The translations under genes were made by a program, and so were the position numbers. Shown in pieces: positions 1 through 64,000 of a DNA stretch of 64,000 nucleotides. Within the stretch, counting starts at the first letter, position 1. Each line of letters opens with the position of its first letter. The stretch lies in assembly GCF_900187945.1 (NCBI RefSeq), contig NZ_FYEH01000009.1:1-64000 (forward strand). Direction: 5' to 3'. The notes under the pieces were generated by a model that saw only the letters and a program-made list of their open reading frames with translations, was not told the DNA's origin and did no database searches. This DNA is from Arboricoccus pini. Lineage in GTDB: Bacteria; Pseudomonadota; Alphaproteobacteria; Geminicoccales; Geminicoccaceae.

Positions 1-143
1 ACCGGCACGCGGTTGACGAGCGCCATCTCCTGGGCGGTACGTCCGGCCGCCATGGCCTGGGCCGTGCGCCTGCGGTCGCGCCTGGCCCAGAAGGGGTAGC
101 GGCGCCGTGGCGGCTTGGGGGCGAGGCGATCGGTCCAGTCCAT
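1..143 (-). CDS. Partial hypothetical protein, possible helix-turn-helix N-terminus
   Basis: A reading frame on the minus strand starts at an ATG at 143 and runs off the left edge of the window, so only the first 47 residues are visible. The N-terminus is very basic (PPRRRYPFWARRDRRR), followed by a stretch (AAGRTAQEMALVNRVP) whose spacing resembles a helix-turn-helix of the kind found in small regulators and transposase-like proteins. No family can be named from so little. It lies downstream of the nitrilase gene on the same strand, 260 bases away, and that gap contains no other gene I can support. It could also be a chance open frame: the ribosome-binding site (AGTGGG) is weak. Confidence 0.4.
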   Translation of the reverse strand, partial: MDWTDRLAPKPPRRRYPFWARRDRRRTAQAMAAGRTAQEMALVNRVP

Positions 144-403
144 GGGGCCCACTGTACAAGGAATATAATCCCCACACAACCGGTCTCATGCGCCACCCGC
201 TGTTCGACCCACCCCAACCCCATGGGTCCAGGGGCCTTTCGGCCCATCGACAGCAAAGCTGTCGATCCGTGCTCGCGCAGCGAGACGTCGATCATCAGAT
301 CGCCGAGGGTCGCCGAAGGCTTCCTCCATCTTCCAAACAAGCCATCGATGCTGTCCATTGCGCCAGTGGCCAAGTTTCCCGCGTGCGGCGCGGGGTCCGG
401 ACC

Positions 404-2143
404 CTACTGGCTGTTCCAGGGCCGGCCCACGAGGGGCGCGTAGTGATGGGGGAGGCGCATGGTGACGAGGTCCTTGCGCCGGATGATGTTGGTTGGATAG
501 GGCGGCGCGACATTGGTGGTGTCGATTTCGGCGATGGCCAGGCCCTCGCCGTCCGGGACGATGGCTTCGCGGCGGGGAAATTCGAAGGTGTCCGGACCAA
601 AGACGCCACTTTTCCCGGCCTGGCCGGACGGTGAGGCGCCGATATTGGCGAAGGCCAGGAAGCAATTATTTTCGCCCGCACGGGCGCGAAAGAGGTGCCA
701 GTGGTGGAGGTCCGCCCCGGTGGGGATCGGATAGTTCTGGCGCACCTGGGAACCCGGGTGGCCGGCGACGAAGCCGCTCTCGATGGCGGCTGGAAGGACG
801 ATGAGGTCGCAGCCGCGCAGTGCCAGGACGCGGCCGGCCTCGGGGAAGCTGGCATCGTGGCCTGAAAGGATGCCGACACGGCCGAGCGGCAGGTCGATGA
901 CGGTCCAGTCCTGGCCCGGCGTCGCCCAGGCGCGCTCGGCCTCGGTCAGGTGGGTCTGGCGATAGCTGGCGCGAATGCCGGCGGCACCGATGATGAGGGT
1001 GGTTATGTAGATTTTCGCACCGGCAGCCTCGGCCAGGCTGACGACGAGGTCGAGGCGAAGGCGCGTCGCCAGGGCCATGAGCTTCTGGATGGCGGCGGCG
1101 TCGCGCGGCAAGGCGCTTTCTCGGCCGCCCGGCCGACCGGTGAGTGCTAGATGCGGGAAGACGACGAGCTCGGCGCCGCCCTCTCGTGCCTGGGTCGCCA
1201 GGGTCTCGATGCGCTCGAGGTTACGGGCGAGATCGGTGCCGGGGGTGAACTGTGCGGCGGCGATCTTCGTGCGTCGACCGGGCGGCAGCGGCTCCAGGCC
1301 GTAGAGGCCGAAAAAGTCCAGCGGATTCCAGGCGAAGGTAGTGGTGGCCAGCTCCATGTAGAGCTCGGGACGGCGCTGCTCGAAGACGGGATGACCCAGC
1401 ACGTGGCGCCTTGCCTGCGTGCGCGCGAGATCGATCGTGGCATAGGCGATACCCGGTCCATCGTCGACGACGGCGGCAAGCGTGCCGTCGGGCTCGATGA
1501 TGCAGCTGCCGCCGCTGAACTGGACGGTGCGCTCAAGTCCGTAGCGATTGCTCTCGATGAGGTAACAGCCATTCTCGACGGCGCGGGTGATCCAGTAAGG
1601 GGCGGGCGTGCGCTCGGCCAGCCAGTTGCTGACGTGGCAGATCACGTCGGCGCCCTTGAGGGCCACGAGGCGCGCCGTCTCGATGAAGTGGATGTCCATG
1701 CAGACGAGGAGCGCGATCTTGCCGAACTTCGTCTCGAACACCTGGTGCGTCGCGCCCGAGGCCGCCCATTTGGGCTCGGAAATGTAGGGGTGCGACTTCC
1801 TGTGCGTACCGATGACGCCATCGGGGCCGATGAGGACGGCGCTGTTGTAGTAGAGATCCGAGGCCGGATCGACTTCCGGCATGCCAATGACGATCAGACA
1901 ATCATGCACGCGGGCCAGGGCGGCAAAGCGCTCCGTGGTCGGCCCCGGCACCGTTTCGACGAAGGGTGCGACCTCGGCGCGATTGAGCCAGCAATAGCCG
2001 GTCGTGCCCATCTCCGGGGTCACGATGAGTCTGGCCCCGGCCCGGGCGGCCGTGTCGACCTCCCGCAGGAGGACCTCGATATTGCGGCCCTTTTCAAACA
2101 TGGTGGGCTCGAACTGGATCGCGGCTGCCTTGTAACTCGTCAC
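404..2143 (-). CDS. Tandem two-domain carbon-nitrogen hydrolase (nitrilase superfamily), second domain apparently inactive
   Basis: The protein has 579 residues and two nitrilase-fold domains, about 1-265 and 290-579, where the family norm is one domain of about 270. Members hydrolyse nitriles, amides or carbamoyl groups with a Glu-Lys-Cys triad. The first domain has all three: E44 (TPEMGT), K116 (HRKSHP) and C148 (LLVCMD). In the second domain the aligned positions are H331 (VVFPHLALTG), Q396 (YRQTH) and G428 (ILSGHD), so the triad is lost. The start is GTG at 2143. The gene is divergent from a dehydrogenase gene across a 146-base promoter region and sits at the edge of the cyclic-amide island. 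An amidase or ureidoacid-amidohydrolase role after ring opening is plausible but inferred; the substrate is unknown. Confidence 0.9.
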   Translation of the reverse strand: MTSYKAAAIQFEPTMFEKGRNIEVLLREVDTAARAGARLIVTPEMGTTGYCWLNRAEVAPFVETVPGPTTERFAALARVHDCLIVIGMPEVDPASDLYYNSAVLIGPDGVIGTHRKSHPYISEPKWAASGATHQVFETKFGKIALLVCMDIHFIETARLVALKGADVICHVSNWLAERTPAPYWITRAVENGCYLIESNRYGLERTVQFSGGSCIIEPDGTLAAVVDDGPGIAYATIDLARTQARRHVLGHPVFEQRRPELYMELATTTFAWNPLDFFGLYGLEPLPPGRRTKIAAAQFTPGTDLARNLERIETLATQAREGGAELVVFPHLALTGRPGGRESALPRDAAAIQKLMALATRLRLDLVVSLAEAAGAKIYITTLIIGAAGIRASYRQTHLTEAERAWATPGQDWTVIDLPLGRVGILSGHDASFPEAGRVLALRGCDLIVLPAAIESGFVAGHPGSQVRQNYPIPTGADLHHWHLFRARAGENNCFLAFANIGASPSGQAGKSGVFGPDTFEFPRREAIVPDGEGLAIAEIDTTNVAPPYPTNIIRRKDLVTMRLPHHYAPLVGRPWNSQ

Positions 2144-2289
2144 GTCGAATGCTTCCCCTGCAAAACCAGCCGTTGGTCATGCACACCACGTGCCGGCCGC
2201 GCGCAGACCTATCCTGCGCCGTACCGCTGGGTGGACAGGCCGCACGGCCCTAGCTCAGATGCAACAACACTCCAACGGGAGGGACGAGG

Positions 2290-3168
2290 ATGCGCGTCGG
2301 TTTTCTTGGCCTGGGCGGCATGGGTGCGGCCATGGCGGCGAATTTGATCAAGGCCGGCCACGAGGTGACGGTCTGGAACCGCTCGCCGGCACCGGCCGAC
2401 CGGCTGGCGGCGATGGGCGGGCGCAAGGCGGAAAGCCCCGCCGCGGCCGCCGGGGGGGAGATCCTGATCAGCATGCTGGCGGACGATGCCGCGACCAAGG
2501 CCGTTCTCGTCGAGGGGGGTGCCCTGGACCGGCTGGCGGCGGGCGCCCTCCATGTCAACATGGCGACGGTGTCGATGGCGCTGGCCAAGGAGCTGACCGC
2601 GCTGCACGAGGCGCGCGGCCAGGGCTACGTGGCGGCACCGGTGCTCGGGCGCGTCGATGTGGCGGTGGCGGGCAAACTCAACATCCTGGCCGCGGGCCCG
2701 GCGGCGCTTCTGGACAGGGCGGAACCGCTCTTTGCCGCCATGGGGCAAAGGACCTGGCGATTCGGCGAGCGGCCGGAGCAGGCCAATGCCGTGAAACTCG
2801 CCGCCAATTTCATGCTGGCCTCGGCGATCGAGGCCATGGGCGAGGCAGCGGCCCTCGTGCAGGGCCACGAGGTCGCGCCCGCGAGCTTCCTTGAGATGAT
2901 CAGCTCGACCCTCTTTGCCGCCCCGGCCTATAAGGGCTATGGTGCCATGATCGCCGAGAAGCGCTACAGCCCGGTCGGCTTCAAGCTGCCCTTGGGCCTG
3001 AAGGACGTGCGCCTAGCGCAGGAGGCCGGCTTTGCCGCCAACGTGCCCATGCCGTTCGCCTCGGTGATCCGCGACAATTTCCTTGATGCCCTGGCCAATG
3101 GCGACGGCGAACTGGACTGGGCGGCCCTGGCCAAGGTCGCGGCGAGGCGGGCCGGCCAGCAGGACTGA
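2290..3168 (+). CDS. NAD(P)-dependent oxidoreductase, 3-hydroxyisobutyrate dehydrogenase family
   Basis: This 292-residue protein has the usual family length. Residues 1-160 form a Rossmann domain that opens with the dinucleotide motif GFLGLGGMG, with NRS after the second strand suggesting NADP preference. The conserved catalytic lysine is K169 in NAVKLAANFM, and the all-helical C-terminal domain follows. The APVLGR motif in the substrate region is closer to the glyoxylate-reductase/imine-reductase-like branch than to true 3-hydroxyisobutyrate dehydrogenases. The ATG at 2290 is preceded by GGGAGGGACGAGG. The next gene, an SDR, follows 57 bases downstream on the same strand. The pair probably reduces or oxidises a semialdehyde or hydroxyacid produced from ring-opened amino acids; that role is inference from context. 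Confidence 0.88.
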   Translation: MRVGFLGLGGMGAAMAANLIKAGHEVTVWNRSPAPADRLAAMGGRKAESPAAAAGGEILISMLADDAATKAVLVEGGALDRLAAGALHVNMATVSMALAKELTALHEARGQGYVAAPVLGRVDVAVAGKLNILAAGPAALLDRAEPLFAAMGQRTWRFGERPEQANAVKLAANFMLASAIEAMGEAAALVQGHEVAPASFLEMISSTLFAAPAYKGYGAMIAEKRYSPVGFKLPLGLKDVRLAQEAGFAANVPMPFASVIRDNFLDALANGDGELDWAALAKVAARRAGQQD

Positions 3169-3225
3169 CGAGAGCGGCACGGTCGTTGCGGCGGATCCAG
3201 GCGATCACATCGCGGAGGACGGAAG

Positions 3226-3987
3226 ATGGACCTCGGTTTGGCTGGATTGCGCGCGCTGGTGACAGGCGGCAGCAAGGGGATCGGCCGCGCCTCGGCGCTG
3301 ACGCTGGCGCAGGAAGGCTGCGGCATCGCGATCTGCGCCCGCAACCAGGCGGAGATCGACTCGGTGGTTGCCGCCGCCAAGGCCAAGGGCGTGCCGGCCA
3401 TAGGCCAGTCGGTGGATGTCAGCAAGAAGGAGGCGCTCACCGCCTGGATCGCCGCCAGTGCCGAGGCGCTAGGCGGCATCGACATCCTCGTCTTGAACGT
3501 CAGCGCCCTCGATATGGGCCAGGGCGAGGAGGCCTGGCAGGCCGAGTTCGAGATCGACCTCATGCACACGGTGCGGGCCCTGGAAGCGGCCCTGCCCCAT
3601 CTAGAACGCTCGGCCCATCCAGCAGTGATCATCGTCTCCAGCGTGTCGGGCCTGGAGTTCGACTTCACCAGTGCCGCCTATGGCACGTTCAAGGCGGCCC
3701 TCATCCATTACGCCTCGCGCATGGCGAGCGCCCTGGCGGAGAAGCATATCCGCGTCAACACGGTCTCGCCGGGCAACACCTATTTCGAAGGCGGCATCTG
3801 GCAGAGGATCGAGCGCGAGATGCCCGATCTCTTCAAGACGGCCATGGGGCTCAACCCGTTCGGCCGCATGGCGACCGACCAGGAAATCGCCAATGCCGTT
3901 GTCTTTCTGGCCAGCCCGGCCTCGAGCTTCACGACGGGCGTCAATCTCGTGGTCGACGGCGCCCTCACCCGCCGCGTGCAATATTGA
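3226..3987 (+). CDS. Short-chain dehydrogenase/reductase
   Basis: The protein is a 253-residue classical SDR. The cofactor motif TGGSKGIG lies at about residues 13-20, the NVSA element follows strand 4, and the catalytic Ser-Tyr-Lys set is visible as the SSVSG serine and YGTFK (Tyr-x3-Lys). The C-terminal FLASPASSFTTG...VDGA segment is standard for the family. The closest recognisable style is the 3-oxoacyl-ACP-reductase-like branch used for many hydroxy/oxo substrates, so the substrate cannot be assigned. It follows the 3-hydroxyisobutyrate-dehydrogenase-like gene, probably as one transcript. The palindromic operator of the next operon (4003-4012) lies 16 bases past its stop codon, so the hyuA gene downstream has its own control. 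Confidence 0.9.
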   Translation: MDLGLAGLRALVTGGSKGIGRASALTLAQEGCGIAICARNQAEIDSVVAAAKAKGVPAIGQSVDVSKKEALTAWIAASAEALGGIDILVLNVSALDMGQGEEAWQAEFEIDLMHTVRALEAALPHLERSAHPAVIIVSSVSGLEFDFTSAAYGTFKAALIHYASRMASALAEKHIRVNTVSPGNTYFEGGIWQRIEREMPDLFKTAMGLNPFGRMATDQEIANAVVFLASPASSFTTGVNLVVDGALTRRVQY

Positions 3988-4002
3988 CCAATCGGCGGGC
4001 GC

Positions 4003-4012
4003 TGTGATCACA
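4003..4012. promoter_or_regulatory. Palindromic operator TGTGATCACA, copy 1
   Basis: A perfect 10-base palindrome followed by G, 108 bases upstream of the hyuA start at 4121. Three identical copies lie at 8054, 16091 and 24732, each in front of an operon of the cyclic-amide island. The GT-N4-AC core fits the general form of GntR/FCD regulator sites; which protein binds it is inferred. Confidence 0.72.
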
Positions 4013-4120
4013 GATTAACCAACGGACGGTTGCGCGTCTCCTACGGGTCGCGGCGGCAGCTGGTCTGGAATGGAACTTGCGGCCGCCTTTCCCGACGTGA
4101 AGACAGGGGACAAGCGGTCG

Positions 4121-6199
4121 ATGAGCTTTCGCATCTCGGTGGACACAGGCGGCACCTTCACCGACGTGGTGGTGGCAGACGAGTTTGGCCGCCTCACCGT
4201 CGGCAAGGCGCTGACGACACCGGAGCGGGCCTTCAAGGGCCTGAGCGACGCCCTTAACGACGCCGCAGAGGCCCTGGCGATGGACCTTCCGGCCCTGCTG
4301 GCGCAGACGGAGCTCTTCGTCTACGGCACGACGCGGGCGACCAACGCCATTGTGACGCGGCGCGGAGCCAAGACCGCGTTTTTGACCACCGAAGGCTTCC
4401 CCGACATCCTGGTCCTGAAGGAAGGCGGGAAGCATTTCCCGCATGATTTTGCGACCGACTACCCGGCCCCCTACATCCCGAGACGCCACACTTTCGAGAT
4501 CCGCGAACGGATGAGCTCGGAGGGGACGGCCTCGATCCCCTTCGACGAGGCCCAGGCTAGAACCATCCTTGCCAAGCTGAAGACGCTGGGCTTCGAGGCC
4601 GTGGCTGTCTCCTTCATCTGGTCGATCGCCAATCCCGCGCACGAGCGGCGCATGGGCGAACTCATCGAGGAGATGCTGCCGGGCGTGCCCTACACACTCT
4701 CGCACGCTTTGGTGCCGATCCTGCGCGAATATCGCCGCGCCTCGGCCTCGGCCATCGACGCCTCGCTAAAGCCGCTCATGCAGCGCCATCTGCAGGGGCT
4801 GGAGGAGGATCTGCGCGCGGCCGGCTATCAAAACGAGTTCCTGGTCTCGACCTCGATCGGCGGCGTCATGCAGGTGGCCGAGCTGATCGAACAGCCGATC
4901 CACACGGCGAAGTCCGGCCCGGCCATGGCGCCCGTCGCCGCCCGCGCCTTCAGCGGCCTCGAAACGCTGGGCGCGGACGCCATCGTCTGCGATACGGGCG
5001 GGACCACTTTCGATGTCGGCCTCGTGCGCGAAGGCGAGCTCGTCTATTCCCGCGACACCTGGCTTGGCGGCGAATGGACCGGCCATCTCCTGGGAATCTC
5101 CTCGGTCGACATCCGCTCGGTCGGTGCGGGCGGCGGCTCGATCGCCTGGATCGACGATGGCGGCCTCTTTCGCGTCGGCCCGCAATCGGCCGGCTCCGTG
5201 CCGGGCCCGGCCTGCTACGGCCAGGGCGGCACCCAACCCACCGTGTCGGATGCCGCCTGCGTCCTGGGCTATTTCAATCCCGACTACTTCCTGGGCGGCC
5301 GCATGGCGCTCGACCAGGAAGCGGCCCATGCGGCCGTCTCGACCGTGGCCGCGCGCATCGGCCGCTCCACCGCAGCGACCGCCTTCGGCATCATCAATCT
5401 GGCCTCCGAATTGATGATCAAGGCCATCCACGACATCACCATTGCCGAGGGCGTCAATCCGCGCGAGAGCGTCCTCGTGGCCGGGGGCGGGGCTGCTGGC
5501 ATCAACATCATGCTGATCGCCAAGGAGCTCGGCTGCGAGAAGGTCCTCCTGCCCAAGCAGGCCTCGGCGCTTTCGGCCGCCGGCATGCAGTTCGCCGACA
5601 TCGTGAAGGAGGCCTCAAGAAGCCTCTTCACCACCAGCCAGAGCTTCGACAAGGTGACCGTCAATACCCTCCTGGCGTCGCTCCGGGAGGAGCTCGAAGC
5701 ATTCCGCGCCGGCCTCAACGCCACGCAAAAGGCGCTGCCCTACAAGATCGAGTTCGTCACCGACGCCCGGTATGCGAGCCAGGTCTGGGAGATCGAGGCC
5801 CCCCTGCCCTCGGCCGTCTTCGAGACCAACGCAGAGGTGGATGCCCTGACCGAGGCCTTCCACGCCACACATGAGCGCCTCTTCACGCTTCGGGACGAAG
5901 GCAGCACCATCGAGTTCATCGGCTGGAAAGCGAGACTCACGGTGATGAGCGGTATCGCGCTCGATCGCATCAAGCCCGAGCCACCTCCCGGTGTCGCCGA
6001 AACGGCCCGCTACCGCCCTTGCTATTTCGGCGACGACGAACCGGTCACAACCCGCATCTGGAAGGGCCAGGAACTGGCGGCCGGCACCCGCGTCGATGGA
6101 CCCTGCATCATCGAGGAGCCGACGACGACCGTCGTCGTCTTCCCGGGCATGTCGGCGGAAGTAACACCGCGCGGACATTATCTTTTGACCTGCATCTGA
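4121..6199 (+). CDS. hyuA: Hydantoinase/oxoprolinase subunit A (pair 1)
   Basis: The protein is the ATP-binding subunit of an ATP-dependent cyclic-amide hydrolase (5-oxoprolinase, N-methylhydantoinase and caprolactamase family). It phosphorylates the ring amide while the HyuB subunit completes ring opening. The N-terminal HyuA domain starts with DTGGTFTD (residues 8-15), and the second ASKHA phosphate-binding motif CDTGGTTFDVG lies near residue 291. VGAGGGSIAW and the glycine-rich VAGGGAAG are typical of the family. I chose the ATG at 4121 because AGGGGACAAG lies about 7 bases upstream; an in-frame ATG at 4070 would add 17 unconserved residues and has no clear ribosome site. At 692 residues it is of normal length. 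HyuB follows after 15 bases, and the palindromic operator at 4003 lies upstream. The actual substrate is not determinable. Confidence 0.93.
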   Translation: MSFRISVDTGGTFTDVVVADEFGRLTVGKALTTPERAFKGLSDALNDAAEALAMDLPALLAQTELFVYGTTRATNAIVTRRGAKTAFLTTEGFPDILVLKEGGKHFPHDFATDYPAPYIPRRHTFEIRERMSSEGTASIPFDEAQARTILAKLKTLGFEAVAVSFIWSIANPAHERRMGELIEEMLPGVPYTLSHALVPILREYRRASASAIDASLKPLMQRHLQGLEEDLRAAGYQNEFLVSTSIGGVMQVAELIEQPIHTAKSGPAMAPVAARAFSGLETLGADAIVCDTGGTTFDVGLVREGELVYSRDTWLGGEWTGHLLGISSVDIRSVGAGGGSIAWIDDGGLFRVGPQSAGSVPGPACYGQGGTQPTVSDAACVLGYFNPDYFLGGRMALDQEAAHAAVSTVAARIGRSTAATAFGIINLASELMIKAIHDITIAEGVNPRESVLVAGGGAAGINIMLIAKELGCEKVLLPKQASALSAAGMQFADIVKEASRSLFTTSQSFDKVTVNTLLASLREELEAFRAGLNATQKALPYKIEFVTDARYASQVWEIEAPLPSAVFETNAEVDALTEAFHATHERLFTLRDEGSTIEFIGWKARLTVMSGIALDRIKPEPPPGVAETARYRPCYFGDDEPVTTRIWKGQELAAGTRVDGPCIIEEPTTTVVVFPGMSAEVTPRGHYLLTCI

Positions 6200-6214
6200 A
6201 GCGAGCCCCGCCCA

Positions 6215-8026
6215 ATGCAAGCGACGAACCCTTCATGTTCCGAGAACGCGCCCGTGCCGCCCATGGACCCGGTCTTGATGGCGATCATCGCCAACCGCAT
6301 CGACGCGGTGGTACGCGAGATGACGCACACGCTGCTGCGCACCGCCCGCTCCGCCGTAATCAACTCGGCCCGCGACTTCTCCTGTGCCATCTGTACGGGC
6401 GATAACGAACTCCTGGCCTGCGCGGAGGGCCTGCCGATCCATATTTTCGGCGCCGACATGCAGGCGCGCACGATGACCGAACGGCACGCGGACTTGGCCG
6501 AGGGCGACTGCTACCTCCACAACGATCCCTATACCGGCAACACTCACGCAGCCGACCACACCTTCCTCGTCCCCGTCTTCTTCGAGGGCGAACATCTCTT
6601 CACCGCCGTCGCCAAGGCGCACCAGGCCGACTGCGGCAACAGCCTGCCCACCACCTACATGTCGACGGCGCGGGACCTGTTCGAGGAAGGCTCCCTCATC
6701 TTCCCGGCGGTCCGCATCCAGCGCGACTATAAGATGGTGGACGACGTCGTCGCCATGATGCGCAGCCGCATCCGCGTGCCCAGCCAATGGTATGGCGACT
6801 TCCTGGCCGGCATCGGCGCTGCCCGCATCGCCGAACTGCGCCTGAAGGAGGTCTGTGCCAAATACGGCAAGTCCGCCATCAAGACCTTCATCAAGGCCTG
6901 GCTGGACTATACCGAGCAGCGCATGATCAACGCCCTCAAATCGTTGCCGGCCGCCTCTCTCAGCCGCGATGGGCGGCACGATTCGACCCCTTTTCTGCCC
7001 GAGGGCATCCCGCTCAGGGTCGACGTCGCCATCGACCCCGACGACGCGCGCATCACGATCGATCTCACGCGCAACATCGACAATGTCGATTGCGGCTATA
7101 ACCAGAGTGAGGCTACCGCCGTCTCCTCGGTCATGGCCGGCCTCTTCAACAGCCTGAAGAGCGATGTCCCGCGCAATAGCGGCTCCTTTCGCCGCGTCGA
7201 CATCAAGTTGCGCGAGGGGGCCGTCGCAGGCAAGCCGCGCTACCCGCATTCCTGCTCGGTCGCGACGACGAACGTCTCCGATCGCATGATCAACCTGACG
7301 GGCCTGGCCTTCAGCGATCTCGGCGACGGCCTGGGCTTGGCCGAGGGCGGCGTCGGCCTCGGCGTCGGCATGTGCGTCCTCTCCGGCACCGATCCACGCT
7401 ACGACAACGCCCGCTTCGTCAACCAGATCCATCTTTGCGCCAGCGGCGGCCCCGCTTCGGCCAGCGCCGATGGCTGGATCACCTATGGCATCCCGGTCGT
7501 CGCTGGCCTCATGTATCGCGATTCCATCGAAATCGACGAATTGAAGCACCCGATCGAGGTCAAGCGTGCCGCCATCGTCGCGGGTACGGGCGGTGCCGGC
7601 CGCCGACGCGGCGCGCCCGGCAGCATGATCGAGTACGGCATCAAGTCGGAAACGATGACCATGATCTATCCGGGCGACGGCCAGGAATTCGCACCGCGTG
7701 GCGCGCGGGGTGGCCAGGATGGCGGCCTTGCCGGCCGTTGGCTCATCGAGCCCGACGGCAAAGCGACGAAGCTGACCAACGCCGCCAACATCCTGATCAG
7801 GAAAGGCCAGACGGTTCGCGGCCAGGATTGCGGCGGCGGCGGCTACGGCCCACCGCTGGAACGCGAGCCCGAGCGTGTTCTCGAAGACGTGCGCGAGCGC
7901 TACGAGACGCCAGCCAGGGCACGCGAGATCTATGGTGTCGTGCTCACGGGCAGTGCCGATGACGATACCCTGGCCATCGACCTCGACGCGACGCGGACAT
8001 TGCGCCGGCATATGGCATCGGCGTGA
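6215..8026 (+). CDS. hyuB: Hydantoinase/oxoprolinase subunit B (pair 1)
   Basis: This 603-residue protein is the partner of the preceding HyuA and would form an A/B complex in the cytoplasm. Family landmarks are the HNDPYTGNTHAADHT segment in the N-terminal third, whose His and Asp residues are of the metal-site type, the RNSGSFR segment in the middle, and the glycine-rich tail GGGGYGPPLE about 70 residues from the end. An alternative start is the methionine at 6263 (MDPVLMAI), which aligns better with the beginning of the conserved domain; the first 16 residues look unconserved. The operator and promoter of the next operon lie 28 bases after the stop codon, so hyuA-hyuB forms a two-gene unit. 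Confidence 0.92.
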   Translation: MQATNPSCSENAPVPPMDPVLMAIIANRIDAVVREMTHTLLRTARSAVINSARDFSCAICTGDNELLACAEGLPIHIFGADMQARTMTERHADLAEGDCYLHNDPYTGNTHAADHTFLVPVFFEGEHLFTAVAKAHQADCGNSLPTTYMSTARDLFEEGSLIFPAVRIQRDYKMVDDVVAMMRSRIRVPSQWYGDFLAGIGAARIAELRLKEVCAKYGKSAIKTFIKAWLDYTEQRMINALKSLPAASLSRDGRHDSTPFLPEGIPLRVDVAIDPDDARITIDLTRNIDNVDCGYNQSEATAVSSVMAGLFNSLKSDVPRNSGSFRRVDIKLREGAVAGKPRYPHSCSVATTNVSDRMINLTGLAFSDLGDGLGLAEGGVGLGVGMCVLSGTDPRYDNARFVNQIHLCASGGPASASADGWITYGIPVVAGLMYRDSIEIDELKHPIEVKRAAIVAGTGGAGRRRGAPGSMIEYGIKSETMTMIYPGDGQEFAPRGARGGQDGGLAGRWLIEPDGKATKLTNAANILIRKGQTVRGQDCGGGGYGPPLEREPERVLEDVRERYETPARAREIYGVVLTGSADDDTLAIDLDATRTLRRHMASA

Positions 8027-8053
8027 AAACCCGGGAATTCATGCCGCTAGTGT

Positions 8054-8063
8054 TGTGATCACA
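8054..8063. promoter_or_regulatory. Palindromic operator TGTGATCACA, copy 2
   Basis: Identical to the copies at 4003, 16091 and 24732. It lies just upstream of a perfect TATAAT hexamer at 8070-8075, so a bound regulator would cover the -35 to -10 region of the aminotransferase promoter. Confidence 0.74.
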
Positions 8064-8069
8064 GATTGA

Positions 8070-8075
8070 TATAAT
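8070..8075 (+). promoter_or_regulatory. Probable -10 element (TATAAT) of the aminotransferase promoter
   Basis: Perfect consensus -10 hexamer, six bases after the palindromic operator and 61 bases before the aminotransferase ATG at 8137. No good -35 hexamer is visible at 17 bases spacing; that region overlaps the operator. Confidence 0.5.
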
Positions 8076-8136
8076 GTCGTCTGGGGCGCCGCAGCGGCCG
8101 GCGCGGATGGTTGCCGCAGAAATCTGGAGTTCGTTG

Positions 8137-9552
8137 ATGCTTGAGGATCGCAGCAATTATACGCTCGAGGACATGGACCGCATGAGCGTGTTCCATCCCT
8201 TGACCTCGATCGAGACCCACATGAAGCAGGGTCCGATGATCATCGAGCAGAGCAAGGGCGTGCGGCTGCGCGACCATAAGGGACGCGAACTCATCGATTG
8301 CGGCGCTGGACTCTGGTGCGTCAATATCGGCTATGGCCGCCCCGAGATCGCCCAGGCCGCCCAGCAGGCCTTCGAGAACCTCAATTACTACCATATCTTC
8401 GGCGGCGCCTCGAACGAGCCGATGATCCGCCTGGCCGACAAGGTACTGACCCTCTTTCGCGAGCGCTCGGGCGCGCCGCAGATGGCCCGCGTCTTCTTCG
8501 GCACGTCGGGCTCGGACGCCAACGACACCAACGCCAAGCTGGTGCGCTACTACAATAATCTTCGCGGCAAGCCCGAGAAGAAGAAGATCATCTCGCGCAC
8601 GGGTGCCTATCACGGCCTGACCACCATGGCGGCAGCGCTCACCGGCATCGACATCTACCACAAGGCCTGGGACCTGGACGGAAGCGGTGTCTTGCACACG
8701 AGCTGCCCGCATTTCTTCCGCTTCGGCCTGCCTGGCGAGACGGAGGAGCAATTCACCGATCGCCTGATCGGCGAGATCGAGGCCATGATCGCGCGCGAGG
8801 GTGCCGAAACGATCGCCGCCTTCATCGCCGAACCGATCATGGGCACCGGGGGCGCCCTCCTGCCGCCCAAGGGCTATTTCGAGAAGCTGCAGCCGATCCT
8901 TGAGAAGAACGACATCCTCTTCATCGCCGATGAGGTGATCACGGGCTTCGGGCGCACCGGCGACTGGTTCGCAACCGGCCTCTATGGCCTCAAGCCCGAC
9001 ATCGTCACCTTGGCCAAGGGCATCACCAGCGCCTATTTCCCGGTCTCGGCCTCGGTGATCTCGCAAAAGATCTGGGACGTGCTCGAGGCGGCCTCGCCGG
9101 AATATGGCCCGGTCATGCATGGGTTTACCTATTCCGGTCACCCGGTCGGCGGCGCCGTCGGTCTCGCCAATCTCAAGATCATGGAAGAGGAAAACCTGCC
9201 GGCGAACGCCGCCAAGGTAGGCTCCTATCTGCGCGAGCAACTCAAGGCGCGCTTCGGCGATCATCCCTATATCGGCGACATTCGAGGCCAGGGCCTGATG
9301 GTGGCGCTCGAATTCGTCGCCGACAAAGCCAAGAAGACCTTCTTCAAGGCCGGTCAGAATCCGCATCGCGTCGTCGCCGGCTACGCGCCCGATAACGGCA
9401 TCATGATCCGCGGCCTGCCCTTCACCGAGACACTGGCCTTCTCGCCGCCGCTCTCGATCACCGAAGGCGACCTCGATCAGGCCATGGACGCCCTGGCCAA
9501 GTCGCTCGAACAGGCCATGCCGGAATTGCGGAAGCTCGCCGCCGAAGCCTGA
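8137..9552 (+). CDS. Class III PLP-dependent aminotransferase (omega-amino acid type)
   Basis: The protein transfers the amino group of a terminal amine or omega-amino acid to a keto acid, using pyridoxal phosphate. With the ATG at 8137, which has CTGGAG about 8 bases upstream, it has 471 residues. The PLP-phosphate-binding loop is GTSGSDAND, the cofactor aspartate is in IADEVITGFGRTG (about D265), and the Schiff-base lysine is in TLAKGITSAY (about K294). HGFTYSGHPVGGAVGLAN is the typical C-terminal active-site segment. An upstream in-frame ATG at 8074 overlaps the TATAAT promoter element and is unlikely. In this cluster it would logically deaminate the omega-amino acid released by lactam opening; that is inference. 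It has its own operator at 8054, and the regulator gene follows. Confidence 0.92.
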   Translation: MLEDRSNYTLEDMDRMSVFHPLTSIETHMKQGPMIIEQSKGVRLRDHKGRELIDCGAGLWCVNIGYGRPEIAQAAQQAFENLNYYHIFGGASNEPMIRLADKVLTLFRERSGAPQMARVFFGTSGSDANDTNAKLVRYYNNLRGKPEKKKIISRTGAYHGLTTMAAALTGIDIYHKAWDLDGSGVLHTSCPHFFRFGLPGETEEQFTDRLIGEIEAMIAREGAETIAAFIAEPIMGTGGALLPPKGYFEKLQPILEKNDILFIADEVITGFGRTGDWFATGLYGLKPDIVTLAKGITSAYFPVSASVISQKIWDVLEAASPEYGPVMHGFTYSGHPVGGAVGLANLKIMEEENLPANAAKVGSYLREQLKARFGDHPYIGDIRGQGLMVALEFVADKAKKTFFKAGQNPHRVVAGYAPDNGIMIRGLPFTETLAFSPPLSITEGDLDQAMDALAKSLEQAMPELRKLAAEA

Positions 9553-9577
9553 TTGCCAGCCCGACCTGGAAGATGGA

Positions 9578-9585
9578 TTTTTTTT
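9578..9585 (+). terminator. Poly-T tract after the aminotransferase gene
   Basis: Eight consecutive T residues lie 26 bases after the stop codon, preceded by only a weak stem (CCAG...CTGG). It could act as a terminator between the aminotransferase and GntR genes, but the hairpin is poor. Confidence 0.3.
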
Positions 9586-9632
9586 AGCAAGATCCGGAAA
9601 AGTGATTGCCCGAGGTTGAGCGTCGCCCTTAG

Positions 9633-10367
9633 ATGATGCCCATGAGAATGAGCATCGCTAGCGATCAGGACGACCTGGCGACACTTCCAGGCGAGGCTGA
9701 GACAGCCGGAATCGACACGACAACACTGGCGCAACAGGTCTATCTCGACCTGGAGAGTCGGATTCTCGGTGGTGAATTACTGCCTGGCGACCGGGTCAGT
9801 CTGCGTGGCCTGGCCGCCACGCTCGGCACCAGCATGCAGCCAGTGCGCGAGGCGGTGGGTCGCTTGGTCGCCGTCCACGCCCTCGAGGTGACACCCAATC
9901 GATCGCTTCGCGTGCCGCCGGTCGACAGAGCCACGACCGATGACATCTGGGCGATGCGGCTTCTCCTCGAGGGGGAGGCCGCCGCCCGCTTCGCCGAACG
10001 TCATCAGGCTGACGAGGCGCGATCACTCTTCGTCCACAGCAAGGTCATGCGCGAAATCCGCTACGGCGTCGATCTCGAGCCGACGATGCGGGCCATCATG
10101 GCCTGGAACCAAGGCCTGGCCGTTGGCTCCGGCTCGCCCCTGCTGATCGAGAATATCGCGAGGCTGCGGCTACGCTACGCGCCCTGGCTCGCCATGGCGC
10201 TCAGCGTGCCCCGCGCTTTCGAGGCACCGTTCCTGCAATTCACTCTGCATATCCAGGACGAACTCGTCCTGGCGCTCGAGGCGGGTGATGCGGCGGCTGC
10301 CCGCCATCTCCGCTGCGCCGACCTCCGCTCGTTCCAGCGCTATCTCTACGGGCGCCTCGACTGGTAG
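9633..10367 (+). CDS. GntR-family transcriptional regulator with FCD-type effector domain
   Basis: This 244-residue protein has a winged helix-turn-helix at about residues 30-95, including ILGGELLPGDRVSLRGLA and the signature PVREAVGRL, and an all-helical FCD-type ligand domain after it. Members bind small carboxylates or amino acids and usually repress catabolic operons near their own gene. It stands alone between the aminotransferase and a convergent hyuA/hyuB operon, in the middle of the four operons that carry the TGTGATCACA palindrome. It is therefore the best candidate for the regulator of that set; this is inference, and no copy of the palindrome lies directly before its own gene. Several nearby methionines (9633, 9642, 9648) make the exact start uncertain. 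Confidence 0.88.
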   Translation: MMPMRMSIASDQDDLATLPGEAETAGIDTTTLAQQVYLDLESRILGGELLPGDRVSLRGLAATLGTSMQPVREAVGRLVAVHALEVTPNRSLRVPPVDRATTDDIWAMRLLLEGEAAARFAERHQADEARSLFVHSKVMREIRYGVDLEPTMRAIMAWNQGLAVGSGSPLLIENIARLRLRYAPWLAMALSVPRAFEAPFLQFTLHIQDELVLALEAGDAAAARHLRCADLRSFQRYLYGRLDW

Positions 10368-10460
10368 GACCCGCGCCGCCAGCTGGACCGTGCCCCTACG
10401 TCGCGTCGAATGGCACTGCGCCTCACCAACCAGCGCCATCGGTCGCCTCATGCTTCGATA

Positions 10461-10476
10461 ATGAATCTTGATTCAT
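10461..10476. repeat. Short palindrome ATGAATC-TT-GATTCAT
   Basis: A 7-base inverted repeat with a 2-base spacer, about 94 bases past the GntR stop codon. Outer bases CGATAA and TTATCG extend the symmetry imperfectly. It may be a weak terminator or a binding site; no function can be assigned. Confidence 0.35.
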
Positions 10477-10580
10477 GAAGTTATCGTGGCCCATAAAGTC
10501 ACGGACCATGCATTGCCGGCATACTCACAAGTAAAAGCATCGATACCGCTCCGCTGGCGATGCGGTGCTCGCAAGAAGTA

Positions 10581-10615
10581 CCGTGCCTGCCGGGCGGGGG
10601 ATCCGGCAGGCACGG
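10581..10615. terminator. Hairpin terminator of the hyuB (pair 2) operon
   Basis: A perfect 13-base stem (10581-10593 with 10603-10615) and 9-base loop lie directly after the hyuB stop codon on the minus strand, followed on that strand by a T-rich TACTTCTTGC. It separates the convergent GntR and hyu transcripts. Confidence 0.75.
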
Positions 10616-10622
10616 GTGCCGA

Positions 10623-12572
10623 CTATTCACCTGCGAGGTCGACAACGCTTCCATAGTCGTTCGCCGCGGCTTTCGCACTCACATAACCTTCCGCAACATC
10701 CTCCAGGATGGCTGCGGGGTCGCGTTCGGCGGGGTTCCCATAACCTCCTCCCCCCGGCGTGACCAAAAGAACACGATCGCCGGGCTCGAAGGTCACGTTG
10801 GCGTATTTCGACGACGAGACCTTGCCGTAGAGTTCCCGGACCGTCAGCCACTCATCGGCCCCGGCCTTCTGGATCAAAGTGCCGCCATTGCCCCCCGGCT
10901 GCCCGCCCATGAGGGGAAACGGCTTGACCTCGTGGCGATCCGAACACTGGCTGCCCGTGATCGGCACGGCCGTCATCAGGAGCGATCGCTGGAAGCCCAG
11001 GCCGCCCCGCCATTTGCCGGCCCCGCCCGAATCCTGGATCAGCTCGCAGCGTTCGACACGCAGTGGAAAGCGGGTCTCGAAGACTTCCGTCGGATTGAAA
11101 CGGCAATTGCCGTTGATGGCGTTGACGCAGTCGTTGCCGTCATGGCCAAAACGCCCACCCCAACCGCCCGACATGATGTCGTAGCAGGCAAAATACTCGT
11201 CATGATCCGGGTGGTTGCCGCCAAAGACGAAATTCGTACTGGTGCAGCTCTCGGCCGCCATCGCCCGCTCCGGCACGCAGGCAGACATGGCGCCTATGAC
11301 GATGTTGGCGAGCCTTGGATGCGTTTCCGTGTTGCCCGCCACGAGCGGCCCTGGATAGTCGACATTCACCACCTTGAAGGGCGGCGCCACGACGCGGATC
11401 GGCCGGAACGCGCCCGAGTTCTTGGGAATCGAGGGATCGGTGACGTGAAGGATGCCGTTATAGGTAGCCCCCGTGGTGACGCCCAAAGTGGCGTTGATGG
11501 GCCCCTTGGCCTGGATCGAGCTCCGCCGATAATCGGCGACGACCTCGTTGCCCTGCACATGGATGTCGACGGCAACGGTATAGGGCTTGTTCTCGATACC
11601 GTCATTCTCGAGGACATCCTCAAAGCCGTAAACGCCATCGGGGAAAGCCTCGAGCTCGGCCCGCATGCGCCGCTCGGCATAGTCCATGAGGTCTTCACAT
11701 GTCTGCTTGAAGACGTCCTTGCCGTATTTTTTGACGATCTGGACGATGCGGTCGGCGCCCAGCTGAACCGAGCCCATCATGGCGCGAAGGTCGCCATAGC
11801 TCTGCCTGGCCGTGCGCGTATTGGCGAGGATCAGCTTCCAGACCTCGTCGACGTCCTTGCCGGCCTTCATGATCTTGACCGGCGGCACACGCATGCCCTC
11901 GTGGAAGATCTCGGTGGCCTCGCCGCAGAAGGCGCCCGGGACCATGCCGCCAATCTCGGCTATATGTCCGATGCAGACGGCAAAGCCCAAGAGCTCGCCA
12001 TCGACGAAGAAAGGCTTGAAGAAGGTGTGTTCCGGGCAGTGCAGCCCGCCCCGGTAGGGATCGTTGTGGAGCAGGATGTCGCCCTCCTCCAGCGTCTCGA
12101 AGGGGATTTCCTGCGCACAGGTCTTGATCAAGAGCGGCATGCCGCCGATCATCGTCGGGCAGAACTCCGCACAGGCGATCATGTCGCCCTTGGCGTCCGC
12201 CAGCGCGCAGGTGAAGTCCAGCCCCTCGTTGAAGATCGTCGAGTAGGAGGTCTTCATGAGCAGGATGCCCATCTCCCGGCAGATCGACACCATGGTCGAA
12301 TCCAGGATGTTCATGGTCACCATGTCCAAGGGCGCCAGACGCTCGCCGCGTTGCGGATAGGCCGCCTCGAAGGGAAGCCTAACGTGCTCGATCGCCAGCC
12401 TGGGAGCTGGCTCGCCCGCGGTCTTCTTGCCGTTCCAGGTGACGCACCAGTCCGAGCAGAAGAGATGCGCCGATCCCTTGCCCGTGCGCACGCCGTCGCC
12501 ATAGACCAGCATGCCGCAATTGGCGCATTTGAGGTATTTCTCGACGTAGTAGCCGTTCTCGGAAAGCTTCAT
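10623..12572 (-). CDS. hyuB: Hydantoinase/oxoprolinase subunit B (pair 2) with an N-terminal four-cysteine module
   Basis: The 649-residue protein is a HyuB subunit with landmarks LLHNDPYRGGLHCPEHT and the C-terminal GGGGYGNPAERDP. Unlike the other two HyuB proteins here, the conserved domain starts only near residue 75. It is preceded by a segment with C16-x2-C19 and C39-x3-C43 (KCANCGM and FCSDWC), which looks like a small zinc-binding or iron-binding knuckle. Its start at 12572 lies 10 bases after the hyuA stop, with a GAGGAG-type ribosome site, so the two are co-translated. Acetone carboxylase and related HyuA/B-family enzymes use an extra metal-binding subunit, so the module could be a fused counterpart; this is speculation. 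It is the last gene of the operon, followed by a strong hairpin. Confidence 0.91.
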   Translation of the reverse strand: MKLSENGYYVEKYLKCANCGMLVYGDGVRTGKGSAHLFCSDWCVTWNGKKTAGEPAPRLAIEHVRLPFEAAYPQRGERLAPLDMVTMNILDSTMVSICREMGILLMKTSYSTIFNEGLDFTCALADAKGDMIACAEFCPTMIGGMPLLIKTCAQEIPFETLEEGDILLHNDPYRGGLHCPEHTFFKPFFVDGELLGFAVCIGHIAEIGGMVPGAFCGEATEIFHEGMRVPPVKIMKAGKDVDEVWKLILANTRTARQSYGDLRAMMGSVQLGADRIVQIVKKYGKDVFKQTCEDLMDYAERRMRAELEAFPDGVYGFEDVLENDGIENKPYTVAVDIHVQGNEVVADYRRSSIQAKGPINATLGVTTGATYNGILHVTDPSIPKNSGAFRPIRVVAPPFKVVNVDYPGPLVAGNTETHPRLANIVIGAMSACVPERAMAAESCTSTNFVFGGNHPDHDEYFACYDIMSGGWGGRFGHDGNDCVNAINGNCRFNPTEVFETRFPLRVERCELIQDSGGAGKWRGGLGFQRSLLMTAVPITGSQCSDRHEVKPFPLMGGQPGGNGGTLIQKAGADEWLTVRELYGKVSSSKYANVTFEPGDRVLLVTPGGGGYGNPAERDPAAILEDVAEGYVSAKAAANDYGSVVDLAGE

Positions 12573-12582
12573 CGTCTCCTCC

Positions 12583-14607
12583 TCAGGCCTTGGGCGTTTC
12601 GATGAGCAGATGGCCGTAATCGTCGACGGTCAGCGTCTGGCCCGGACAGATCACCGTGACCGAGGCCGGCTCCTCGACGACGACCGGTCCCTTCAGCTTC
12701 TGGCCGGCGCCAAGCGCGGCGCGGTCATAGACCGGCACCTCGAAGGTACCTTGCACATAGCCCACCTGCCGATGCGCGCGCGGTACGGGCAGGCCCTCGG
12801 CCGCCTTCAGGCGCGGCATCTCGGGCAGCGTGCCCGCCGAGACCGCCGTCACGCCGAAATTGACGATCTCGATGATCTCGCCCGGATTGTTGAAGCCGAA
12901 ACGGGCTTTGTGCGTGTCGTGGAAGGCCTGCCAGAGCCGTTCCGGGTGACCAAGATCGCTCTCCTGGACCGCGAGCTCGAGCTCGTAATTCTGGCCCAGA
13001 TAACGCATCTCGAGATTACGCGCGACGACGATATCGTCGGCAAATCCCTGCCCGTCCAGCTGGCCCACGGCCTCGGCCACGAGCGAGCTCATGATCTCCA
13101 CTGCCCGTGCTGGATCATAGAGGTTGCTGGTGAGCTGCGCGGTGCGATGCCGGTCCACCCGGGCATTGGTCATGATGAAGCCGAAGGCCGAGAACTGGCC
13201 TGGATGATTGGGCACGATGCCGCGCGGAATGCCCATCTCCTCCATGAGCTCGCCCACATGCAACGGCCCGGCACCGCCAAAAGTGCAAAGCGTGAAGTCG
13301 CGCGGATCAAGGCCGCCCTCGATCAGGACGGAGCGCAGGGCCCCCACCATGTTGGTATTGGCGATCCGCACGATGGCCAGAGCCGCCTGCTCGATGCTCT
13401 GGCCCAGGGGCTCGGCGACGGTCGCAATCGCCTGGCGCGCCCGGGCGACATCGAGCAACATGCGCCCGCCCAGGAAATTATCGGCCGCGATCCGCCCCAG
13501 GATCAGATTGGCATCCGTGACAGTCGGCCATTCGCCCTTGCCGTAGCAAGCAGGCCCCGGATTGGCCCCGGCACTCTGCGGCCCGACCCGCAGCATGCCC
13601 CCTTTATCGATCCAGGCGATCGAGCCGCCGCCCGCACCGATGGTACGGATGTCGATGATGGGGATCTGGATCGGCACACCCCACTCGATCTCGAAAGCAG
13701 TGGTGAAGCGCTCCTGCCCATCAATGATCACCGAGACGTCGGTCGAGGTGCCGCCCATGTCGAGCGTCACCAGATGGTCGATCCCGGTCAGCCGGGCGAC
13801 GTGCCGGCTGGCGATGACTCCGCCCGTCGGCCCCGAGACGACGAGGTTGACCGGCGCTTCAGCCGCCGCCCCGAGCGTCATCTCGCCGCCATTGGATTTG
13901 ATGACGACGGCCGGCGCCTTGAATCCGGCCTCGTCCAGCCGCCGACGCATCGAGCCCATCTGCCGGCTGACGACGGGCTTTAGATAGGCATCGGCCAGTA
14001 CGGTCGAGGCGCGCTCATATTCCTTCCATTTGGGCAGGACCTCGTAGGAGATCGAGATCGGCATCTCGGGCAGGATCTCGCTCAAGATCTCCTTGATACG
14101 GATCTCGTGCGCCGGGTTCAGGTAGGAAAAAAGCGTGCAGACGGCCACCGCCTGGATCTCAGGATCGGCCTTGATCGCCCGGCCCAGGGCCCTGACCTCG
14201 GCATCGTCCAGGGGCTTGAGCACCTGGCCATATTTGTCGATCCGCTCGTCGAGCTCGAAGCAATGCCGCCGCTTGGCGAGCGGCTTCGGCTTTACCCAGC
14301 TCATGTCGTAGTGGAACTTGCGATTACCGCGCTGGATGAAGATGACGTCCTTAAAGCCCATGGTGGTCACATAGGCGACCGTGGCCCCCTTGCGCTCCAG
14401 CATGGCGTTGGTGGCGACAGTCGTGCCCAGCCTGATATGACCGACCGCGTCGCCGTCCTCGTAGCGCTTCAGGCCCGAAACGATGCCAACCACCGGATCG
14501 GTCGGCACCGAGAGCTCCTTCCAGACCACGACCTCCTGCGTCTCCCGGTCATAGGCGACGAAGTCGGTAAACGTCCCGCCCACGTCGATTCCCAGCGCGT
14601 AACGCAT
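12583..14607 (-). CDS. hyuA: Hydantoinase/oxoprolinase subunit A (pair 2)
   Basis: The 674-residue ATPase subunit has DVGGTFTD at residues 8-15, the second phosphate motif LDMGGTSTDVSV in the middle, VGAGGGSIAW-type sequence (TIGAGGGSIAW), and the CTFGGAGPLHVGELMEE segment near residue 430. It pairs with the HyuB encoded 10 bases downstream. The ATG at 14607 has GGGAGGCAGGATAG in front. It is the second gene of a minus-strand operon that begins with an ABC binding-protein gene, which suggests that the imported compound is the substrate of this pair. A hairpin with a T-rich tail in the 59-base gap may lower its expression relative to the binding protein. Confidence 0.93.
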   Translation of the reverse strand: MRYALGIDVGGTFTDFVAYDRETQEVVVWKELSVPTDPVVGIVSGLKRYEDGDAVGHIRLGTTVATNAMLERKGATVAYVTTMGFKDVIFIQRGNRKFHYDMSWVKPKPLAKRRHCFELDERIDKYGQVLKPLDDAEVRALGRAIKADPEIQAVAVCTLFSYLNPAHEIRIKEILSEILPEMPISISYEVLPKWKEYERASTVLADAYLKPVVSRQMGSMRRRLDEAGFKAPAVVIKSNGGEMTLGAAAEAPVNLVVSGPTGGVIASRHVARLTGIDHLVTLDMGGTSTDVSVIIDGQERFTTAFEIEWGVPIQIPIIDIRTIGAGGGSIAWIDKGGMLRVGPQSAGANPGPACYGKGEWPTVTDANLILGRIAADNFLGGRMLLDVARARQAIATVAEPLGQSIEQAALAIVRIANTNMVGALRSVLIEGGLDPRDFTLCTFGGAGPLHVGELMEEMGIPRGIVPNHPGQFSAFGFIMTNARVDRHRTAQLTSNLYDPARAVEIMSSLVAEAVGQLDGQGFADDIVVARNLEMRYLGQNYELELAVQESDLGHPERLWQAFHDTHKARFGFNNPGEIIEIVNFGVTAVSAGTLPEMPRLKAAEGLPVPRAHRQVGYVQGTFEVPVYDRAALGAGQKLKGPVVVEEPASVTVICPGQTLTVDDYGHLLIETPKA

Positions 14608-14636
14608 CTATCCTGCCTCCCGTGGAGAAGAAGAAA

Positions 14637-14659
14637 GGGCCGCATCGGCGGCGCGGCCC
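14637..14659 (-). terminator. Attenuator-like hairpin between binding-protein gene and hyuA
   Basis: On the minus strand GGGCCGC pairs with GCGGCCC across a 9-base loop, followed by TTTCTTCTTCT. It lies just after the binding-protein stop codon and would reduce read-through into hyuA. Confidence 0.6.
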
Positions 14660-14666
14660 GTCGCGA

Positions 14667-15872
14667 TCAGTTGGTCTTGAGGCGATAGAGCACAGCCGGC
14701 GGCACCGGCTCGTCGATCCGCCACTGATCGATCACCTGCCCCTTGCCGCTGCCAACCATGGCGATCAGCTCAAGCGGTTGATCTTGGATATGCAGCTTGT
14801 TCGTGAAGGTACGTGGCCCGAGCAGCGTCGGCTCGTCCTTGTAGCTCTCCATGACCTTTGTCACGGCGGCAGCATCGGTCGTCCCAGCCTTGGTCACGGC
14901 CTTGCCCCAGAGGTCGAGCCAGGCATAGATCGGATAGGCATATTGCGAGGCCGGCGCGGAGCCGTATTTCTCGGCATAGGCCTTGGTCAGCGCATTCACT
15001 TCGGGCCTCGGATCGTCGCCATAGGATGAGGCCTGGATTGGCACGTAGAAATCCTTCAGGTTCGGCACGGCCGTCTGCCAGTAGAGGCCATCCATCGACT
15101 GAGAGCCGAACACCGGAATGTCGATGCCCGCCCCCCGGATCTGCCTCAGCGCCGAGCCGGCCCCCGGCATCGACGAGCAGAGCATGATGACATCGACCTT
15201 GGTCTGCGCGTTCACGCCGCGAAAGCGCGTGATCTGCGAGGCAAGGGACGTGTCCGCACCCTTGAATGTGTCGCGGCCGACGATCGTGCCGCCTACTTTC
15301 GGATACGCCCAGTCGAAGCCGGCACAGGCCGACTTATTATATTCCAGGCTCTCGTCCAGGATCACGTAGGCGGTTTTGAACTGCTTCTTCTTCATGCCCC
15401 ACTGCGCCATGGTCGCCCCTTCGACCTGGGCGGCGTTGGACGAGGTGAAGGAGAAAGGGCCGACGCCCATGACACCCGCCTTGGGATCGCCGGCGCAGAG
15501 AAAGACCGACATGATCTTCGCCTGCTGCGCCTGAAGAGCGGCAGGGGCGCCGAAATCATAGTCGCAGGTCGCAAAGACGAGGGCAGCGCCGTCATGGACC
15601 ACTCGCTGCCCCGCCTTCGCACCCTCGACGCGATCGGATTTCGTATCCGCCATCACGGCCTTGAGCTGCTTGCCCAACAGGCCGCCTTTGGCGTTCGTCT
15701 GGTCGATCCAGAGTTGCGCCATCTTGGTGGAATCGCCGTCATAGGCCGCCATGTCACCCGAGGTGGCCACAGCAAAGCCCATCACGATATCGTCGGCAGC
15801 ACGACCCTGGACGGGGTTCAGCGCTAGCATCGCGGCAATAGCCGCGATGCCCGCCCACTTGCGATGCATCAT
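14667..15872 (-). CDS. Branched-chain-type ABC transporter substrate-binding protein
   Basis: This periplasmic type I binding protein has 401 residues from the ATG at 15872 (AGAGGGAC lies upstream). The frame stays open to 16340, but those residues would cover the operator region and are not protein-like. Residues 1-26 form a signal peptide (basic MMHRKW, hydrophobic core, cleavage near GRAADD). The mature protein shows the Leu/Ile/Val-receptor pattern: VMGFAVATSGDMAAY at the start, an NAKGGLLGK element, and later a VPIQ...NALTKAYAEKYG region. The divergent plus-strand operon encodes the two ATPases and two permeases that complete the importer. It is followed by hyuA and hyuB, so the ligand is probably a cyclic amide or a derivative (inference). 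Confidence 0.9.
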   Translation of the reverse strand: MMHRKWAGIAAIAAMLALNPVQGRAADDIVMGFAVATSGDMAAYDGDSTKMAQLWIDQTNAKGGLLGKQLKAVMADTKSDRVEGAKAGQRVVHDGAALVFATCDYDFGAPAALQAQQAKIMSVFLCAGDPKAGVMGVGPFSFTSSNAAQVEGATMAQWGMKKKQFKTAYVILDESLEYNKSACAGFDWAYPKVGGTIVGRDTFKGADTSLASQITRFRGVNAQTKVDVIMLCSSMPGAGSALRQIRGAGIDIPVFGSQSMDGLYWQTAVPNLKDFYVPIQASSYGDDPRPEVNALTKAYAEKYGSAPASQYAYPIYAWLDLWGKAVTKAGTTDAAAVTKVMESYKDEPTLLGPRTFTNKLHIQDQPLELIAMVGSGKGQVIDQWRIDEPVPPAVLYRLKTN

Positions 15873-16090
15873 AAGCTTGTCCCTCTTTGACTGGAGGCCG
15901 ATCGCGGCCAAACTGCAAGTCCTGTTCCACTTCTCCCGCCAATGCGGAGGCAAGCGCGGAACCGCGCCCCCTGACGGCCCCGCCTTCTCCGTCCCCGGGT
16001 AATTGCATGGTTCTTGCAGTACCCACGACAGACAGGTTCGACAGCGCGGCGGGAGACGCTTGCAACCACTCTCCCGCTGAGCGCGCAATT

Positions 16091-16100
16091 TGTGATCACA
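16091..16100. promoter_or_regulatory. Palindromic operator TGTGATCACA, copy 3
   Basis: In the divergent region between the binding-protein/hyuA/hyuB operon (-) and the ABC importer operon (+), 21 bases before the ATPase start at 16122. It is identical to the copies at 4003, 8054 and 24732. Confidence 0.72.
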
Positions 16101-16121
16101 GCTTATGCGGGTGGCGTCGAA

Positions 16122-16922
16122 ATGATCACCAGACCGAGTCGGACCGCGCCTGGCGTCGACCAGCCTCTGGCCGCCAGCCTGCGAGCGGAGAACATCTCCG
16201 TCCGCTTCGGCGGCCTTGCAGCCATCAGCGAGGTGACGCTGGCCCTGGAGCGCGGCCACATCCTGGGTCTGATCGGCCCGAATGGCGCCGGCAAGACCAC
16301 GCTCGTCAATTGCCTGACCGGCTTTCAGGCGCCAACCCACGGCCGCGTCCTCCTGGCGGACGCTCCCACGCTAGGCTGGACGGCCGAGCATTTCCGCCGC
16401 GCCGGCGTCGCGCGCACCTTCCAGGCGGGACGGCTCTTCAAGGCCCTGAGCGTCGTTGAGAATATCGAGGTGACCGGTGCCGGGCTCGGCCTCAGCCGCA
16501 GGCGGGCAAGGTCACTGGCCCTGGAACTCCTGGCGTGGCTCAAGCTCGACGACAAGGCCGAGACCCTGGCAGGTGCCCTGGCCTATACCGACGAGCGCCG
16601 GGTCGGCATCGCCCGGGCGCTGCTATTGGGCCCGGCCTTCCTCCTCCTGGACGAGCCGGCCGCCGGCATGTCGGATGCAGAGAGCGACGAGCTCTCCAGC
16701 CTGGTCAAGGCCATTCCCAAGACGTTCGAATGCGGTGTCCTCCTGATCGAGCACAATATGCGCATGGTCATGGATACCTGCGAGATGATCCATGTGCTGG
16801 ACAGCGGCCGTACCATCGCTGAAGGCACGCCCGCGCAGATCCAGAAGAACAAGGCGGTCATCGCCTCCTATCTGGGCGGCGAGGGCGAGAAGCAACTCGA
16901 GATCATGGAGGAAGGACATTGA
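16122..16922 (+). CDS. ABC transporter ATP-binding protein, LivG type, with degenerate signature motif
   Basis: The protein is one of two ATPases of a branched-chain-type importer. From the ATG at 16122 it has 266 residues. The open frame extends to 16014 but would include the operator, so the downstream start is chosen; its ribosome site is weak. Walker A is GPNGAGKT (52-59) and Walker B is FLLLDEPAAGM. The ABC signature, normally LSYGxQR in LivG proteins, reads LAYTDERR here, so the conserved glycine is lost. The H-loop LLIEHNM is intact. The stop codon overlaps the start of the next ATPase gene (TGATG). With the divergent binding protein, this operon probably imports the substrate of the HyuA/B enzymes. 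Confidence 0.9.
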   Translation: MITRPSRTAPGVDQPLAASLRAENISVRFGGLAAISEVTLALERGHILGLIGPNGAGKTTLVNCLTGFQAPTHGRVLLADAPTLGWTAEHFRRAGVARTFQAGRLFKALSVVENIEVTGAGLGLSRRRARSLALELLAWLKLDDKAETLAGALAYTDERRVGIARALLLGPAFLLLDEPAAGMSDAESDELSSLVKAIPKTFECGVLLIEHNMRMVMDTCEMIHVLDSGRTIAEGTPAQIQKNKAVIASYLGGEGEKQLEIMEEGH

Positions 16923-17665
16923 TGCTCGAGATCAAGGGCTTGGCGGTCAGCTATGGCGCCACGACGGCGCTCGCTGGCGTCGCCTTGCATGTGGAAGCTC
17001 AGGAGGCCGTCTGCGTCGTGGGGCCTAACGGTGCCGGCAAGTCGACCCTCATGGCGGCGATCGCCGGCGGCGTCTCGCCTCGAGCCGGCAGCATCACCTA
17101 CGAGGGCAAGCCGATCCTGGGCATGCGGCCCGAGAACATCGCCCGCCAGGGCATCTCGCTCGTTCCCGAGGGACGCCATGTCTTCGGCACACTGACTGTC
17201 GAGGAAAATCTCTTCATCGGCACCTACGCGATGGCGGATCGCCGGCATGCCGCCGCCGACGCCGAGATGCTGCTTGGCTATTTCCCCCGCCTCAAGGAAC
17301 GCTGGCGCCAGCCGGCGGGACGGCTTTCGGGCGGCGAGCAGCAGATGCTGGTCATCGCCCGGGCGCTGATGACCCGCCCCCGCCTCCTGCTCGTCGACGA
17401 GCCGTCGCTGGGCCTGGCACCCAAGATCGTCGATACGGTCTATGAGACGCTGCTGTCGCTCAGGCGCGAGCGCCAGCTCACGCTTTTGATCAACGAGCAG
17501 AGCTCAGAGCGCATGCTGCGTTTCTCTGATCGAATCTATGTCATCCGCAACGGTCGCATCCTCTTGCATGGGCGCACCGAGGAGTTGCGCGACGGCGAGG
17601 CCATCGCCCGGGCCTATTTCGGCTTCGACGACAAGGCCGACGCCGCTCTGGAGGCCGCCCCTTGA
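16922..17665 (+). CDS. ABC transporter ATP-binding protein, LivF type
   Basis: This is the second ATPase of the importer, with 247 residues from the ATG at 16922; an in-frame TTG lies one codon earlier. Walker A GPNGAGKS lies at about 34-41, the signature is a canonical LSGGEQQM, and Walker B is LLLVDEPSLGLAP. LINEQSSERML replaces the usual LVEQN-type H-loop segment, so the usual switch histidine is not obvious. The stop codon TGA overlaps the TTG start of the permease gene that follows. Pairing with the LivG-type protein would give one site with a normal signature and one with the degenerate signature. Confidence 0.91.
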   Translation: MLEIKGLAVSYGATTALAGVALHVEAQEAVCVVGPNGAGKSTLMAAIAGGVSPRAGSITYEGKPILGMRPENIARQGISLVPEGRHVFGTLTVEENLFIGTYAMADRRHAAADAEMLLGYFPRLKERWRQPAGRLSGGEQQMLVIARALMTRPRLLLVDEPSLGLAPKIVDTVYETLLSLRRERQLTLLINEQSSERMLRFSDRIYVIRNGRILLHGRTEELRDGEAIARAYFGFDDKADAALEAAP

Positions 17666-18576
17666 TCAATCTCATCCAGACCCTCATCGACGCCCTGGCC
17701 CTGGGCAGCCTCTATGCCCTGGCCGCACTCGGCATCGGCCTGCTCTTTGGCATCCTCAGGCTGATCAATTTCTCTTATGGCGACCTGATCACGCTTGGTG
17801 CCTACGCGTTGATCGTTCCCTCGGCGGACGCGGTCGCCAATATGTTCATCGGCAACTGGCCCGCTGCCTTGATGATCGTTGCGGTCTGCCTGATCGTCGT
17901 CATCGCCGCATTGCTTTCGGATGCCCTGGTGTTCAGCCATATCCGGCGCGCCGAACCCTCGACCTTGATGATCGCCTCCTTCGCCGTCAGCTACGTCATC
18001 CAGAACGGCATCTTGATGGTCTATGGCGCCAGGCCCAAGAGCGCCAATCTCTGGTCGGACCTGAGCTACCAGATCACCTTTGGCGAACTCCACATTCCGT
18101 TGCTCCAGATCGTCACGATCGCCGCCACGCTTGTCTTGATGGCGGGGCTTACGCTTCTCTTGAAGCGAACCTCGCTCGGCATCCAGATGCGGGCCGCCGC
18201 CGAAGACTTCAAAATGGCGCGCTATCTGGGCGTGCGTGGCAACATGGTGATAGGGCTGGCCTTTGCGCTCTCGGGCGTCCTTGCCGCCGTCGCCGCCCTC
18301 CTCCTGCTCACGCAGACGGGCTCGCTCAGCCAGACGATGGGGACACCCCTCATGCTCTTTGCCTTCATCGCCACGGTCGTAGGCGGCATGGGCAGCCTGC
18401 TCGGTGCCGCCGCCGGCGGCTTTGCCGTGGCCTTCGCCTCGGTCTTTCTCCAGGCCTATCTGCCCGAGGAATTCCGACCCTTCCGGGACAGCTTCGTGTT
18501 CGCGATCGTCATCTTGATGCTGCTCTTCCGGCCGAGCGGCCTCATCCCCACCAAAGCACTCGTGGAGCGCGTATGA
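17662..18576 (+). CDS. Branched-chain-type ABC transporter permease, LivH type
   Basis: The 304-residue inner-membrane protein has about eight hydrophobic segments. The opening ALALGSLYALAALGIGLLFG and the LRLINFSYGDL element are hallmarks of LivH permeases, and the GIQMRAAAEDFKMARYLGV segment is the cytoplasmic loop that contacts the ATPases. The start is a TTG at 17662 that overlaps the livF-type stop codon, and the stop overlaps the ATG of the next permease (ATGA). Together with the 18573-19646 protein it forms the transmembrane channel. Codon use and GC content match the neighbours. Confidence 0.92.
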   Translation: MINLIQTLIDALALGSLYALAALGIGLLFGILRLINFSYGDLITLGAYALIVPSADAVANMFIGNWPAALMIVAVCLIVVIAALLSDALVFSHIRRAEPSTLMIASFAVSYVIQNGILMVYGARPKSANLWSDLSYQITFGELHIPLLQIVTIAATLVLMAGLTLLLKRTSLGIQMRAAAEDFKMARYLGVRGNMVIGLAFALSGVLAAVAALLLLTQTGSLSQTMGTPLMLFAFIATVVGGMGSLLGAAAGGFAVAFASVFLQAYLPEEFRPFRDSFVFAIVILMLLFRPSGLIPTKALVERV

Positions 18577-19646
18577 TCGAGACCCCGTCCGGCCGTCTGC
18601 TCCGCGGTCTTCTTCCCCCCGTCCTCGTCATGCTGGGCGTGGCGATCTTGACCGTAATCGCCGTCCAGTTGGGTGGCGACGATCTCTCGCTCACCATCAC
18701 CGAGACGCTGATCCGGCTGACCGTGGTGGTCGGGCTTTCCATCTTCGTCGGCAATTCCGGCATCGTCTCGTTCGGTCATATCGGTTTCATGTGCATCGGC
18801 GCCTATGTCGCCGCCTGGGCCACCTGCAACCCGATGTGGAAGCAATTGATGCTGACGGGCCTGCCTACGATGCTGCAGGAGAACCAGTATCCCTTCCTCG
18901 TGGCGGTGGCGGGCGGCGGCATCCTCGCGGCCTTTGTCGGCCTCATCCTGGGAGCGGCCATCTTGCGCCTCTCGGGCATCGCTGCCTCGATCGCCACCTT
19001 CGCCTTTCTGGCGATCGTCAATAACGTCTATTCCAACTGGGATACGGTAACGGCCGCCACGAGCTCGATCATCGGCATTCCCGTCGAGGTCGATCCCTAT
19101 ATGGCACTGGCCTTCGCGCTCTGCGCCATCGCGATCGCCTTCTGGTTCAAGGACACGCGCATGGGGCTGATGTTGCGGGCCTCGCGCGACGATGGTGTCG
19201 CCGCCCGGGCCTCGGGGGTCAGCATCCTCAAGGTGCGCCTCGTGGCCTTCGTGCTCTCGGCCTTCGTGGTCGGCGTCGGCGGCACCCTCTGGGCACAGTT
19301 CCTGGGCGTCCTGACCGTCGACATGTTCTATTTGCCGATGACCTTCATGACGCTGGCGATGCTGATCGTGGGCGGCATGGGCAGCGTAACGGGAGCCGTC
19401 GTCGGCACGATCGCCGTTACAGTATTCGTTCAGCTCTTCCGGGCGATGGAAGGCGGAGTGACGGTGGGCGCCACCACCTTTGCCCTGCCGCAGGGCACGC
19501 AGGAGATCGCGCTCGGCATCGCGATGGCGCTGATCTTGATCTTTCTCCCAGCCGGCCTGACGCGCAGCCGTGAGCTACGCCTCCGCCGGCAGCGTGCGGC
19601 CACCGGCGACACCGGGCTCGGTGCGCCAGCCTCCCTCGGGAGCTAG
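18573..19646 (+). CDS. Branched-chain-type ABC transporter permease, LivM type
   Basis: The second permease has 357 residues from the ATG at 18573, which overlaps the previous stop by four bases. It has about ten membrane segments; the FVGNSGIVSFGHIGFMCIGAY-type sequence near residue 60 and the MGLMLRASRDDGVAARASGV cytoplasmic loop are typical of LivM. The frame is open far upstream inside the preceding genes, but only the portion from 18573 is protein-like. It is the last gene of the importer operon; a convergent aminotransferase gene ends 28 bases away, with no clear terminator between them. Confidence 0.91.
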   Translation: MIETPSGRLLRGLLPPVLVMLGVAILTVIAVQLGGDDLSLTITETLIRLTVVVGLSIFVGNSGIVSFGHIGFMCIGAYVAAWATCNPMWKQLMLTGLPTMLQENQYPFLVAVAGGGILAAFVGLILGAAILRLSGIAASIATFAFLAIVNNVYSNWDTVTAATSSIIGIPVEVDPYMALAFALCAIAIAFWFKDTRMGLMLRASRDDGVAARASGVSILKVRLVAFVLSAFVVGVGGTLWAQFLGVLTVDMFYLPMTFMTLAMLIVGGMGSVTGAVVGTIAVTVFVQLFRAMEGGVTVGATTFALPQGTQEIALGIAMALILIFLPAGLTRSRELRLRRQRAATGDTGLGAPASLGS

Positions 19647-19674
19647 CCCCTGGGAAGCCGGCGCCTCTAGGGCC

Positions 19675-20601
19675 TCAAGCCGGTGCCTTGTCGTAATTGA
19701 CCGGCGTCGCGTGCCAGCCTTGCTCGCGCTTCTTCCAGAAGGTCTCGCGCAAGGTGGCCGAAATCGGGCCCGGCCGGTCATTGCCGAGGATACGGGTGCC
19801 GAGCCGGCTGACCGGCATGATGCCGCCAGCCGTGGTCGACATGAAGATCTCGTCCGCATCCTCGAGCTCGGCCTTGGAGATAGGCCGGATGTCGTGCGGG
19901 ATACCCAGCTCCTGACAGAGCTCGTAGACCGAATCGCGCGTCTGACCGAGCAGTGCACCGCGCGGCGGACTCACCACGGTGCCATCGATAACGGCAAAGC
20001 AGTTATAACCAGGCCCCTCGGTCAAAAAGCCTGCCTGGTCGAGAAGAAAAGCGGTCTCGGCACCGGCTTCCTCGGCCTCGAACAGCGCCTTGGTAAGATC
20101 GCCCCAATGGAAGTTCTTGACTGTCGGATCGACGGATTCCGGGGCTATGCGCGGCGTCTTGGCGATGATCGCGTGCACGCCGCGCGCCTGCTGCTCCTCG
20201 GTGAAGAGCCAGACCCAGGGGATGGCAAAGGCGGCGATATAGGGCTTGGCGAAGGCCGGATGGAACGGCACGCCCCGCGGCGGGCGGCCGCGCAGGCAGT
20301 CCATCGCCACATAGGCCTCGCGCAGGCCGGTCCTACGCACGAGGTCGATGAGGATCTGCCTTAATTCGGCGTCGCTCTCCTTGGGCTCCATGCGGAGCTC
20401 CTGCATCGAGCGACGAAAACGGGCGATATGCTCGTCCAGACGAAAAAAGCTGCCGTAATAGACCCCGACCACGTCATAGGTCACATCCGAGCGTCGGTAG
20501 CCCCAGTCGGTGATGGGGATCTTGGCCTCCGCGACCGGCATCACCTGACCATCGATATAGGCAGCGCCTTTCGACCAGTCGGCGTCCTGCACCAAGTCCA
20601 T
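19675..20601 (-). CDS. Class IV aminotransferase (D-amino acid/branched-chain/R-amine type fold)
   Basis: This PLP-dependent enzyme has 308 residues from the ATG at 20601, which has AAAGGA six bases upstream; in-frame ATGs at 20607 and 20616 are alternatives. The early WGYRRSDVTYDV segment, the DPTVKNFHWGDLT segment with the Schiff-base lysine, and the LTEGPGYNCFAV segment that holds the PLP phosphate are class IV landmarks. The last two resemble (R)-selective omega-transaminases as well as D-amino acid aminotransferases, so a D- or beta/omega-amino acid substrate is possible. It follows hyuB (pair 3) by 49 bases and ends the minus-strand operon hyuA-hyuB-aminotransferase, which suggests it acts on the amino acid released by that hydrolase. 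Confidence 0.88.
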   Translation of the reverse strand: MDLVQDADWSKGAAYIDGQVMPVAEAKIPITDWGYRRSDVTYDVVGVYYGSFFRLDEHIARFRRSMQELRMEPKESDAELRQILIDLVRRTGLREAYVAMDCLRGRPPRGVPFHPAFAKPYIAAFAIPWVWLFTEEQQARGVHAIIAKTPRIAPESVDPTVKNFHWGDLTKALFEAEEAGAETAFLLDQAGFLTEGPGYNCFAVIDGTVVSPPRGALLGQTRDSVYELCQELGIPHDIRPISKAELEDADEIFMSTTAGGIMPVSRLGTRILGNDRPGPISATLRETFWKKREQGWHATPVNYDKAPA

Positions 20602-20650
20602 CCGCATTCCTTTCATGCACAACAAGAGGGCTCGATTGAGCCTTGAGATC

Positions 20651-22597
20651 CTACCAGTGCGCCGCCGAGCGCAACTGCATCATGCGTCGGAACTCGCTCG
20701 TCGAGTTCGGCATGAGCTCGCCCGTGCCCCAGTCGACGATCACGCCATAGCGGCGGACGAGATCGAGGGCATCGAGCTCGCCCGCCCGATATCGTTCGGC
20801 GATCGTCTCGGGATCGGCCTCGAGCCAGCTGGCCCGTGCTGCTCGGATCTCGGCACGCAGCAGCTTTGTGGCCGCCTCGTCCACCTTGAACTCGGCCAGG
20901 TCCCGATCGACCACCTCGATGACGACGCCATAATCCTTGGCCGCCCGCTCGATCGAAACATAATCGTCCGCGACGTCCTCGACGACCAGGGCCGGATCGC
21001 GCAGCAAGGGGTCGCCGAAGCCGCCGCCTCCCGAGGTCGGCCGCGAGAAGACGTCGCCCTTCTCGATCGGCACGTCGGAGAAGATCGTGCCCAGCCACTC
21101 CTCCTTGCCGGATGCCCGGCGCACGAGTTTGAGGCCGTGCGGCATGGCCGGCAGGCCGCCATTCGTCCCCCAGACGATCGCCCGCTCGCGATCGCAGATA
21201 TAGGAGATGACGGCCTGATCGGCCTCGCCCAGGGTGCTGGTCTTACGCACCCCGGCACCGCCCCGCCAGCGCCCTGGCCCCGGCGAATCGGTCAAGATCT
21301 CCATCTCGTTGCACAAGATCGGACTGGTGCGCTCCTGGCCCTCGACGGGCTGCGCCATCAAGCCGGTGCCAAAGCAGGCCGTTGTCACATTGGCGCCGTC
21401 CTTGCCGTTCCTGGCGCCCCAGCCGCCCGGCAGCCAGTCGTAGAACATGAAGATCGAGGCCGCATCGGCCCGGCGGTCGCGGCCGCCGGTCAAAAGATAT
21501 TCGAGATTGAAGGCGCAGGACATGGCCCGCTCGGGCATGATCTTTGACCAGATCTCGTAGATCGAGTTCATGATCTTCTCAAAAGGCATCAAGAAGCCCG
21601 TGACCGCCACCGGCCAGCGCGCGCTGACGACCGAATCGTCCGGCGCGATCACCTTGATCGGCCGGTAGAAGCCCGAATTGAGCGGCAGGTCGGGAAAAAA
21701 GGTCTTCATCCCAGCCACGACGGCCGAGAATGTCGTGCCGAAGGCCGAATTGTAGAGCGTGCCGATGCAAGGATGGCTGCCGGTGAAGTCGTAGACGACC
21801 TCGTCACCCTTGATCGAAAGCTTGATCCTGATCGGGATCAGCCCCTCGGCACCAGCCGGGTCACGGTCGATATGGTCGACCGTCTCCCAGGTCCCGTCGG
21901 GAAGGGCCGCGATGCGCTGCCGCGTCGCCCGCTCGACATAGTCCTGCACCTCGGCGAAGCCCTGAACGACCGTGGCCTTGCCGTATTTGCCGACCAGGCG
22001 GAGCAATTCGCGCTCGGCCACGCGCGTGGCCTCCGACTGGCTCATCATGTCGCCGATGATCGAGGCCGGATCGCGCGTGTTGGCGGCGATCATGTTGGCG
22101 ACGTCGTGGCAGAAGCGGCCCCCGTCGTAGATCCGCACGGGCGTGATGCGGAGGCCTTCCTTGAACATGTCCTTGGCCCCGACGTCGAACGAGCCCGGCA
22201 CGCTGCCGCCCACATCCGACCAATGGCCGTTCGACTGGGCAAAGGCGATCACCTCGCCGTCCACGAAGATCGGCCGGATGACGCGCACGTCGGGAAAATG
22301 CGTGCCGCCCGCATAAGGATCGTTGACCAGATAGACATCGCCCTCGCGCATCTCGCCGTTGAAGACGCGGATCGCGTCCTTGCAGGTGAGATGCAGGGTG
22401 CCGACATGCACGGCGATATCGTGATTGCCCTGAGCGATCGAATCGCCGCTGGCATCGTGCAACGCGCTCGAGAAATCGCGGTTGTAGATGACGAAGGAGT
22501 AGCAGGTGCGCAGCACCTGCTCGCCCATCTGGTCGACGGCGGTGATGAAGGCGTTCTTCAAGACCTCGAAGGTAACAGGGTGCAGGGACTGGCTCAC
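20651..22597 (-). CDS. hyuB: Hydantoinase/oxoprolinase subunit B (pair 3)
   Basis: This 648-residue HyuB subunit shows the family segment LVNDPYAGGTHFPDV in the N-terminal third, a PLNSGFYRPIKV segment in the middle and SGGGGFGDPLLRDP near residue 540. It carries about 90 residues after the glycine-rich motif, so the C-terminal tail is longer than in pair 1. The start is GTG at 22597, only three bases after the hyuA stop codon, so translation is coupled. It belongs to the operon hyuA-hyuB-class IV aminotransferase. It differs from the other two HyuB proteins throughout, which suggests different substrates rather than a recent duplication. Confidence 0.92.
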   Translation of the reverse strand: MSQSLHPVTFEVLKNAFITAVDQMGEQVLRTCYSFVIYNRDFSSALHDASGDSIAQGNHDIAVHVGTLHLTCKDAIRVFNGEMREGDVYLVNDPYAGGTHFPDVRVIRPIFVDGEVIAFAQSNGHWSDVGGSVPGSFDVGAKDMFKEGLRITPVRIYDGGRFCHDVANMIAANTRDPASIIGDMMSQSEATRVAERELLRLVGKYGKATVVQGFAEVQDYVERATRQRIAALPDGTWETVDHIDRDPAGAEGLIPIRIKLSIKGDEVVYDFTGSHPCIGTLYNSAFGTTFSAVVAGMKTFFPDLPLNSGFYRPIKVIAPDDSVVSARWPVAVTGFLMPFEKIMNSIYEIWSKIMPERAMSCAFNLEYLLTGGRDRRADAASIFMFYDWLPGGWGARNGKDGANVTTACFGTGLMAQPVEGQERTSPILCNEMEILTDSPGPGRWRGGAGVRKTSTLGEADQAVISYICDRERAIVWGTNGGLPAMPHGLKLVRRASGKEEWLGTIFSDVPIEKGDVFSRPTSGGGGFGDPLLRDPALVVEDVADDYVSIERAAKDYGVVIEVVDRDLAEFKVDEAATKLLRAEIRAARASWLEADPETIAERYRAGELDALDLVRRYGVIVDWGTGELMPNSTSEFRRMMQLRSAAHW

Positions 22598-22600
22598 CGT

Positions 22601-24637
22601 TCAGACCTCCGCGATCTTGAGAATGAGATTCTGCCAGCGATCGACGCCGGCTTGCACGCCGGGGGGTATGACCGTCGTCGAATCGAGCTGATCGACGATG
22701 GCCGGTCCGGAGAAGCTGACCCCGGCCGGGAGATCCTCCCGCCAATAGACAGGCGTGTCGACGGGCGTGGCCGTCTCGTCGAAATCGACCAGACGACGGG
22801 ATTTCGGCTCAGGCATGACACCCGGCAGCCGCTCGGCCAGTTCCGCCTTGGGCGTCGTGCCGACCGCGACCAGATTCAAGCGATAGAGACCGACCGGTGC
22901 CGTGTCGCGGCGGAAATTATATTCGCGCTCATGCAGGTCGTGAAAGGACGCCACCGCCTCGACGATCGAGGTCAGCGGGGCCGGCACCGGGACGCTCAAG
23001 GAGCGCCACTGGCCCTGATACATCATGTCGATCGAGCGGCTGAGCGTCATGCCCTCGGGCGGCACGCCGTCCGCCGCCAGCCGCTCGCGCGCCTGACCCT
23101 CGAGAGCCGCAAACCGAGCCTCGATATCGGCGGTGGCCGCATCGGCGGCCGGCACAAGGCAGCTCTCCGCCAGATCGTGACGGATATCGACGAGCAGGCA
23201 GCCCAAGGCCGAGGTAACCCCGGGCGCGGGCGGCACGATGACAACCGGGACCGCCAGCTCCTTGGCCAAGGCGGCGCCGTGCAGGGCGCCCGCGCCGCCA
23301 AAGGCCACGAGCGCGAAGTCGCGCGGATCATAGCCGCGACTGATCGAGATCAGACGGACGGCATCGGCCATGTTGGCATTGGCAACCGAGAGAATGGCCT
23401 TGGCGGCCTCGCCCTGTTCCAGGCCAAGGGGGCCAGCCACGGTCCGCTCGACCGCGCGCAGGGCCAATTCCCTATCCAGGCGAATCTCACCGCCGGCCAG
23501 GCCCTCGCCCAGGCGCCCCAGCGCCAGGTTCGCGTCCGTGTTGGTAGCGACCTCGTTGCCGTTGCCATAGCAGGCGGGACCGGGATTGGCGCCAGCCGAT
23601 TGCGGGCCGTTATGGAGCGCACCCGCATCGTCGATCCAGGCGAGCGAGCCGCCACCGGCGCCGATCGTCAAAACCTCGATGGAGGGAAAGCGGATCGGAT
23701 AGCCGAACTGGATATGCCAATCTTTCGTCACCCGGCTCTGGCCCTCGAAGACGAGCGAGACGTCGGCGCTGGTACCACCCATGTCGACGCCGATCGAATT
23801 TTGATAGCCGCAGAGCATGGCGATGTGGCGACTGGCGATAGCACCGGCGGCTATACCCGAGCCCGCCAGGCGCCCGGCGAAGTCCTGCGCCGTATTGGCG
23901 GTCATCACACCGCCGCCGCTATGGAGGAGCAGCAGCTCGCTCTTAAGCCCGCCCTCGCGCAGCCTTTGCGAGAGCCGACCGATATAATCGCCGGCCACAG
24001 GCCGCAGGATCGCGTTCACGACCGTGGTTGAGAACCGCTCATGCTCGAAGATCTCGGGCAGCACCTCGGACGAGGTCGAAATGGCGACACCCGGCAACGT
24101 CGCCTCCAGGATGGCCCGCATACGCAATTCGTTGACGGGATTGACGAAGGCGTTCACGAAGCAGACCGCGACAGCCGTCACCTGTCGCGCCTTCAAGATA
24201 CGCGCCACATCGCGGGCCGCTTCCTCGTCCAGCGCCCAGACGACATTGCCGGCCGCATCCACCCGCTCCGGCACCGTCAACCGGTCGCGACGGCGTATAT
24301 AAGGCGGCGCCACGTCCTTGTAGGCGTCCCAGAGATCTTCCTTGTTGGCGCGGCGGATCTCGATGACGTCGCGAAACCCGGCCGTGCAGACCATGGCGGC
24401 CTTGGGCAGACGCCGCGTGATCAACGCATTGGTCGCAACCGTTGTCCCATGCGAGAAGAGGACGACGCGCGACAGATCGATGCCACCCTCATGGAGCCCT
24501 TTCATCACGCCTTCGATCGGATCGGGCGTCGAGGGCGTCTTGAAGACGCGCAGTTCCCGTGTCGTCTCGTCGAGGACGCAGATATCGGTGAATGTGCCGC
24601 CAATATCGACGGCCACCCGAAGGCTCGCCTGATCCAC
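22601..24637 (-). CDS. hyuA: Hydantoinase/oxoprolinase subunit A (pair 3)
   Basis: The ATPase subunit has 678 residues from the GTG at 24637, which has a strong GGGGAGG seven bases upstream. The open frame reaches 24691, but those 18 residues are not conserved. DIGGTFTD lies at 11-18, VDMGGTSADVSLV is the second phosphate-binding motif, and TIGAGGGSLAW and VAFGGAGALHGAAL are family segments. It is the first gene of a three-gene operon that is divergent from the pxpA/biotin-carboxylase operon. The shared promoter region carries the palindromic operator at 24732. Confidence 0.93.
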   Translation of the reverse strand: MDQASLRVAVDIGGTFTDICVLDETTRELRVFKTPSTPDPIEGVMKGLHEGGIDLSRVVLFSHGTTVATNALITRRLPKAAMVCTAGFRDVIEIRRANKEDLWDAYKDVAPPYIRRRDRLTVPERVDAAGNVVWALDEEAARDVARILKARQVTAVAVCFVNAFVNPVNELRMRAILEATLPGVAISTSSEVLPEIFEHERFSTTVVNAILRPVAGDYIGRLSQRLREGGLKSELLLLHSGGGVMTANTAQDFAGRLAGSGIAAGAIASRHIAMLCGYQNSIGVDMGGTSADVSLVFEGQSRVTKDWHIQFGYPIRFPSIEVLTIGAGGGSLAWIDDAGALHNGPQSAGANPGPACYGNGNEVATNTDANLALGRLGEGLAGGEIRLDRELALRAVERTVAGPLGLEQGEAAKAILSVANANMADAVRLISISRGYDPRDFALVAFGGAGALHGAALAKELAVPVVIVPPAPGVTSALGCLLVDIRHDLAESCLVPAADAATADIEARFAALEGQARERLAADGVPPEGMTLSRSIDMMYQGQWRSLSVPVPAPLTSIVEAVASFHDLHEREYNFRRDTAPVGLYRLNLVAVGTTPKAELAERLPGVMPEPKSRRLVDFDETATPVDTPVYWREDLPAGVSFSGPAIVDQLDSTTVIPPGVQAGVDRWQNLILKIAEV

Positions 24638-24731
24638 TAACGTTCCTCCCCGCGCCCGAGCATGCTCGATTGGCAATCTTCGTGCCATCAATCCGCCAGC
24701 TTGACCGGCGGCCGGGCGGAGCGCAAGCCTG

Positions 24732-24741
24732 TGTGATCACA
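24732..24741. promoter_or_regulatory. Palindromic operator TGTGATCACA, copy 4
   Basis: Lies between two divergent operons: 94 bases from the hyuA (pair 3) GTG and 107 bases from the pxpA-like ATG. It is identical to the copies at 4003, 8054 and 16091, and like them is followed by G on the plus strand. Confidence 0.72.
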
Positions 24742-24848
24742 GAATGACCAGTCCGCTGACCGGCGCTTGATTTTTCGGCAGAACGCCTTTGCGCCGGCGC
24801 CCGGCGCAGGTATCGATGCCCCGGCACGCGGCATGCATGGAGCGGTGC

Positions 24849-25634
24849 ATGACTTACCGACCAAAAATCGACATCAACTGCGACATGGGTGAGGCCTTCG
24901 GAGCCTGGCGCCTTGGCCTCACCGACGATGAGCTGCTGATGCCGCTCATCACGAGCGCCAACGTGGCGGCCGGCTTCCACGGCGGCGATCCCAATCATCT
25001 CGACCGCTCAGTCAGGCTGGCCAAGGCTAACGGCGTCGGGCTTGGCGCCCACCCGGGCTATGCCGACCTGCAGGGCTTCGGCCGGCGCACGCTCAAGGCA
25101 CCTGCCGAAGAACTGGTCAATGACATTGTCTACCAGATGGGTGCGGTACGCGAATTCGGCCGCCGGCACGGTGTTCCGCTCCAGCACGTAAAACTGCATG
25201 GCGCCCTCGCCCTCGATGCGGGCGCCGATCCGGTCCTGGCCGAAGCTTTCGCAGCGACGATAGAAGCGATCGAGCCCACGCTCTTCGTCATGGGCATGCA
25301 GGTCTGGGAAACGGTGAAGGCAGCGCAGGCCAGGGGCCTGCCGGTCATCCGGGAGTTCTATGCCGATCGCGACTACGGGCCTGATGGCAACATCGTCTTT
25401 GCCCGCAAGGTGGACCGCATGGATCCAGCTACCGTGGGACAGAAGGTGCTGCGCGCCTGTCGCGAGGGGCTGGTGACGACGGTCGAGGGCGAGGACATCG
25501 AAGTCGCGTTCGAATCGATCTGCTTTCATTCCGACACGCCGGGCTCGCTCGAAATGGCCAAGGGCATCCGGGCAGCGTTGGCGGAAGGCGGCATCGAGGT
25601 GGCACCCATCACCGATGTCCTGGCAACGATCTGA
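24849..25634 (+). CDS. pxpA: LamB/YcsF family protein (5-oxoprolinase subunit A, PxpA-like)
   Basis: This 261-residue protein opens with the family signature DINCDMGEAFGAWRLG and shows SANVAAGFHGGDP, GAHPGYADLQGFGRR and QHVKLHGALALD, all characteristic of PxpA. In the bacterial 5-oxoprolinase PxpA works with PxpB and PxpC to open the oxoproline ring using ATP. The ATG at 24849 has GGAG six bases upstream; the frame is open from 24789. It is the first gene of a five-gene operon (pxpA, BCCP, biotin carboxylase, pxpB-like, pxpC-like). The addition of complete biotin-carboxylase components suggests carboxylation chemistry instead of, or in addition to, plain ATP-driven hydrolysis. Confidence 0.93.
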   Translation: MTYRPKIDINCDMGEAFGAWRLGLTDDELLMPLITSANVAAGFHGGDPNHLDRSVRLAKANGVGLGAHPGYADLQGFGRRTLKAPAEELVNDIVYQMGAVREFGRRHGVPLQHVKLHGALALDAGADPVLAEAFAATIEAIEPTLFVMGMQVWETVKAAQARGLPVIREFYADRDYGPDGNIVFARKVDRMDPATVGQKVLRACREGLVTTVEGEDIEVAFESICFHSDTPGSLEMAKGIRAALAEGGIEVAPITDVLATI

Positions 25635-25658
25635 AAACAACGCGAAAGGGCTCTCTTC

Positions 25659-25901
25659 ATGGCGACCACGCAAGTCCCCTGTCCTCTCCCCGGCACCTTC
25701 TATCGCCGGCCTTCGCCGGACCAGCCGGCTTTCAAGAATGAGGGCGATCCGGTCGCAGTCGGCGACACGATCGGCCTCATCGAGGTCATGAAGACGTTCA
25801 ACGAGGTGAAGGCCGAGATCGCCGGCACGCTCAAGGCCTTCCTGGTGGAGGACGAAGAGGCGGTCATGGCGGGCCAGCCGCTCTACGAGATCGACGCCTG
25901 A
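25659..25901 (+). CDS. Biotin carboxyl carrier protein (stand-alone biotinyl domain)
   Basis: The protein has only 80 residues, consisting of a single biotinyl/lipoyl barrel. The biotin-acceptor site is in IEVMKTFNEV, lysine about residue 45; the motif is VMKT instead of the textbook AMKM, as in many AccB-type small carriers. It lacks the proline-rich N-terminal half of true acetyl-CoA carboxylase BCCP. Its stop codon overlaps the start of the biotin carboxylase gene (TGATG), so the two are made together. It would carry carboxybiotin between the carboxylase and the PxpB/PxpC-like carboxyltransferase encoded next to it. Confidence 0.92.
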   Translation: MATTQVPCPLPGTFYRRPSPDQPAFKNEGDPVAVGDTIGLIEVMKTFNEVKAEIAGTLKAFLVEDEEAVMAGQPLYEIDA

Positions 25902-27289
25902 TGCCGATTGGCCGTCTCTTCATCGCCAATCGCGGCGAGATCGCCTATCGGATCGGCAGAGCCGCCCGAGCCATGGGCATAGAGACCGTCCAGGCCTTCA
26001 GCAAGGCCGACGCGGACTCGCTGCCCGTGCGCCACGCCGACCATGCGCGGCTGATCGGACCGCCCCAGGCCGCCAAGTCCTATCTCGCCATCCCTGCCTT
26101 GATCGAGGCCGCCAAGGATGCCGGTGCTGACGCCGTGCATCCGGGCTACGGCTTCCTGGCCGAGAACGCCGCTTTTGCCGAGGCGGTCGAGGAAGCGGGG
26201 ATGATCTTCGTCGGCCCCAGCCCTGCCACCATTCGCTTGATGGGCGACAAGGCCAGTGCCCGGGCGGCGGCCAAGGCGGCGGGCGTGCCGACAGTGCCCG
26301 GCAGCCCTGGGCGCCTGGAGGATCTGGAAGCGGCCCGGGCCGCAGCCGAGACGATCGGCTATCCGGTCATGATCAAGGCCGCGGCCGGCGGCGGTGGACG
26401 CGGCATCCGCATCGTCAAGGATGAGACCGAGCTGGCGACCCAGTTTCCCCTGGCCCATGCCGAGGCCAAGGCCGCCTTTGGCGATGGCGGCCTCTATCTC
26501 GAGGCCTTCATCACCAATGCCCGGCATGTGGAAGTGCAGATCCTGGGCGACGGCGAGCGGGCGATTCATCTCTTCGAGCGCGAATGCTCGCTACAGCGTC
26601 GTCGCCAGAAGGTATGGGAGGAAGCGCCGGCCAGCTGTCTCGACGCCCCGACCCGAGCGGCGCTTTGCGCCTCGGCGGTAGCCTTGGCCGAGCGCGTCGC
26701 TTATCGCGGCGCCGGCACGCTCGAATATCTTTATGACGCCACGCGCCAGGCCTTTTATTTCATCGAGATGAATACCCGCATCCAGGTCGAGCATCCGGTC
26801 TCCGAGATGATCACCGGCGTCGACCTCGTCCAGGCGATGATCGAGATCGCCGGAGGTGGCAGGCTGGAGCTCCAGCAGAGCGATGTGAAGCTCAAGGGGC
26901 ATGCGATCGAGGTGCGCCTCAATGCCGAGGACCCCGCCCGGGGCTTCCTTCCTTCGCCCGGTACGATCACCCGGCTGATCGTACCCGAGGGCCAGGGCAT
27001 CCGCTTCGACAGTCATCTCTTCGAGGGCTACACGATCCCACCATTCTACGATTCGCTTCTGGGCAAGCTGATCGTCCATGGCGACGACCGCGCGGCGGCC
27101 CTTCGCCGCCTGGAAGCGGCGCTGGCCGGCCTCGTTATCGAGGGCGTGCCGACGACCAGGGGCCTGCACGCGGCCCTCCTGGCCGCCCCGGACGTCCGGG
27201 GCGGCCGCTTCGATACGGGCTATCTTGAACGCTGGCTGGCAGCGGAGCCGAGCAGGCTCGCGGCCGCGACCGAGGAGGCAATCCAATGA
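25901..27289 (+). CDS. Biotin carboxylase subunit
   Basis: This 462-residue ATP-grasp enzyme carboxylates biotin with bicarbonate and ATP. The N-terminal domain begins LFIANRGEIAYRI; the glycine-rich ATP lid GGGGRG is at 163-168 with K159 just before it; the catalytic and Mg-binding segment EMNTRIQVEHPVSE is at 289-302; and the biotin carboxylase C-terminal domain follows (GHAIEVRLNAEDP, YDSLLGKLIVHG). Length and motifs are those of AccC. It is embedded between the carrier gene and the pxpB/pxpC-like genes, with overlapping stop/start codons on both sides. It is therefore probably dedicated to this operon, not the housekeeping acetyl-CoA carboxylase. Confidence 0.94.
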   Translation: MPIGRLFIANRGEIAYRIGRAARAMGIETVQAFSKADADSLPVRHADHARLIGPPQAAKSYLAIPALIEAAKDAGADAVHPGYGFLAENAAFAEAVEEAGMIFVGPSPATIRLMGDKASARAAAKAAGVPTVPGSPGRLEDLEAARAAAETIGYPVMIKAAAGGGGRGIRIVKDETELATQFPLAHAEAKAAFGDGGLYLEAFITNARHVEVQILGDGERAIHLFERECSLQRRRQKVWEEAPASCLDAPTRAALCASAVALAERVAYRGAGTLEYLYDATRQAFYFIEMNTRIQVEHPVSEMITGVDLVQAMIEIAGGGRLELQQSDVKLKGHAIEVRLNAEDPARGFLPSPGTITRLIVPEGQGIRFDSHLFEGYTIPPFYDSLLGKLIVHGDDRAAALRRLEAALAGLVIEGVPTTRGLHAALLAAPDVRGGRFDTGYLERWLAAEPSRLAAATEEAIQ

Positions 27290-28152
27290 CGCGCTATGCC
27301 TTTGGCGGCGACGAACATGTCTATGGCGAACTGGCGCCCGAAATGTCGCTCGATGCCTTTTTCAAAGGTCTCTCGATCACCAATCTCGTGCGTGAGGCGA
27401 AGATCAAAGGCGTCACCGAGGTCTGCGCCGCCAACGCCTCCTTCCAGGTGCGCTTCGATCCGGACGTGATCAAGCCCGACGACATGCTGGCCCTCGTCAA
27501 GGAACTGGAGGAAGAGGCGGAGCACGGCCCCCAGCTCATCGAGACGCGCATCGTCGAGGTACCGGTCTTCTACGAGGATCCTTGGACTTACGAGACGCTG
27601 ATGCGCTTTCGCGAGCGACACCAGGACCCGTCTGGCACCGATCTCGACTATACGCGCAAGATCAACGGCTATGCGACGAATGCCGAGCTGATCGCCGCCC
27701 ATCACGGCACGCCCTGGATCATCTCGATGGTGGGTTTCGTGGCCGGCCTGCCCTGGCTCTACCAACTGGTCGAGCGGGAGAAGCAGATCCAGTCGCCGAA
27801 ATATCTCCGCCCCCGCACGGACACCCCCAAGCTCTGCGTTGCCCATGGCGGCGCCTTCGGCTCGATCTACTCGGTGCGCGGGGCCGGCGGCTACCAGATG
27901 TTCGGCGTCACGCCATTGCCGATCTACGATCCAAGCCAAACCCAGCCGCATCTCAAGGAGAACATGGTCCTCTTCAAGCCGGGCGACTTCGTCCGCTACC
28001 GCCCGATCGATCGCGCCACCTATGATGCCATGGCAGCCGAGGTCGAGGCCTGCCGCTTCGAGGCCAGGATCGGCAAGGTCCGTTTCTCGCTCGACGAATA
28101 CAAGGCCGATCGCCTGGGGACGATCCGAAAGCTCGAGGGAGCGCTGCCATGA
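27286..28152 (+). CDS. PxpB/KipI-like protein (carboxyltransferase domain, subdomain C/D)
   Basis: The 288-residue protein belongs to the family of 5-oxoprolinase subunit B, KipI and the N-terminal part of the urea carboxylase carboxyltransferase domain. The VGFVAGLPWLYQL segment corresponds to the usual GFxPGFPYL motif, and VAHGGAFGSIYS followed by YQMFGVTPLPIYD corresponds to the family's glycine-rich and WxLxGxTP segments. It is longer than the typical 220-240 residues and clearly divergent in these motifs. The ATG overlaps the biotin carboxylase stop codon (ATGA), and it overlaps the next gene in the same way. It probably forms the transferase active site together with the 28149-29123 protein. 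Confidence 0.86.
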   Translation: MTRYAFGGDEHVYGELAPEMSLDAFFKGLSITNLVREAKIKGVTEVCAANASFQVRFDPDVIKPDDMLALVKELEEEAEHGPQLIETRIVEVPVFYEDPWTYETLMRFRERHQDPSGTDLDYTRKINGYATNAELIAAHHGTPWIISMVGFVAGLPWLYQLVEREKQIQSPKYLRPRTDTPKLCVAHGGAFGSIYSVRGAGGYQMFGVTPLPIYDPSQTQPHLKENMVLFKPGDFVRYRPIDRATYDAMAAEVEACRFEARIGKVRFSLDEYKADRLGTIRKLEGALP

Positions 28153-29123
28153 GTTTCAAGGTGACGAAGCCGGGGCTGGCCACGACCGTGCAGGACCTGG
28201 GGCGCCCCGGCTATTTCCATCTGGGCATCCCGCTCTCCGGCGCCATGGATCAGATCGCGTTGCGCACGGCCAACCTTCTGGTCGGCAACGACGAGGGAGC
28301 AGCCGGGCTCGAGATCGTCTTCATGGGCCCGGAGCTGATCTTCGCCAGGGACGCGCTGATCGCGATCACCGGGGGCGAGATCCCGCCCAAGCTGGATGGT
28401 CAGCCGCAGCCGACATGGACAGCCCTGCCGGTCAAGGCCGGCCAGACGCTGAGCTTCGACTTCCTCAAGGCGGGTGCGCGCGCCTATCTGGCGATCGAAG
28501 GCGGGATCGACGTGCCGCTGGTGCTAGGCTCGCGCTCCACCTATGCGCTGGGCACGCTCGGCGGCTTCCAGGGCCGCAAGCTCCAGGCCGGTGACGAATT
28601 ACAGCTGGGCCCGGCCGGTAACGGCGGCCGCGCCGGGCGCAGCCTGCCCGACTCGCTCCGGCCCGTCCTGCCCAAGGAGATCCGCCTGCGTGCCCTGCCT
28701 GGACAGTTCTGGGAGCGCATCACCGAACAGGCGCAGGCCCAGTTCTTCGAGGATACCTGGAAGGTGGCTCCCGAGGCGGATCGGATCGGCTATCGCTTCA
28801 GGGGCGGGCGCCCCCTGGACTTCGTGCCGCGCGAGCCGCCCTTCGGCGCCGGCTCCGATCCCTCCAACATCGTCGATGGCTGCTACAGCTACGGCTCCAT
28901 CCAGATCCCAGGCGGCACGGAGCCAATCGTGCTCCATCGCGATGCCGTCTCGGGCGGTGGCTATTTCATGCCGGCCACCGTCATCTCGGCCGATATGGAC
29001 CTGATCGCCCAGCTCCAGCCGCACGTGCCGGTCCGCTTCGAGCGCGTCGACATGGAAACGGCGCTGGCGGCCCGCGCGACGCATCGAGCCGATCTGGAGC
29101 GCATCCGCAGCGCGCTCGCCTGA
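28149..29123 (+). CDS. PxpC/KipA-like biotin-dependent carboxyltransferase family protein
   Basis: The 324-residue protein opens with KPGLATTVQDLGRPGYFHLGIPLSGAMD-like sequence, the standard beginning of PxpC/KipA proteins and of the C-terminal part of the urea carboxylase transferase domain. ARAYLAIEGGIDVP and the late GSIQIPGGTEPIVL are further family segments. It is the last gene of the operon. With the PxpB-like partner, the biotin carboxylase and the carrier, it would make a urea-carboxylase-like enzyme from separate polypeptides. Which amide or lactam is carboxylated or opened cannot be read from sequence. A LysR gene remnant follows on the other strand. Confidence 0.9.
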   Translation: MSFKVTKPGLATTVQDLGRPGYFHLGIPLSGAMDQIALRTANLLVGNDEGAAGLEIVFMGPELIFARDALIAITGGEIPPKLDGQPQPTWTALPVKAGQTLSFDFLKAGARAYLAIEGGIDVPLVLGSRSTYALGTLGGFQGRKLQAGDELQLGPAGNGGRAGRSLPDSLRPVLPKEIRLRALPGQFWERITEQAQAQFFEDTWKVAPEADRIGYRFRGGRPLDFVPREPPFGAGSDPSNIVDGCYSYGSIQIPGGTEPIVLHRDAVSGGGYFMPATVISADMDLIAQLQPHVPVRFERVDMETALAARATHRADLERIRSALA

Positions 29124-29430
29124 TCAGGCAGCCTGCCGCCATGGCAGCGTCGCTAAATGCGCGGCCGCCAGATGGCAGCTCCAGATCGAGATGTCGACGC
29201 TCTGTTCGACAAGGTCGATCGGTTCGCTGCCGGGAATGAGATTGAGTCTCAAACCCGGATGGCGGCGGCATGCGACCAGCAGGGATGGCAATTGGCACAA
29301 GACGAAGGTGGGTAGCGCGTGCAGCCGCAGCGGGCCCTCCCCTCCCCCGTTATGCCCAGCGTGCGCGCCGCAGCATTAAAAAAGCCACCGGCCACGACGA
29401 TGTGCTGGAAGACCAGGAAATCGTTCAGCC
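29124..29430 (-). pseudogene. LysR-family regulator remnant
   Basis: On the minus strand, about 29430-29348 encodes DFLVFQHIVVAGGFFNAAAR and then TLGIT, recognisable as the first helices of a LysR helix-turn-helix. Immediately afterwards, in a different frame (about 29330-29124), comes PLRLHALPTFVLCQLPSLL, then RRHPGLRLNLIPG and PIDLVEQSVDISIWS, the unmistakable start of a LysR effector domain, ending in a stop codon. The second half of the helix-turn-helix, the linker helix and most of the effector domain are missing. The gene has therefore suffered an internal deletion with a frameshift and a C-terminal truncation. It was probably once a regulator of the neighbouring operon or of the cupin gene. 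Confidence 0.75.
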
Positions 29431-29544
29431 GATCGCTCAAGGTGCCGGCGCGTGATGCAAGGAATGTCTCCCAGGCCAGTTGCGAGCCGGGCCCGCTAGT
29501 TGAATTTCTTTGTTTTCTAATCCTGATCTCAGGGAGAGCATGCC

Positions 29545-30072
29545 ATGGCCGGCCAGCAAGACCCCAGCCGCATCGCCTATCAGCTGCCACAGCCCAGGGG
29601 CATGATGCCCGACATCTTCGTCCCCTCCGCTCTCGCGCTTCGTGACGACGATCCGCTCTGGGTGCCGCAGGCGCCAAACGTCTGGTTCAAGCCGCTCGTG
29701 CTTGGCGTGAGCCAGGGCTATTACGTCAATCTCCTGCGCGTCAGACGCGCCGGCATCCTCTCGCGCCATCGTCATTCCGGCCCTGTCCATGCCTTCACGC
29801 TCAGGGGTTCTTGGCATTATCTGGAGCATGACTGGGTGGCGCGAGTCGGCGACTATGCCTTCGAGCCGCCTGGCGAGACCCACACACTGGTGGTCCCAGA
29901 GGGTGTCACCGAGATGATCACCCTTTTTCATGTGACCGGCGGCTATACCTATGTCGATCCCATGGGGGTCGCACTCGGCTACGAGGACGTCTTCACCAAA
30001 CGCGACAATCTCCTCAAATATGTCGAGGAAAGCGGCCTCGACCCCAAGATCATCGACGCTCTCACACGCTAG
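29545..30072 (+). CDS. Cupin-domain protein, 2,4'-dihydroxyacetophenone dioxygenase-like
   Basis: The 175-residue protein has a single cupin barrel. The first metal motif is visible as [19 protein letters not shown] (His-x-His and a downstream His) and the second as [11 protein letters not shown]. The layout, with an N-terminal [19 protein letters not shown] and the later [13 protein letters not shown], resembles proteins annotated as 2,4'-dihydroxyacetophenone dioxygenases, an Fe-dependent ring/side-chain cleaving family, although many members have other unknown roles. The ATG at 29545 has GGGAGAG ten bases upstream. A membrane permease gene follows 98 bases later on the same strand, so the pair may handle one compound. 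Confidence 0.8.
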
Positions 30073-30169
30073 GCCCAACAACGCTGGTGGCGATGGACGG
30101 TTTTTGGTGATATCCGCACCGCCCGCGTGCCTGCTTTCGAGGCACCTGTCTTGGCCGGATGTTTGGATC

Positions 30170-31108
30170 ATGTCGCGCATCACCCAACTCTTTCCGCTCT
30201 GGGCGGTGCTCGTCGCCCTTGCCGCCTATTTTCTACCCGCGAGCTTCACGCCGCTCGGGCCCTATGTGGCCTGGCTCTTGATGCTCATCATGTTCGGCAT
30301 GGGAGTGACCCTGACGCTCGCCGATTTCCGCCGCATCGTGACCCGGCCAGCGCCGGTCATCGCCGGAATTGTCGTTCATTATGTCGTCATGCCGTTGGCG
30401 GCATTCCTGATCACGCGCCTCCTGCAGATGCCGCCCGAATTGGCGGCCGGCACGATCCTCGTCGGATCCGTTGCCAGCGGCACGGCCTCGACCGTGATGA
30501 TCTATCTCTCCAAAGGCGATGTGGCGCTCTCCATCAGCATCAGCGCAATCTCAACCCTGGTCGGGGTCGTCGCCACGCCGCTCTTGACGGGCTGGCTCGT
30601 CGATACCTCGATCCACGTCGATAGCTGGGGCATGCTCGTCAGCATCGTCGAGATCGTGGCGATCCCGGTAGCGCTGGGCATCGCCGTTAATCACCTGGCG
30701 CATTCGGTCGTTCGCCGGGCGGAAACCGCACTTCCCCTCGTCTCGATGTTGGCCATCTTGCTCATCATCGGCGCGGTGGTGGCGGCCAGCCGCGCCAGCA
30801 TCGCCGCCATGGGTCCAATCGTCATGGCCGCGGTCGTCCTCCATAACGGCCTCGGGCTCCTCGGCGGCTATTGGGGCGGCAGGCTTCTGGGCTTTGACGA
30901 GAGCATCTGCCGCACGCTTGCCTTCGAGGTCGGGATGCAGAATTCGGCCCTGGCCGCCACGCTGGGCAAGGTCTATTTCGGCCCCCTGGCTGCCCTGCCC
31001 GGCGCTCTGTTTTCCGTCTGGCACAATTTCTCAGGCTCGCTTCTGGCCGGCTACTGGGCCGGCAAGCCGGTCCATAATCCTGCCGTCGAGCGCGCACACG
31101 AGGCTTGA
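30170..31108 (+). CDS. BASS-family (bile acid:sodium symporter-like) permease
   Basis: This 312-residue membrane protein has about ten hydrophobic segments. The opening [20 protein letters not shown], the [16 protein letters not shown] segment and the [20 protein letters not shown] segment match the bile acid:sodium symporter family (including PanS/YocS-type organic anion carriers). [16 protein letters not shown] is the conserved second-half motif with the Gln-Asn of the sodium/substrate site. The ATG at 30170 is chosen; the open frame from 29951 runs through the cupin gene. Its substrate is probably an organic acid. It ends 75 bases from the convergent repA gene, and a small imperfect hairpin at 31135-31153 lies between. 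Confidence 0.85.
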
Positions 31109-31183
31109 GCTTCATCGGCGGCGTTTCCCTGGCCCCGAAGCTCTAGCTTCCGGGAGCGTGCCGGAGACGGTACCCGCCGCTGT

Positions 31184-32194
31184 TTAAAAAGGGATTGCGC
31201 CCTCGATGGCCTTGAGGCTGGTCCGTCGCCCGAGCGACATGTCGCGCACCGGTGCCGGCGACGGATGCAGCGTCACGCCGCGATCATCGATCGTCACCCG
31301 GGCGCCGGGATAGGCGCAGAGTGCTGCCTCAATGGCTTCGCGGAAGGCCTCCCGGAACTGCCGGGCACGACTGTAATCCGGCCCGAACTGCTCCTTCAAA
31401 GAGCCCCAGGCGCAAAGCGTCTCACGCTCCAGTACGTGCAGACGATAGGCTAGCCAGCAATAGACATCGAGGGCGAAGGGCGACTGGTTGAGGGCCGCGA
31501 TCGCCGCCAGGTCGACAGGCACGGGACGACGGACGATTTCCTCGTAAAAGGAATTGGAGAGCACGATATGGTCCTGCCAGATCGGGTATTGCCGCTGGTC
31601 GCCGCGCTCTGTCATGACAAGCACGCCGCTCTCGACGATCGTGTCTTTCTTGAAAGCGGTGAGCGTATCGCCCTTGGCGTTCTTTTCCCCCCAGGTGAAG
31701 CGCAGCGAACAGGCGGCGATGCGCAGAAGCTGGTCGCGGACTCGGCGATAATCGGAACCGCCCACATGAAAGCCCACATGCTTGAGCCAGCCATACATCG
31801 AGCTGCCGAGCTCGATCTGCCGCGAGCGATTCAAGAGGGCTTCGCGCTGCATGTAGATCAGCAGGATGCGCGCGGCCGAGCCGAAAGGCACGCCAAACGT
31901 CCTGTTTTGTCCCTCGACCATGAGCTTCCCGGGCTCGACGGAAAGGCTGCAGGAGAAATCCGGCCGATGGAGCGTTCGCTCCCATGAAGAGAGATCGCCA
32001 TCGCGACGACGCCTTGGCAGATTGAGGATGCAGAATCCGGCGTAGGAGATCCCGGCATCGCTGCTGTCCGCCTCGTAGAATCGTCGGACGATGTCGACCA
32101 GTTTGGGATCGACGATCTCGTCGGCCGCACGCTTCAGACCTTCGTCGCGCCCATAGACGCGCACGAGCTGGTGGGCCCGTTCGGCTTGAGCCAT
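31184..32194 (-). CDS. repA: Plasmid replication initiator RepA
   Basis: The 336-residue protein resembles the family of plasmid-encoded RepA initiators found on alphaproteobacterial plasmids: an N-terminal region with YAGFCILNLPRRR, a middle segment with VPFGSAARILLIYM and SRQIELGSSMYGWLKHVGF, and the VDLAAIAALNQSPFALDVYCWLAYR segment typical of the winged-helix initiator core. It would bind the iterons at 32251-32637, directly upstream of its own start, to open the origin. The ATG at 32194 has GGAGGAGAG in front. Being transcribed away from the iterons and divergent from parA is the usual arrangement. Iteron binding near its promoter probably also represses it. The last few residues (AIEGAIPF) are a natural end. 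Confidence 0.87.
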   Translation of the reverse strand: MAQAERAHQLVRVYGRDEGLKRAADEIVDPKLVDIVRRFYEADSSDAGISYAGFCILNLPRRRRDGDLSSWERTLHRPDFSCSLSVEPGKLMVEGQNRTFGVPFGSAARILLIYMQREALLNRSRQIELGSSMYGWLKHVGFHVGGSDYRRVRDQLLRIAACSLRFTWGEKNAKGDTLTAFKKDTIVESGVLVMTERGDQRQYPIWQDHIVLSNSFYEEIVRRPVPVDLAAIAALNQSPFALDVYCWLAYRLHVLERETLCAWGSLKEQFGPDYSRARQFREAFREAIEAALCAYPGARVTIDDRGVTLHPSPAPVRDMSLGRRTSLKAIEGAIPF

Positions 32195-32265
32195 GTTCTC
32201 TCCTCCACGACGTTAAGCCACGATAGGCCAGAGTCTGCCTGACGCAAAGACGGTATGCAGGCGCG

Positions 32266-32274
32266 TTTTCCACG
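32266..32274 (+). other. Near-consensus DnaA box (TTTTCCACG)
   Basis: Matches the DnaA box TTWTNCACA at eight of nine positions and lies between the first two iterons. Confidence 0.4.
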
Positions 32275-32353
32275 GTAACTAGGCGCGGCTGCGACGGCCT
32301 GGCGATCCCCATTATCGGTAGGAAGACGCGTTCTCATCGGTGAGCAGGCGCGC

Positions 32354-32442
32354 AAGCCCTCGGTAACTAGACGCGCCTTATCAAGACTCATGAGAATCAA
32401 GATTCCGATCAATTGATAAGCGCGTCTAGTTACCGAGGGCTT
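32354..32442. repeat. Large inverted repeat at the origin centre
   Basis: Arms 32354-32384 and 32413-32442 are complementary over about 30 bases with one extra base on the left. Each arm contains one well-conserved iteron, followed by TTATCAA or its complement. The 28-base spacer (32385-32412) is AT-rich and is the best candidate for the DNA unwinding element. Confidence 0.8.
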
Positions 32443-32450
32443 GTGGAAAA
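32442..32450 (-). other. DnaA box (TTTTCCACA)
   Basis: Perfect match to TTWTNCACA on the minus strand, directly at the right end of the large inverted repeat, supporting the origin assignment. Confidence 0.55.
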
Positions 32451-32649
32451 GATCGACCGCCTCCGACGTCATGCGCCTAGTTACCGTCATGGAAGAAGTT
32501 TGCGCGCCTAGTTACCGAGCCCTTCCCGTGCCAGATGGCTGAAAAAGGCTAATCGGCTCATTCATAGCTCAATGGCATCAACTATCCGTGCACATGGCCA
32601 CCCAGCGCGGCAGACACTTTATCGGGAAGTAGGCGCGAGGACGTAAAAG

Positions 32650-32740
32650 GCGCTTTGCCGGAACTTCTCCCGAAACGAGCGCGGCTCTTAATCAAATCTG
32701 GCCACAAACGCTTTTGGGTCGCCAAAAACGTGCAAAGCGC
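32650..32740. promoter_or_regulatory. Inverted repeats in the parA promoter region
   Basis: GCGCTTTGC at 32650-32658 pairs with GCAAAGCGC at 32732-32740, and between them CGCTTTTGG at 32709-32717 faces CCAAAAACG at 32722-32730 (eight of nine bases). The block ends 32 bases before the parA start and may be an operator for ParA autoregulation or a partition site. Confidence 0.45.
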
Positions 32741-32772
32741 TTATAGCTCGACTTGCCACGGAGGAGAAAGAA

Positions 32773-33972
32773 TTGAGCGATCCCGTCGAGATGTTCGCAC
32801 GCTACGCCTCGATCTGTCGCGAGGTCCAGCGCAAGGCGATCGAACTCGAAAACCATCCCGACCAGCGCAAGCATCTGCGGCATTTCTCGGCGCGCGAGGT
32901 GGCGGATATTCTTGGCGTTTCCCAGAGCCACCTGCGCAATCTCGTGCGCAGCGCCGGGTTTCCCGAAGGCCTGACCGCTAAGAACGGCCGCCGGACCTTC
33001 TCGATCGAGGAGATCCACGCGGCGCGCGCCTGGCTTGCTCAATCGACCGGCAGTGCGCGCTACAGCCCCGGCCGCAAGCCCGACAGCGAGGCTTTGCAGG
33101 TCGTCACCTTCGTGAACTTCAAGGGCGGCAGCGGCAAGACCACAAGTGCGGTCCATTTTGCTCAATACCTGGCGCTCAACGGCTATCGTGTCCTCCTCGT
33201 CGACCTCGACCCACAGGCCAGTGCCACGGCTCTCTTTGGCTTGGCGCCGGCCACCGAGGTGGACGAGGCAACGACCTTCGCCGGCTGGGTCCGCCGGGAC
33301 GTCAAGGACCGTAAGGCACCCCCGGTTCAGCCGACTTACTGGCCCAATCTCGACCTCATTCCCTCCAGCATCGGCCTGCAGCACGCCGAGTACGAGCTGA
33401 TGGGGCGCCTCCTCCAAGACCGCGCCTTCCCTTTCTACGCCCAGCTTCAAGATCTGATCGGGGCCGTCGGTGATGCTTATGACGTCGTAGTCTGTGACTG
33501 CCGACCCGACGTCGGCATGCTGACGATCAATGCATTGATCGCTGCCACCGCATTGGTGATTCCGATCCCGCCCTCGATGATCGATTTTGCCAGTTCCGGC
33601 GAGTTCTTCCGCTTCATGAGCGAGGTTGCGGACGACCTTCGCGGCAATCTCGGCGACGATGTCATGCACTATGATTTTGTGCGTGTACTGACGACGAAAT
33701 ACCGCCAGACCGATCGCAATCAGGCCGAGATCGTCCGCTGGAAGAAGGCGTTCTTCCAGGAAGCTGTTTTGGACAGCCCGATGGTCGAGACGGCGGTGAT
33801 CGACGCTGCCGGGATCGTCAAGGAATCGCTCTACGAATACGAGCCGCAGGGCAGCAGACGCACTTATGATCGCGGCCTCGATGCCATGAACGAGGTCAAC
33901 GCGGCCCTCGAGGCCGAGGTTCTCGCCGTCTGGGGAAGACAGCGTCATCGCCGCAAGGAGGGGCTCGCATGA
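32773..33972 (+). CDS. parA: Partition ATPase ParA with N-terminal DNA-binding domain
   Basis: The 399-residue protein segregates the replicon. Residues about 37-90 form a MerR-like helix-turn-helix (FSAREVADILGVSQSHL, then RRTFSIEEIHAARAWL). The deviant Walker A KGGSGKTT is at 117-124, followed by VLLVDLDPQASAT and the CDCRPDVG Walker B region. The N-terminal DNA-binding domain marks it as a large type Ia ParA that represses its own operon. The start is TTG at 32773 with GGAGGAGAAAG upstream. The parB start codon overlaps its stop (ATGA-type overlap at 33969-33972), so both are co-translated. It is divergent from repA across the origin. Confidence 0.95.
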   Translation: MSDPVEMFARYASICREVQRKAIELENHPDQRKHLRHFSAREVADILGVSQSHLRNLVRSAGFPEGLTAKNGRRTFSIEEIHAARAWLAQSTGSARYSPGRKPDSEALQVVTFVNFKGGSGKTTSAVHFAQYLALNGYRVLLVDLDPQASATALFGLAPATEVDEATTFAGWVRRDVKDRKAPPVQPTYWPNLDLIPSSIGLQHAEYELMGRLLQDRAFPFYAQLQDLIGAVGDAYDVVVCDCRPDVGMLTINALIAATALVIPIPPSMIDFASSGEFFRFMSEVADDLRGNLGDDVMHYDFVRVLTTKYRQTDRNQAEIVRWKKAFFQEAVLDSPMVETAVIDAAGIVKESLYEYEPQGSRRTYDRGLDAMNEVNAALEAEVLAVWGRQRHRRKEGLA

Positions 33973-35069
33973 GCAGCAAGAGCAAGCGTGCCGCATTGAG
34001 CGAGGCGATCTTGGACATCGCGACGCGTACGCTCCCGGGAGACGGCGACAGCAAGACGGCACGTCAGGCTGAGGGCGAGGCGCAAGGCAAGGTTCCGGAA
34101 CGATCCGCCCAAACCAGCATGGGAACCCAGCCACCGGGTGGCGGTATCGTCAGACGCGCGCTCGAAGTGCATCGCGAAGGTCTGGTCGAGAAGATCGCCC
34201 GCTTGGAGCGCGAACTTGGCCAGACCGAAGGCGGCATGCGGCTGGCGGAGCTCGATACCGCCACCATCCGCGAGGTCCTGCCGACCGACCGCCACCCGCG
34301 CGCCTTTGCCGACCCCGCCTTCCGCACCTTGCGCGAGAGCATCGCCCGTAACGGTCAGCAGACGCCCATCGTCGTTCGGCCAGCCAAGGATGGCCGGGCT
34401 GACAGTTACGAAATCGCCGCCGGCCGTCGTCGCCTGGCGGCGTGCCGCGAGCTTGGTCGACCGGTCCTGGCGCGGATCATGCCGCTGGCCGACGACGAGA
34501 TGCTGGGGCTGCAATATCGCGAGAATGCCGAGCGCGCGGATATCAGTCTCTTTGAGCGCGGACGCTGGCTTGCCAGACTTTCTTCTGAACGCTCGCTCAG
34601 CACCCGGCGTCTGGCCGAGTTGTTCGACCTCTCCCAGGCGTCGATCGTCGAATATCTGAAGCTTGGTCGCCTCCCAGACGCGTTGGTTGACGTGCTGGCC
34701 GATCCTCGCGAGCTGACGATTGATCAAAGCCGCCGGTTGCACGCGGCCCTGGCGGGTGGCGAGCCGCCATCCGCTCTGCTCGATGCGCTGGAGACGGCGC
34801 GCGCACGCGGCACGGCGCAACAGATCAGTTTTGCCCTCCAAGCCGTGGCCGGTCGGCCGGCGACGGCCCGCGAAAGCGGCCGCTCCTTGATCCGCGATCG
34901 TGCGGGGCGTCGCTTGGCGACATTGACGCGGAGCGGCAATCAGTGGGTCTTGCGCTGGGCTGCCGGCCTCGACGACGATGCGGTGCGCGCGATTGCCCAG
35001 CGATTGCCCGACCTCTTCGAAGCCTGGGAGCGCAGCAACGGCCGCAGCAAGAGCGCCAAAGGCGAGTGA
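33969..35069 (+). CDS. parB: Partition protein ParB
   Basis: The 366-residue centromere-binding protein has a ParB/Sulfiredoxin-like N-terminal domain (LRESIARNGQQTPIVVRP, AAGRRRLAACRELG, QYRENAERADISLFE, about residues 95-205), then a helix-turn-helix (STRRLAELFDLSQASIVEYLKLG), and a C-terminal dimerisation region of about 100 residues. It overlaps parA by four bases. ParB would load at a parS-like site; no clear 16-base parS palindrome was found in the window, and the inverted repeats before parA are an alternative site. Codon use is as in the neighbouring genes. Confidence 0.95.
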   Translation: MSSKSKRAALSEAILDIATRTLPGDGDSKTARQAEGEAQGKVPERSAQTSMGTQPPGGGIVRRALEVHREGLVEKIARLERELGQTEGGMRLAELDTATIREVLPTDRHPRAFADPAFRTLRESIARNGQQTPIVVRPAKDGRADSYEIAAGRRRLAACRELGRPVLARIMPLADDEMLGLQYRENAERADISLFERGRWLARLSSERSLSTRRLAELFDLSQASIVEYLKLGRLPDALVDVLADPRELTIDQSRRLHAALAGGEPPSALLDALETARARGTAQQISFALQAVAGRPATARESGRSLIRDRAGRRLATLTRSGNQWVLRWAAGLDDDAVRAIAQRLPDLFEAWERSNGRSKSAKGE

Positions 35070-35446
35070 GCCCGGCCAAGCGATGCCGGCCTCGCGATGT
35101 TCGCCTCCTCATCGGGCCGGAATAAGCCTAGGTCAAAGCCGCCCTCTCGATTGTGGGAGCGCCTGTCCGGATTCTTGCGTCCGGCAAGACAAATACTCGT
35201 CGCCGTCCCGGTTTGCACGTGACCTCGGCGTAAGCGGATCGATGGCTGTTCGTTCCCCGAGTTGGCTTCCAGCCCGGCTAGGCAGGCTGGCATTCCATCC
35301 GCGTTGATGGCTATAACGCGCCCGATCCCTTGGGCGCTTCCATATCGATGGGTGATCAATGCATTGTTCACCGACAGCGCAGGGCATAACCGTGACGGCA
35401 ACCATCGGAATAAGGGCACCCACGGCCACCTATCGAGGAGTGCATC
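35070..35446. other. Intergenic stretch between parB and the DUF2332 gene
   Basis: No protein-like frame, RNA gene or strong hairpin could be supported in these 377 bases. A CACGTG palindrome at 35214-35219 was considered as a partition site and rejected. The DUF2332 ribosome-binding site (GAGGAG) lies at the right end. Confidence 0.5.
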
Positions 35447-36511
35447 ATGCTGCCATCTGCATCAGAGCTGCGCCGGGCATTCGAGGTTCAGGCCGATTGG
35501 TGTCGACGCCTGGGCTCGCCTTTTACCGCGAGGATCTGCGATGTGCTGCCGGCGCTCATCGATGAACAAACCCGGTCCGGCAAGCGCCTGATCGCGTGGC
35601 CTGGACGGGTCGATGCCGGCGGCCACTCGCTGCCGCTGCGCATCGCGGGCGCGCTGCACGCACTGGCCAGGCGCCGCGTCGATCCCTCCCTGAATGCTAT
35701 CTACCCGCCCGAGCCTTTGCCCTCTGCTGAGCGGATGACGGAGGCTTTGCACGCGGCCTTGGAGGCCAATGACAGCTTCATCGCCGACTGGCTGGAGCGC
35801 CCACCCCAGACCAATGAGGTCGCCCGGTCGTCGGTACTAATGGCGGCCTTACAAGTGGTTGCCGCTCGCACGGGGCAGGTTATCGACCTCTACGAACTTG
35901 GCAGCAGCGCCGGTCTCAATCTGCTCCTCGATCGCTACGCCCACCAACTGGGCGGCAGCCAGCTTGGCGATCCGACCTCCCCTTTGTGTCTCAAGCCAGA
36001 TTGGGAGGGCCCGCCGCCTCCGGCGGCCGATGTTCGCATCGTCAGCCGCCAGGGCGTCGACAAGGATCCCTTGGACGTTCGGTCCGCGATGGACCGCGAG
36101 CGCTTGCAGGCCTATGTCTGGGCCGATCAGTGCCAGCGCCTGGAACGGCTTAGCTTGGCCCTTGGTATCGCGCAGGCCGATCCCCCTTCGATTACGAAGG
36201 CCGATGCAGGCCATTGGGCTATGAGTCAATTCAGCGCGGCACCCAAGTCTGGTGTCACGCGGGTCCTCATGCACAGCATCACCTGGCAATATTTCCCTCC
36301 ACAGACCGTAACCCTGCTGGAGGCCGCCATCGCCCGCGCAGCGGCCGCAGCCGGCCCTGACAGCCATTTTGCCTGGATTCGTTACGAGGCCGATGCGGCC
36401 TTGCACGGCCGCCCGAGCCTGCGTCTCAAGCTCTGGCCCGATGGCGGCGATGAGCTGCTGGCGGAAGCAGCCGCACATGGCACGCCGGTCAAATGGCAGG
36501 CGTCTGTCTGA
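35447..36511 (+). CDS. DUF2332 domain-containing protein
   Basis: The 354-residue protein spans the DUF2332 family. It begins with FEVQADWCRRLGSPFTARI and has the family's LYELGSSAGLNLLLDRY segment near residue 150, which resembles a methyltransferase-like glycine loop (ELGSSAGLN); later segments include VLMHSITWQYFPP. The family has no established biochemical role, although the ELGxSAGLN motif has led to suggestions of a SAM-dependent or nucleotide-binding fold; I regard that as unproven. The ATG at 35447 has GAGGAG seven bases upstream. It stands as a single gene between parB and the convergent coaA, 24 bases away. Confidence 0.85.
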   Translation: MLPSASELRRAFEVQADWCRRLGSPFTARICDVLPALIDEQTRSGKRLIAWPGRVDAGGHSLPLRIAGALHALARRRVDPSLNAIYPPEPLPSAERMTEALHAALEANDSFIADWLERPPQTNEVARSSVLMAALQVVAARTGQVIDLYELGSSAGLNLLLDRYAHQLGGSQLGDPTSPLCLKPDWEGPPPPAADVRIVSRQGVDKDPLDVRSAMDRERLQAYVWADQCQRLERLSLALGIAQADPPSITKADAGHWAMSQFSAAPKSGVTRVLMHSITWQYFPPQTVTLLEAAIARAAAAAGPDSHFAWIRYEADAALHGRPSLRLKLWPDGGDELLAEAAAHGTPVKWQASV

Positions 36512-36534
36512 ATCGCCAGGTTCAGAGAAATTGC

Positions 36535-37470
36535 TTAAACATTGCGGAGCCGTACGGTGTCGATCGTGTGCGTGGCACCTTTTTGCAGGATCAGACGTGC
36601 TCGCTCGCGCGTGGGCAGAATGTTTTGCACCAGATTAGGCAGATTGATCCGTTGCCAGATGCCACGTGCACGCGCCCTGGCGTCCGGCTCGGGCAGATCG
36701 CGCAGGGCATGGAAATAGGAGGAGGGGTCCTGGAAGGCGCTGCGTTGCAGGAGGAGAAATCGCTCAATGAACCAATGCTCGATATCCTCGGTCCGGGCGT
36801 CCAGATAGATCGAGAAATCGAAAAAATCGGATGCGACGACCGAAGCTGAGGGTATCGTTTGCAGGACGTTCAGGCCCTCGAAGACGAGAATGTCAGGCCG
36901 ATCCACGATATCGACCCGATCGGGAACGATATCGTAGATCTTGTGCGAATAGATCGGGACCCTGAGATTGGGCTCACCGGCCTTCAGCGCCGCCAGGAAG
37001 GCCAGCATGCGCCTTTGATCATAGCTCTCCGGGAAGCCCTTGCGTTCCATCAGCCCGCGCGCCTGGAGAACGGCCGTCGGCAGAAGAAACCCGTCTGTCG
37101 TAATCAGATCGACTCTGGGATGGGTCGGCCAGCGTGCGAGTACAGCGCGCAGGAGGCGGGCAAAAGTGCTCTTGCCTACCCCGACGCTGCCGGCAATGCC
37201 GATGACGTAGGGGGCGGGCGGGACCGGCGTGCCGAGGAAATTCGCGAGTACCGTCGCGTGCAGGCCGCGTGCTGCCTGGATATGCAGGTTGAGGAGGCGC
37301 GCCAGCGGCAGATAAACGTCCTCAACGTCGGCCATCGAGATCGGTTCGTTCAGACCGCGCAGCTTCTCAAGTTCGGCGTCCTGCAAGGGGAGGGGGGTGT
37401 TGGCGCGCAGCTTTGACCATGCCTCGCGCGGGAACGCGATATAGCCATCGCGATCGATCGTCCCATCCAT
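36535..37470 (-). CDS. coaA: Type I pantothenate kinase
   Basis: The protein catalyses the first step of coenzyme A synthesis, ATP-dependent phosphorylation of pantothenate. It has 311 residues, the usual length. The P-loop [12 protein letters not shown] is at 91-102; [16 protein letters not shown] and [16 protein letters not shown] are CoaA signatures; [11 protein letters not shown] and [10 protein letters not shown] follow. The ATG at 37470 and the C-terminal [15 protein letters not shown] are typical. This is normally an essential chromosomal gene, so finding it about 1.5 kb beyond parB on a RepA/ParAB replicon is notable. A second copy or another pantothenate kinase type elsewhere in the genome cannot be excluded. 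Confidence 0.95.
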
Positions 37471-37506
37471 TGTCGCCCTCCCACCTGCCGTGTCGTCGAG
37501 CGGTCT

Positions 37507-39558
37507 TCAGCCTTCCTGGTCCTCCAAGACGCTTCGCACGCGGTCCGTCAAGGCACTCATGGTGAAGGGCTTGGGCAGCAACGAGACATGCGCACCGAGC
37601 GGCTTATCCGCCTGCTCGACCTCGTGGGCGAAGCCCGTCATGAGGATGACGGGCAGGTCGGGCCTGAGCGGTCGCATCGCTTCGACCATCTTGCGGCCGG
37701 TCAGGCCCGGTAGGCCGATGTCGCTCAAGAGAAGATCGATGCGTCTGGAGGAACGCAGTACCTTCAGGCCCTGGAGACCGTCATCCGCCGCCACCACATT
37801 ATGACCCATTTCGTCCAGCATCGTGGTGACGAGTTCGCGTACCAGCGGCTCGTCCTCGACGACAAGGACGACCTTTCGCTCGGCGGCCCGATCGACATCC
37901 TCGTCACGATCCACGGGCTCAAGTGGCTCGGCCGGCCCCAGGTGGCGAGGTAACCAAATCGTCGCCGTCGTCCCTTTCCCGGGCGTGCTCTCAAGCGTCA
38001 CGCGGCCGAGCGACTGGTGCGCAAAGCCGTGGATCATCGAAAGACCGAGGCCCGTGCCATGCCCAATGGGCTTGGTCGTGAAGAAGGGCTCGAAGGCGCG
38101 CTCGACCGTCTCCTGCTCCATGCCGATCCCGGTATCGGTCACGGCAATGGCGATCTGCTCGTCATCACTGTCAGCCTTCGCCGCACTGTTGCGCGTGGAG
38201 ATCGTGAGGCTGCCGCCCCCCCGCATTGCATCCCTGGCATTGACGGCCAGATTGATCAGGGCGGCCTCCAGCTGATGCGGATCGCAGAACGTCGTCCATA
38301 GGGCCGGATCAAGATCGAGTTTGAGCTCGATCTCTGCATCGATCGTTCCCTGGATCAGCTGCAGCGCGTTGCGAATCAAGGCGTTGGCATCGACGGCTCG
38401 AGGGTCCAGCGGCTGACGGCGGGCAAAGGCCAGCAAACGATGGGTCAGGCTGGCGGCACGGTCCGTCGCCGACAGCGCGTGATCGACCAGCTGAACCACT
38501 TCCTCGGTACGGCCCTGGAGATGCCGGCGACGGATAAGATAGAGGGCACCCCCGATCGCCTGCAGGAGATTGTTGAAGTCGTGCGCGATCCCGCCGGTGA
38601 GCTGCCCCACGGCTTCAAGCTTCTGGGCCTGGAACAATTGCTCGCGGGCCTCATCCAATGCCCGCTGCGCCTCGCGCCGCTCCGTGATGTCGCGCGTGAT
38701 CTTGGTAAAGCCCAGCAGCTGATTATTCTCGTCATGGATCGGCTGCAGGACGACCGAGGCCCAAAAGCAGCTGCCATCCTTGCGCACCCGCCAACCCTCA
38801 TGGACAAATCGGCCGCGTTCGATCGCGGTCTTGAGTGCCCATTCGGGCAACCCCGCCGCCTGGGCCTCGGGCGGGTAAAAGGTGCGAAAATGTTTGCCGA
38901 TCACCTCGCGCGCTGTATAGCCCTTGATGCGCTCCGCGCCGGTGTTCCAATTGGCGATCAGCCCGTCGGGCTCGAGCATCATGATGGCGTAGTCGCTCAC
39001 CTCCTCGATGAAGATGGCAAAGCGCTGTTCGAGTTCGGCGCGCCCGGCCTGTACCGCCTTGCGCTCGCGCATCACGGCCTCGAGTTCCGCTGTCCGCGCG
39101 GCTATTCGCTCCTCGAATGTGGCGGTCATCTCCCTCAGGGCCGTGTCCGCCTCGCGGCGATCGGTAATATCCTCCGCGGCGCCATACCAGCGAACCACCC
39201 GTCCCTCGGCATCGTAGCGTGGCTGCGCGCGTGTACGCATCCAGCGGTACGCGCCGGCCTTAAGGCGGGCGCGAAATTCGATGCCATCCCCCTGGTCGGC
39301 GCGTAGGGCCGCCTCACGGGCTTCTATGACCCCGGCCAAGTCGTCGGGGTGTATCAGTTGCTGCCATCCGTCGCCTAAGAGTTGGTCGCGGTCCAGCCCT
39401 GTGAGGGTCGTCAGGCGCTCGGGAACGTCGATGAGTCGTCCCTTTGCATCGGCAACCCAATGCATCGCCGGTGAAAGCTCGACCGTTGCCCTATATTTTT
39501 CCTCCAGGTCCAGGGCAGCCTGGCGCAATTGCGCTGACGTCGCCTCCTCGTCCATCAT
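37507..39558 (-). CDS. Hybrid sensor histidine kinase, PAS-PAS-HisKA-HATPase-receiver
   Basis: From the ATG at 39558 the protein has 683 residues. It has two PAS domains (about 25-135 and 185-300, the latter with PDGLIANWNTGAERIKGY and PAC end ITRDITERREAQ) and no membrane segments, so it is a cytoplasmic sensor. The phosphoacceptor is about H326 in GIAHDFNNLLQAI, the N-box about N440 in NLAVNARDAM, then VTDTGIGM and GTGLGLSMI. The C-terminal receiver has its phosphoacceptor about D613 in LLSDIGLPG and ends with LLPKPF. The start overlaps the LysR stop codon (ATGATG), so both genes are translationally coupled. The frame is open upstream, but that part lies inside the LysR gene. The signal and output are unknown. 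Confidence 0.92.
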   Translation of the reverse strand: MMDEEATSAQLRQAALDLEEKYRATVELSPAMHWVADAKGRLIDVPERLTTLTGLDRDQLLGDGWQQLIHPDDLAGVIEAREAALRADQGDGIEFRARLKAGAYRWMRTRAQPRYDAEGRVVRWYGAAEDITDRREADTALREMTATFEERIAARTAELEAVMRERKAVQAGRAELEQRFAIFIEEVSDYAIMMLEPDGLIANWNTGAERIKGYTAREVIGKHFRTFYPPEAQAAGLPEWALKTAIERGRFVHEGWRVRKDGSCFWASVVLQPIHDENNQLLGFTKITRDITERREAQRALDEAREQLFQAQKLEAVGQLTGGIAHDFNNLLQAIGGALYLIRRRHLQGRTEEVVQLVDHALSATDRAASLTHRLLAFARRQPLDPRAVDANALIRNALQLIQGTIDAEIELKLDLDPALWTTFCDPHQLEAALINLAVNARDAMRGGGSLTISTRNSAAKADSDDEQIAIAVTDTGIGMEQETVERAFEPFFTTKPIGHGTGLGLSMIHGFAHQSLGRVTLESTPGKGTTATIWLPRHLGPAEPLEPVDRDEDVDRAAERKVVLVVEDEPLVRELVTTMLDEMGHNVVAADDGLQGLKVLRSSRRIDLLLSDIGLPGLTGRKMVEAMRPLRPDLPVILMTGFAHEVEQADKPLGAHVSLLPKPFTMSALTDRVRSVLEDQEG

Positions 39559-40493
39559 GCGCGCGCTTCCAGCGCGCAGCTGGCCGTCGACGGTTCGGCC
39601 GATCCCGTCGCCTCGAGGATCGGCCGCATCTCCTGGAAGAGCCGGACGAGTGCATCGATGACGGCACGGATGCGGGGCAGGTCGCGCAGGTCGCGATGCA
39701 CGAGAAGCCATTGGTCGACTATGATCTCGGGCAGCGGCGCGCCCAGGCGTTGCAGATGCGGGTCGTCGTCGCCCAGACAGCAGGGCAGCAGGCTAAGCCC
39801 TGCGCCAGCCCGCACCGATTCCTGCAGAATCAGCCAGTTATTCACCCGAACTGACGGACGCTCGCCGCCGAGCAGTGAGATGATCCAGCCGTGGCCCGGC
39901 ATATAAGAGTGGTCATCGTCGAAGCCGCACCAGGGCAGCGTACGGAGATTGTCGAGCGATCGATCGTCGACCTGCAGGCTGGCGGCGGCGTAGATGCCGT
40001 AGGCAACCTTCCCCACGCGACGTGTCATGAGGCTGCCTGTATCTGGCACCTGTTCGCGGATCAGAAGATCCGCCTCGCGACGGGATAGATTGGCCAGAAG
40101 GTGACTGGCGACCAGTTCGAACTCGATATGCGCCAAGTCGCGACGCAACCGGGGGAGATGACGGGCGAGGAACGTGGTCATCGCCTCACTGGCCGAGATG
40201 CGCACCGTGCCACGGGCGGTATCGGCAAGGCCGGCGCTCCGGCGGTGGATCGATTCCGCGGCGCGCTCCATGGCCTCGGCGTCCGCCAACAACTCGACGC
40301 CAGCGACTGTCGGTACGAAACGATCGGGCAATCGATCGAACAGCCGCGCGCGCACGGAGGCTTCCAGCACCTTGATCCGCCGCGCGATCGTCGGATGGCT
40401 GACATCCAGTTTACGTGCCGCACCGGTCAAGCTGCCCTCGCGCGCCAGGGTCAAGAACGTGCGCAGATCGTCCCAATCGATGTTAGTGGCCAT
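39555..40493 (-). CDS. LysR-family transcriptional regulator
   Basis: The 312-residue protein has an N-terminal winged helix-turn-helix (LRTFLTLAREGSLTGAARKL, then DVSHPTIARRIKVLE) at residues 10-68 and a substrate-binding-like effector domain from about residue 95 (GTVRISASEAMTTFLARHLP). It is closest in style to LysR proteins with compact effector domains that act as local activators or repressors. Its ATG at 40493 faces the fused ABC transporter gene across a very short divergent gap, so it is a likely regulator of that gene. Its stop codon overlaps the start of the histidine kinase gene, an unusual coupling of a one-component and a two-component regulator. Confidence 0.92.
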   Translation of the reverse strand: MATNIDWDDLRTFLTLAREGSLTGAARKLDVSHPTIARRIKVLEASVRARLFDRLPDRFVPTVAGVELLADAEAMERAAESIHRRSAGLADTARGTVRISASEAMTTFLARHLPRLRRDLAHIEFELVASHLLANLSRREADLLIREQVPDTGSLMTRRVGKVAYGIYAAASLQVDDRSLDNLRTLPWCGFDDDHSYMPGHGWIISLLGGERPSVRVNNWLILQESVRAGAGLSLLPCCLGDDDPHLQRLGAPLPEIIVDQWLLVHRDLRDLPRIRAVIDALVRLFQEMRPILEATGSAEPSTASCALEARA

Positions 40494-40517
40494 CCATCGT
40501 CCCGCGTCTGAACATTC

Positions 40518-43500
40518 ATGAACGGCCTATCTGAAGATATTTGGAGTGGCGTTCATTTTCGTACAGCATACGCTTTAGCCGCGAGCAATCCAATGACGAA
40601 AGCGGCCGGGGCCATGCATATTGAACCTAGATTATGGCAACTTACGCGTGGCGTGCGTGGTCGGATAGCACTTGGCACCTTGCTTGGCCTTACCGGCGTG
40701 GCGCTGGGCATTTTAAGGCTGGCCCTCCTGGGCTGGATGATCGGCCAGGCCTTTGCCGGCAAGCCCTTCCTCGACCTTTTGTCGACCGCTGCTGCCATCG
40801 TCAGCTTAATTTTCGCGCGCGCGTTATTCGAGCACTGGAGAACGATGACCGCCCACCGGACGGCCGCGATCGTGCAGGCGAAGCTGCGCCGGCAGATTTT
40901 CGACAAGGTCATGGAGCTTGGCCCAGGGGGAAGCGGCCGGGTCAGGTCCGGGACGCTGACGCTCTCGCTTATCGACGGCGTGGACCGCCTCGAAACCTAT
41001 TTTGGCCAGTTCCTGCCGCAGTTCCTGATCTCCCTGCTGACACCGGCTATCATCTTCATCGGCATGGCCTTTGTCGATTTGCCGGTTGCCTTCGTCATGC
41101 TGGGCTTCTCCCTTCTGGCTCTCCTCGCACCTGCTCTCTGGCACAAGGCGGATACGCGAAACGCGCTGGCTTTGATGGATAGCCATGGGCGGTTTGCCTC
41201 CGAGTTCCTCGATGCCATCCAGGGGTTGGTTACCCTCAAGGCATTCGGCCAGAGCACAGCCAGGGCCGAACAGCTGGAGCGCCATTCCAGGGAGCTCTAC
41301 AAGACGACGATGCGTGTCGTCGCTACCAACGTCGCAGCCCGGGGTATCACCGACAGTGCGATCGCCTGCGGCGCCGCAGCGGCCCTGGCGCTAGGTGCCT
41401 GGAGGGTAGGAGAGGGGAGCATGAGCCTTGCCGCGCTCCTCATCATACTCATGCTGGGCGTTGAGGTCTTCCGTCCGATGCGCGAACTTCGCACCGTACT
41501 CCACCAGGGCATGATCGGTCTTTCGGCCGCCCAGGGCATCTTCGCTCTCCTCGATCTGCGAGCACCGATCGTCGAGAGTCCCGAGGATGGAGGCCTCCCT
41601 ACGAGTCTCGAGCCCTCAGTGCACTTCCAAGATGTCCGCTTTTGCTATCCGGGCACACGACGCGTCATCCACGAGAAACTCGACTTCAAGGTGGCACCGG
41701 GCGAGCGGGTCGGGCTTGTCGGGCCGTCCGGCGGTGGCAAGTCTTCCATCGTCCGGTTGCTCTTGCGCCTCTACGACCCGGATGGCGGGGCCGTGCTCGT
41801 CGGTGGCAAGGACCTCCGAACCCTGCCGCGTGCGGAATTCCGTCGTATGGTGGCGGTCGTCAACCAGGACACATTCCTCTTCCATGGTACGTTACGTGAC
41901 AATCTCCTCCTTGGCCGACCGCTTGCGAGCGATGCCGAGATCGAGGCCGCCACGCGGGCCGCCAACATCCATGACTTTATCACCTCGCTGCCTCAAGGCT
42001 ACGCGACGCAGATCGGCGAGCGGGGCGTAAAGCTCTCCGGCGGCCAGCGCCAGCGGTTGGCCATCGCCCGTGCCATCCTGCGAGATGCGCCTATCCTCGT
42101 GTTGGACGAGGCCCTCTCGGCGGTCGACGGGCAGAACGAGGCGGTGATTCAGGAAGCATTGGACCGGCTGATGCGCGGCCGCACCGTGCTCGTCCTGGCG
42201 CACCGGCTCTCCAGTGTCATCGGGTGCGATCGCATTCTCGTCCTTAAGGATGGTCGTGTCCGCGAGGAAGGCGATCACGCGACGTTGATGCGGCGTGGCG
42301 GCATCTATGCCGGGCTGATGGCCCAACAAGCTCAAGAGGCGATCCAGACCCAGCCATTGGCGCCCCTGACGCCACCGGACATGATGCGGCCCGAGGCCGG
42401 TCGAACGGCGTCCACCCCAGCGCTCACCGAAGGGATCATCAAGGCCCAGGCCCTGGGCTGGCCGCAGCTCGTCATCGCCCTGATGCGTCTCGTCCTTCCC
42501 TGGAAAGGGCGGGTTCTCGCGACCTTTGTCCTGGGCGTCACCCGCGTTCTAGCCTTCATCGGCGTCGGCGTGCTCTCGGCCTTCACCATTCTGGCACTCA
42601 AGAATGGCCAGCCTTATGCGGGCCTGCTCTGGGCCCTGGCGGTCGTGGCTCCGCTGTCGGGCGTGCTGCACTGGCTGGAATCCTGGATCGCACACGACAT
42701 GGCGTTTCGCCTGCTGGCCGAGATGCGACTTGCCGTGTTCCGAAAGCTCGATGCGCTCGCGCCTGGCTATCTCATGCGCCGGCGGACCGGCGATCTCATG
42801 TCGCTGGTTACGAACGATGTTGAACTGGTCGAGTATTTCTTCGCCCATACGGTGGCCCCGGCCTTCGTCGCTCTTCTCATGCCAACCTTGGTTCTTGCCG
42901 TGCTAGGCTGGGCCAGCCCTTGGTTGGCCCTTGTTCTTCTGCCCTTTCTGCTGGTGGCCGGCCTGTCGCCGCTTTGGGGCCGTCGCCGCATCGACAGGCT
43001 GGGCAGTCTGGCGCGCGAAGCTGGCGGCGAACTCGCCTCGTTCGCTGTCGATTCGATCCAGGGCATGAGCGAGCTGATAGCGTTTCAGCGGGAGACAGCC
43101 CGGGCATCCGAGCTCGATGAACTTACGCGGCACCATATCGCCTTGCGGCTACCTTTCTTTGCCGAACTCTCGCGCCAGCAAGTCTTTCTCGAGGCACTAA
43201 CTGGTCTGGGTGGGCTGGCGATCGTGCTGGTAGGCGCGCAGCTTGCCGCGACGGGCAGCCTCCAGGCCGGCTGGCTGCCACTTCTAACCCTTCTGGCCAT
43301 GGCGGCCTTCCTGCCGATCGCCGAGATCGCCCAGGTTGGACGCCAGTTGGCCGACACCCTGGGTGCCACCCGGCGGCTCTTCGGGCTGGAATCCGAGCCC
43401 GTCATTATCCAGGACGGCCCGGGCGTCCCGTCGCCGCTGGACCATGCGATCTTGCTCAAAGGAGTCAGCTTTTCCTATCCGGGCCAGCATCATCCCGCCC

Positions 43501-44189
43501 TCGACGGCATCGATCTTTCCCTTCCTGCCGGGCGGACGACCGCTCTGGTCGGCATGTCGGGTGCCGGCAAGTCGACCCTGGCCCAGTTGCTCCTGCGCTT
43601 TTTCGACCCAGCAGAAGGCCAGCTGTCGATAGGGGGGCACGACCTGCGCGCCTACGGCCTGAATGCCCTTCGCCGCCGTATCGCTTTCGTCGCCCAGGAC
43701 ACTTATCTCTTCAACGATACTTTAAGGGCCAACGTGATGATGGCCCGGCCGGAAGCCAGTGCAGCCGATCTGGCGACAGCCGTGCGCTTGGCCGCTCTCG
43801 ATGAGCTTGTGGCGATGTTGCCGGAAGGTCTGGAGACGGTGGTCGGAGAACGCGGGGCCGCGCTTTCCGGTGGCCAGCGCCAGCGCGTAGCGATCGCCCG
43901 CGCGTTCCTCAAGGACGCGCCGATCTTGATCCTGGACGAGGCCACCTCGCATCTTGATACTGAGAATGAGAAGGCCATTCGCCAAGCGCTCGACGCGTTG
44001 AAGGCTGATCGTACCACCATTGTCATCGCGCACCGCTTGGCGACCGTACGCGACGCCGACCTCATTGTCGTCATGGACCAGGGCCGCGTCGTCGAGCAGG
44101 GCCGACACGCGGACCTTTTGTCCCAAGGCGGCCTCTATGCCCGCCTGGTGGCAAGCCAACTTTCGGCGGGCCGGAAGGAGGCGGCATAG
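40518..44189 (+). CDS. Fused ABC exporter, two transmembrane-ATPase halves in one chain (CydD/CydC-like)
   Basis: A single chain of up to 1223 residues contains two complete half-transporters. Half 1: membrane domain about 50-340, Walker A GPSGGGKS at about 403-410, signature LSGGQ at 507-511, Walker B ILVLDEALSAVD. Half 2: membrane domain about 655-935, Walker A GMSGAGKS at about 1012-1019, LSGGQ at about 1117-1121, ILILDEATSHLD. The membrane segments (LETYFGQFLPQFLISLL in half 1) resemble CydD/CydC, the cysteine/glutathione exporter, or multidrug half-transporters. The first 25-32 residues look unconserved, and later starts at 40593 or 40614 would leave more room for the divergent promoter. 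CydDC is normally two proteins; fusion is uncommon. No cydAB genes are nearby, so the exported substrate is open. Confidence 0.9.
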   Translation: MNGLSEDIWSGVHFRTAYALAASNPMTKAAGAMHIEPRLWQLTRGVRGRIALGTLLGLTGVALGILRLALLGWMIGQAFAGKPFLDLLSTAAAIVSLIFARALFEHWRTMTAHRTAAIVQAKLRRQIFDKVMELGPGGSGRVRSGTLTLSLIDGVDRLETYFGQFLPQFLISLLTPAIIFIGMAFVDLPVAFVMLGFSLLALLAPALWHKADTRNALALMDSHGRFASEFLDAIQGLVTLKAFGQSTARAEQLERHSRELYKTTMRVVATNVAARGITDSAIACGAAAALALGAWRVGEGSMSLAALLIILMLGVEVFRPMRELRTVLHQGMIGLSAAQGIFALLDLRAPIVESPEDGGLPTSLEPSVHFQDVRFCYPGTRRVIHEKLDFKVAPGERVGLVGPSGGGKSSIVRLLLRLYDPDGGAVLVGGKDLRTLPRAEFRRMVAVVNQDTFLFHGTLRDNLLLGRPLASDAEIEAATRAANIHDFITSLPQGYATQIGERGVKLSGGQRQRLAIARAILRDAPILVLDEALSAVDGQNEAVIQEALDRLMRGRTVLVLAHRLSSVIGCDRILVLKDGRVREEGDHATLMRRGGIYAGLMAQQAQEAIQTQPLAPLTPPDMMRPEAGRTASTPALTEGIIKAQALGWPQLVIALMRLVLPWKGRVLATFVLGVTRVLAFIGVGVLSAFTILALKNGQPYAGLLWALAVVAPLSGVLHWLESWIAHDMAFRLLAEMRLAVFRKLDALAPGYLMRRRTGDLMSLVTNDVELVEYFFAHTVAPAFVALLMPTLVLAVLGWASPWLALVLLPFLLVAGLSPLWGRRRIDRLGSLAREAGGELASFAVDSIQGMSELIAFQRETARASELDELTRHHIALRLPFFAELSRQQVFLEALTGLGGLAIVLVGAQLAATGSLQAGWLPLLTLLAMAAFLPIAEIAQVGRQLADTLGATRRLFGLESEPVIIQDGPGVPSPLDHAILLKGVSFSYPGQHHPALDGIDLSLPAGRTTALVGMSGAGKSTLAQLLLRFFDPAEGQLSIGGHDLRAYGLNALRRRIAFVAQDTYLFNDTLRANVMMARPEASAADLATAVRLAALDELVAMLPEGLETVVGERGAALSGGQRQRVAIARAFLKDAPILILDEATSHLDTENEKAIRQALDALKADRTTIVIAHRLATVRDADLIVVMDQGRVVEQGRHADLLSQGGLYARLVASQLSAGRKEAA

Positions 44190-44339
44190 CACGGCCGGCA
44201 TGGGGGCTGCCTGAGCGGCTCGGCCTGTTGCGCCAGCTCTGGCCCAGATGACACCAGCTCCGCCTGGCCGAATATGATTCGGCTCGGATGTGCCGCCTTT
44301 GGCGGTCAAGCCAGGCTCGCGGATATCCTTCCCTGATCT

Positions 44340-44606
44340 CTAGAGCCCGACTTTTTCAGCCTTCTCAGGTGTTATGCAGGCGAACGTATCGCCCGCACCC
44401 CCGCCATAAGGGCGAAAGCTGATCACATGAACGGGGCGGCGGCCGTAGAGAGCGCATGCTCCCTGGGCGGCTTGAAGTTTGGCGCCTTCATCGGTAAATA
44501 CGCTCGACTGCATGGTCAGTCCGTCCGAAGTCACGGAGGTGATCTCCGATGTCGTGCAGCCTGCGATGCTGATTGCCAGGGCCGTAAGGCCAATGGGCTT
44601 CTTCAT
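44340..44606 (-). CDS. Small putative lipoprotein
   Basis: From the ATG at 44606 this is an 88-residue protein with a lipoprotein signal peptide: basic MKKP, a short hydrophobic run, and a lipobox ending SIAGC at about residue 17. The rest (TTSEITSVTSDGLTMQSSVF, CALYGRRPVHVISFRPYG, FACI) has two further cysteines that could form a disulfide. It would sit on the outer face of the inner membrane or in the outer membrane. I do not recognise the family. It stands alone, convergent with the ABC exporter gene, and a small CCGCC-TTT-GGCGG hairpin at 44293-44305 lies between them. An upstream start at 44642 would mask the signal peptide and is rejected. Confidence 0.72.
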   Translation of the reverse strand: MKKPIGLTALAISIAGCTTSEITSVTSDGLTMQSSVFTDEGAKLQAAQGACALYGRRPVHVISFRPYGGGAGDTFACITPEKAEKVGL

Positions 44607-44979
44607 ATGGTGATCCTGCCAGCCAAGTAGAGCAGCGATCACCTTATTCTCGAAGAGTTTATATTGGATTAACGCGTTCGGTCGATCCTGCTCTCGAGAC
44701 GGTGTCGAAAGAGGAGGCCGCCCCTGTTCGCGGAAACAGAGCCATCAACGATCTCCTCGAGCGCCGCTGGGCGCGGCCTTACGCCCTGCAAGCGATCCAG
44801 CAACCCCGCCAACCTCGGTCAGATTGCGCATTCGTCGCTTGGCGTCGGGGCTTTCGATATGACGATCGGGCTCGATCAGCCCGCCGGCCGGAGCGGAGTC
44901 ACTGGCCAGCCTCGTCACGTGCCTCATGTAGCGCGTGCCAGACGAAACCGGCCTTCATCGCCAAGCCCCGCGAAAACGC
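44607..44979. other. Intergenic stretch without a supported gene
   Basis: Between the lipoprotein gene (-) and the end of the GMC oxidoreductase gene (-). Open frames here (for example from 44702 on the plus strand) have no recognisable family, poor ribosome sites and overlap the oxidoreductase gene, so none is called. The left end probably holds the lipoprotein promoter (AT-rich around 44640-44675). Confidence 0.5.
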
Positions 44980-46572
44980 TCAGCCGGCGATGAATTCCGC
45001 GGCGCGCTCGGCCACCATGATTGTCGGCGCGTTCGTGTTGCCGGATACCATTCGGGGGAAGATGCTCGCATCGGCGACGCGGAGCCCTTCCAGCCCGTGG
45101 ACCTTCAATTGCGGATCGACCACCGCCAGCGAATCGACACCCATGCGGCAGGTGCTCGTCGGGTGATAGAGGGTCGTGCAATGGCTGCGGATGTAGAGGT
45201 CAATCTCAGCGTCGCTCTTCGCCTCGGCGCAGGGCGTGATCTCGTGCGCGATGACCTCGGCCAAGGGCGATTGCGCGGCGATCCGCCGATTGAGGCGCAC
45301 GCCTGCGATCATGGTCTGGATGTCATAGCCACTCGGGTCTGAAACGAAATAGCCTGGATCGAGAAGCGGAGTGTCGAGGGGATCGGCCGATCTCAGGCGC
45401 AGCGAGCCCTGGCTCTTTGGACGTTGCAGCGTCGCATGCATGGTAAAGCCCGGCCCGGCGGCCAGATAGCGGGCGTGGTCCCGATGGCCCGAGACCACGC
45501 CATAGAGCTGAAGATCCGGTTCGGTCGCATCTGGACCGCTGCGCGCGAAACCGCCGGCGGCGACCCAGGGTGAAGTAAGGGGGCCGGCGCGTTTGTTCTG
45601 CCATTCCGTGAACGCCAAGCTCAGCTCATCGCCGGTCATGGCGCCGATTCCCGCTTTTTCCTTGAGGGCATAGGTGATCGGAATGTTGATATGGTCCTGC
45701 AGGGTCTTGCCGACGCCCGGCAAGTCGTGGACCGGCTTTACCCCGACGGCTTCGAGTTCCTCTGCGGGTCCTATGCCGGAGAGGAGCAGCAACTGGGCCG
45801 AGCCGATGCTGCCCGCCGAAAGGACGATCTCGTCCGCCTCGATCGTTTCGGGTTGTCCCTTGTCCAGGAGCACGACGCCCCGAACGCGCCCGTTCTCGAC
45901 GGAGATCCGGGTGATGCGGACGCCTGTCCGCAGCGTCAGGTTGGGGCGATCCAGGACCGGTCGAAGAAAGGCCTTGCCAGTGCCGAACCGTTCGCCGTCC
46001 TTGACCGTCAGCTGAAACCAGCCGACGCCTTCCTGCGAGGGACCGTTGAAGTCCGCATTGTCCGGAAGACCGGCGGCGATCGCCGCTTGATGCCAGAGCC
46101 GTTCGTAAGGATCGACGAACGGCACGTCCGATATGAACAACGGACCGCCCGTTCCGTGCAGCGGCGATCCGGCCAGGCGGTCATTATGCTCAGAGCGCAG
46201 AAATACGGGCAGGACCTCGGCCCAGCTCCAGCCGGGACAGCCTTGGGCGGCCCAGCCGTCATAGTCCGAGGGCAGGCCGCGAATATAGATCATCGCGTTC
46301 AAGGCGCCGGAGCCACCCACCATCTTGCCGCGCGGCCAGAAGATGCGCCGATGGCGGCAGCCCGGCTGCGCCTCGGTGTGGTAGCCCCAGTCGGCCCCGG
46401 TATTGAACATCATGGGCCAGTTGGCCGGGATGTCGGAATCGAGCGGTGCCGCGCGTCCGGCCTCGAGCAGCAGCACGCGACGGGCGGGATCGGCCGAGAG
46501 CCGATTAGCAAGAACGCAGCCGGCACTGCCGGCGCCGACGATGATCGTATCGTAATGCAAGGCAGCCCCCAC
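44980..46572 (-). CDS. GMC-family FAD-dependent oxidoreductase (choline dehydrogenase-like)
   Basis: The 530-residue flavoprotein oxidises an alcohol group. The FAD-binding motif IIVGAGSAGCVLANRLS is at residues 10-26, the first GMC signature WPRGKMVGGSGALNAMIYIR at about 80-100, and the second signature SAGSIGSAQLLLLSGIGP in the middle. The C-terminal active-site His and Asn/His pair lie in LYHPTSTCRMG and VSGNTNAPTIMV. It resembles choline dehydrogenase and polyethylene-glycol/alkyl-alcohol dehydrogenases. It is co-oriented with, and 15 bases downstream of, the small membrane protein gene that follows the sodium:solute symporter, so the operon symporter-small protein-dehydrogenase probably imports and oxidises one amino-alcohol or alcohol. 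Confidence 0.93.
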   Translation of the reverse strand: MGAALHYDTIIVGAGSAGCVLANRLSADPARRVLLLEAGRAAPLDSDIPANWPMMFNTGADWGYHTEAQPGCRHRRIFWPRGKMVGGSGALNAMIYIRGLPSDYDGWAAQGCPGWSWAEVLPVFLRSEHNDRLAGSPLHGTGGPLFISDVPFVDPYERLWHQAAIAAGLPDNADFNGPSQEGVGWFQLTVKDGERFGTGKAFLRPVLDRPNLTLRTGVRITRISVENGRVRGVVLLDKGQPETIEADEIVLSAGSIGSAQLLLLSGIGPAEELEAVGVKPVHDLPGVGKTLQDHINIPITYALKEKAGIGAMTGDELSLAFTEWQNKRAGPLTSPWVAAGGFARSGPDATEPDLQLYGVVSGHRDHARYLAAGPGFTMHATLQRPKSQGSLRLRSADPLDTPLLDPGYFVSDPSGYDIQTMIAGVRLNRRIAAQSPLAEVIAHEITPCAEAKSDAEIDLYIRSHCTTLYHPTSTCRMGVDSLAVVDPQLKVHGLEGLRVADASIFPRMVSGNTNAPTIMVAERAAEFIAG

Positions 46573-46587
46573 CCGCTTCGTTGTCGT

Positions 46588-46830
46588 TCAGCTCGCGGGA
46601 CCGAAGGCGCCGCGGCGCTCGTCATCGACATAGGCCACGATGATGCTGAGCAGGATGAAGATGGCGAGGCCGCCGAAATAGACGATCGAGCAGGGGAGGC
46701 CGAAGAAGAGCGGCGTCGGGCCGCCAAGGAGCCAGTAGACGGGCGGCAACAGCCCAAGAAGCGCGTCCAGCGCGAACCAGATCGAGATGAACGGCGAACG
46801 GGGGCGGGTGGCGAAACGAAGCGATGCCAT
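46588..46830 (-). CDS. Small two-helix membrane protein (DUF3311-like symporter partner)
   Basis: The 80-residue protein has two hydrophobic segments (WFALDALLGLLPPVYWLLGG and VYFGGLAIFILLSIIVAYV) and a short polar tail. Small proteins of this type, often annotated DUF3311, are commonly encoded next to sodium:solute symporters and are thought to form part of the carrier complex. It lies 17 bases after the symporter stop codon and 15 bases before the GMC oxidoreductase start, with GAAGGAGAACG before its ATG, so it is translated within the same operon. Family assignment is by size, topology and position. Confidence 0.8.
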   Translation of the reverse strand: MASLRFATRPRSPFISIWFALDALLGLLPPVYWLLGGPTPLFFGLPCSIVYFGGLAIFILLSIIVAYVDDERRGAFGPAS

Positions 46831-46847
46831 GATGTCGTTCTCCTTCT

Positions 46848-48365
46848 TCAGGCGCGGCGCGGCTTGAGACCGAGTTCTTCGACGGCGGCGGGTGTGGGTG
46901 TCTCGCTGGTGGTCAGGGCGAAGAGCCCCTCCACCCTTTGTTCCTCCTCGCTGGTTTGCGGCAGGAAATAGGCGCAGGCGATGTAGATGGCCGCATTGAC
47001 GGCTAGGGCCACGACACCCGAGGTCAGACCGGCGGCCCAGCTGATGCTGGTCGGATAGTAATACTGGAGCAGAATAGCCAGGACGAAGCCCACCACGATG
47101 CCCAGGATCGCACCCGTCTTGTTGCCGCGCTTCCAGAAGATGCCCAGATATTGCGGCACGGCCAGCTGGATGATGCCCTGGTAGGCAAGGACGGCCAGAA
47201 GGAAGAGATGCGGGATCTCGAGGGTCGCCAGCCAGGCCGAGATCAGGGTCACGATCAGCATACCGATTTTGGCGGCGATCACCGACTGCTTATGATCGAG
47301 CGGCCTGTAGCTGCCGATCAGATCATTGGCGATCTGTGCCCCTGAGGCCTGGATCGCCCCATCGACATTGCCCATCGTGGCCGCCAGCACGACGACGCCG
47401 CCCAAGCCGAGGAGAACGGCGCCACCGGCCATCTCGCAGATCTTGAACCAGAGAGCATCGCCAGCACCGGCCAGGGCGGGCACCGTACTGGCGAGAAGAC
47501 CGAGAATGACGAGAGCGCCGGCATAGACTAGGGAAAGGGGGGCTCCCAGGGCGGCAGCGCGCTGCACGCTGCGTACACTGTTGGCCGTGTAGAGGCGGAT
47601 GAAGATCGAGGGCCAGCACCAGCCGCCCAAGGCGCCGGAAAAGATGATGGCGAAGAGATAGAGGGGGCCCAGCTCCGAGCCCAGGCCAGGTGCCTTGAGA
47701 TGCGCGACATCGATCGCAGCCGTGCTGGCGCCCTGGCTCATGACGAGCCAGAAAACCAAACCCACGATGATGAACGAGCCGCCGATATAGGCGATGATGC
47801 CCTGGAACATGTCGGAGATGACGACGCCGCGCATGCCCATGCGGATCGTCCAGAACTGACGGATCGCCATGACGAGGACGCCGGTGATGATCGCGGCCGT
47901 AGCACTCATCGTTCCCATCGATAGCGAGGCGAAGAGTTCCCCCAGGCCCTTAAAGCCCAAAATGAGCCAGGGCATGCCCGAGAGGATGCCGACGATGGCG
48001 CCGATGAAGGCAAGGCCGCGTGAGTTATAGCGAAGAGCCAGGAGATCCGGCTGTGTCTTGAGGTCGAAAAGCTTGCCCCAAAGCCAGACACGCTCGGCCA
48101 TCACGTACATGAGCACGACCGTGAGCAGGCTGTAGATCAGCATGTAGAAGGCGATGACGCCGCCGCTGACGGCAAGTCCCGTCAGCGCCAGGAAGATGCC
48201 GCCCGGCCACCAGGTGTTGAGGAAGGACATGGCCTGGTAGGCGGGACCGAAGGAACGGCCGGCCACGGCATAATCGGTGAACGATTTGTCGGCGATATGC
48301 GCGCGTTGCAGGACGACGATGACCGCGATGCAGAAGATCGCGACGAGGCCGAAAGTAATGATCAT
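46848..48365 (-). CDS. Sodium:solute symporter family protein
   Basis: The 505-residue inner-membrane carrier has about 13 transmembrane segments. The N-terminal SFGPAYQAMSFLNTWWPGGI segment, KGLGELFASLSMGTMSATAA and the SGALGGWCWPSIFIRLYTA segment match the sodium:solute symporter family (PutP/PanF/acetate-permease group). It is the first gene of the operon symporter-DUF3311-like-GMC oxidoreductase. The ATG at 48365 lies after a 297-base region holding the probable promoter (TATAAA on the minus strand around 48490). The substrate may be an amine, alcohol or organic acid, suggested only by the neighbouring oxidoreductase and the amine-handling cluster to the right. Confidence 0.9.
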   Translation of the reverse strand: MIITFGLVAIFCIAVIVVLQRAHIADKSFTDYAVAGRSFGPAYQAMSFLNTWWPGGIFLALTGLAVSGGVIAFYMLIYSLLTVVLMYVMAERVWLWGKLFDLKTQPDLLALRYNSRGLAFIGAIVGILSGMPWLILGFKGLGELFASLSMGTMSATAAIITGVLVMAIRQFWTIRMGMRGVVISDMFQGIIAYIGGSFIIVGLVFWLVMSQGASTAAIDVAHLKAPGLGSELGPLYLFAIIFSGALGGWCWPSIFIRLYTANSVRSVQRAAALGAPLSLVYAGALVILGLLASTVPALAGAGDALWFKICEMAGGAVLLGLGGVVVLAATMGNVDGAIQASGAQIANDLIGSYRPLDHKQSVIAAKIGMLIVTLISAWLATLEIPHLFLLAVLAYQGIIQLAVPQYLGIFWKRGNKTGAILGIVVGFVLAILLQYYYPTSISWAAGLTSGVVALAVNAAIYIACAYFLPQTSEEEQRVEGLFALTTSETPTPAAVEELGLKPRRA

Positions 48366-48662
48366 CGAGGCGCGGTCCCAGTCTTGGCGGTGGATCGTCG
48401 AGGGGCTTGCCAGGGCCTTGCGTGGCCCGTTTTGTGCGTGCAGCTGGAATTAGAGGTTAGGGTGGGGTGAAAGCCCGATGCAAGAAGATTTTATAGCAAA
48501 ACGGGATCTAATCTGCTGAAATCAACCAAAGAGGCAGATCAAACCGACTTTCGTCCAATGCCCGTAGAGCAGTCTTGTGCTTCTGGAAGCTTTATTAGGC
48601 TCGAAGCGATCGTGCGTCAGGAAAAAATCATGATAATGCTTGCTCTTTAAAGTATCGTCCGG

Positions 48663-49301
48663 CTAGCGCTGATACATGATGATCGAAAGATAGTTGCATG
48701 GCCGCTCGATCAGCGTCTCCGGGCCATGAAGTGCCCCAGCATCGAAGAGCAGCGTATCGCCCTGGCGCATGTGATAGCTCTTGCCGCCATGGCGGTAGAT
48801 GAGTTCGCCGGAGAGCATATAGATCAATTCCATGCCCGCATGCTGGAACGAGACATAGGCCTCTGCCTCTTCCTTGAGGGTGATCAGATAGGGCTCGACG
48901 ATGACGTCACTGCTCGAGACGTGGCCCAGGAGTTCGTAGAGATGGCCGATCTTGGTGCCGCGCCGCTCGATCGGCACACCCTGGCCCGCCTTGACGAAGC
49001 TGCAGTCGCGCCGCTCCTCGAAGCTGCTGAACAGAGCCGTGATCGGCACAGAGAGCGCGACCGCCAGCATCTGCAGCGTCGCTAGCGAGGGCGAGATCTG
49101 CCCGTTCTCGATTTTGGAGAGCATGCCGCTCGAGATGCCGGCCGCCGTGGCAAGCTCGTTGACCGTCATGTCGTGGCGCCGCCGCAACTGGCGGATTTCA
49201 TGGCCAAGCGCCTGTTCCAATGGGCGCTCGACGATGGCGGGCGCGCCTGAGCCCGTCGTCAAGTCTGGCGCCGACGGCGGCGCGGATCGTTCCAAGCTCA
49301 T
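48663..49301 (-). CDS. XRE-family regulator with C-terminal cupin sensor domain
   Basis: The protein combines an N-terminal lambda-repressor-like helix-turn-helix (GHEIRQLRRRHDMTVNELA, then SGMLSKIENGQISPSLATLQ) at about residues 33-90 with a C-terminal cupin at about 125-205 (QHAGMELIYMLSGELIYRHG, HMRQGDTLLFDAGALHGPE), 212 residues from the ATG at 49301. Such XRE-cupin proteins often control polyamine, amino acid or glutamylation gene clusters. The frame is open to 49340 with AAGGAG directly abutting the chosen ATG, so a TTG two codons later is also possible. It is divergent from glxB, and two overlapping inverted repeats lie in the shared promoter region, probably its operator. Confidence 0.9.
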   Translation of the reverse strand: MSLERSAPPSAPDLTTGSGAPAIVERPLEQALGHEIRQLRRRHDMTVNELATAAGISSGMLSKIENGQISPSLATLQMLAVALSVPITALFSSFEERRDCSFVKAGQGVPIERRGTKIGHLYELLGHVSSSDVIVEPYLITLKEEAEAYVSFQHAGMELIYMLSGELIYRHGGKSYHMRQGDTLLFDAGALHGPETLIERPCNYLSIIMYQR

Positions 49302-49339
49302 CTCCTTCACGCGAAGGCACAACGGCGAAGAGTAGATCA

Positions 49340-49370
49340 ATGTTTCCCTGGAAGAAACATATATTCTTCC
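49340..49370. promoter_or_regulatory. Two overlapping inverted repeats in the XRE/glxB divergent promoter
   Basis: ATGTTTC (49340-49346) faces GAAACAT (49354-49360), and GGAAGAA (49350-49356) faces TTCTTCC (49364-49370). Both have a 7-7-7 layout and are offset by exactly 10 bases, one helical turn, as expected for cooperative binding of two dimers of the adjacent XRE-cupin regulator. Confidence 0.6.
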
Positions 49371-49432
49371 TAATTGACGGAGATGCCTTGTCTGCCTAGG
49401 GTGCCTCCCGTCGCTCCAGGGAGTGCGCAGCC

Positions 49433-50323
49433 ATGTGCGGAATTGTCGGTCTGTTCTTGAAGGGCAAAAGGCTCGAGAGCGAACTTGGCGCTCTGGTCGC
49501 TGCGATGCTCGAGACGATGTCGGAGCGTGGGCCCGACAGCGCGGGCTTTGCCGTCTTTGGCGAGGGCGAGGATGGTCGTGTCAAGCTGACGCTTCGTCTG
49601 GTCGACGTCGATGCCGACAGCGTCCTTGCCGATGCGGCTGGAGTCCTGGGCTGCGGTGTATGCGGCCAGATGCGCGAGACCCACCTCGTCCTTTCCATTC
49701 CGGCCGAGGAGGAGGTCAAAGCGCGCTTCTGGGCGGAGGGGCGGCCCGATCTGGTCTTGGTGGGCGTTGGCAATCGCATGGAGCTTTACAAGGAGGTAGG
49801 AGCCCCCGCCGACGTAGCGCGGCGCTTTGGTCTGCAGGCGATGAGCGGCACGCATGCGATCGGCCATACACGTATGGCGACCGAATCGGCCGTAACGACT
49901 GCCGGCGCCCATCCCTTTTCGACCGGCAAGGACCAGTGCCTGGTCCATAATGGCTCGCTCTCGAACCATAATGACCTGCGCCGTCGGCTGCGCCGGGGCG
50001 GCATGCGTTTTGAAACCGAAAATGACTCGGAAGTCGCCGCCGCCTACCTGACCTCGCGCATGGCTGGAGGTCTAAGCCTTGGTCAGGCGCTCGAGGCGGG
50101 GCTGGGTGAGCTGGATGGCTTCTACACCTTCGTCTGCGGCACGGCAGGCGGCTTTGCCGTGTTGCGCGATCCCATTTCCTGCAAGCCCGCGGTGATGGCC
50201 GAGACGGACGATTATGTGGCGTTCGGCTCCGAATATCGCGCGCTGGTGCCTCTGCCCGACATCGAGTCGGCGCGAGTCTTCGAGCCCGAGCCCGCCCATG
50301 TCTATGCCTGGGAGCGTCATTGA
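49433..50323 (+). CDS. glxB: Class II glutamine amidotransferase domain protein (GlxB/MgsA-like)
   Basis: The 296-residue protein starts MCGIVGLF, so after methionine removal Cys2 is the N-terminal nucleophile that hydrolyses glutamine. ERGPDSAGFA, GHTRMATESAVT, PFSTGKDQCLVHNGSLSNHN and NDSEVAAAYL are class II amidotransferase landmarks. It corresponds to the first third of glutamate synthase made as a separate protein. The next two genes supply the beta-helix and FMN parts, as in the GlxBCD set of rhizobia and the MgsABC N-methylglutamate synthase of methylamine users. Its stop codon overlaps the glxC start (TGATG). The promoter region is shared with the XRE-cupin regulator. Confidence 0.91.
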   Translation: MCGIVGLFLKGKRLESELGALVAAMLETMSERGPDSAGFAVFGEGEDGRVKLTLRLVDVDADSVLADAAGVLGCGVCGQMRETHLVLSIPAEEEVKARFWAEGRPDLVLVGVGNRMELYKEVGAPADVARRFGLQAMSGTHAIGHTRMATESAVTTAGAHPFSTGKDQCLVHNGSLSNHNDLRRRLRRGGMRFETENDSEVAAAYLTSRMAGGLSLGQALEAGLGELDGFYTFVCGTAGGFAVLRDPISCKPAVMAETDDYVAFGSEYRALVPLPDIESARVFEPEPAHVYAWERH

Positions 50324-51012
50324 TGCCGGAAGTTGATCTGCGGCAGCAGACGGTGCGCGATCTGAACGAGGCGCTGCACCGGTTGAGCCGCCAGACGAAC
50401 GAGACGGATTGGCAGGTGCTGCATCCCAACGGCCAGCACAGCCTGGCCGTCGGTATCGATGCGCCGGTCACGGTCCGAATCAAGGGACATGTCGGCTATT
50501 ATTGCGCCGGCATGAACAAGGACGCCACCGTTATCATCGATGGCAATGCCGGCGTCGGCTGTGCCGAGAACATGATGTCGGGTCGCGTGCACGTCAAAGG
50601 TGATGTTAGCCAGGCGGCCGGTGCCACGGCGCAGGGAGGGCTGCTCATCGTCGATGGCAATGCCTCGGCCCGCTGCGGGATCTCGATGAAGGGTGCCGAT
50701 ATCGTCGTGAAGGGTAATATCGGCCCGATGAGCGCCTTCATGGCGCAGGCGGGCAATCTCGTCGTCCTGGGCGATGCCGGCGAGGCTTTGGGCGATTCGC
50801 TCTACGAGACACGCATCTTCGTGCGTGGCGCGGTCAAGAGCCTGGGTGCCGACTGCGTCGAGAAGCCTATGGGCGAGGAGGAAAAGGCCATTCTGAGCCA
50901 GGTTTTGGAGCTGGCTGGAATTGCCGACGATGTCCGGCCCGAGGCGTTTCGCTTCTACGGGTCCGCCCGACGCCTCTATCATTTCAACGTCGATCACGCC
51001 GAGGAATACTGA
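50323..51012 (+). CDS. glxC: Glutamate synthase C-terminal-like beta-helix protein (GlxC/MgsB-like)
   Basis: The 229-residue protein is built of the repeating G-x-x-G turns of the GltB C-terminal right-handed beta-helix (for example GHVGYYCAGMNKDATVIIDG, GNAGVGCAENMMSGRVHVKG, GNIGPMSAFMAQAG). In glutamate synthase this domain holds the others together structurally; it has no catalytic residues of its own. The ATG at 50323 overlaps the glxB stop codon, and an in-frame TTG lies one codon earlier. The FMN-protein gene follows after six bases. The set glxB-glxC-glxD thus makes a three-subunit version of the single-chain glutamate synthase large subunit. Confidence 0.91.
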   Translation: MPEVDLRQQTVRDLNEALHRLSRQTNETDWQVLHPNGQHSLAVGIDAPVTVRIKGHVGYYCAGMNKDATVIIDGNAGVGCAENMMSGRVHVKGDVSQAAGATAQGGLLIVDGNASARCGISMKGADIVVKGNIGPMSAFMAQAGNLVVLGDAGEALGDSLYETRIFVRGAVKSLGADCVEKPMGEEEKAILSQVLELAGIADDVRPEAFRFYGSARRLYHFNVDHAEEY

Positions 51013-51018
51013 GCCGTC

Positions 51019-52335
51019 ATGTCCAGGACATTGCCCCGATTCTCGGCCACCTTCGATCCCTACACGATCTCGCAGATCCAGCGCGCGGCCGCCACCGGCA
51101 TCTATGATATCCGCGGTGCCGGCGCCAAGCGGAAGTTGCCGCATTTCGACGATCTGCTCTTTCTCGGGGCCTCGATCTCGCGCTATCCCCTTGAGGGTTA
51201 TCGCGAGAAATGCGGGACCAACGTTGTCCTGGGCGCGCGGTTCGCAAAGAAGCCAATCGAGCTCAAGATCCCGATCACCCTGGCCGGCATGAGCTTTGGC
51301 GCGCTTTCAGCCAATGCCAAGGAAGCGCTGGGCTTGGCCGCTACCGCCATGGGGACCTCGACGACGACGGGCGACGGCGGAATGACATCGGAAGAACGCC
51401 AATCCTCCAAGACCCTGGTCTATCAATATCTGCCGTCGCGCTATGGGATGAATCCCGATGATCTGAGGAAGGCTGACGCGATCGAGGTCGTCATCGGCCA
51501 AGGCGCCAAACCCGGCGGCGGCGGCATGCTGCTGGGCCAGAAGATTACGCCGCGCGTGGCCCGCATGCGCGTCTTGCCCGAAGGCATCGATCAGCGTTCC
51601 GCCTGTCGCCACCCGGACTGGACGGGCCCGGACGATCTCGAGATCAAGATTGGCGAATTGCGCGAGATCACCGACTGGGAAAAGCCGATTTACGTGAAAG
51701 TCGGAGCCTCGCGACCTTATTACGACACCGCGCTGGCGGTGAAGTCCGGGGCCGACGTCGTCGTCCTGGACGGCATGCAGGGCGGTACGGCGGCAACCCA
51801 GGAGGTGTTTATCGAGAATGTCGGCCTGCCGATCCTGGCGGCGATCCGGCCAGCCGTACAAGCGTTGCAGGACCTGGACATGCATCGCAAGGTCCAACTG
51901 ATCGTCTCGGGCGGCATCCGTACCGGAGCCGACGTCGCCAAGGCCCTGGCACTCGGCGCTGATGCCGTCGCCATCGGCACCGCGGCGTTGATCGCTCTGG
52001 GGGACAACGATCCGCGTCATGCGGCCGAGTATGCCGAGCTCGGCACCGAGCCCGGTGCCTATGACGATTGGCATGAGGGGAATGATCCGGCCGGTATCAC
52101 GACCCAGCGGCCGGAACTGACGGCTCGTCTCGATCCGGAGACGGCCGGCCGGCGGCTGCGGAATTATCTCTCCGTCTTGACGCTGGAGGCACAGACGATC
52201 GCGCGTGCCTGCGGCAAGAGTCATGTACACAATCTTGAGCCGGAGGATCTGGTGGCACTCACGGTCGAGGCGGCGGCAATGGCCGGCGTGCCGCTGGCCG
52301 GCACCAACTGGATACCGGGCACGCCTCTGGGCTGA
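51019..52335 (+). CDS. glxD: FMN-binding glutamate synthase-like protein (GlxD/MgsC-like)
   Basis: The 438-residue protein has the (beta/alpha)8 FMN barrel of glutamate synthase: LAGMSFGALSANAKEALGLA, GTSTTTGDGGMTSEE, KPGGGGMLLGQKI, YVKVGASRPYYDTAL, VVLDGMQGGTAATQEVF, and the FMN-phosphate segment SGGIRTGADVAKALALGADA with AIGTAALIALG. It would use ammonia channelled from GlxB, or an amine, to form glutamate or an N-alkylglutamate from a keto acid or glutamyl donor. The glnT gene follows 87 bases downstream. Whether the reaction is glutamate or N-methylglutamate synthesis cannot be decided from sequence; no methylglutamate dehydrogenase genes are in the window. Confidence 0.92.
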   Translation: MSRTLPRFSATFDPYTISQIQRAAATGIYDIRGAGAKRKLPHFDDLLFLGASISRYPLEGYREKCGTNVVLGARFAKKPIELKIPITLAGMSFGALSANAKEALGLAATAMGTSTTTGDGGMTSEERQSSKTLVYQYLPSRYGMNPDDLRKADAIEVVIGQGAKPGGGGMLLGQKITPRVARMRVLPEGIDQRSACRHPDWTGPDDLEIKIGELREITDWEKPIYVKVGASRPYYDTALAVKSGADVVVLDGMQGGTAATQEVFIENVGLPILAAIRPAVQALQDLDMHRKVQLIVSGGIRTGADVAKALALGADAVAIGTAALIALGDNDPRHAAEYAELGTEPGAYDDWHEGNDPAGITTQRPELTARLDPETAGRRLRNYLSVLTLEAQTIARACGKSHVHNLEPEDLVALTVEAAAMAGVPLAGTNWIPGTPLG

Positions 52336-52422
52336 AAGACTCAAGAATCAAAAAGAGAGTCGGCGACGGGCCAGACCATAATCAAGCAATACCGTCCCCT
52401 CCAGCACCGAAAGCCAGCCACC

Positions 52423-53721
52423 ATGGTCAATCTTGCAAGAGAGGCTGCCGAGCGCGGCATCAAATATTTCCTGATTTCATTCGTCGATCTGTTCGGGCAA
52501 CTACGCTCCAAGCTTGTCCCTGCCGCAGCGATCGAAGCCATGGTTGACGAGGGGGCTGGCTTTGCGGGTTTTGCCACTTGGCTCGACATGACGCCGGCCG
52601 ATCCCGACATGTTCGCCAGGCCCGATCCCGCAAGCCTGATCCAGTTGCCCTGGAAGCCGGAGGTGGGCTGGCTCGCGGCCGATTGCTGGATGAACGACGA
52701 GCCCGTGGCGCACGCGCCGCGCACCGTCCTGAAGCGGGTTCTGGCGAGGGCGGCAGCGGATGGCCTTGCCATCAAGAGCGGTGTCGAGTGCGAGTTCTTC
52801 CTGATCGATCCCAGCGGCCGCGCGGTCAGCGATCCGAACGACCGGCACGTCAAGCCTTGCTACGACCAACTTTCGTTGATGCGCCGCTACGACGTGATCA
52901 CGGAAATCTGCGATGCCATGCTGGCGTTGGGTTGGAAGCCTTATCAAAACGACCATGAGGATGCGAACGGCCAGTTCGAGATGAACTGGGCCTTCGACGA
53001 TGCCCTCGTCACGGCCGATCGCCATGTCTTCTTCAAGTATATGGTGAAGTCGATCGCCGAGAAGCACGGGCTGCGGGCCACGTTCATGCCCAAGCCATTT
53101 GCCGACCTCACGGGCAATGGCTGCCATGCCCATGTCTCGGTATGGCGCGGCCAGATCAACGAACTTGAGGAGCCAATCGCTGAACTGGGTCTGGCGCAGA
53201 AGGGCTATCATTTCATCGGCGGCCTGATGGCCCACGCCGACGCCGTCTGCGCGCTTACCAACCCGGCCGTCAATTCCTATAAGCGCATCAACGCGCCGCG
53301 CACGACCTCCGGAGCGACATGGTCACCCAGTTCCGTGACCTATGCCGGTAATAATCGTACGCACATGATTCGTATTCCGGGCCCGGGTCGATTCGAATTT
53401 CGCCTGCCGGACGGGGCTGCCAACCCTTATCTCCTGCAGGCGGCGATCGCCGCGGCCGGTCTCGAGGGCATGGCATCTGCCCGCGACCCCGGGCCGATCT
53501 CGACGATCAACATGTATACCGAGGGGCATCTCCTCAAGGACGCGAAGAAGCTGCCCTTGAATCTGCTGGACGCTCTTCGCGCGTTGGAGGCTTCCGAGGC
53601 GATGCGCGCCATGCTGGGCGACGCCTTCGTCAACGGCTATGCGAAGCTCAAGCACGAGGAGTGGAACGCCTATAGTCGCCATCTGACCGAATGGGAGCGG
53701 GAAACCACGCTGGATTGCTGA
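52423..53721 (+). CDS. glnT: Type III glutamine synthetase family protein (GlnT or gamma-glutamylmethylamide synthetase-like)
   Basis: The 432-residue protein ligates ammonia or an amine to glutamate using ATP. GlnT landmarks include FLISFVDLFGQLRSKLVP near the start, GVECEFFLIDPSG, NDHEDANGQFEMNW (metal-binding Glu), FMPKPFADLTGNGCHAHVS (ATP/ammonia region) and PGRFEFRLPDGAANPYLLQAAI. It lacks the typical adenylylation tyrosine context of type I enzymes. Its position after glxBCD matches both rhizobial glnT clusters and gmaS-mgsABC clusters of methylamine metabolism. The AraC-type regulator gene begins inside its last codons, so the two are coupled. Confidence 0.92.
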   Translation: MVNLAREAAERGIKYFLISFVDLFGQLRSKLVPAAAIEAMVDEGAGFAGFATWLDMTPADPDMFARPDPASLIQLPWKPEVGWLAADCWMNDEPVAHAPRTVLKRVLARAAADGLAIKSGVECEFFLIDPSGRAVSDPNDRHVKPCYDQLSLMRRYDVITEICDAMLALGWKPYQNDHEDANGQFEMNWAFDDALVTADRHVFFKYMVKSIAEKHGLRATFMPKPFADLTGNGCHAHVSVWRGQINELEEPIAELGLAQKGYHFIGGLMAHADAVCALTNPAVNSYKRINAPRTTSGATWSPSSVTYAGNNRTHMIRIPGPGRFEFRLPDGAANPYLLQAAIAAAGLEGMASARDPGPISTINMYTEGHLLKDAKKLPLNLLDALRALEASEAMRAMLGDAFVNGYAKLKHEEWNAYSRHLTEWERETTLDC

Positions 53722-54980
53722 GGCTGGCCCCGTTGGCCGAGCGACCGCCCCGCAAGGTCGCGTTTCTGCTCGTGCCCGGCTTCGCGCTCATGTCGTTCGC
53801 CTCGGCGATCGAGCCCTTGCGGGCCGCCAATCATTTAAGCGGCAAGGAGCTCTATCGCTGGTTCGCGGTCGTCCCGCGGGGCGACATGGCCGAGCCATCG
53901 GTCGGATTCCCGTTCCAGGCCGACGCCACCGTGGGCGATACCGGAGCCGCCCACATGGTGGTCGTCTGCGCCGGCGGCAACCCCGCGAGATTCAAGGATC
54001 GGCAAAGCCTCGTCTGGCTGCGGCGTCAGGGCCGGGCCGGCGCCTTGATGGCAGGCGTCTCGGGCGGCTCCTACCTGCTGGCGCGGGCGGGTCTCCTCAA
54101 CGGTCGTCGCTGCACCATTCACTGGGAGCATCTGGGGGCCTTCCGCGAGGAATTCCCGCATCTCGACATTGCCCGGACGCTTTTCGAGATCGATCGTGAT
54201 CGCCTCACCTGCGCCGGCGGCACCGCCGCCCTAGACATGATGCACGCGGTGATCGCCCGCGACCATGGCGAGGATCTGGCAGCGGCGGTCCATGCCTGGT
54301 TCCTGCAAAGCGAGGTGCGCGGCGGCTCGGACCGCCAGGGCATGCGGCCGGAGGAGCGCTGGGGCGCTCGCAATGCCCATCTCGCAGCCGCCCTGGAGGT
54401 TATGGAACAGGACGCGGAGTCCATTCTTTCGATGCCCGATGTGGCGGCCGCGGCTGGAATTTCGGTGCGCCAGCTGGGACGACTCTTTCGCGCTCAGCTG
54501 GGCGCAACTTTCAGCACGCATCGACAGGGCCTGAAGCTCGATCGCGCGCGGCGCCTGTTGCGGCAGACGTCGATGCCTATCCTGGCCGTGGCCATCGCTT
54601 GTGGCTTTCAAAGCGCCAGCCACTTCAGCCGCGCCTATAAGAAACGTTTCAGGGAAAGCCCCAGCGTGTCGAGGCGAGGCGGCGGAACGCTGCCTGCCGC
54701 GCCGGGTTGTCCGTCTTTAAGGAACACGGAGAGCGACATGCCGGACGAGAGAGTATTCAGGAACATCGAGAACCTGACTCGGGAGGAGCACGAGCTCTTC
54801 GCCAAACAGGCAGCCCGTGAAGCTACAGATGCCGACAATGCGCGCCTCAAGGACATCCAGGTCATGCTGGATCAATGCTGGGACCTGCTGCGCCAGCGGC
54901 GAGCCAAGCGCGATGCCGGCCAGAACCCTGACGAGGCGACGGTTCGATCTTCCAGGACTGTAGAAGGCTACCAGGGATAG
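53691..54980 (+). CDS. glxA: GlxA-type AraC regulator fused in frame to a DUF2630 domain
   Basis: The open frame has 429 residues. About 20-195 is a DJ-1/PfpI-like (amidotransferase-related) sensor domain (KVAFLLVPGFALMSFASAIE, AGVSGGSYLLARAGLLNGRR). About 235-335 is an AraC double helix-turn-helix (MPDVAAAAGISVRQLGRLFR, FQSASHFSRAYKKRFRESPS). GlxA proteins normally end here, but the frame continues through an 18-residue linker into 80 residues (350-429) that match DUF2630 over its whole length (TREEHELFAKQAA, LDQCWDLLRQRRA, VRSSRTVEGYQ). An internal ATG at 54738 with GGAGAG upstream could also start DUF2630 as its own protein. The N-terminal start is uncertain because the gene overlaps glnT. 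Confidence 0.85.
   Translation: MGAGNHAGLLRLAPLAERPPRKVAFLLVPGFALMSFASAIEPLRAANHLSGKELYRWFAVVPRGDMAEPSVGFPFQADATVGDTGAAHMVVVCAGGNPARFKDRQSLVWLRRQGRAGALMAGVSGGSYLLARAGLLNGRRCTIHWEHLGAFREEFPHLDIARTLFEIDRDRLTCAGGTAALDMMHAVIARDHGEDLAAAVHAWFLQSEVRGGSDRQGMRPEERWGARNAHLAAALEVMEQDAESILSMPDVAAAAGISVRQLGRLFRAQLGATFSTHRQGLKLDRARRLLRQTSMPILAVAIACGFQSASHFSRAYKKRFRESPSVSRRGGGTLPAAPGCPSLRNTESDMPDERVFRNIENLTREEHELFAKQAAREATDADNARLKDIQVMLDQCWDLLRQRRAKRDAGQNPDEATVRSSRTVEGYQG
54738..54980 (+). CDS. DUF2630 protein, possible internal translation product
   Basis: This is the same frame as the end of the glxA fusion. An ATG at 54738 preceded by CGGAGAGCGAC gives an 80-residue protein of normal DUF2630 length, with the family's conserved DQCWDLLRQRRA and final VEGYQG. 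The family has no known function. Either the protein is made separately and a glxA stop codon has been lost, or the fusion is real; both products could occur. Confidence 0.55.
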   Translation: MPDERVFRNIENLTREEHELFAKQAAREATDADNARLKDIQVMLDQCWDLLRQRRAKRDAGQNPDEATVRSSRTVEGYQG

Positions 54981-55106
54981 CGGCACGGCTCTTTGTCGGC
55001 TGACCGGGCGCATTCTGCTGCATAAATATGCACTTGGCCCGCTTTTCATGGCTGGCTGGCGGAGTTATCTTGCGTTTCGGTCAGATGAACTTTCGGATCT
55101 TTCGTT

Positions 55107-55928
55107 TTGCTGAACGGCACCCGGAGCGCGACGCTGCAGCGGCGATTGAAGATCGTTGATCTCATTCGTCGGCACGACGCCATGCGGGTTGAGGATCTGA
55201 GCCTGATGTTCGGCGTGTCTGCCGTAACGATCCGCAGCGATCTGGCCTATTTGGACGACCAGGGCCTGGTAAGGCGTGGTTTCGGCAAGGCCCAGGCGCC
55301 GAGCGACTTTCCGGCCCGGCAGACGGGCCTCAGCCGCCAGGAGAGCGAACCCCTCCTCGCGGACTGCGCCAGCCTGATCCTGTCAGCACAGCAAGTCTTC
55401 CTCGGGCCCGGCGATCTGCCGCTGCAGCTTTTGCCCTTTCTCCGCCAGCAAACTGGACTTGCCGTGCTCCTGGCACGTATCGACGCCGTAATGCTGGCGC
55501 GCCAATGCCTGGAGGGGGCGATTCACGTCGTGGGTGGAGCCATCCTCGATGACGGCGTCACGCTTGGCGGCCCCCAGGCCGAGGCGCATCTGACCGGCCA
55601 GATTCTTGATATGGCTGTATTGGAAGTTGCGGGTCTGAGTCCTGCAGGGGTGTTGTTCAAGTCGCCCGAGACGCGCGATCTCGCGCTCGTCGCTTGTAGC
55701 CGGGCAGGACGTCGGATCGGCCTTCTCGCCGCCACGGCGCCGGTCGATGCTGGCCGCGATCAGGTGCTGGATCTTGATTCATTTGACGACCTCCTCCTGC
55801 CGCCCTCGGCGCAGCCGGCTCTGCTCGATGTCGCCGCGTCGCACGGCTTTAGGGCCGAAGAGTGGAGTGGCGGTTCTGTTCTGGTGCGGCGGCACCCTCA
55901 ACGCGAAGGTTTGGAACCGGGAAGATGA
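55107..55928 (+). CDS. DeoR-family transcriptional regulator
   Basis: The 273-residue protein has an N-terminal DeoR helix-turn-helix (RRLKIVDLIRRHDAMRVEDL, then FGVSAVTIRSDLAYLDDQGLVRR) at about residues 11-60 and a C-terminal sugar-phosphate sensor domain of the DeoR/GlpR type with the late VDAGRDQVLDLDSFDDLLL segment. The start is a TTG at 55107. Its stop codon overlaps the ATG of the sugar kinase gene (ATGA), so it is the first gene of the hexitol/tagatose operon and probably its repressor, released by a phosphorylated sugar made by the kinase. Confidence 0.9.
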   Translation: MLNGTRSATLQRRLKIVDLIRRHDAMRVEDLSLMFGVSAVTIRSDLAYLDDQGLVRRGFGKAQAPSDFPARQTGLSRQESEPLLADCASLILSAQQVFLGPGDLPLQLLPFLRQQTGLAVLLARIDAVMLARQCLEGAIHVVGGAILDDGVTLGGPQAEAHLTGQILDMAVLEVAGLSPAGVLFKSPETRDLALVACSRAGRRIGLLAATAPVDAGRDQVLDLDSFDDLLLPPSAQPALLDVAASHGFRAEEWSGGSVLVRRHPQREGLEPGR

Positions 55929-56887
55929 ATGCAGGGAAGATCGTCACGCTTGGGGAGATCTTGGTTGAGATCATGGCCCAGGACGTCGGCCAGAGCTTTC
56001 GCTCCGCTGGCCCGCTGGTTGGTCCGTTCGCAAGCGGCGCGCCGGCCATCTTCATCGATCAGGTCGCCAAGCTAGGGCACCCTTGTGGCATGATCAGCGC
56101 TGTTGGCGACGATGATTTCGGCTGGCTCAACATTGAGCGACTCAAGCAGGACGGGGTCGATGTCGGGGCCATCGCCATCAGCGAGGAGTACCCGACGGGC
56201 AGCGCCTTCGTGCGCTATCGCGACAATGGCGAGCGCGATTTCGTCTTCAACATCAAGCACAGCGCCTGCAGCAAGATCGCCGTCGATGCGGCGGCGGAAC
56301 GCCTTCTCGAGGATTGTGGCCATTTTCACGTGATGGGGTCCTCGCTGTTCTCCTTTCGCATGATCGACGCCATGAAAAAGGCCATCGAGATCGTGAAAGC
56401 CAAGGGCGGCACAATCTCCTTCGATCCCAATGTCAGGAAGGAGATGCTGAACATCCCGGAGATGCGGGCGGCCTTGGAGTTCATGCTAGGTTATTGCGAC
56501 ATCTTCCTGCCTAGCGGGCCCGAATTGATGCTGCTGACCGAAGCAAAGGATGAGGCCTCGGCGATCGATGAGATCCTCAAGCAGGGCGTCCAGAGTATCG
56601 TCGTCAAGCGTGGTGCCGAAGGCTCAAGCTACCATGACGGCACGACCACTCTTCGGGCACCCCCTTTGCTGACGAAGGAGATCGATCCAACTGGGGCAGG
56701 GGACTGCTTTGGTGCCACCTTTGTTACCTGCCGCCGTCTCGGCAGGAGCATCGAGGAATCGCTTCTCTACGCCAATGCCAGCGGTGCTCGCACGGTGACC
56801 GTGCGTGGCCCGATGGAAGGCGCCTCGACCTTTGCCGAACTCGACGCCTTTATTTCTGAACGCCGTCAGGCAGGAGCATCCGCATGA
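55925..56887 (+). CDS. PfkB-family sugar kinase (tagatose kinase-like)
   Basis: From the ATG at 55925, which overlaps the DeoR stop codon, the protein has 320 residues. The PfkB features are IVTLGEILVEIM at the start, the AIFIDQVAKLGHPCGMISAVGDDDFG glycine-containing motif (signature 1 region), FDPNVRKEML, and the C-terminal signature DPTGAGDCFGATF with the catalytic Asp. It is most like kinases annotated for tagatose and 2-keto-3-deoxygluconate. The adjacent GatZ gene makes tagatose (or tagatose phosphate) the likely substrate, giving a route to tagatose 1,6-bisphosphate. It overlaps the gatZ start by four bases. Confidence 0.88.
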   Translation: MNAGKIVTLGEILVEIMAQDVGQSFRSAGPLVGPFASGAPAIFIDQVAKLGHPCGMISAVGDDDFGWLNIERLKQDGVDVGAIAISEEYPTGSAFVRYRDNGERDFVFNIKHSACSKIAVDAAAERLLEDCGHFHVMGSSLFSFRMIDAMKKAIEIVKAKGGTISFDPNVRKEMLNIPEMRAALEFMLGYCDIFLPSGPELMLLTEAKDEASAIDEILKQGVQSIVVKRGAEGSSYHDGTTTLRAPPLLTKEIDPTGAGDCFGATFVTCRRLGRSIEESLLYANASGARTVTVRGPMEGASTFAELDAFISERRQAGASA

Positions 56888-58161
56888 GCAATCCTCTGGC
56901 AAGCCTGGCCGCAGATCGGCAAGCGGGACTTCGACGTGGCATCACCTCGGTGTGCTCCGCCCACCCGACCGTAATCACCACGGCCCTGGCCCGGGCCGTA
57001 CGCGAAAAGCGGCCGGCCCTCATCGAGGCCACCTGTAACCAGGTCAACCAGGAAGGCGGCTATACCGGCATGACGCCGGCAGATTTCCGCGATTTCGTCG
57101 CCGGCATCGCAGCGAAGGTCGGCGCGACGCCGGATGACTACCTCCTGGGTGGCGATCATCTGGGGCCCAATCCCTGGCGGAAGCTGCCGGCGCGGGCGGC
57201 GCTGGAGCGCGCCCGGACGATGGTCGCTGCCTATGTCGATGCCGGGTATGGCAAGATCCATCTCGATGCCAGCATGGGCTGTGCCGATGACCCGGTAGCC
57301 CTGGCGGACGAGGAGATCGCCAGGCGGGCAGCCAGCTTGGCGGTCGTGGCCGAGGCGCATGCTAAAAAGAGCGGCCAAGCCTTACCCTATTACATCATCG
57401 GTACTGAGGTGCCGACTCCCGGCGGCGCGCTCGAATCGCTCGACCACATGGTCGTCACAGATCCGGCCAATGCGGCCCGCACCGTCGAGTTGCATCGACA
57501 GGCGTTCAAGGATGCTGGCGTCGAGGCGGCCCTTGAGCGCGTGATCGGGCTTGTCGTTCAGCCAGGCGTCGAGTTCGGCCATGATAGCGTCGTGCAGTAC
57601 GCGCCCGACAAGGCACGGGCACTTTCTGCCTATCTGGACGAGGCGCCAGGTCTCGTCTTCGAGGCCCATTCGACGGATTATCAGACAGCTGATCGGCTGC
57701 GAGAGCTGGTTGAGGACGGATTTCCTATTCTGAAGGTCGGGCCAGGGCTTACCTTCGCGTTGCGCGAAGCGCTCTACGGGCTCGATGCCATCGCCCTGGC
57801 GCTCGATTCGAGTTGGCGTGAACACACGCTAGCCGCCGCGATGGAGCACATCATGACCGCTGATCCAGGCTATTGGCGGGATTATTATCAAGGCGACGCC
57901 GCGACACAGCGTTGGCTTAGACATTACAGCTACAGCGATCGTATCCGGTATTACTGGACGAGCGAGGCAGCCGGAAAGGCCGTGGGAAGACTGTTGGCGC
58001 AACTGGGTGAGCAACGGCTGCCGGAGGTGCTGATCAGCCAGTATCTGGGCCGACTTTATCGGCCGGTCGTCACGGGTGAGGTGGCGCCCACGGCCGCGAG
58101 CCTCGTGCGGGCCGCGGTCGACGCGGTGCTTGAGGACTACGCGGCGGCGACACGGGGTTGA
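56884..58161 (+). CDS. gatZ: D-tagatose-bisphosphate aldolase, class II, GatZ/KbaZ-type subunit
   Basis: The 425-residue protein shows the GatZ/KbaZ hallmarks: GITSVCSAHPTVITTALARA, ALIEATCNQVNQEGGYTGM, DDYLLGGDHLGPNPWRKLPA, KIHLDASMGCADDP and KVGPGLTFALREALYGLD. In enteric bacteria GatZ supports the catalytic GatY aldolase in splitting tagatose 1,6-bisphosphate; in many alphaproteobacteria GatZ homologues stand alone without GatY, as here, and appear to suffice. The ATG overlaps the kinase stop codon. A polyol-dehydrogenase gene follows after 58 bases. A hexitol such as galactitol is probably oxidised to tagatose, phosphorylated and then cleaved. Confidence 0.92.
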   Translation: MSNPLASLAADRQAGLRRGITSVCSAHPTVITTALARAVREKRPALIEATCNQVNQEGGYTGMTPADFRDFVAGIAAKVGATPDDYLLGGDHLGPNPWRKLPARAALERARTMVAAYVDAGYGKIHLDASMGCADDPVALADEEIARRAASLAVVAEAHAKKSGQALPYYIIGTEVPTPGGALESLDHMVVTDPANAARTVELHRQAFKDAGVEAALERVIGLVVQPGVEFGHDSVVQYAPDKARALSAYLDEAPGLVFEAHSTDYQTADRLRELVEDGFPILKVGPGLTFALREALYGLDAIALALDSSWREHTLAAAMEHIMTADPGYWRDYYQGDAATQRWLRHYSYSDRIRYYWTSEAAGKAVGRLLAQLGEQRLPEVLISQYLGRLYRPVVTGEVAPTAASLVRAAVDAVLEDYAAATRG

Positions 58162-58219
58162 GCTGCCACAGATCGAGTTTCGTCGGCGCGCCGTCGCGCC
58201 CTAAGGACAGGACAAGGAT

Positions 58220-58990
58220 ATGAGACTGGAAGGTAAGGTCGCCATCGTTACGGGCGGGGCGGTTGGCATTGGCCGTGCGATCTGCGAGCGCTATGCCAAG
58301 GAGGGTGCGAAGGTGGTGGTGGCCGACATCCGCGAGGATCTGGCCAGGGAGGTGGCGGCCGCGATCGGCGGTTCGGCCATCGGCGTCGGTGCCGATGTCA
58401 CCAAGCAGGCCTCGATCGACGGTCTCGTCGCGGCGACGATCGAGAAGTTCGGCCGGATCGACATCCTGGTCAACAATGCCGGCATCTTTACCGCGGCACC
58501 GCTCGAGGAGATCACGCACGAGCAATATGCTCGCGTCTTTGCCGTCAATGTCGAGGGCGTGCTCTTCACGGCCCAGGCGGTGGCCAAGCACATGATGGCC
58601 CGCAAGGGTGGTGGCAAGATCATCAACCTTGCTTCGCAGGCGGGCCGGCGCGGCGAGGCGTTGGTGGCCGTCTACTGTGCCTCGAAGGCGGCCGTGATCA
58701 GTCTGACCCAGAGCATCGCGCTTTATCTGGCGCCGCACGGGATCAACGTAAACGCCATCGCGCCAGGCGTCGTGGACACGCCCCAATGGGACGAGGTGGA
58801 CGCGCATTTCGCCAAGTTTGAGGGACGTGCGATCGGCGAGAAGAAGGCCATGGTCGGCAAGGCCGTGCCGATCGGCAGGATGGGGGTGCCAGAGGACATG
58901 ACCGGCATGGCGCTCTTCCTGGCCTCCTCTGACAGCGATTATGTCACCGCCCAGACCTATAATGTCGACGGTGGTAACTGGATGAACTGA
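58220..58990 (+). CDS. SDR-family polyol dehydrogenase (sorbitol/galactitol type, SmoS-like)
   Basis: The 256-residue SDR has TGGAVGIGR (cofactor loop), NNAG, the catalytic serine in NLASQAGRRGEAL and YCASK (Tyr-x3-Lys). The segments IINLASQAGRRGEALV, LVVAPGVVD-like NAIAPGVVDTPQWD, and the exact C-terminal style AQTYNVDGGNWMN match the sorbitol/L-iditol dehydrogenase SmoS and galactitol dehydrogenase group very closely. It would oxidise galactitol or sorbitol to tagatose or fructose with NAD. The ATG at 58220 has AAGGACAGGACAAGG before it. It is fourth in the DeoR-kinase-GatZ-SDR-MtlK gene order. Confidence 0.92.
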   Translation: MRLEGKVAIVTGGAVGIGRAICERYAKEGAKVVVADIREDLAREVAAAIGGSAIGVGADVTKQASIDGLVAATIEKFGRIDILVNNAGIFTAAPLEEITHEQYARVFAVNVEGVLFTAQAVAKHMMARKGGGKIINLASQAGRRGEALVAVYCASKAAVISLTQSIALYLAPHGINVNAIAPGVVDTPQWDEVDAHFAKFEGRAIGEKKAMVGKAVPIGRMGVPEDMTGMALFLASSDSDYVTAQTYNVDGGNWMN

Positions 58991-59092
58991 ACCGCTTGAT
59001 CCGGCTGTCTGCCAAATGACGGCCGGAATCTGGTCTTTGAGTCAAAGCCGGCGCATAAGGTCGCAGTTTCGCTGGCTCCAGGATGACACGAT

Positions 59093-60571
59093 TTGCGCCC
59101 GCTCAACCAAACGACGCTCTCCGGTTTAGGCGACCTTACGGCAGTGCCGACCTATGATCGAGACAATATCAGGGCCGGTATCGCGCATTTAAGCGTGGGT
59201 AATTTCCACCGCGCGCATCAGGCGGTCTTCATCGACCGCTGCCTGGCCCTGCCGGGCCAGGAGGGCTGGGGTATCCTCGGCATCGGCGTCCAGGAAACGC
59301 CGGCCGAGCGCGTCAAGGCCGACGGGCTGCGTCGCCAGGACGGCCTCTATACGCTTACCCTTTTTCCGCCCCGAGGCGCGCCTTCGACGGCGGTCATCGG
59401 CTCCATTGTTGGCTATCTCGTGGCACCGGACGATCCAGGCGCCGTGCTGGACAGGCTGACCGAGGCGGAAATCCGGATCGTTTCGCTGACGATCACGGAG
59501 GGTGGCTACAATATCGATGAGCGGACGGGCGATTTTCGCCTTGATGCGCCCGCCATCGTCCATGATCTCGCCCATCCCGAGACGCCGCGGACGGTCTTTG
59601 GCCTGATCACCGAGGCTCTCCGGCGCCGTAGGCGGGCGGGCACCCCGGCCTTCACCGTCCTTTCTTGCGACAATCTTCGCCATAATGGCGATGTCCTCCG
59701 CAAAGGCATCCTGGCCTTCGCTGGCGCTATTGACCCGACACTGGCGGCATGGATCGGCGCGGAAGCAAGCTTTCCCAACAGCATGGTCGACCGGATCACA
59801 CCCGCCGTGACAGCCGCGGACCGCGAGCGGCTGAATGCGCAGACGGGTATCGACGACGCTGTGCCGATCTTTGCCGAGGACTTCATCCAATGGGTCATCG
59901 AGGACCGGTTCCCGACCGGTCGGCCCGCGCTCGAAAAAGCAGGCGTGATCTTTACGAGCGACGTTGCGGCTTACGAGCAGGTCAAGCTTCGGATGCTGAA
60001 CGCCACCCACAGCATGCTGTCCTACCCGGGACTTCTCCTTGGCCATCGGCTCGTGCATGAGGCCATGGCCGATCCCCGCATTCTTAACTATCTGCGCTGC
60101 TTCCTCGACCACGACGTCATTCCGCTGCTCGAGGCGCCGCCCGGCATGTCGCTCGAAGCCTACCGCGACAGCGTGCTCGACCGGTTCGCCAATCCGGCGA
60201 TCGCCGATCAGCTGGAACGCATAACCTCCGATGGTGCCGCCAAGATCCCGGTCTTTCTGGGTGATACGCTGGCGGCCATTCTCAAGCAGGACGGTGATTG
60301 CCGCCGGCTGGCGTTCCTCCTCGCGGCCTACGTCACTTATCTGGGCGGCCAGGACGAAAAAGGTCGACCTTTCCGGGCCGACGAGCCGCATTTAACGGCG
60401 GGAGACCGGGACCTCATTGCCGCGAGCGATCCCTGCCAGGCCCTACGTATCGATCCATTCAAGGGGCTGTACGTGACGCCGGTCCTAGAGGCCGCATTCA
60501 GGCTCTATCGCCAGCGTTTGCAAGAGGGCGCCGCCGATCGCTGTCTTCGCGAATTACTTCAACCAGCCTAG
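59093..60571 (+). CDS. Mannitol/fructuronate dehydrogenase family protein
   Basis: The 492-residue protein belongs to the long-chain polyol dehydrogenases (MtlK, UxuB/UxaB). GIAHLSVGNFHRAHQAVFID is the N-terminal Rossmann signature; SLTITEGGYNID and SCDNLRHNG are family segments. The catalytic Lys and the Asn-x2-His pair are seen in EQVKLRMLNATHSML. It probably oxidises D-mannitol, D-arabinitol or a related polyol to the 2-keto sugar. The start is a TTG at 59093 with AGGA nine bases upstream, and is uncertain. It is the last gene of the hexitol operon, followed by a strong hairpin at 60643-60678. Confidence 0.91.
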   Translation: MRPLNQTTLSGLGDLTAVPTYDRDNIRAGIAHLSVGNFHRAHQAVFIDRCLALPGQEGWGILGIGVQETPAERVKADGLRRQDGLYTLTLFPPRGAPSTAVIGSIVGYLVAPDDPGAVLDRLTEAEIRIVSLTITEGGYNIDERTGDFRLDAPAIVHDLAHPETPRTVFGLITEALRRRRRAGTPAFTVLSCDNLRHNGDVLRKGILAFAGAIDPTLAAWIGAEASFPNSMVDRITPAVTAADRERLNAQTGIDDAVPIFAEDFIQWVIEDRFPTGRPALEKAGVIFTSDVAAYEQVKLRMLNATHSMLSYPGLLLGHRLVHEAMADPRILNYLRCFLDHDVIPLLEAPPGMSLEAYRDSVLDRFANPAIADQLERITSDGAAKIPVFLGDTLAAILKQDGDCRRLAFLLAAYVTYLGGQDEKGRPFRADEPHLTAGDRDLIAASDPCQALRIDPFKGLYVTPVLEAAFRLYRQRLQEGAADRCLRELLQPA

Positions 60572-60642
60572 TTTCCATCAGCGCTGCGCCTCGAACCATC
60601 TGGTCTGATCCTGGTCTCGTAGACGACAAGAGTTGCCTAAAT

Positions 60643-60678
60643 GCGCCGCATCCTGCCGTTTTCGCGCTGATGCGGCGC
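60643..60678. terminator. Bidirectional hairpin between polyol and hydroxyacid dehydrogenase genes
   Basis: A perfect 10-base stem GCGCCGCATC/GATGCGGCGC with a 16-base loop between two convergent genes. It has no long T-tract, so its strength is uncertain. Confidence 0.6.
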
Positions 60679-60687
60679 CCAGGGAGT

Positions 60688-61593
60688 TCAGCCTAGCGAT
60701 TTCGCGATGTCGATAGCGCCGCGCACCAAGGCCTGCGTCGCTTCGGGCGTGCGGAAGGCCGCATGCGGCGACAGCGTGGCGTTCTCGAGGCTGGCCAGGG
60801 GATGGCCCGCTGGCAATGGCTCGGTCTCATAGACATCGAGGGCGGCGTGGAAAAGATGTCCGCTTTTGAGCGCCTCGACCATCGCCGCTTCGTCGATCAC
60901 CGCACCGCGCGCCGTGTTCACCAGCAGGCAGCCTGGCTTGAGCTTGGCCAGCATGGCGGCGTCGACGAAGTGTCGGGTTTCGTCCGTCAGCAGTAGATGG
61001 ACGGATAGGACGTCGCTCTCGGCTACGAGGGTTTCAAGTTCGACGAAGGTCACGTTCGGCACATCACGCTTGGTCCGGTTCCAGGCAATGACCTTCATGC
61101 CGACGCCAGCGCAGAGGCGCGCCATCTCAGTGCCGACGCCACCGACGCCTAGGAGACCCACGGTCTTGCCCGTGAGCTGAGGTCCCTCGACGCTGAGCCA
61201 GCCGCCTTTGCGCATGCCGCGGTCCATGGCGGCGATGCCGCGCGCGCCTGCCCACATCAGCGCGAAAGCATGTTCGGCCACGGCCGTGTCGCCATAGCCC
61301 TTGATGGTGTGGACCTTGATGCCGGCTGCTTCCAACTCATCGACATGCATGTAGCTGCGGGCACCCGTCCCTAGGAAGACGACGTTCTTGATCGTCTCGG
61401 CGGCAACCAATGCCGAGGTTGGTAGGAAGGTGTGATCGTCGATGATGTAGTCATAGCCCCGGCAGATCTTCGTGATTTCCCCGGCGGGCACATCGCTGAT
61501 CTCGCGTAGGACGACTTCTGGATCGCCGTCCCGGCCGACCGAACGGTAGATGTCGGCGAGACCATCGCTCGCATCCAGAAACAAGCCTTTCAT
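60688..61593 (-). CDS. D-2-hydroxyacid dehydrogenase, NAD-binding
   Basis: The 301-residue protein has the D-isomer 2-hydroxyacid dehydrogenase layout: a short N-terminal catalytic part, then the NAD-binding domain with GLLGVGGVGTEMARL, the catalytic Arg in NTARGAVIDE, the Glu in DVYETEPLP, and the His in LSPHAAFRT. Members reduce 2-keto acids such as glyoxylate, hydroxypyruvate or phenylpyruvate. It stands alone, convergent with the polyol operon and divergent from the ABC binding-protein gene at 61879. It may belong to that transport system, for example for an aromatic or hydroxy acid, but this is a guess from position. The ATG at 61593 has GGAGTAGGATCTC upstream. Confidence 0.9.
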   Translation of the reverse strand: MKGLFLDASDGLADIYRSVGRDGDPEVVLREISDVPAGEITKICRGYDYIIDDHTFLPTSALVAAETIKNVVFLGTGARSYMHVDELEAAGIKVHTIKGYGDTAVAEHAFALMWAGARGIAAMDRGMRKGGWLSVEGPQLTGKTVGLLGVGGVGTEMARLCAGVGMKVIAWNRTKRDVPNVTFVELETLVAESDVLSVHLLLTDETRHFVDAAMLAKLKPGCLLVNTARGAVIDEAAMVEALKSGHLFHAALDVYETEPLPAGHPLASLENATLSPHAAFRTPEATQALVRGAIDIAKSLG

Positions 61594-61690
61594 GAGATCC
61601 TACTCCTTTAGTTGATGAATAGTGCTACCGCCCCGGGTGCCCGGCGAGGCGCTGGATTAAGTGGCAAGCTTTTTGCTCTGATCGTGAAGA

Positions 61691-61706
61691 CCGAGAGAAC
61701 TCTCGG
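61691..61706. promoter_or_regulatory. Palindrome CCGAGAG-AA-CTCTCGG in a divergent promoter region
   Basis: A perfect 7-base inverted repeat with a 2-base spacer, about 98 bases upstream of the hydroxyacid dehydrogenase start and 173 bases upstream of the ABC binding-protein start. It is a candidate regulator site; the regulator is unknown. Confidence 0.4.
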
Positions 61707-61878
61707 AAGTCATCTCGACTGCTGTGTTTTTCCATGTAACAGAGCAGGAATATAAAGTATAGAGAAACGAAAAGGCAGGGCTGGACTAGGTGGGACTTTA
61801 GGTAACCCTGACCAGAATCTGTATATTCGTCGTATTCGACTGGTATTCTCCCGATATCGATTTACCAAGGACTTAGGG

Positions 61879-63141
61879 ATGCGACCGAAAAAACTGAGAA
61901 GCTGGGGTTACTCTACCGCCGCTGGCATTGTAGCGGGCGTCTTCTGCATGACGCTGGCACAACCCTTCGCGCATGCCGCCTCGCCGGTGGAAGATCCGAT
62001 GGGAGTCATCCGAATTCCCAAAGGCGCGCCAGTGCAGATCGGCGCCTATTGGGTGATTTCCGGGCCTGACACGGCTCTGGGCGAGGATTCGGTGCGTGGC
62101 GCCAAGATCGCCATCGCGGACTTGGGCGACAAGGTTCTGGGCCACCCGGTCAAGCTGAACGTCGAGGACGACCAATGCACGCCCGAGGGCGGACAGACGG
62201 CCGCCACCAAGCTGGCCGCAAACCCGAACACGGTGATCGTTCTGGGCCCGGCCTGCTCCAGTGCCGCCACGGCCGGCGCGCCTATTCTCTGGAATGCCGG
62301 AATCAGCAGTATCGGCACCGCCTCGACGGCACCCTCGCTTACGGCCGCCGATCGCAAGCCCGAACTGGCGGGCTTCCTGCGAACCATCTACAGCGACGCC
62401 CAATCCGGCGCCAATGACGGCAAATGGCTCTATAAGGAGGCCGGCGCCAAGACGATCGTGACGATCAACGATGGCAGTCCCTACAGCTCTGAACTTGCCC
62501 GCGTTACCGGTGAGAGCTTCATCAAGGAAGGAGGTAAGGTTCTTTCCGCTGAGGCCATTCAGCCTACCGACGTCGATCTGAAGCCGCTGCTGACACACAT
62601 CGCGACCCTCAAGCCCGACAAAATCTACGCGCCGCTTTTCGTGGCCGCGACGGCACAACTCTTGCGCCAGGTCAAAGAAACTCCCGGCCTTGAGAATGTC
62701 GAGGTCATCGGCGAAGGCGCTCAGGCGGCCGGCGCCTTGATCGAGGCCACCGGTCAGGCGATCGTCGGCTTCAAGCTCGCCTATCCGGATGTCTCGCCCG
62801 ATGCCATGGGCAAGGGCTATCCGGGGTTCCTTGAGAAGTACAAGAAGATGTTCGGCGAGGCACCGATCAGCGGCTATCACGCCAACGCCTATGATGCGGC
62901 CGTGCTCGCGGTCAAGGCCATCGAGCAAGTGGCCAAGCAGGGTGACGACGGTGCGCTCTATATCGGCAAGAAGGCGCTCCATGACGCCCTCTTCACCATC
63001 AGCTTCGAGGGCATGGGCGGCACCGTGAAGTGCAATCAGTATGGTCAGTGCGCCCAGCTCAAGTCGGCGATCTACCAATATGTCTCGGCCGATCCCGCGA
63101 CGTTCTCGATCGGTACCAATCCTAAAAAGATCTGGCCCTAA
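61879..63141 (+). CDS. Branched-chain-type ABC transporter substrate-binding protein (second importer)
   Basis: The 420-residue periplasmic protein has a signal peptide at about 1-34 (basic MRPKKLR, hydrophobic core, cleavage near AHAASP). The mature part has the Leu/Ile/Val-receptor pattern: IGAYWVISGPDTALGEDSVRGAKIAIAD, VEDDQCTPEGGQTAATKL, VLGPACSSAATAGAPI and the YHANAYDAAVLAVKAIEQV C-terminal element. An isolated pair of cysteines near the end (VKCNQYGQCAQL) is shared with some aromatic or amide-binding members. The gene starts a second importer operon, and a terminator-like hairpin separates it from the permease gene. It differs clearly from the 14667-15872 protein. The ligand is unknown. 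Confidence 0.91.
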   Translation: MRPKKLRSWGYSTAAGIVAGVFCMTLAQPFAHAASPVEDPMGVIRIPKGAPVQIGAYWVISGPDTALGEDSVRGAKIAIADLGDKVLGHPVKLNVEDDQCTPEGGQTAATKLAANPNTVIVLGPACSSAATAGAPILWNAGISSIGTASTAPSLTAADRKPELAGFLRTIYSDAQSGANDGKWLYKEAGAKTIVTINDGSPYSSELARVTGESFIKEGGKVLSAEAIQPTDVDLKPLLTHIATLKPDKIYAPLFVAATAQLLRQVKETPGLENVEVIGEGAQAAGALIEATGQAIVGFKLAYPDVSPDAMGKGYPGFLEKYKKMFGEAPISGYHANAYDAAVLAVKAIEQVAKQGDDGALYIGKKALHDALFTISFEGMGGTVKCNQYGQCAQLKSAIYQYVSADPATFSIGTNPKKIWP

Positions 63142-63154
63142 GCGATTTCCTCCT

Positions 63155-63187
63155 CGGGCGCTACCGACCACGGTCGCGCCCGGTTTT
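63155..63187 (+). terminator. Hairpin with T-tract between binding-protein and permease genes
   Basis: CGGGCG (63155-63160) pairs with CGCCCG (63177-63182), with inner ACCG/CGGT pairing, followed by GTTTTT. It probably causes partial termination so that the binding protein is made in excess of the permease. Confidence 0.7.
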
Positions 63188-63211
63188 TCAGACATGCGGA
63201 GCGCGTAGCGG

Positions 63212-64000
63212 ATGGCAGTCCAGATACCTGAAGACCGGCTCAAGATCGCGCGCTTGTCGCGGATCAGCATCGTCGATGTTCTGCTTTGGGCGCTCAGGAT
63301 CGGCGTGCTCGGGGTCGTGATTGCCGGCACGATCGGTACGTTGATCAATGGCCGCTACGGCTGGACTCAATGGGTCGACTTCGTCGTCTTCGGCCTGACG
63401 CTGGGCAGCATCTACGCCCAGATCGCCCTGGGCTACACGATGGTCTATGGCGTTTTGCGTCTCATCAACTTCGCCCACGGCGATTTCATGATGAGCGGCG
63501 CCTTTTCCGCCTTCTTTGTCGCCAACGCGTTCTACCGCTCCGGCTTCCTCGAGAGCCATCCGGTGCCGGCCCTCCTTTGCATTCTCATAACGTCGATGAT
63601 CGTCTCGACCGCGGTAGCCCTGCTGGCCGAGCGCTTTGCCTATCGTCCGTTCAGGCGGGTCGTGGGGCTGGCGCCGCTGATCTGCGCCATCGGCGTCTCC
63701 TTCTTCCTGCAGCAGACCTTCCGGGGCATGTTCGGCTCTTCCATCCGCGCCTATCCCGATCCTTCCTGGCAGCGTGCCACGATCTCGTTTCTGGGCATCG
63801 AAGTACAGGCGGTCGAATTATTGGTGATCGGTCTTGCCGTCCTCTTCATGATCGGCCTCTACCTGATCGTGCAATACACCAAGATGGGCAAGGCGATGCG
63901 CGCCGTGGCCGAGGATGGCGATGCCGCCGCCCTCATGGGTATCGACGTCGACAAGGTCGTGGTCTTCACCTTCATGTTGGGCGGTGCCATGGCCGGCATC
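63212..64000 (+). CDS. Branched-chain-type ABC transporter permease, LivH type (partial, runs off the window)
   Basis: The frame opens with ATG at 63212 (weak ribosome site GCGTAGCG) and continues to the last base, giving 263 residues without a stop. After a 30-residue cytoplasmic start it shows LivH landmarks: FGLTLGSIYAQIALGYTMVY, GVLRLINFAHGDFMMSGA, LAERFAYRPFRR, APLICAIGVSFFLQ and the cytoplasmic TKMGKAMRAVAEDGDAAAL loop that contacts the ATPases. Five or more membrane segments are visible. It completes the second importer together with the binding protein upstream; the remaining permease and ATPase genes are expected to the right of the window. Confidence 0.9.
   Translation, partial: MAVQIPEDRLKIARLSRISIVDVLLWALRIGVLGVVIAGTIGTLINGRYGWTQWVDFVVFGLTLGSIYAQIALGYTMVYGVLRLINFAHGDFMMSGAFSAFFVANAFYRSGFLESHPVPALLCILITSMIVSTAVALLAERFAYRPFRRVVGLAPLICAIGVSFFLQQTFRGMFGSSIRAYPDPSWQRATISFLGIEVQAVELLVIGLAVLFMIGLYLIVQYTKMGKAMRAVAEDGDAAALMGIDVDKVVVFTFMLGGAMAGI

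Follow-up and report, generated by a model that had tools for sequence, protein, structure and literature searches.

The window, a 64,000-nucleotide stretch of the Arboricoccus pini genome (positions 1 to 64,000 of contig NZ_FYEH01000009.1), carries a gene for a tandem nitrilase-fold protein (404-2143, minus strand), located right where contig C5 of the 4.07 Mb genome begins. The open reading frame starts with GTG and encodes 579 amino acids, in which Pfam recognised two CN_hydrolase (PF00795) stretches (E = 6e-79). Domain 1 (residues 3-266; 1346-2137) is a PF00795 member with a nitrilase fold and with the catalytic Glu, Lys and Cys, its full set consisting of E44, K116, C148 (codon at 1700-1702) and the second nitrilase Glu, E123. 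Domain 2 (residues 290-572; 428-1276) belongs to PF00795 as well, both by sequence (E = 1e-40) and in its structural model, and alignments and model agree on a nitrilase fold without the catalytic Cys. The Glu-Lys-Cys triad is missing from this domain, which has His at the Glu site (H331, codon at 1151-1153), Gln at the Lys site (Q396, 956-958) and Gly at the Cys site (G428, 860-862); the acidic E403 is its counterpart of E123. Domain 2 further contains a specific insert with the motif following it (residues 462-482, H-x-G-[ST]-...-PIPtGaDpxHW; 698-760) and a conserved tail (residues 549-573, YPTNxxRRKDLVxMRxPHxY; 425-499), all of these features being encoded on the minus strand.

Scanning one genome per species yielded 80 full-length homologues with 55-69% identity, and the window protein shares the properties of this tandem family (family A): two-domain full-length homology, the domain-1 triad and the domain-2 Gly. 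Upon aligning all 81 sequences, which are homologous over residues 2-572, we found E44, K116, E123 and C148 of domain 1 to be invariant in 81/81, and position 428 to be Gly, again in 81/81. At position 331, Glu was retained in 75 of the 81 sequences, with Ala in four, Gln in one and His in the window protein only, while position 396 was Lys in 69/81 and Gln in 12/81; the site of residue 403 held Asp or Glu among the family A relatives read. Domain 2 alone and its profile aligned without gaps around the site to the Pyrococcus amidase/nitrilase structures, and in the alignments to solved nitrilases Gly428 fell on the catalytic Cys (GHDA-FPE on CFD-FFPE). With Gly there in every one of the 81 sequences, chance does not account for the change. 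The original prediction, which had placed E44, K116 and C148 in domain 1 and H331, Q396 and G428 at the aligned sites of domain 2, thus proved right in its residues and, by these independent alignments, in its register. Its claim that all three catalytic residues of domain 2 are replaced holds for the window protein but not for the family, in which Glu and Lys mostly persist: only the Cys loss is family-wide, whereas the Glu-to-His change is unique to the window protein and the Lys-to-Gln change occurs in 12/81. Hence, to the question of whether the loss is shared among tandem homologues, the answer is yes for Cys and only in some sequences for Glu and Lys. The inactivity proposed for domain 2 is borne out at the level of sequence, the Cys loss being common to all tandem homologues, and the window protein represents the extreme, most degenerate case of a repeated loss.

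Placed on the tree, the domain-2 Glu site required at least 3 changes and the Lys site at least 3-4, of which 3 were forced by well-supported branches, and the fold motifs of domain 2 stayed in place despite this repeated loss of Glu and Lys. As Gly is found in 81/81, the Cys loss is older than the whole family, with Glu and Lys lost later and repeatedly. The Lys-to-Gln change of the window protein grouped with that of a rhizobial clade in the domain-2 tree but not in the full-length tree; because the two trees disagree, we did not adopt a shared loss, and the window protein probably lost its Lys independently of the rhizobial clade.

Family A is spread from Bacillota to Pelagibacteraceae, and within the host's own surroundings we found no close kin in 30 genomes of the same family and one other match among 96 relatives. 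Two further tandem families, B (loci L098, L123 and L109) and C (locus L110, Novosphingobium pSA1), share ~30% identity with family A along the whole protein. Their domain 1 retains Glu, Lys and Cys, and the domain-2 Cys site, counted over readable domain-2 sequences, is Gly in L098 and L123 and Asp in L109 for family B, and Gly in L110 for family C. Loci L088, L092, L124-L128 and L130 did not enter this reading, as the frames picked for them were antisense or wrong. In the tree, domain-2 sequences formed a group of their own (support 96/90) that included neither domain-1 sequences nor Cys-bearing single-domain amidases, and the same grouping was recovered at 94/87 once family C and further long branches had been removed. 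A tree with a separate duplication within family A did not score best, but an AU test did not reject it (p = 0.127); as this leaves an internal duplication in family A possible, a single origin of domain 2 across the tandem families is likely but not proven. One genome (G395, contigs C1 and C7; loci L123, L129 and L130) contained three tandem-nitrilase matches, one of family B and two of the family A type, showing that families A and B can coexist. The family B gene of L109 resides on the Klebsiella plasmid NZ_CP056225.1 beside nitrile hydratase genes, and at 5398-15055 of that locus the tandem nitrilase is grouped with two ABC transporters, a nitrile hydratase and an isochorismatase-type hydrolase, a gene group that looks like a nitrile/amide utilisation cassette.

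We modelled the full chain with AlphaFold2 on 42 sequences and obtained a pLDDT of 86.5 and a pTM of 0.88; domain 2 modelled alone, on an alignment of 31 rows, reached a pTM of 0.84. The best Foldseek match of domain 1 was 6ypa/1j31 (TM by target 0.93), and the domain-2 model alone matched 6ypa with TM 0.73/0.82 (E = 2.6e-21). No solved structure spanning both domains appeared in Foldseek, where matches covered one domain only and the best TM by query was 0.43. As a pTM of 0.88 would be unexpected for freely floating domains, we took the predicted domain arrangement as defined, and the single-chain model fits a fixed two-domain arrangement in which the cis pair may copy the nitrilase dimer. 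The mean pLDDT of the insert region (residues 455-484) was 48-53 when domain 2 was modelled alone and 71-78 within the full chain; for the domain-2 tail, pLDDT rose from 48-66 to 67-76, both comparisons being between models built on different alignments (31 vs 42 rows). In view of this gain, it appears to be domain 1 that orders insert and tail, an observation that is supporting rather than decisive.

These elements also set domain 2 apart at the level of conservation. The insert and motif at residues 462-482 are absent from domain 1 and from families B and C, and within the insert H462, G464, I473, P474, H481 and W482 are invariant, as are Y549, P550, T551, R555, K557, M562, R563 and Y568 of the tail. 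Other marks of the domain are an R-x-R-x-GENN helix, FPRxE and the tail signature YPTN-RRKDL-MR. Across 14 pairs of close relatives, dN/dS was 0.05-0.30 for domain 2 and 0.02-0.22 for domain 1, and columns conserved at 95% or more numbered 79/283 in domain 2 and 133/263 in domain 1. Domain 2 is clearly under purifying selection, somewhat weaker than that on domain 1, in line with the originally noted preservation of its scaffold. As selection has preserved the dead half in no fewer than 80 other genomes, it probably has a structural or a sensing job.

The gene surroundings of the relatives point to an amide-nitrogen operon. In 71 of 80 relatives the locus included at least three Urt/branched-chain-type ABC transporter genes (7/80 were without), an FmdA/AmdA amidase was present in 42/80 loci and an AmiR-type ANTAR regulator in 14/80, and an AmiC-like binding protein also occurred in operons of relatives. 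The same kind of operon is found on pAt (A. fabrum C58), on pRL12 and on a Klebsiella plasmid. Given the Urt-type transporters in 71/80 loci, often together with FmdA/AmdA and AmiR, the tandem protein would belong to amide-nitrogen scavenging. The window gene has no adjacent Urt-type ABC, FmdA or AmiR operon, and for this protein the pathway would therefore be read across from relatives. The neighbour that it does share with them is an SDR oxidoreductase (3226-3987, plus strand), 56-61% identical to the SDR in Bradyrhizobium-type loci, more than 20 of which have it just downstream of the tandem gene; the SDR is a conserved genetic partner of the tandem gene. Between the two lies a divergent neighbour, a 3-hydroxyisobutyrate-dehydrogenase-like NAD-binding protein (2290-3168, plus strand), of which no relative was found beside the other 80 tandem genes. 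A role in anti-phage defence was dropped, as PADLOC gave no match.

We consider it fairly probable that domain 1 is a working amidase and that domain 2 is a fused pseudoenzyme partner with a structural role, perhaps amide-binding in relatives. Domain 1 would hydrolyse a small amide or carbamoyl compound through Cys-Glu-Lys(-Glu), an activity that would serve the uptake and use of amide nitrogen. The Cys-to-Gly change that deprived domain 2 of its nucleophile would be older than the spread of today's family, and the domain would supply, in cis, the second nitrilase fold that is otherwise obtained by dimerising, with its insert and C-terminal tail predicted to pack on domain 1 and to order it. 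In relatives that kept Glu and Lys, the empty domain-2 site may bind an amide without cutting it, and in the window protein, where Glu and Lys are gone too, a structural role is likely what remains. Both roles named in the original prediction, ligand sensing and replacement of the homodimer contact, may apply, and ligand sensing is less likely for the window protein than for relatives with Glu and Lys.

Most homologues have retained Glu (75/81), Lys (69/81) and, at the position of the second Glu, an acidic residue although the Cys is gone, which argues against a purely structural role and points to a remaining ligand-binding site. This retention favours the alternative that domain 2 is a ligand sensor, in which binding of the substrate amide (or product) to the pocket without Cys would turn domain 1 on or off. 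By their PDB titles, Cys-less nitrilase mutants have been crystallised with uncut amides (6ypa, C146A with glutaramide; 4izs, C145A with butyramide; 5ny7, C145A with nicotinamide; and even 4izv, E41Q/C145A with acrylamide), and as such mutants hold uncut amides, domain 2 could serve as a sensor in relatives that have Glu and Lys; the operons of relatives also have amide-responsive AmiR-type regulators. However, Glu and Lys were lost several times, the window protein included, with the rest of the domain retained, and the operon already has its own sensor in the AmiC-like binding protein and AmiR. We regard the sensor as possible but unlikely, and hold as doubtful the wider proposal that ancient cis-fused nitrilase pseudoenzymes bind amides uncut and control an active twin, as a sensor built from the fold of the enzyme itself, with some lineages, that of the window protein among them, sliding from sensing to a pure scaffold.

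An enzyme with different chemistry, in which Gly together with H462, H481, R486, R488, E491, R524 and E526 would form another active site, would be consistent with the fixation of Gly in 81/81 and with the many invariant, charged, domain-2-specific residues. These charged residues are equally compatible with a domain interface, though, families B and C are without the insert that bears H462 and H481, and no nitrilase-fold enzyme is known to work without the Cys; this reading is improbable. Even less credence is due to domain 2 as a decaying remnant with its loss pending: it evolves faster than domain 1, as the counts of conserved columns indicate, but its dN/dS of 0.05-0.30 in 14 pairs rules out recent decay, its Gly is fixed in 81/81, and it has been kept from Bacillota to Pelagibacteraceae as well as in two families of ~30% identity. 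A misalignment or frameshift, with an intact second triad elsewhere in domain 2, can be practically dismissed. The original prediction had named such a shifted triad in homologues as the finding that would overturn its alignment, and none was present in domain 2 of the window protein, by two profile alignments, or in any of the 80 homologues; the profile alignments to solved nitrilases set Gly428 on the Cys, the gene is a single frame of 579 codons and the 80 homologues agree, so that the alignment stands.

Compared with known systems, the favoured pair of a working amidase and a fused pseudoenzyme comes closest to the Pyrococcus amidase/nitrilase (1j31, 3ivz, 6ypa), which matches domain 1 in fold, in catalytic set and along its whole length (~35% identity, TM 0.93) and is the best match of domain 2 as well. 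Unlike the window protein, it has a single domain with an active Cys and no pseudo-domain, and it pairs as a homodimer. N-carbamoylputrescine amidase (AguB; PDB 5h8i) has the fold and catalytic set of domain 1 and is single-domain. The window protein scored 172 bits against its model TIGR03381 (cut-off 410 bits) and 217 bits against the best-scoring family model, NCBIfam NF040852 (cut-off 500 bits), and with scores below both cut-offs it is to be called related to these families rather than a member of them. Nitrilase domains are likewise fused to another domain in NitFhit, glutamine-dependent NAD+ synthetase and Lnt, where the nitrilase domain, usually an active one, has a partner of another fold; in the window protein, by contrast, the partner is an inactive nitrilase. 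The loci of relatives share an AmiR-type ANTAR regulator, an AmiC-like binding protein and an ABC transporter with AmiE in AmiC-AmiR operons, but AmiE is of a different, single-domain nitrilase branch, and the window locus is without adjacent AmiC, AmiR or ABC genes. Two single-domain nitrilases most like the domains studied here (L111, L118) have the genes for an ANTAR regulator and a substrate-binding protein on either side, a context that suggests an AmiC/AmiR-controlled single-domain forerunner.

Members of family A are annotated as 'nitrilase-related carbon-nitrogen hydrolase' (ATU_RS26440 and RL_RS35110, 60-61% identical over the full length). For blr0973 of Bradyrhizobium, a context of urt-like ABC genes and PF03069 was noted in passages of PMC3098086, which proposed an amide other than urea; we liken blr0973 to the tandem family by the gene context described there, not by sequence. 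Neither these passages nor the NCBI annotation mention an inactive second domain, and the literature searched, mostly outside subscription journals, yielded no paper describing nitrilase domains that are in tandem or inactive. Hence, the tandem family is already known, being annotated and its operon having been noticed once in passing, while the pseudo-domain seems undescribed. A fused nitrilase pair with one half switched off occurs in over 80 species and in three diverged families, and it calls for caution among annotators and protein engineers, as one half of such 'nitrilases' cannot work by the usual catalytic mechanism. As the stepwise loss can be traced (first of Cys, later and repeatedly of Lys and Glu), the family allows testing why a dead copy is kept.

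The wider window, with its hydantoinase pairs, aminotransferase and 5-oxoprolinase set, is a setting of amide and lactam breakdown. Three HyuA-HyuB pairs lie within 21 kb (4070-8026, plus strand; 10623-14607 and 20651-24691, minus strand), and a class III aminotransferase (8074-9552) and a GntR regulator (9633-10367) are located between hydantoinase A/B pairs. A complete 5-oxoprolinase-type set (24789-29123, plus strand; LamB/YcsF, biotin carboxylase, CT_C_D and CT_A_B) adjoins a HyuA-HyuB pair. A Peripla_BP_6 binding protein, an ABC ATPase and a branched-chain-type permease at 14667-18576 form a transporter broadly like those encoded in the relatives' tandem-nitrilase operons, although 12 kb away from the tandem gene. 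One HyuB (10623-12572, minus strand) carries ~80 extra N-terminal residues with CxxC...CxxxC before its Hydantoinase_B domain (residues 83-614), an extension that looks like a small zinc ribbon.
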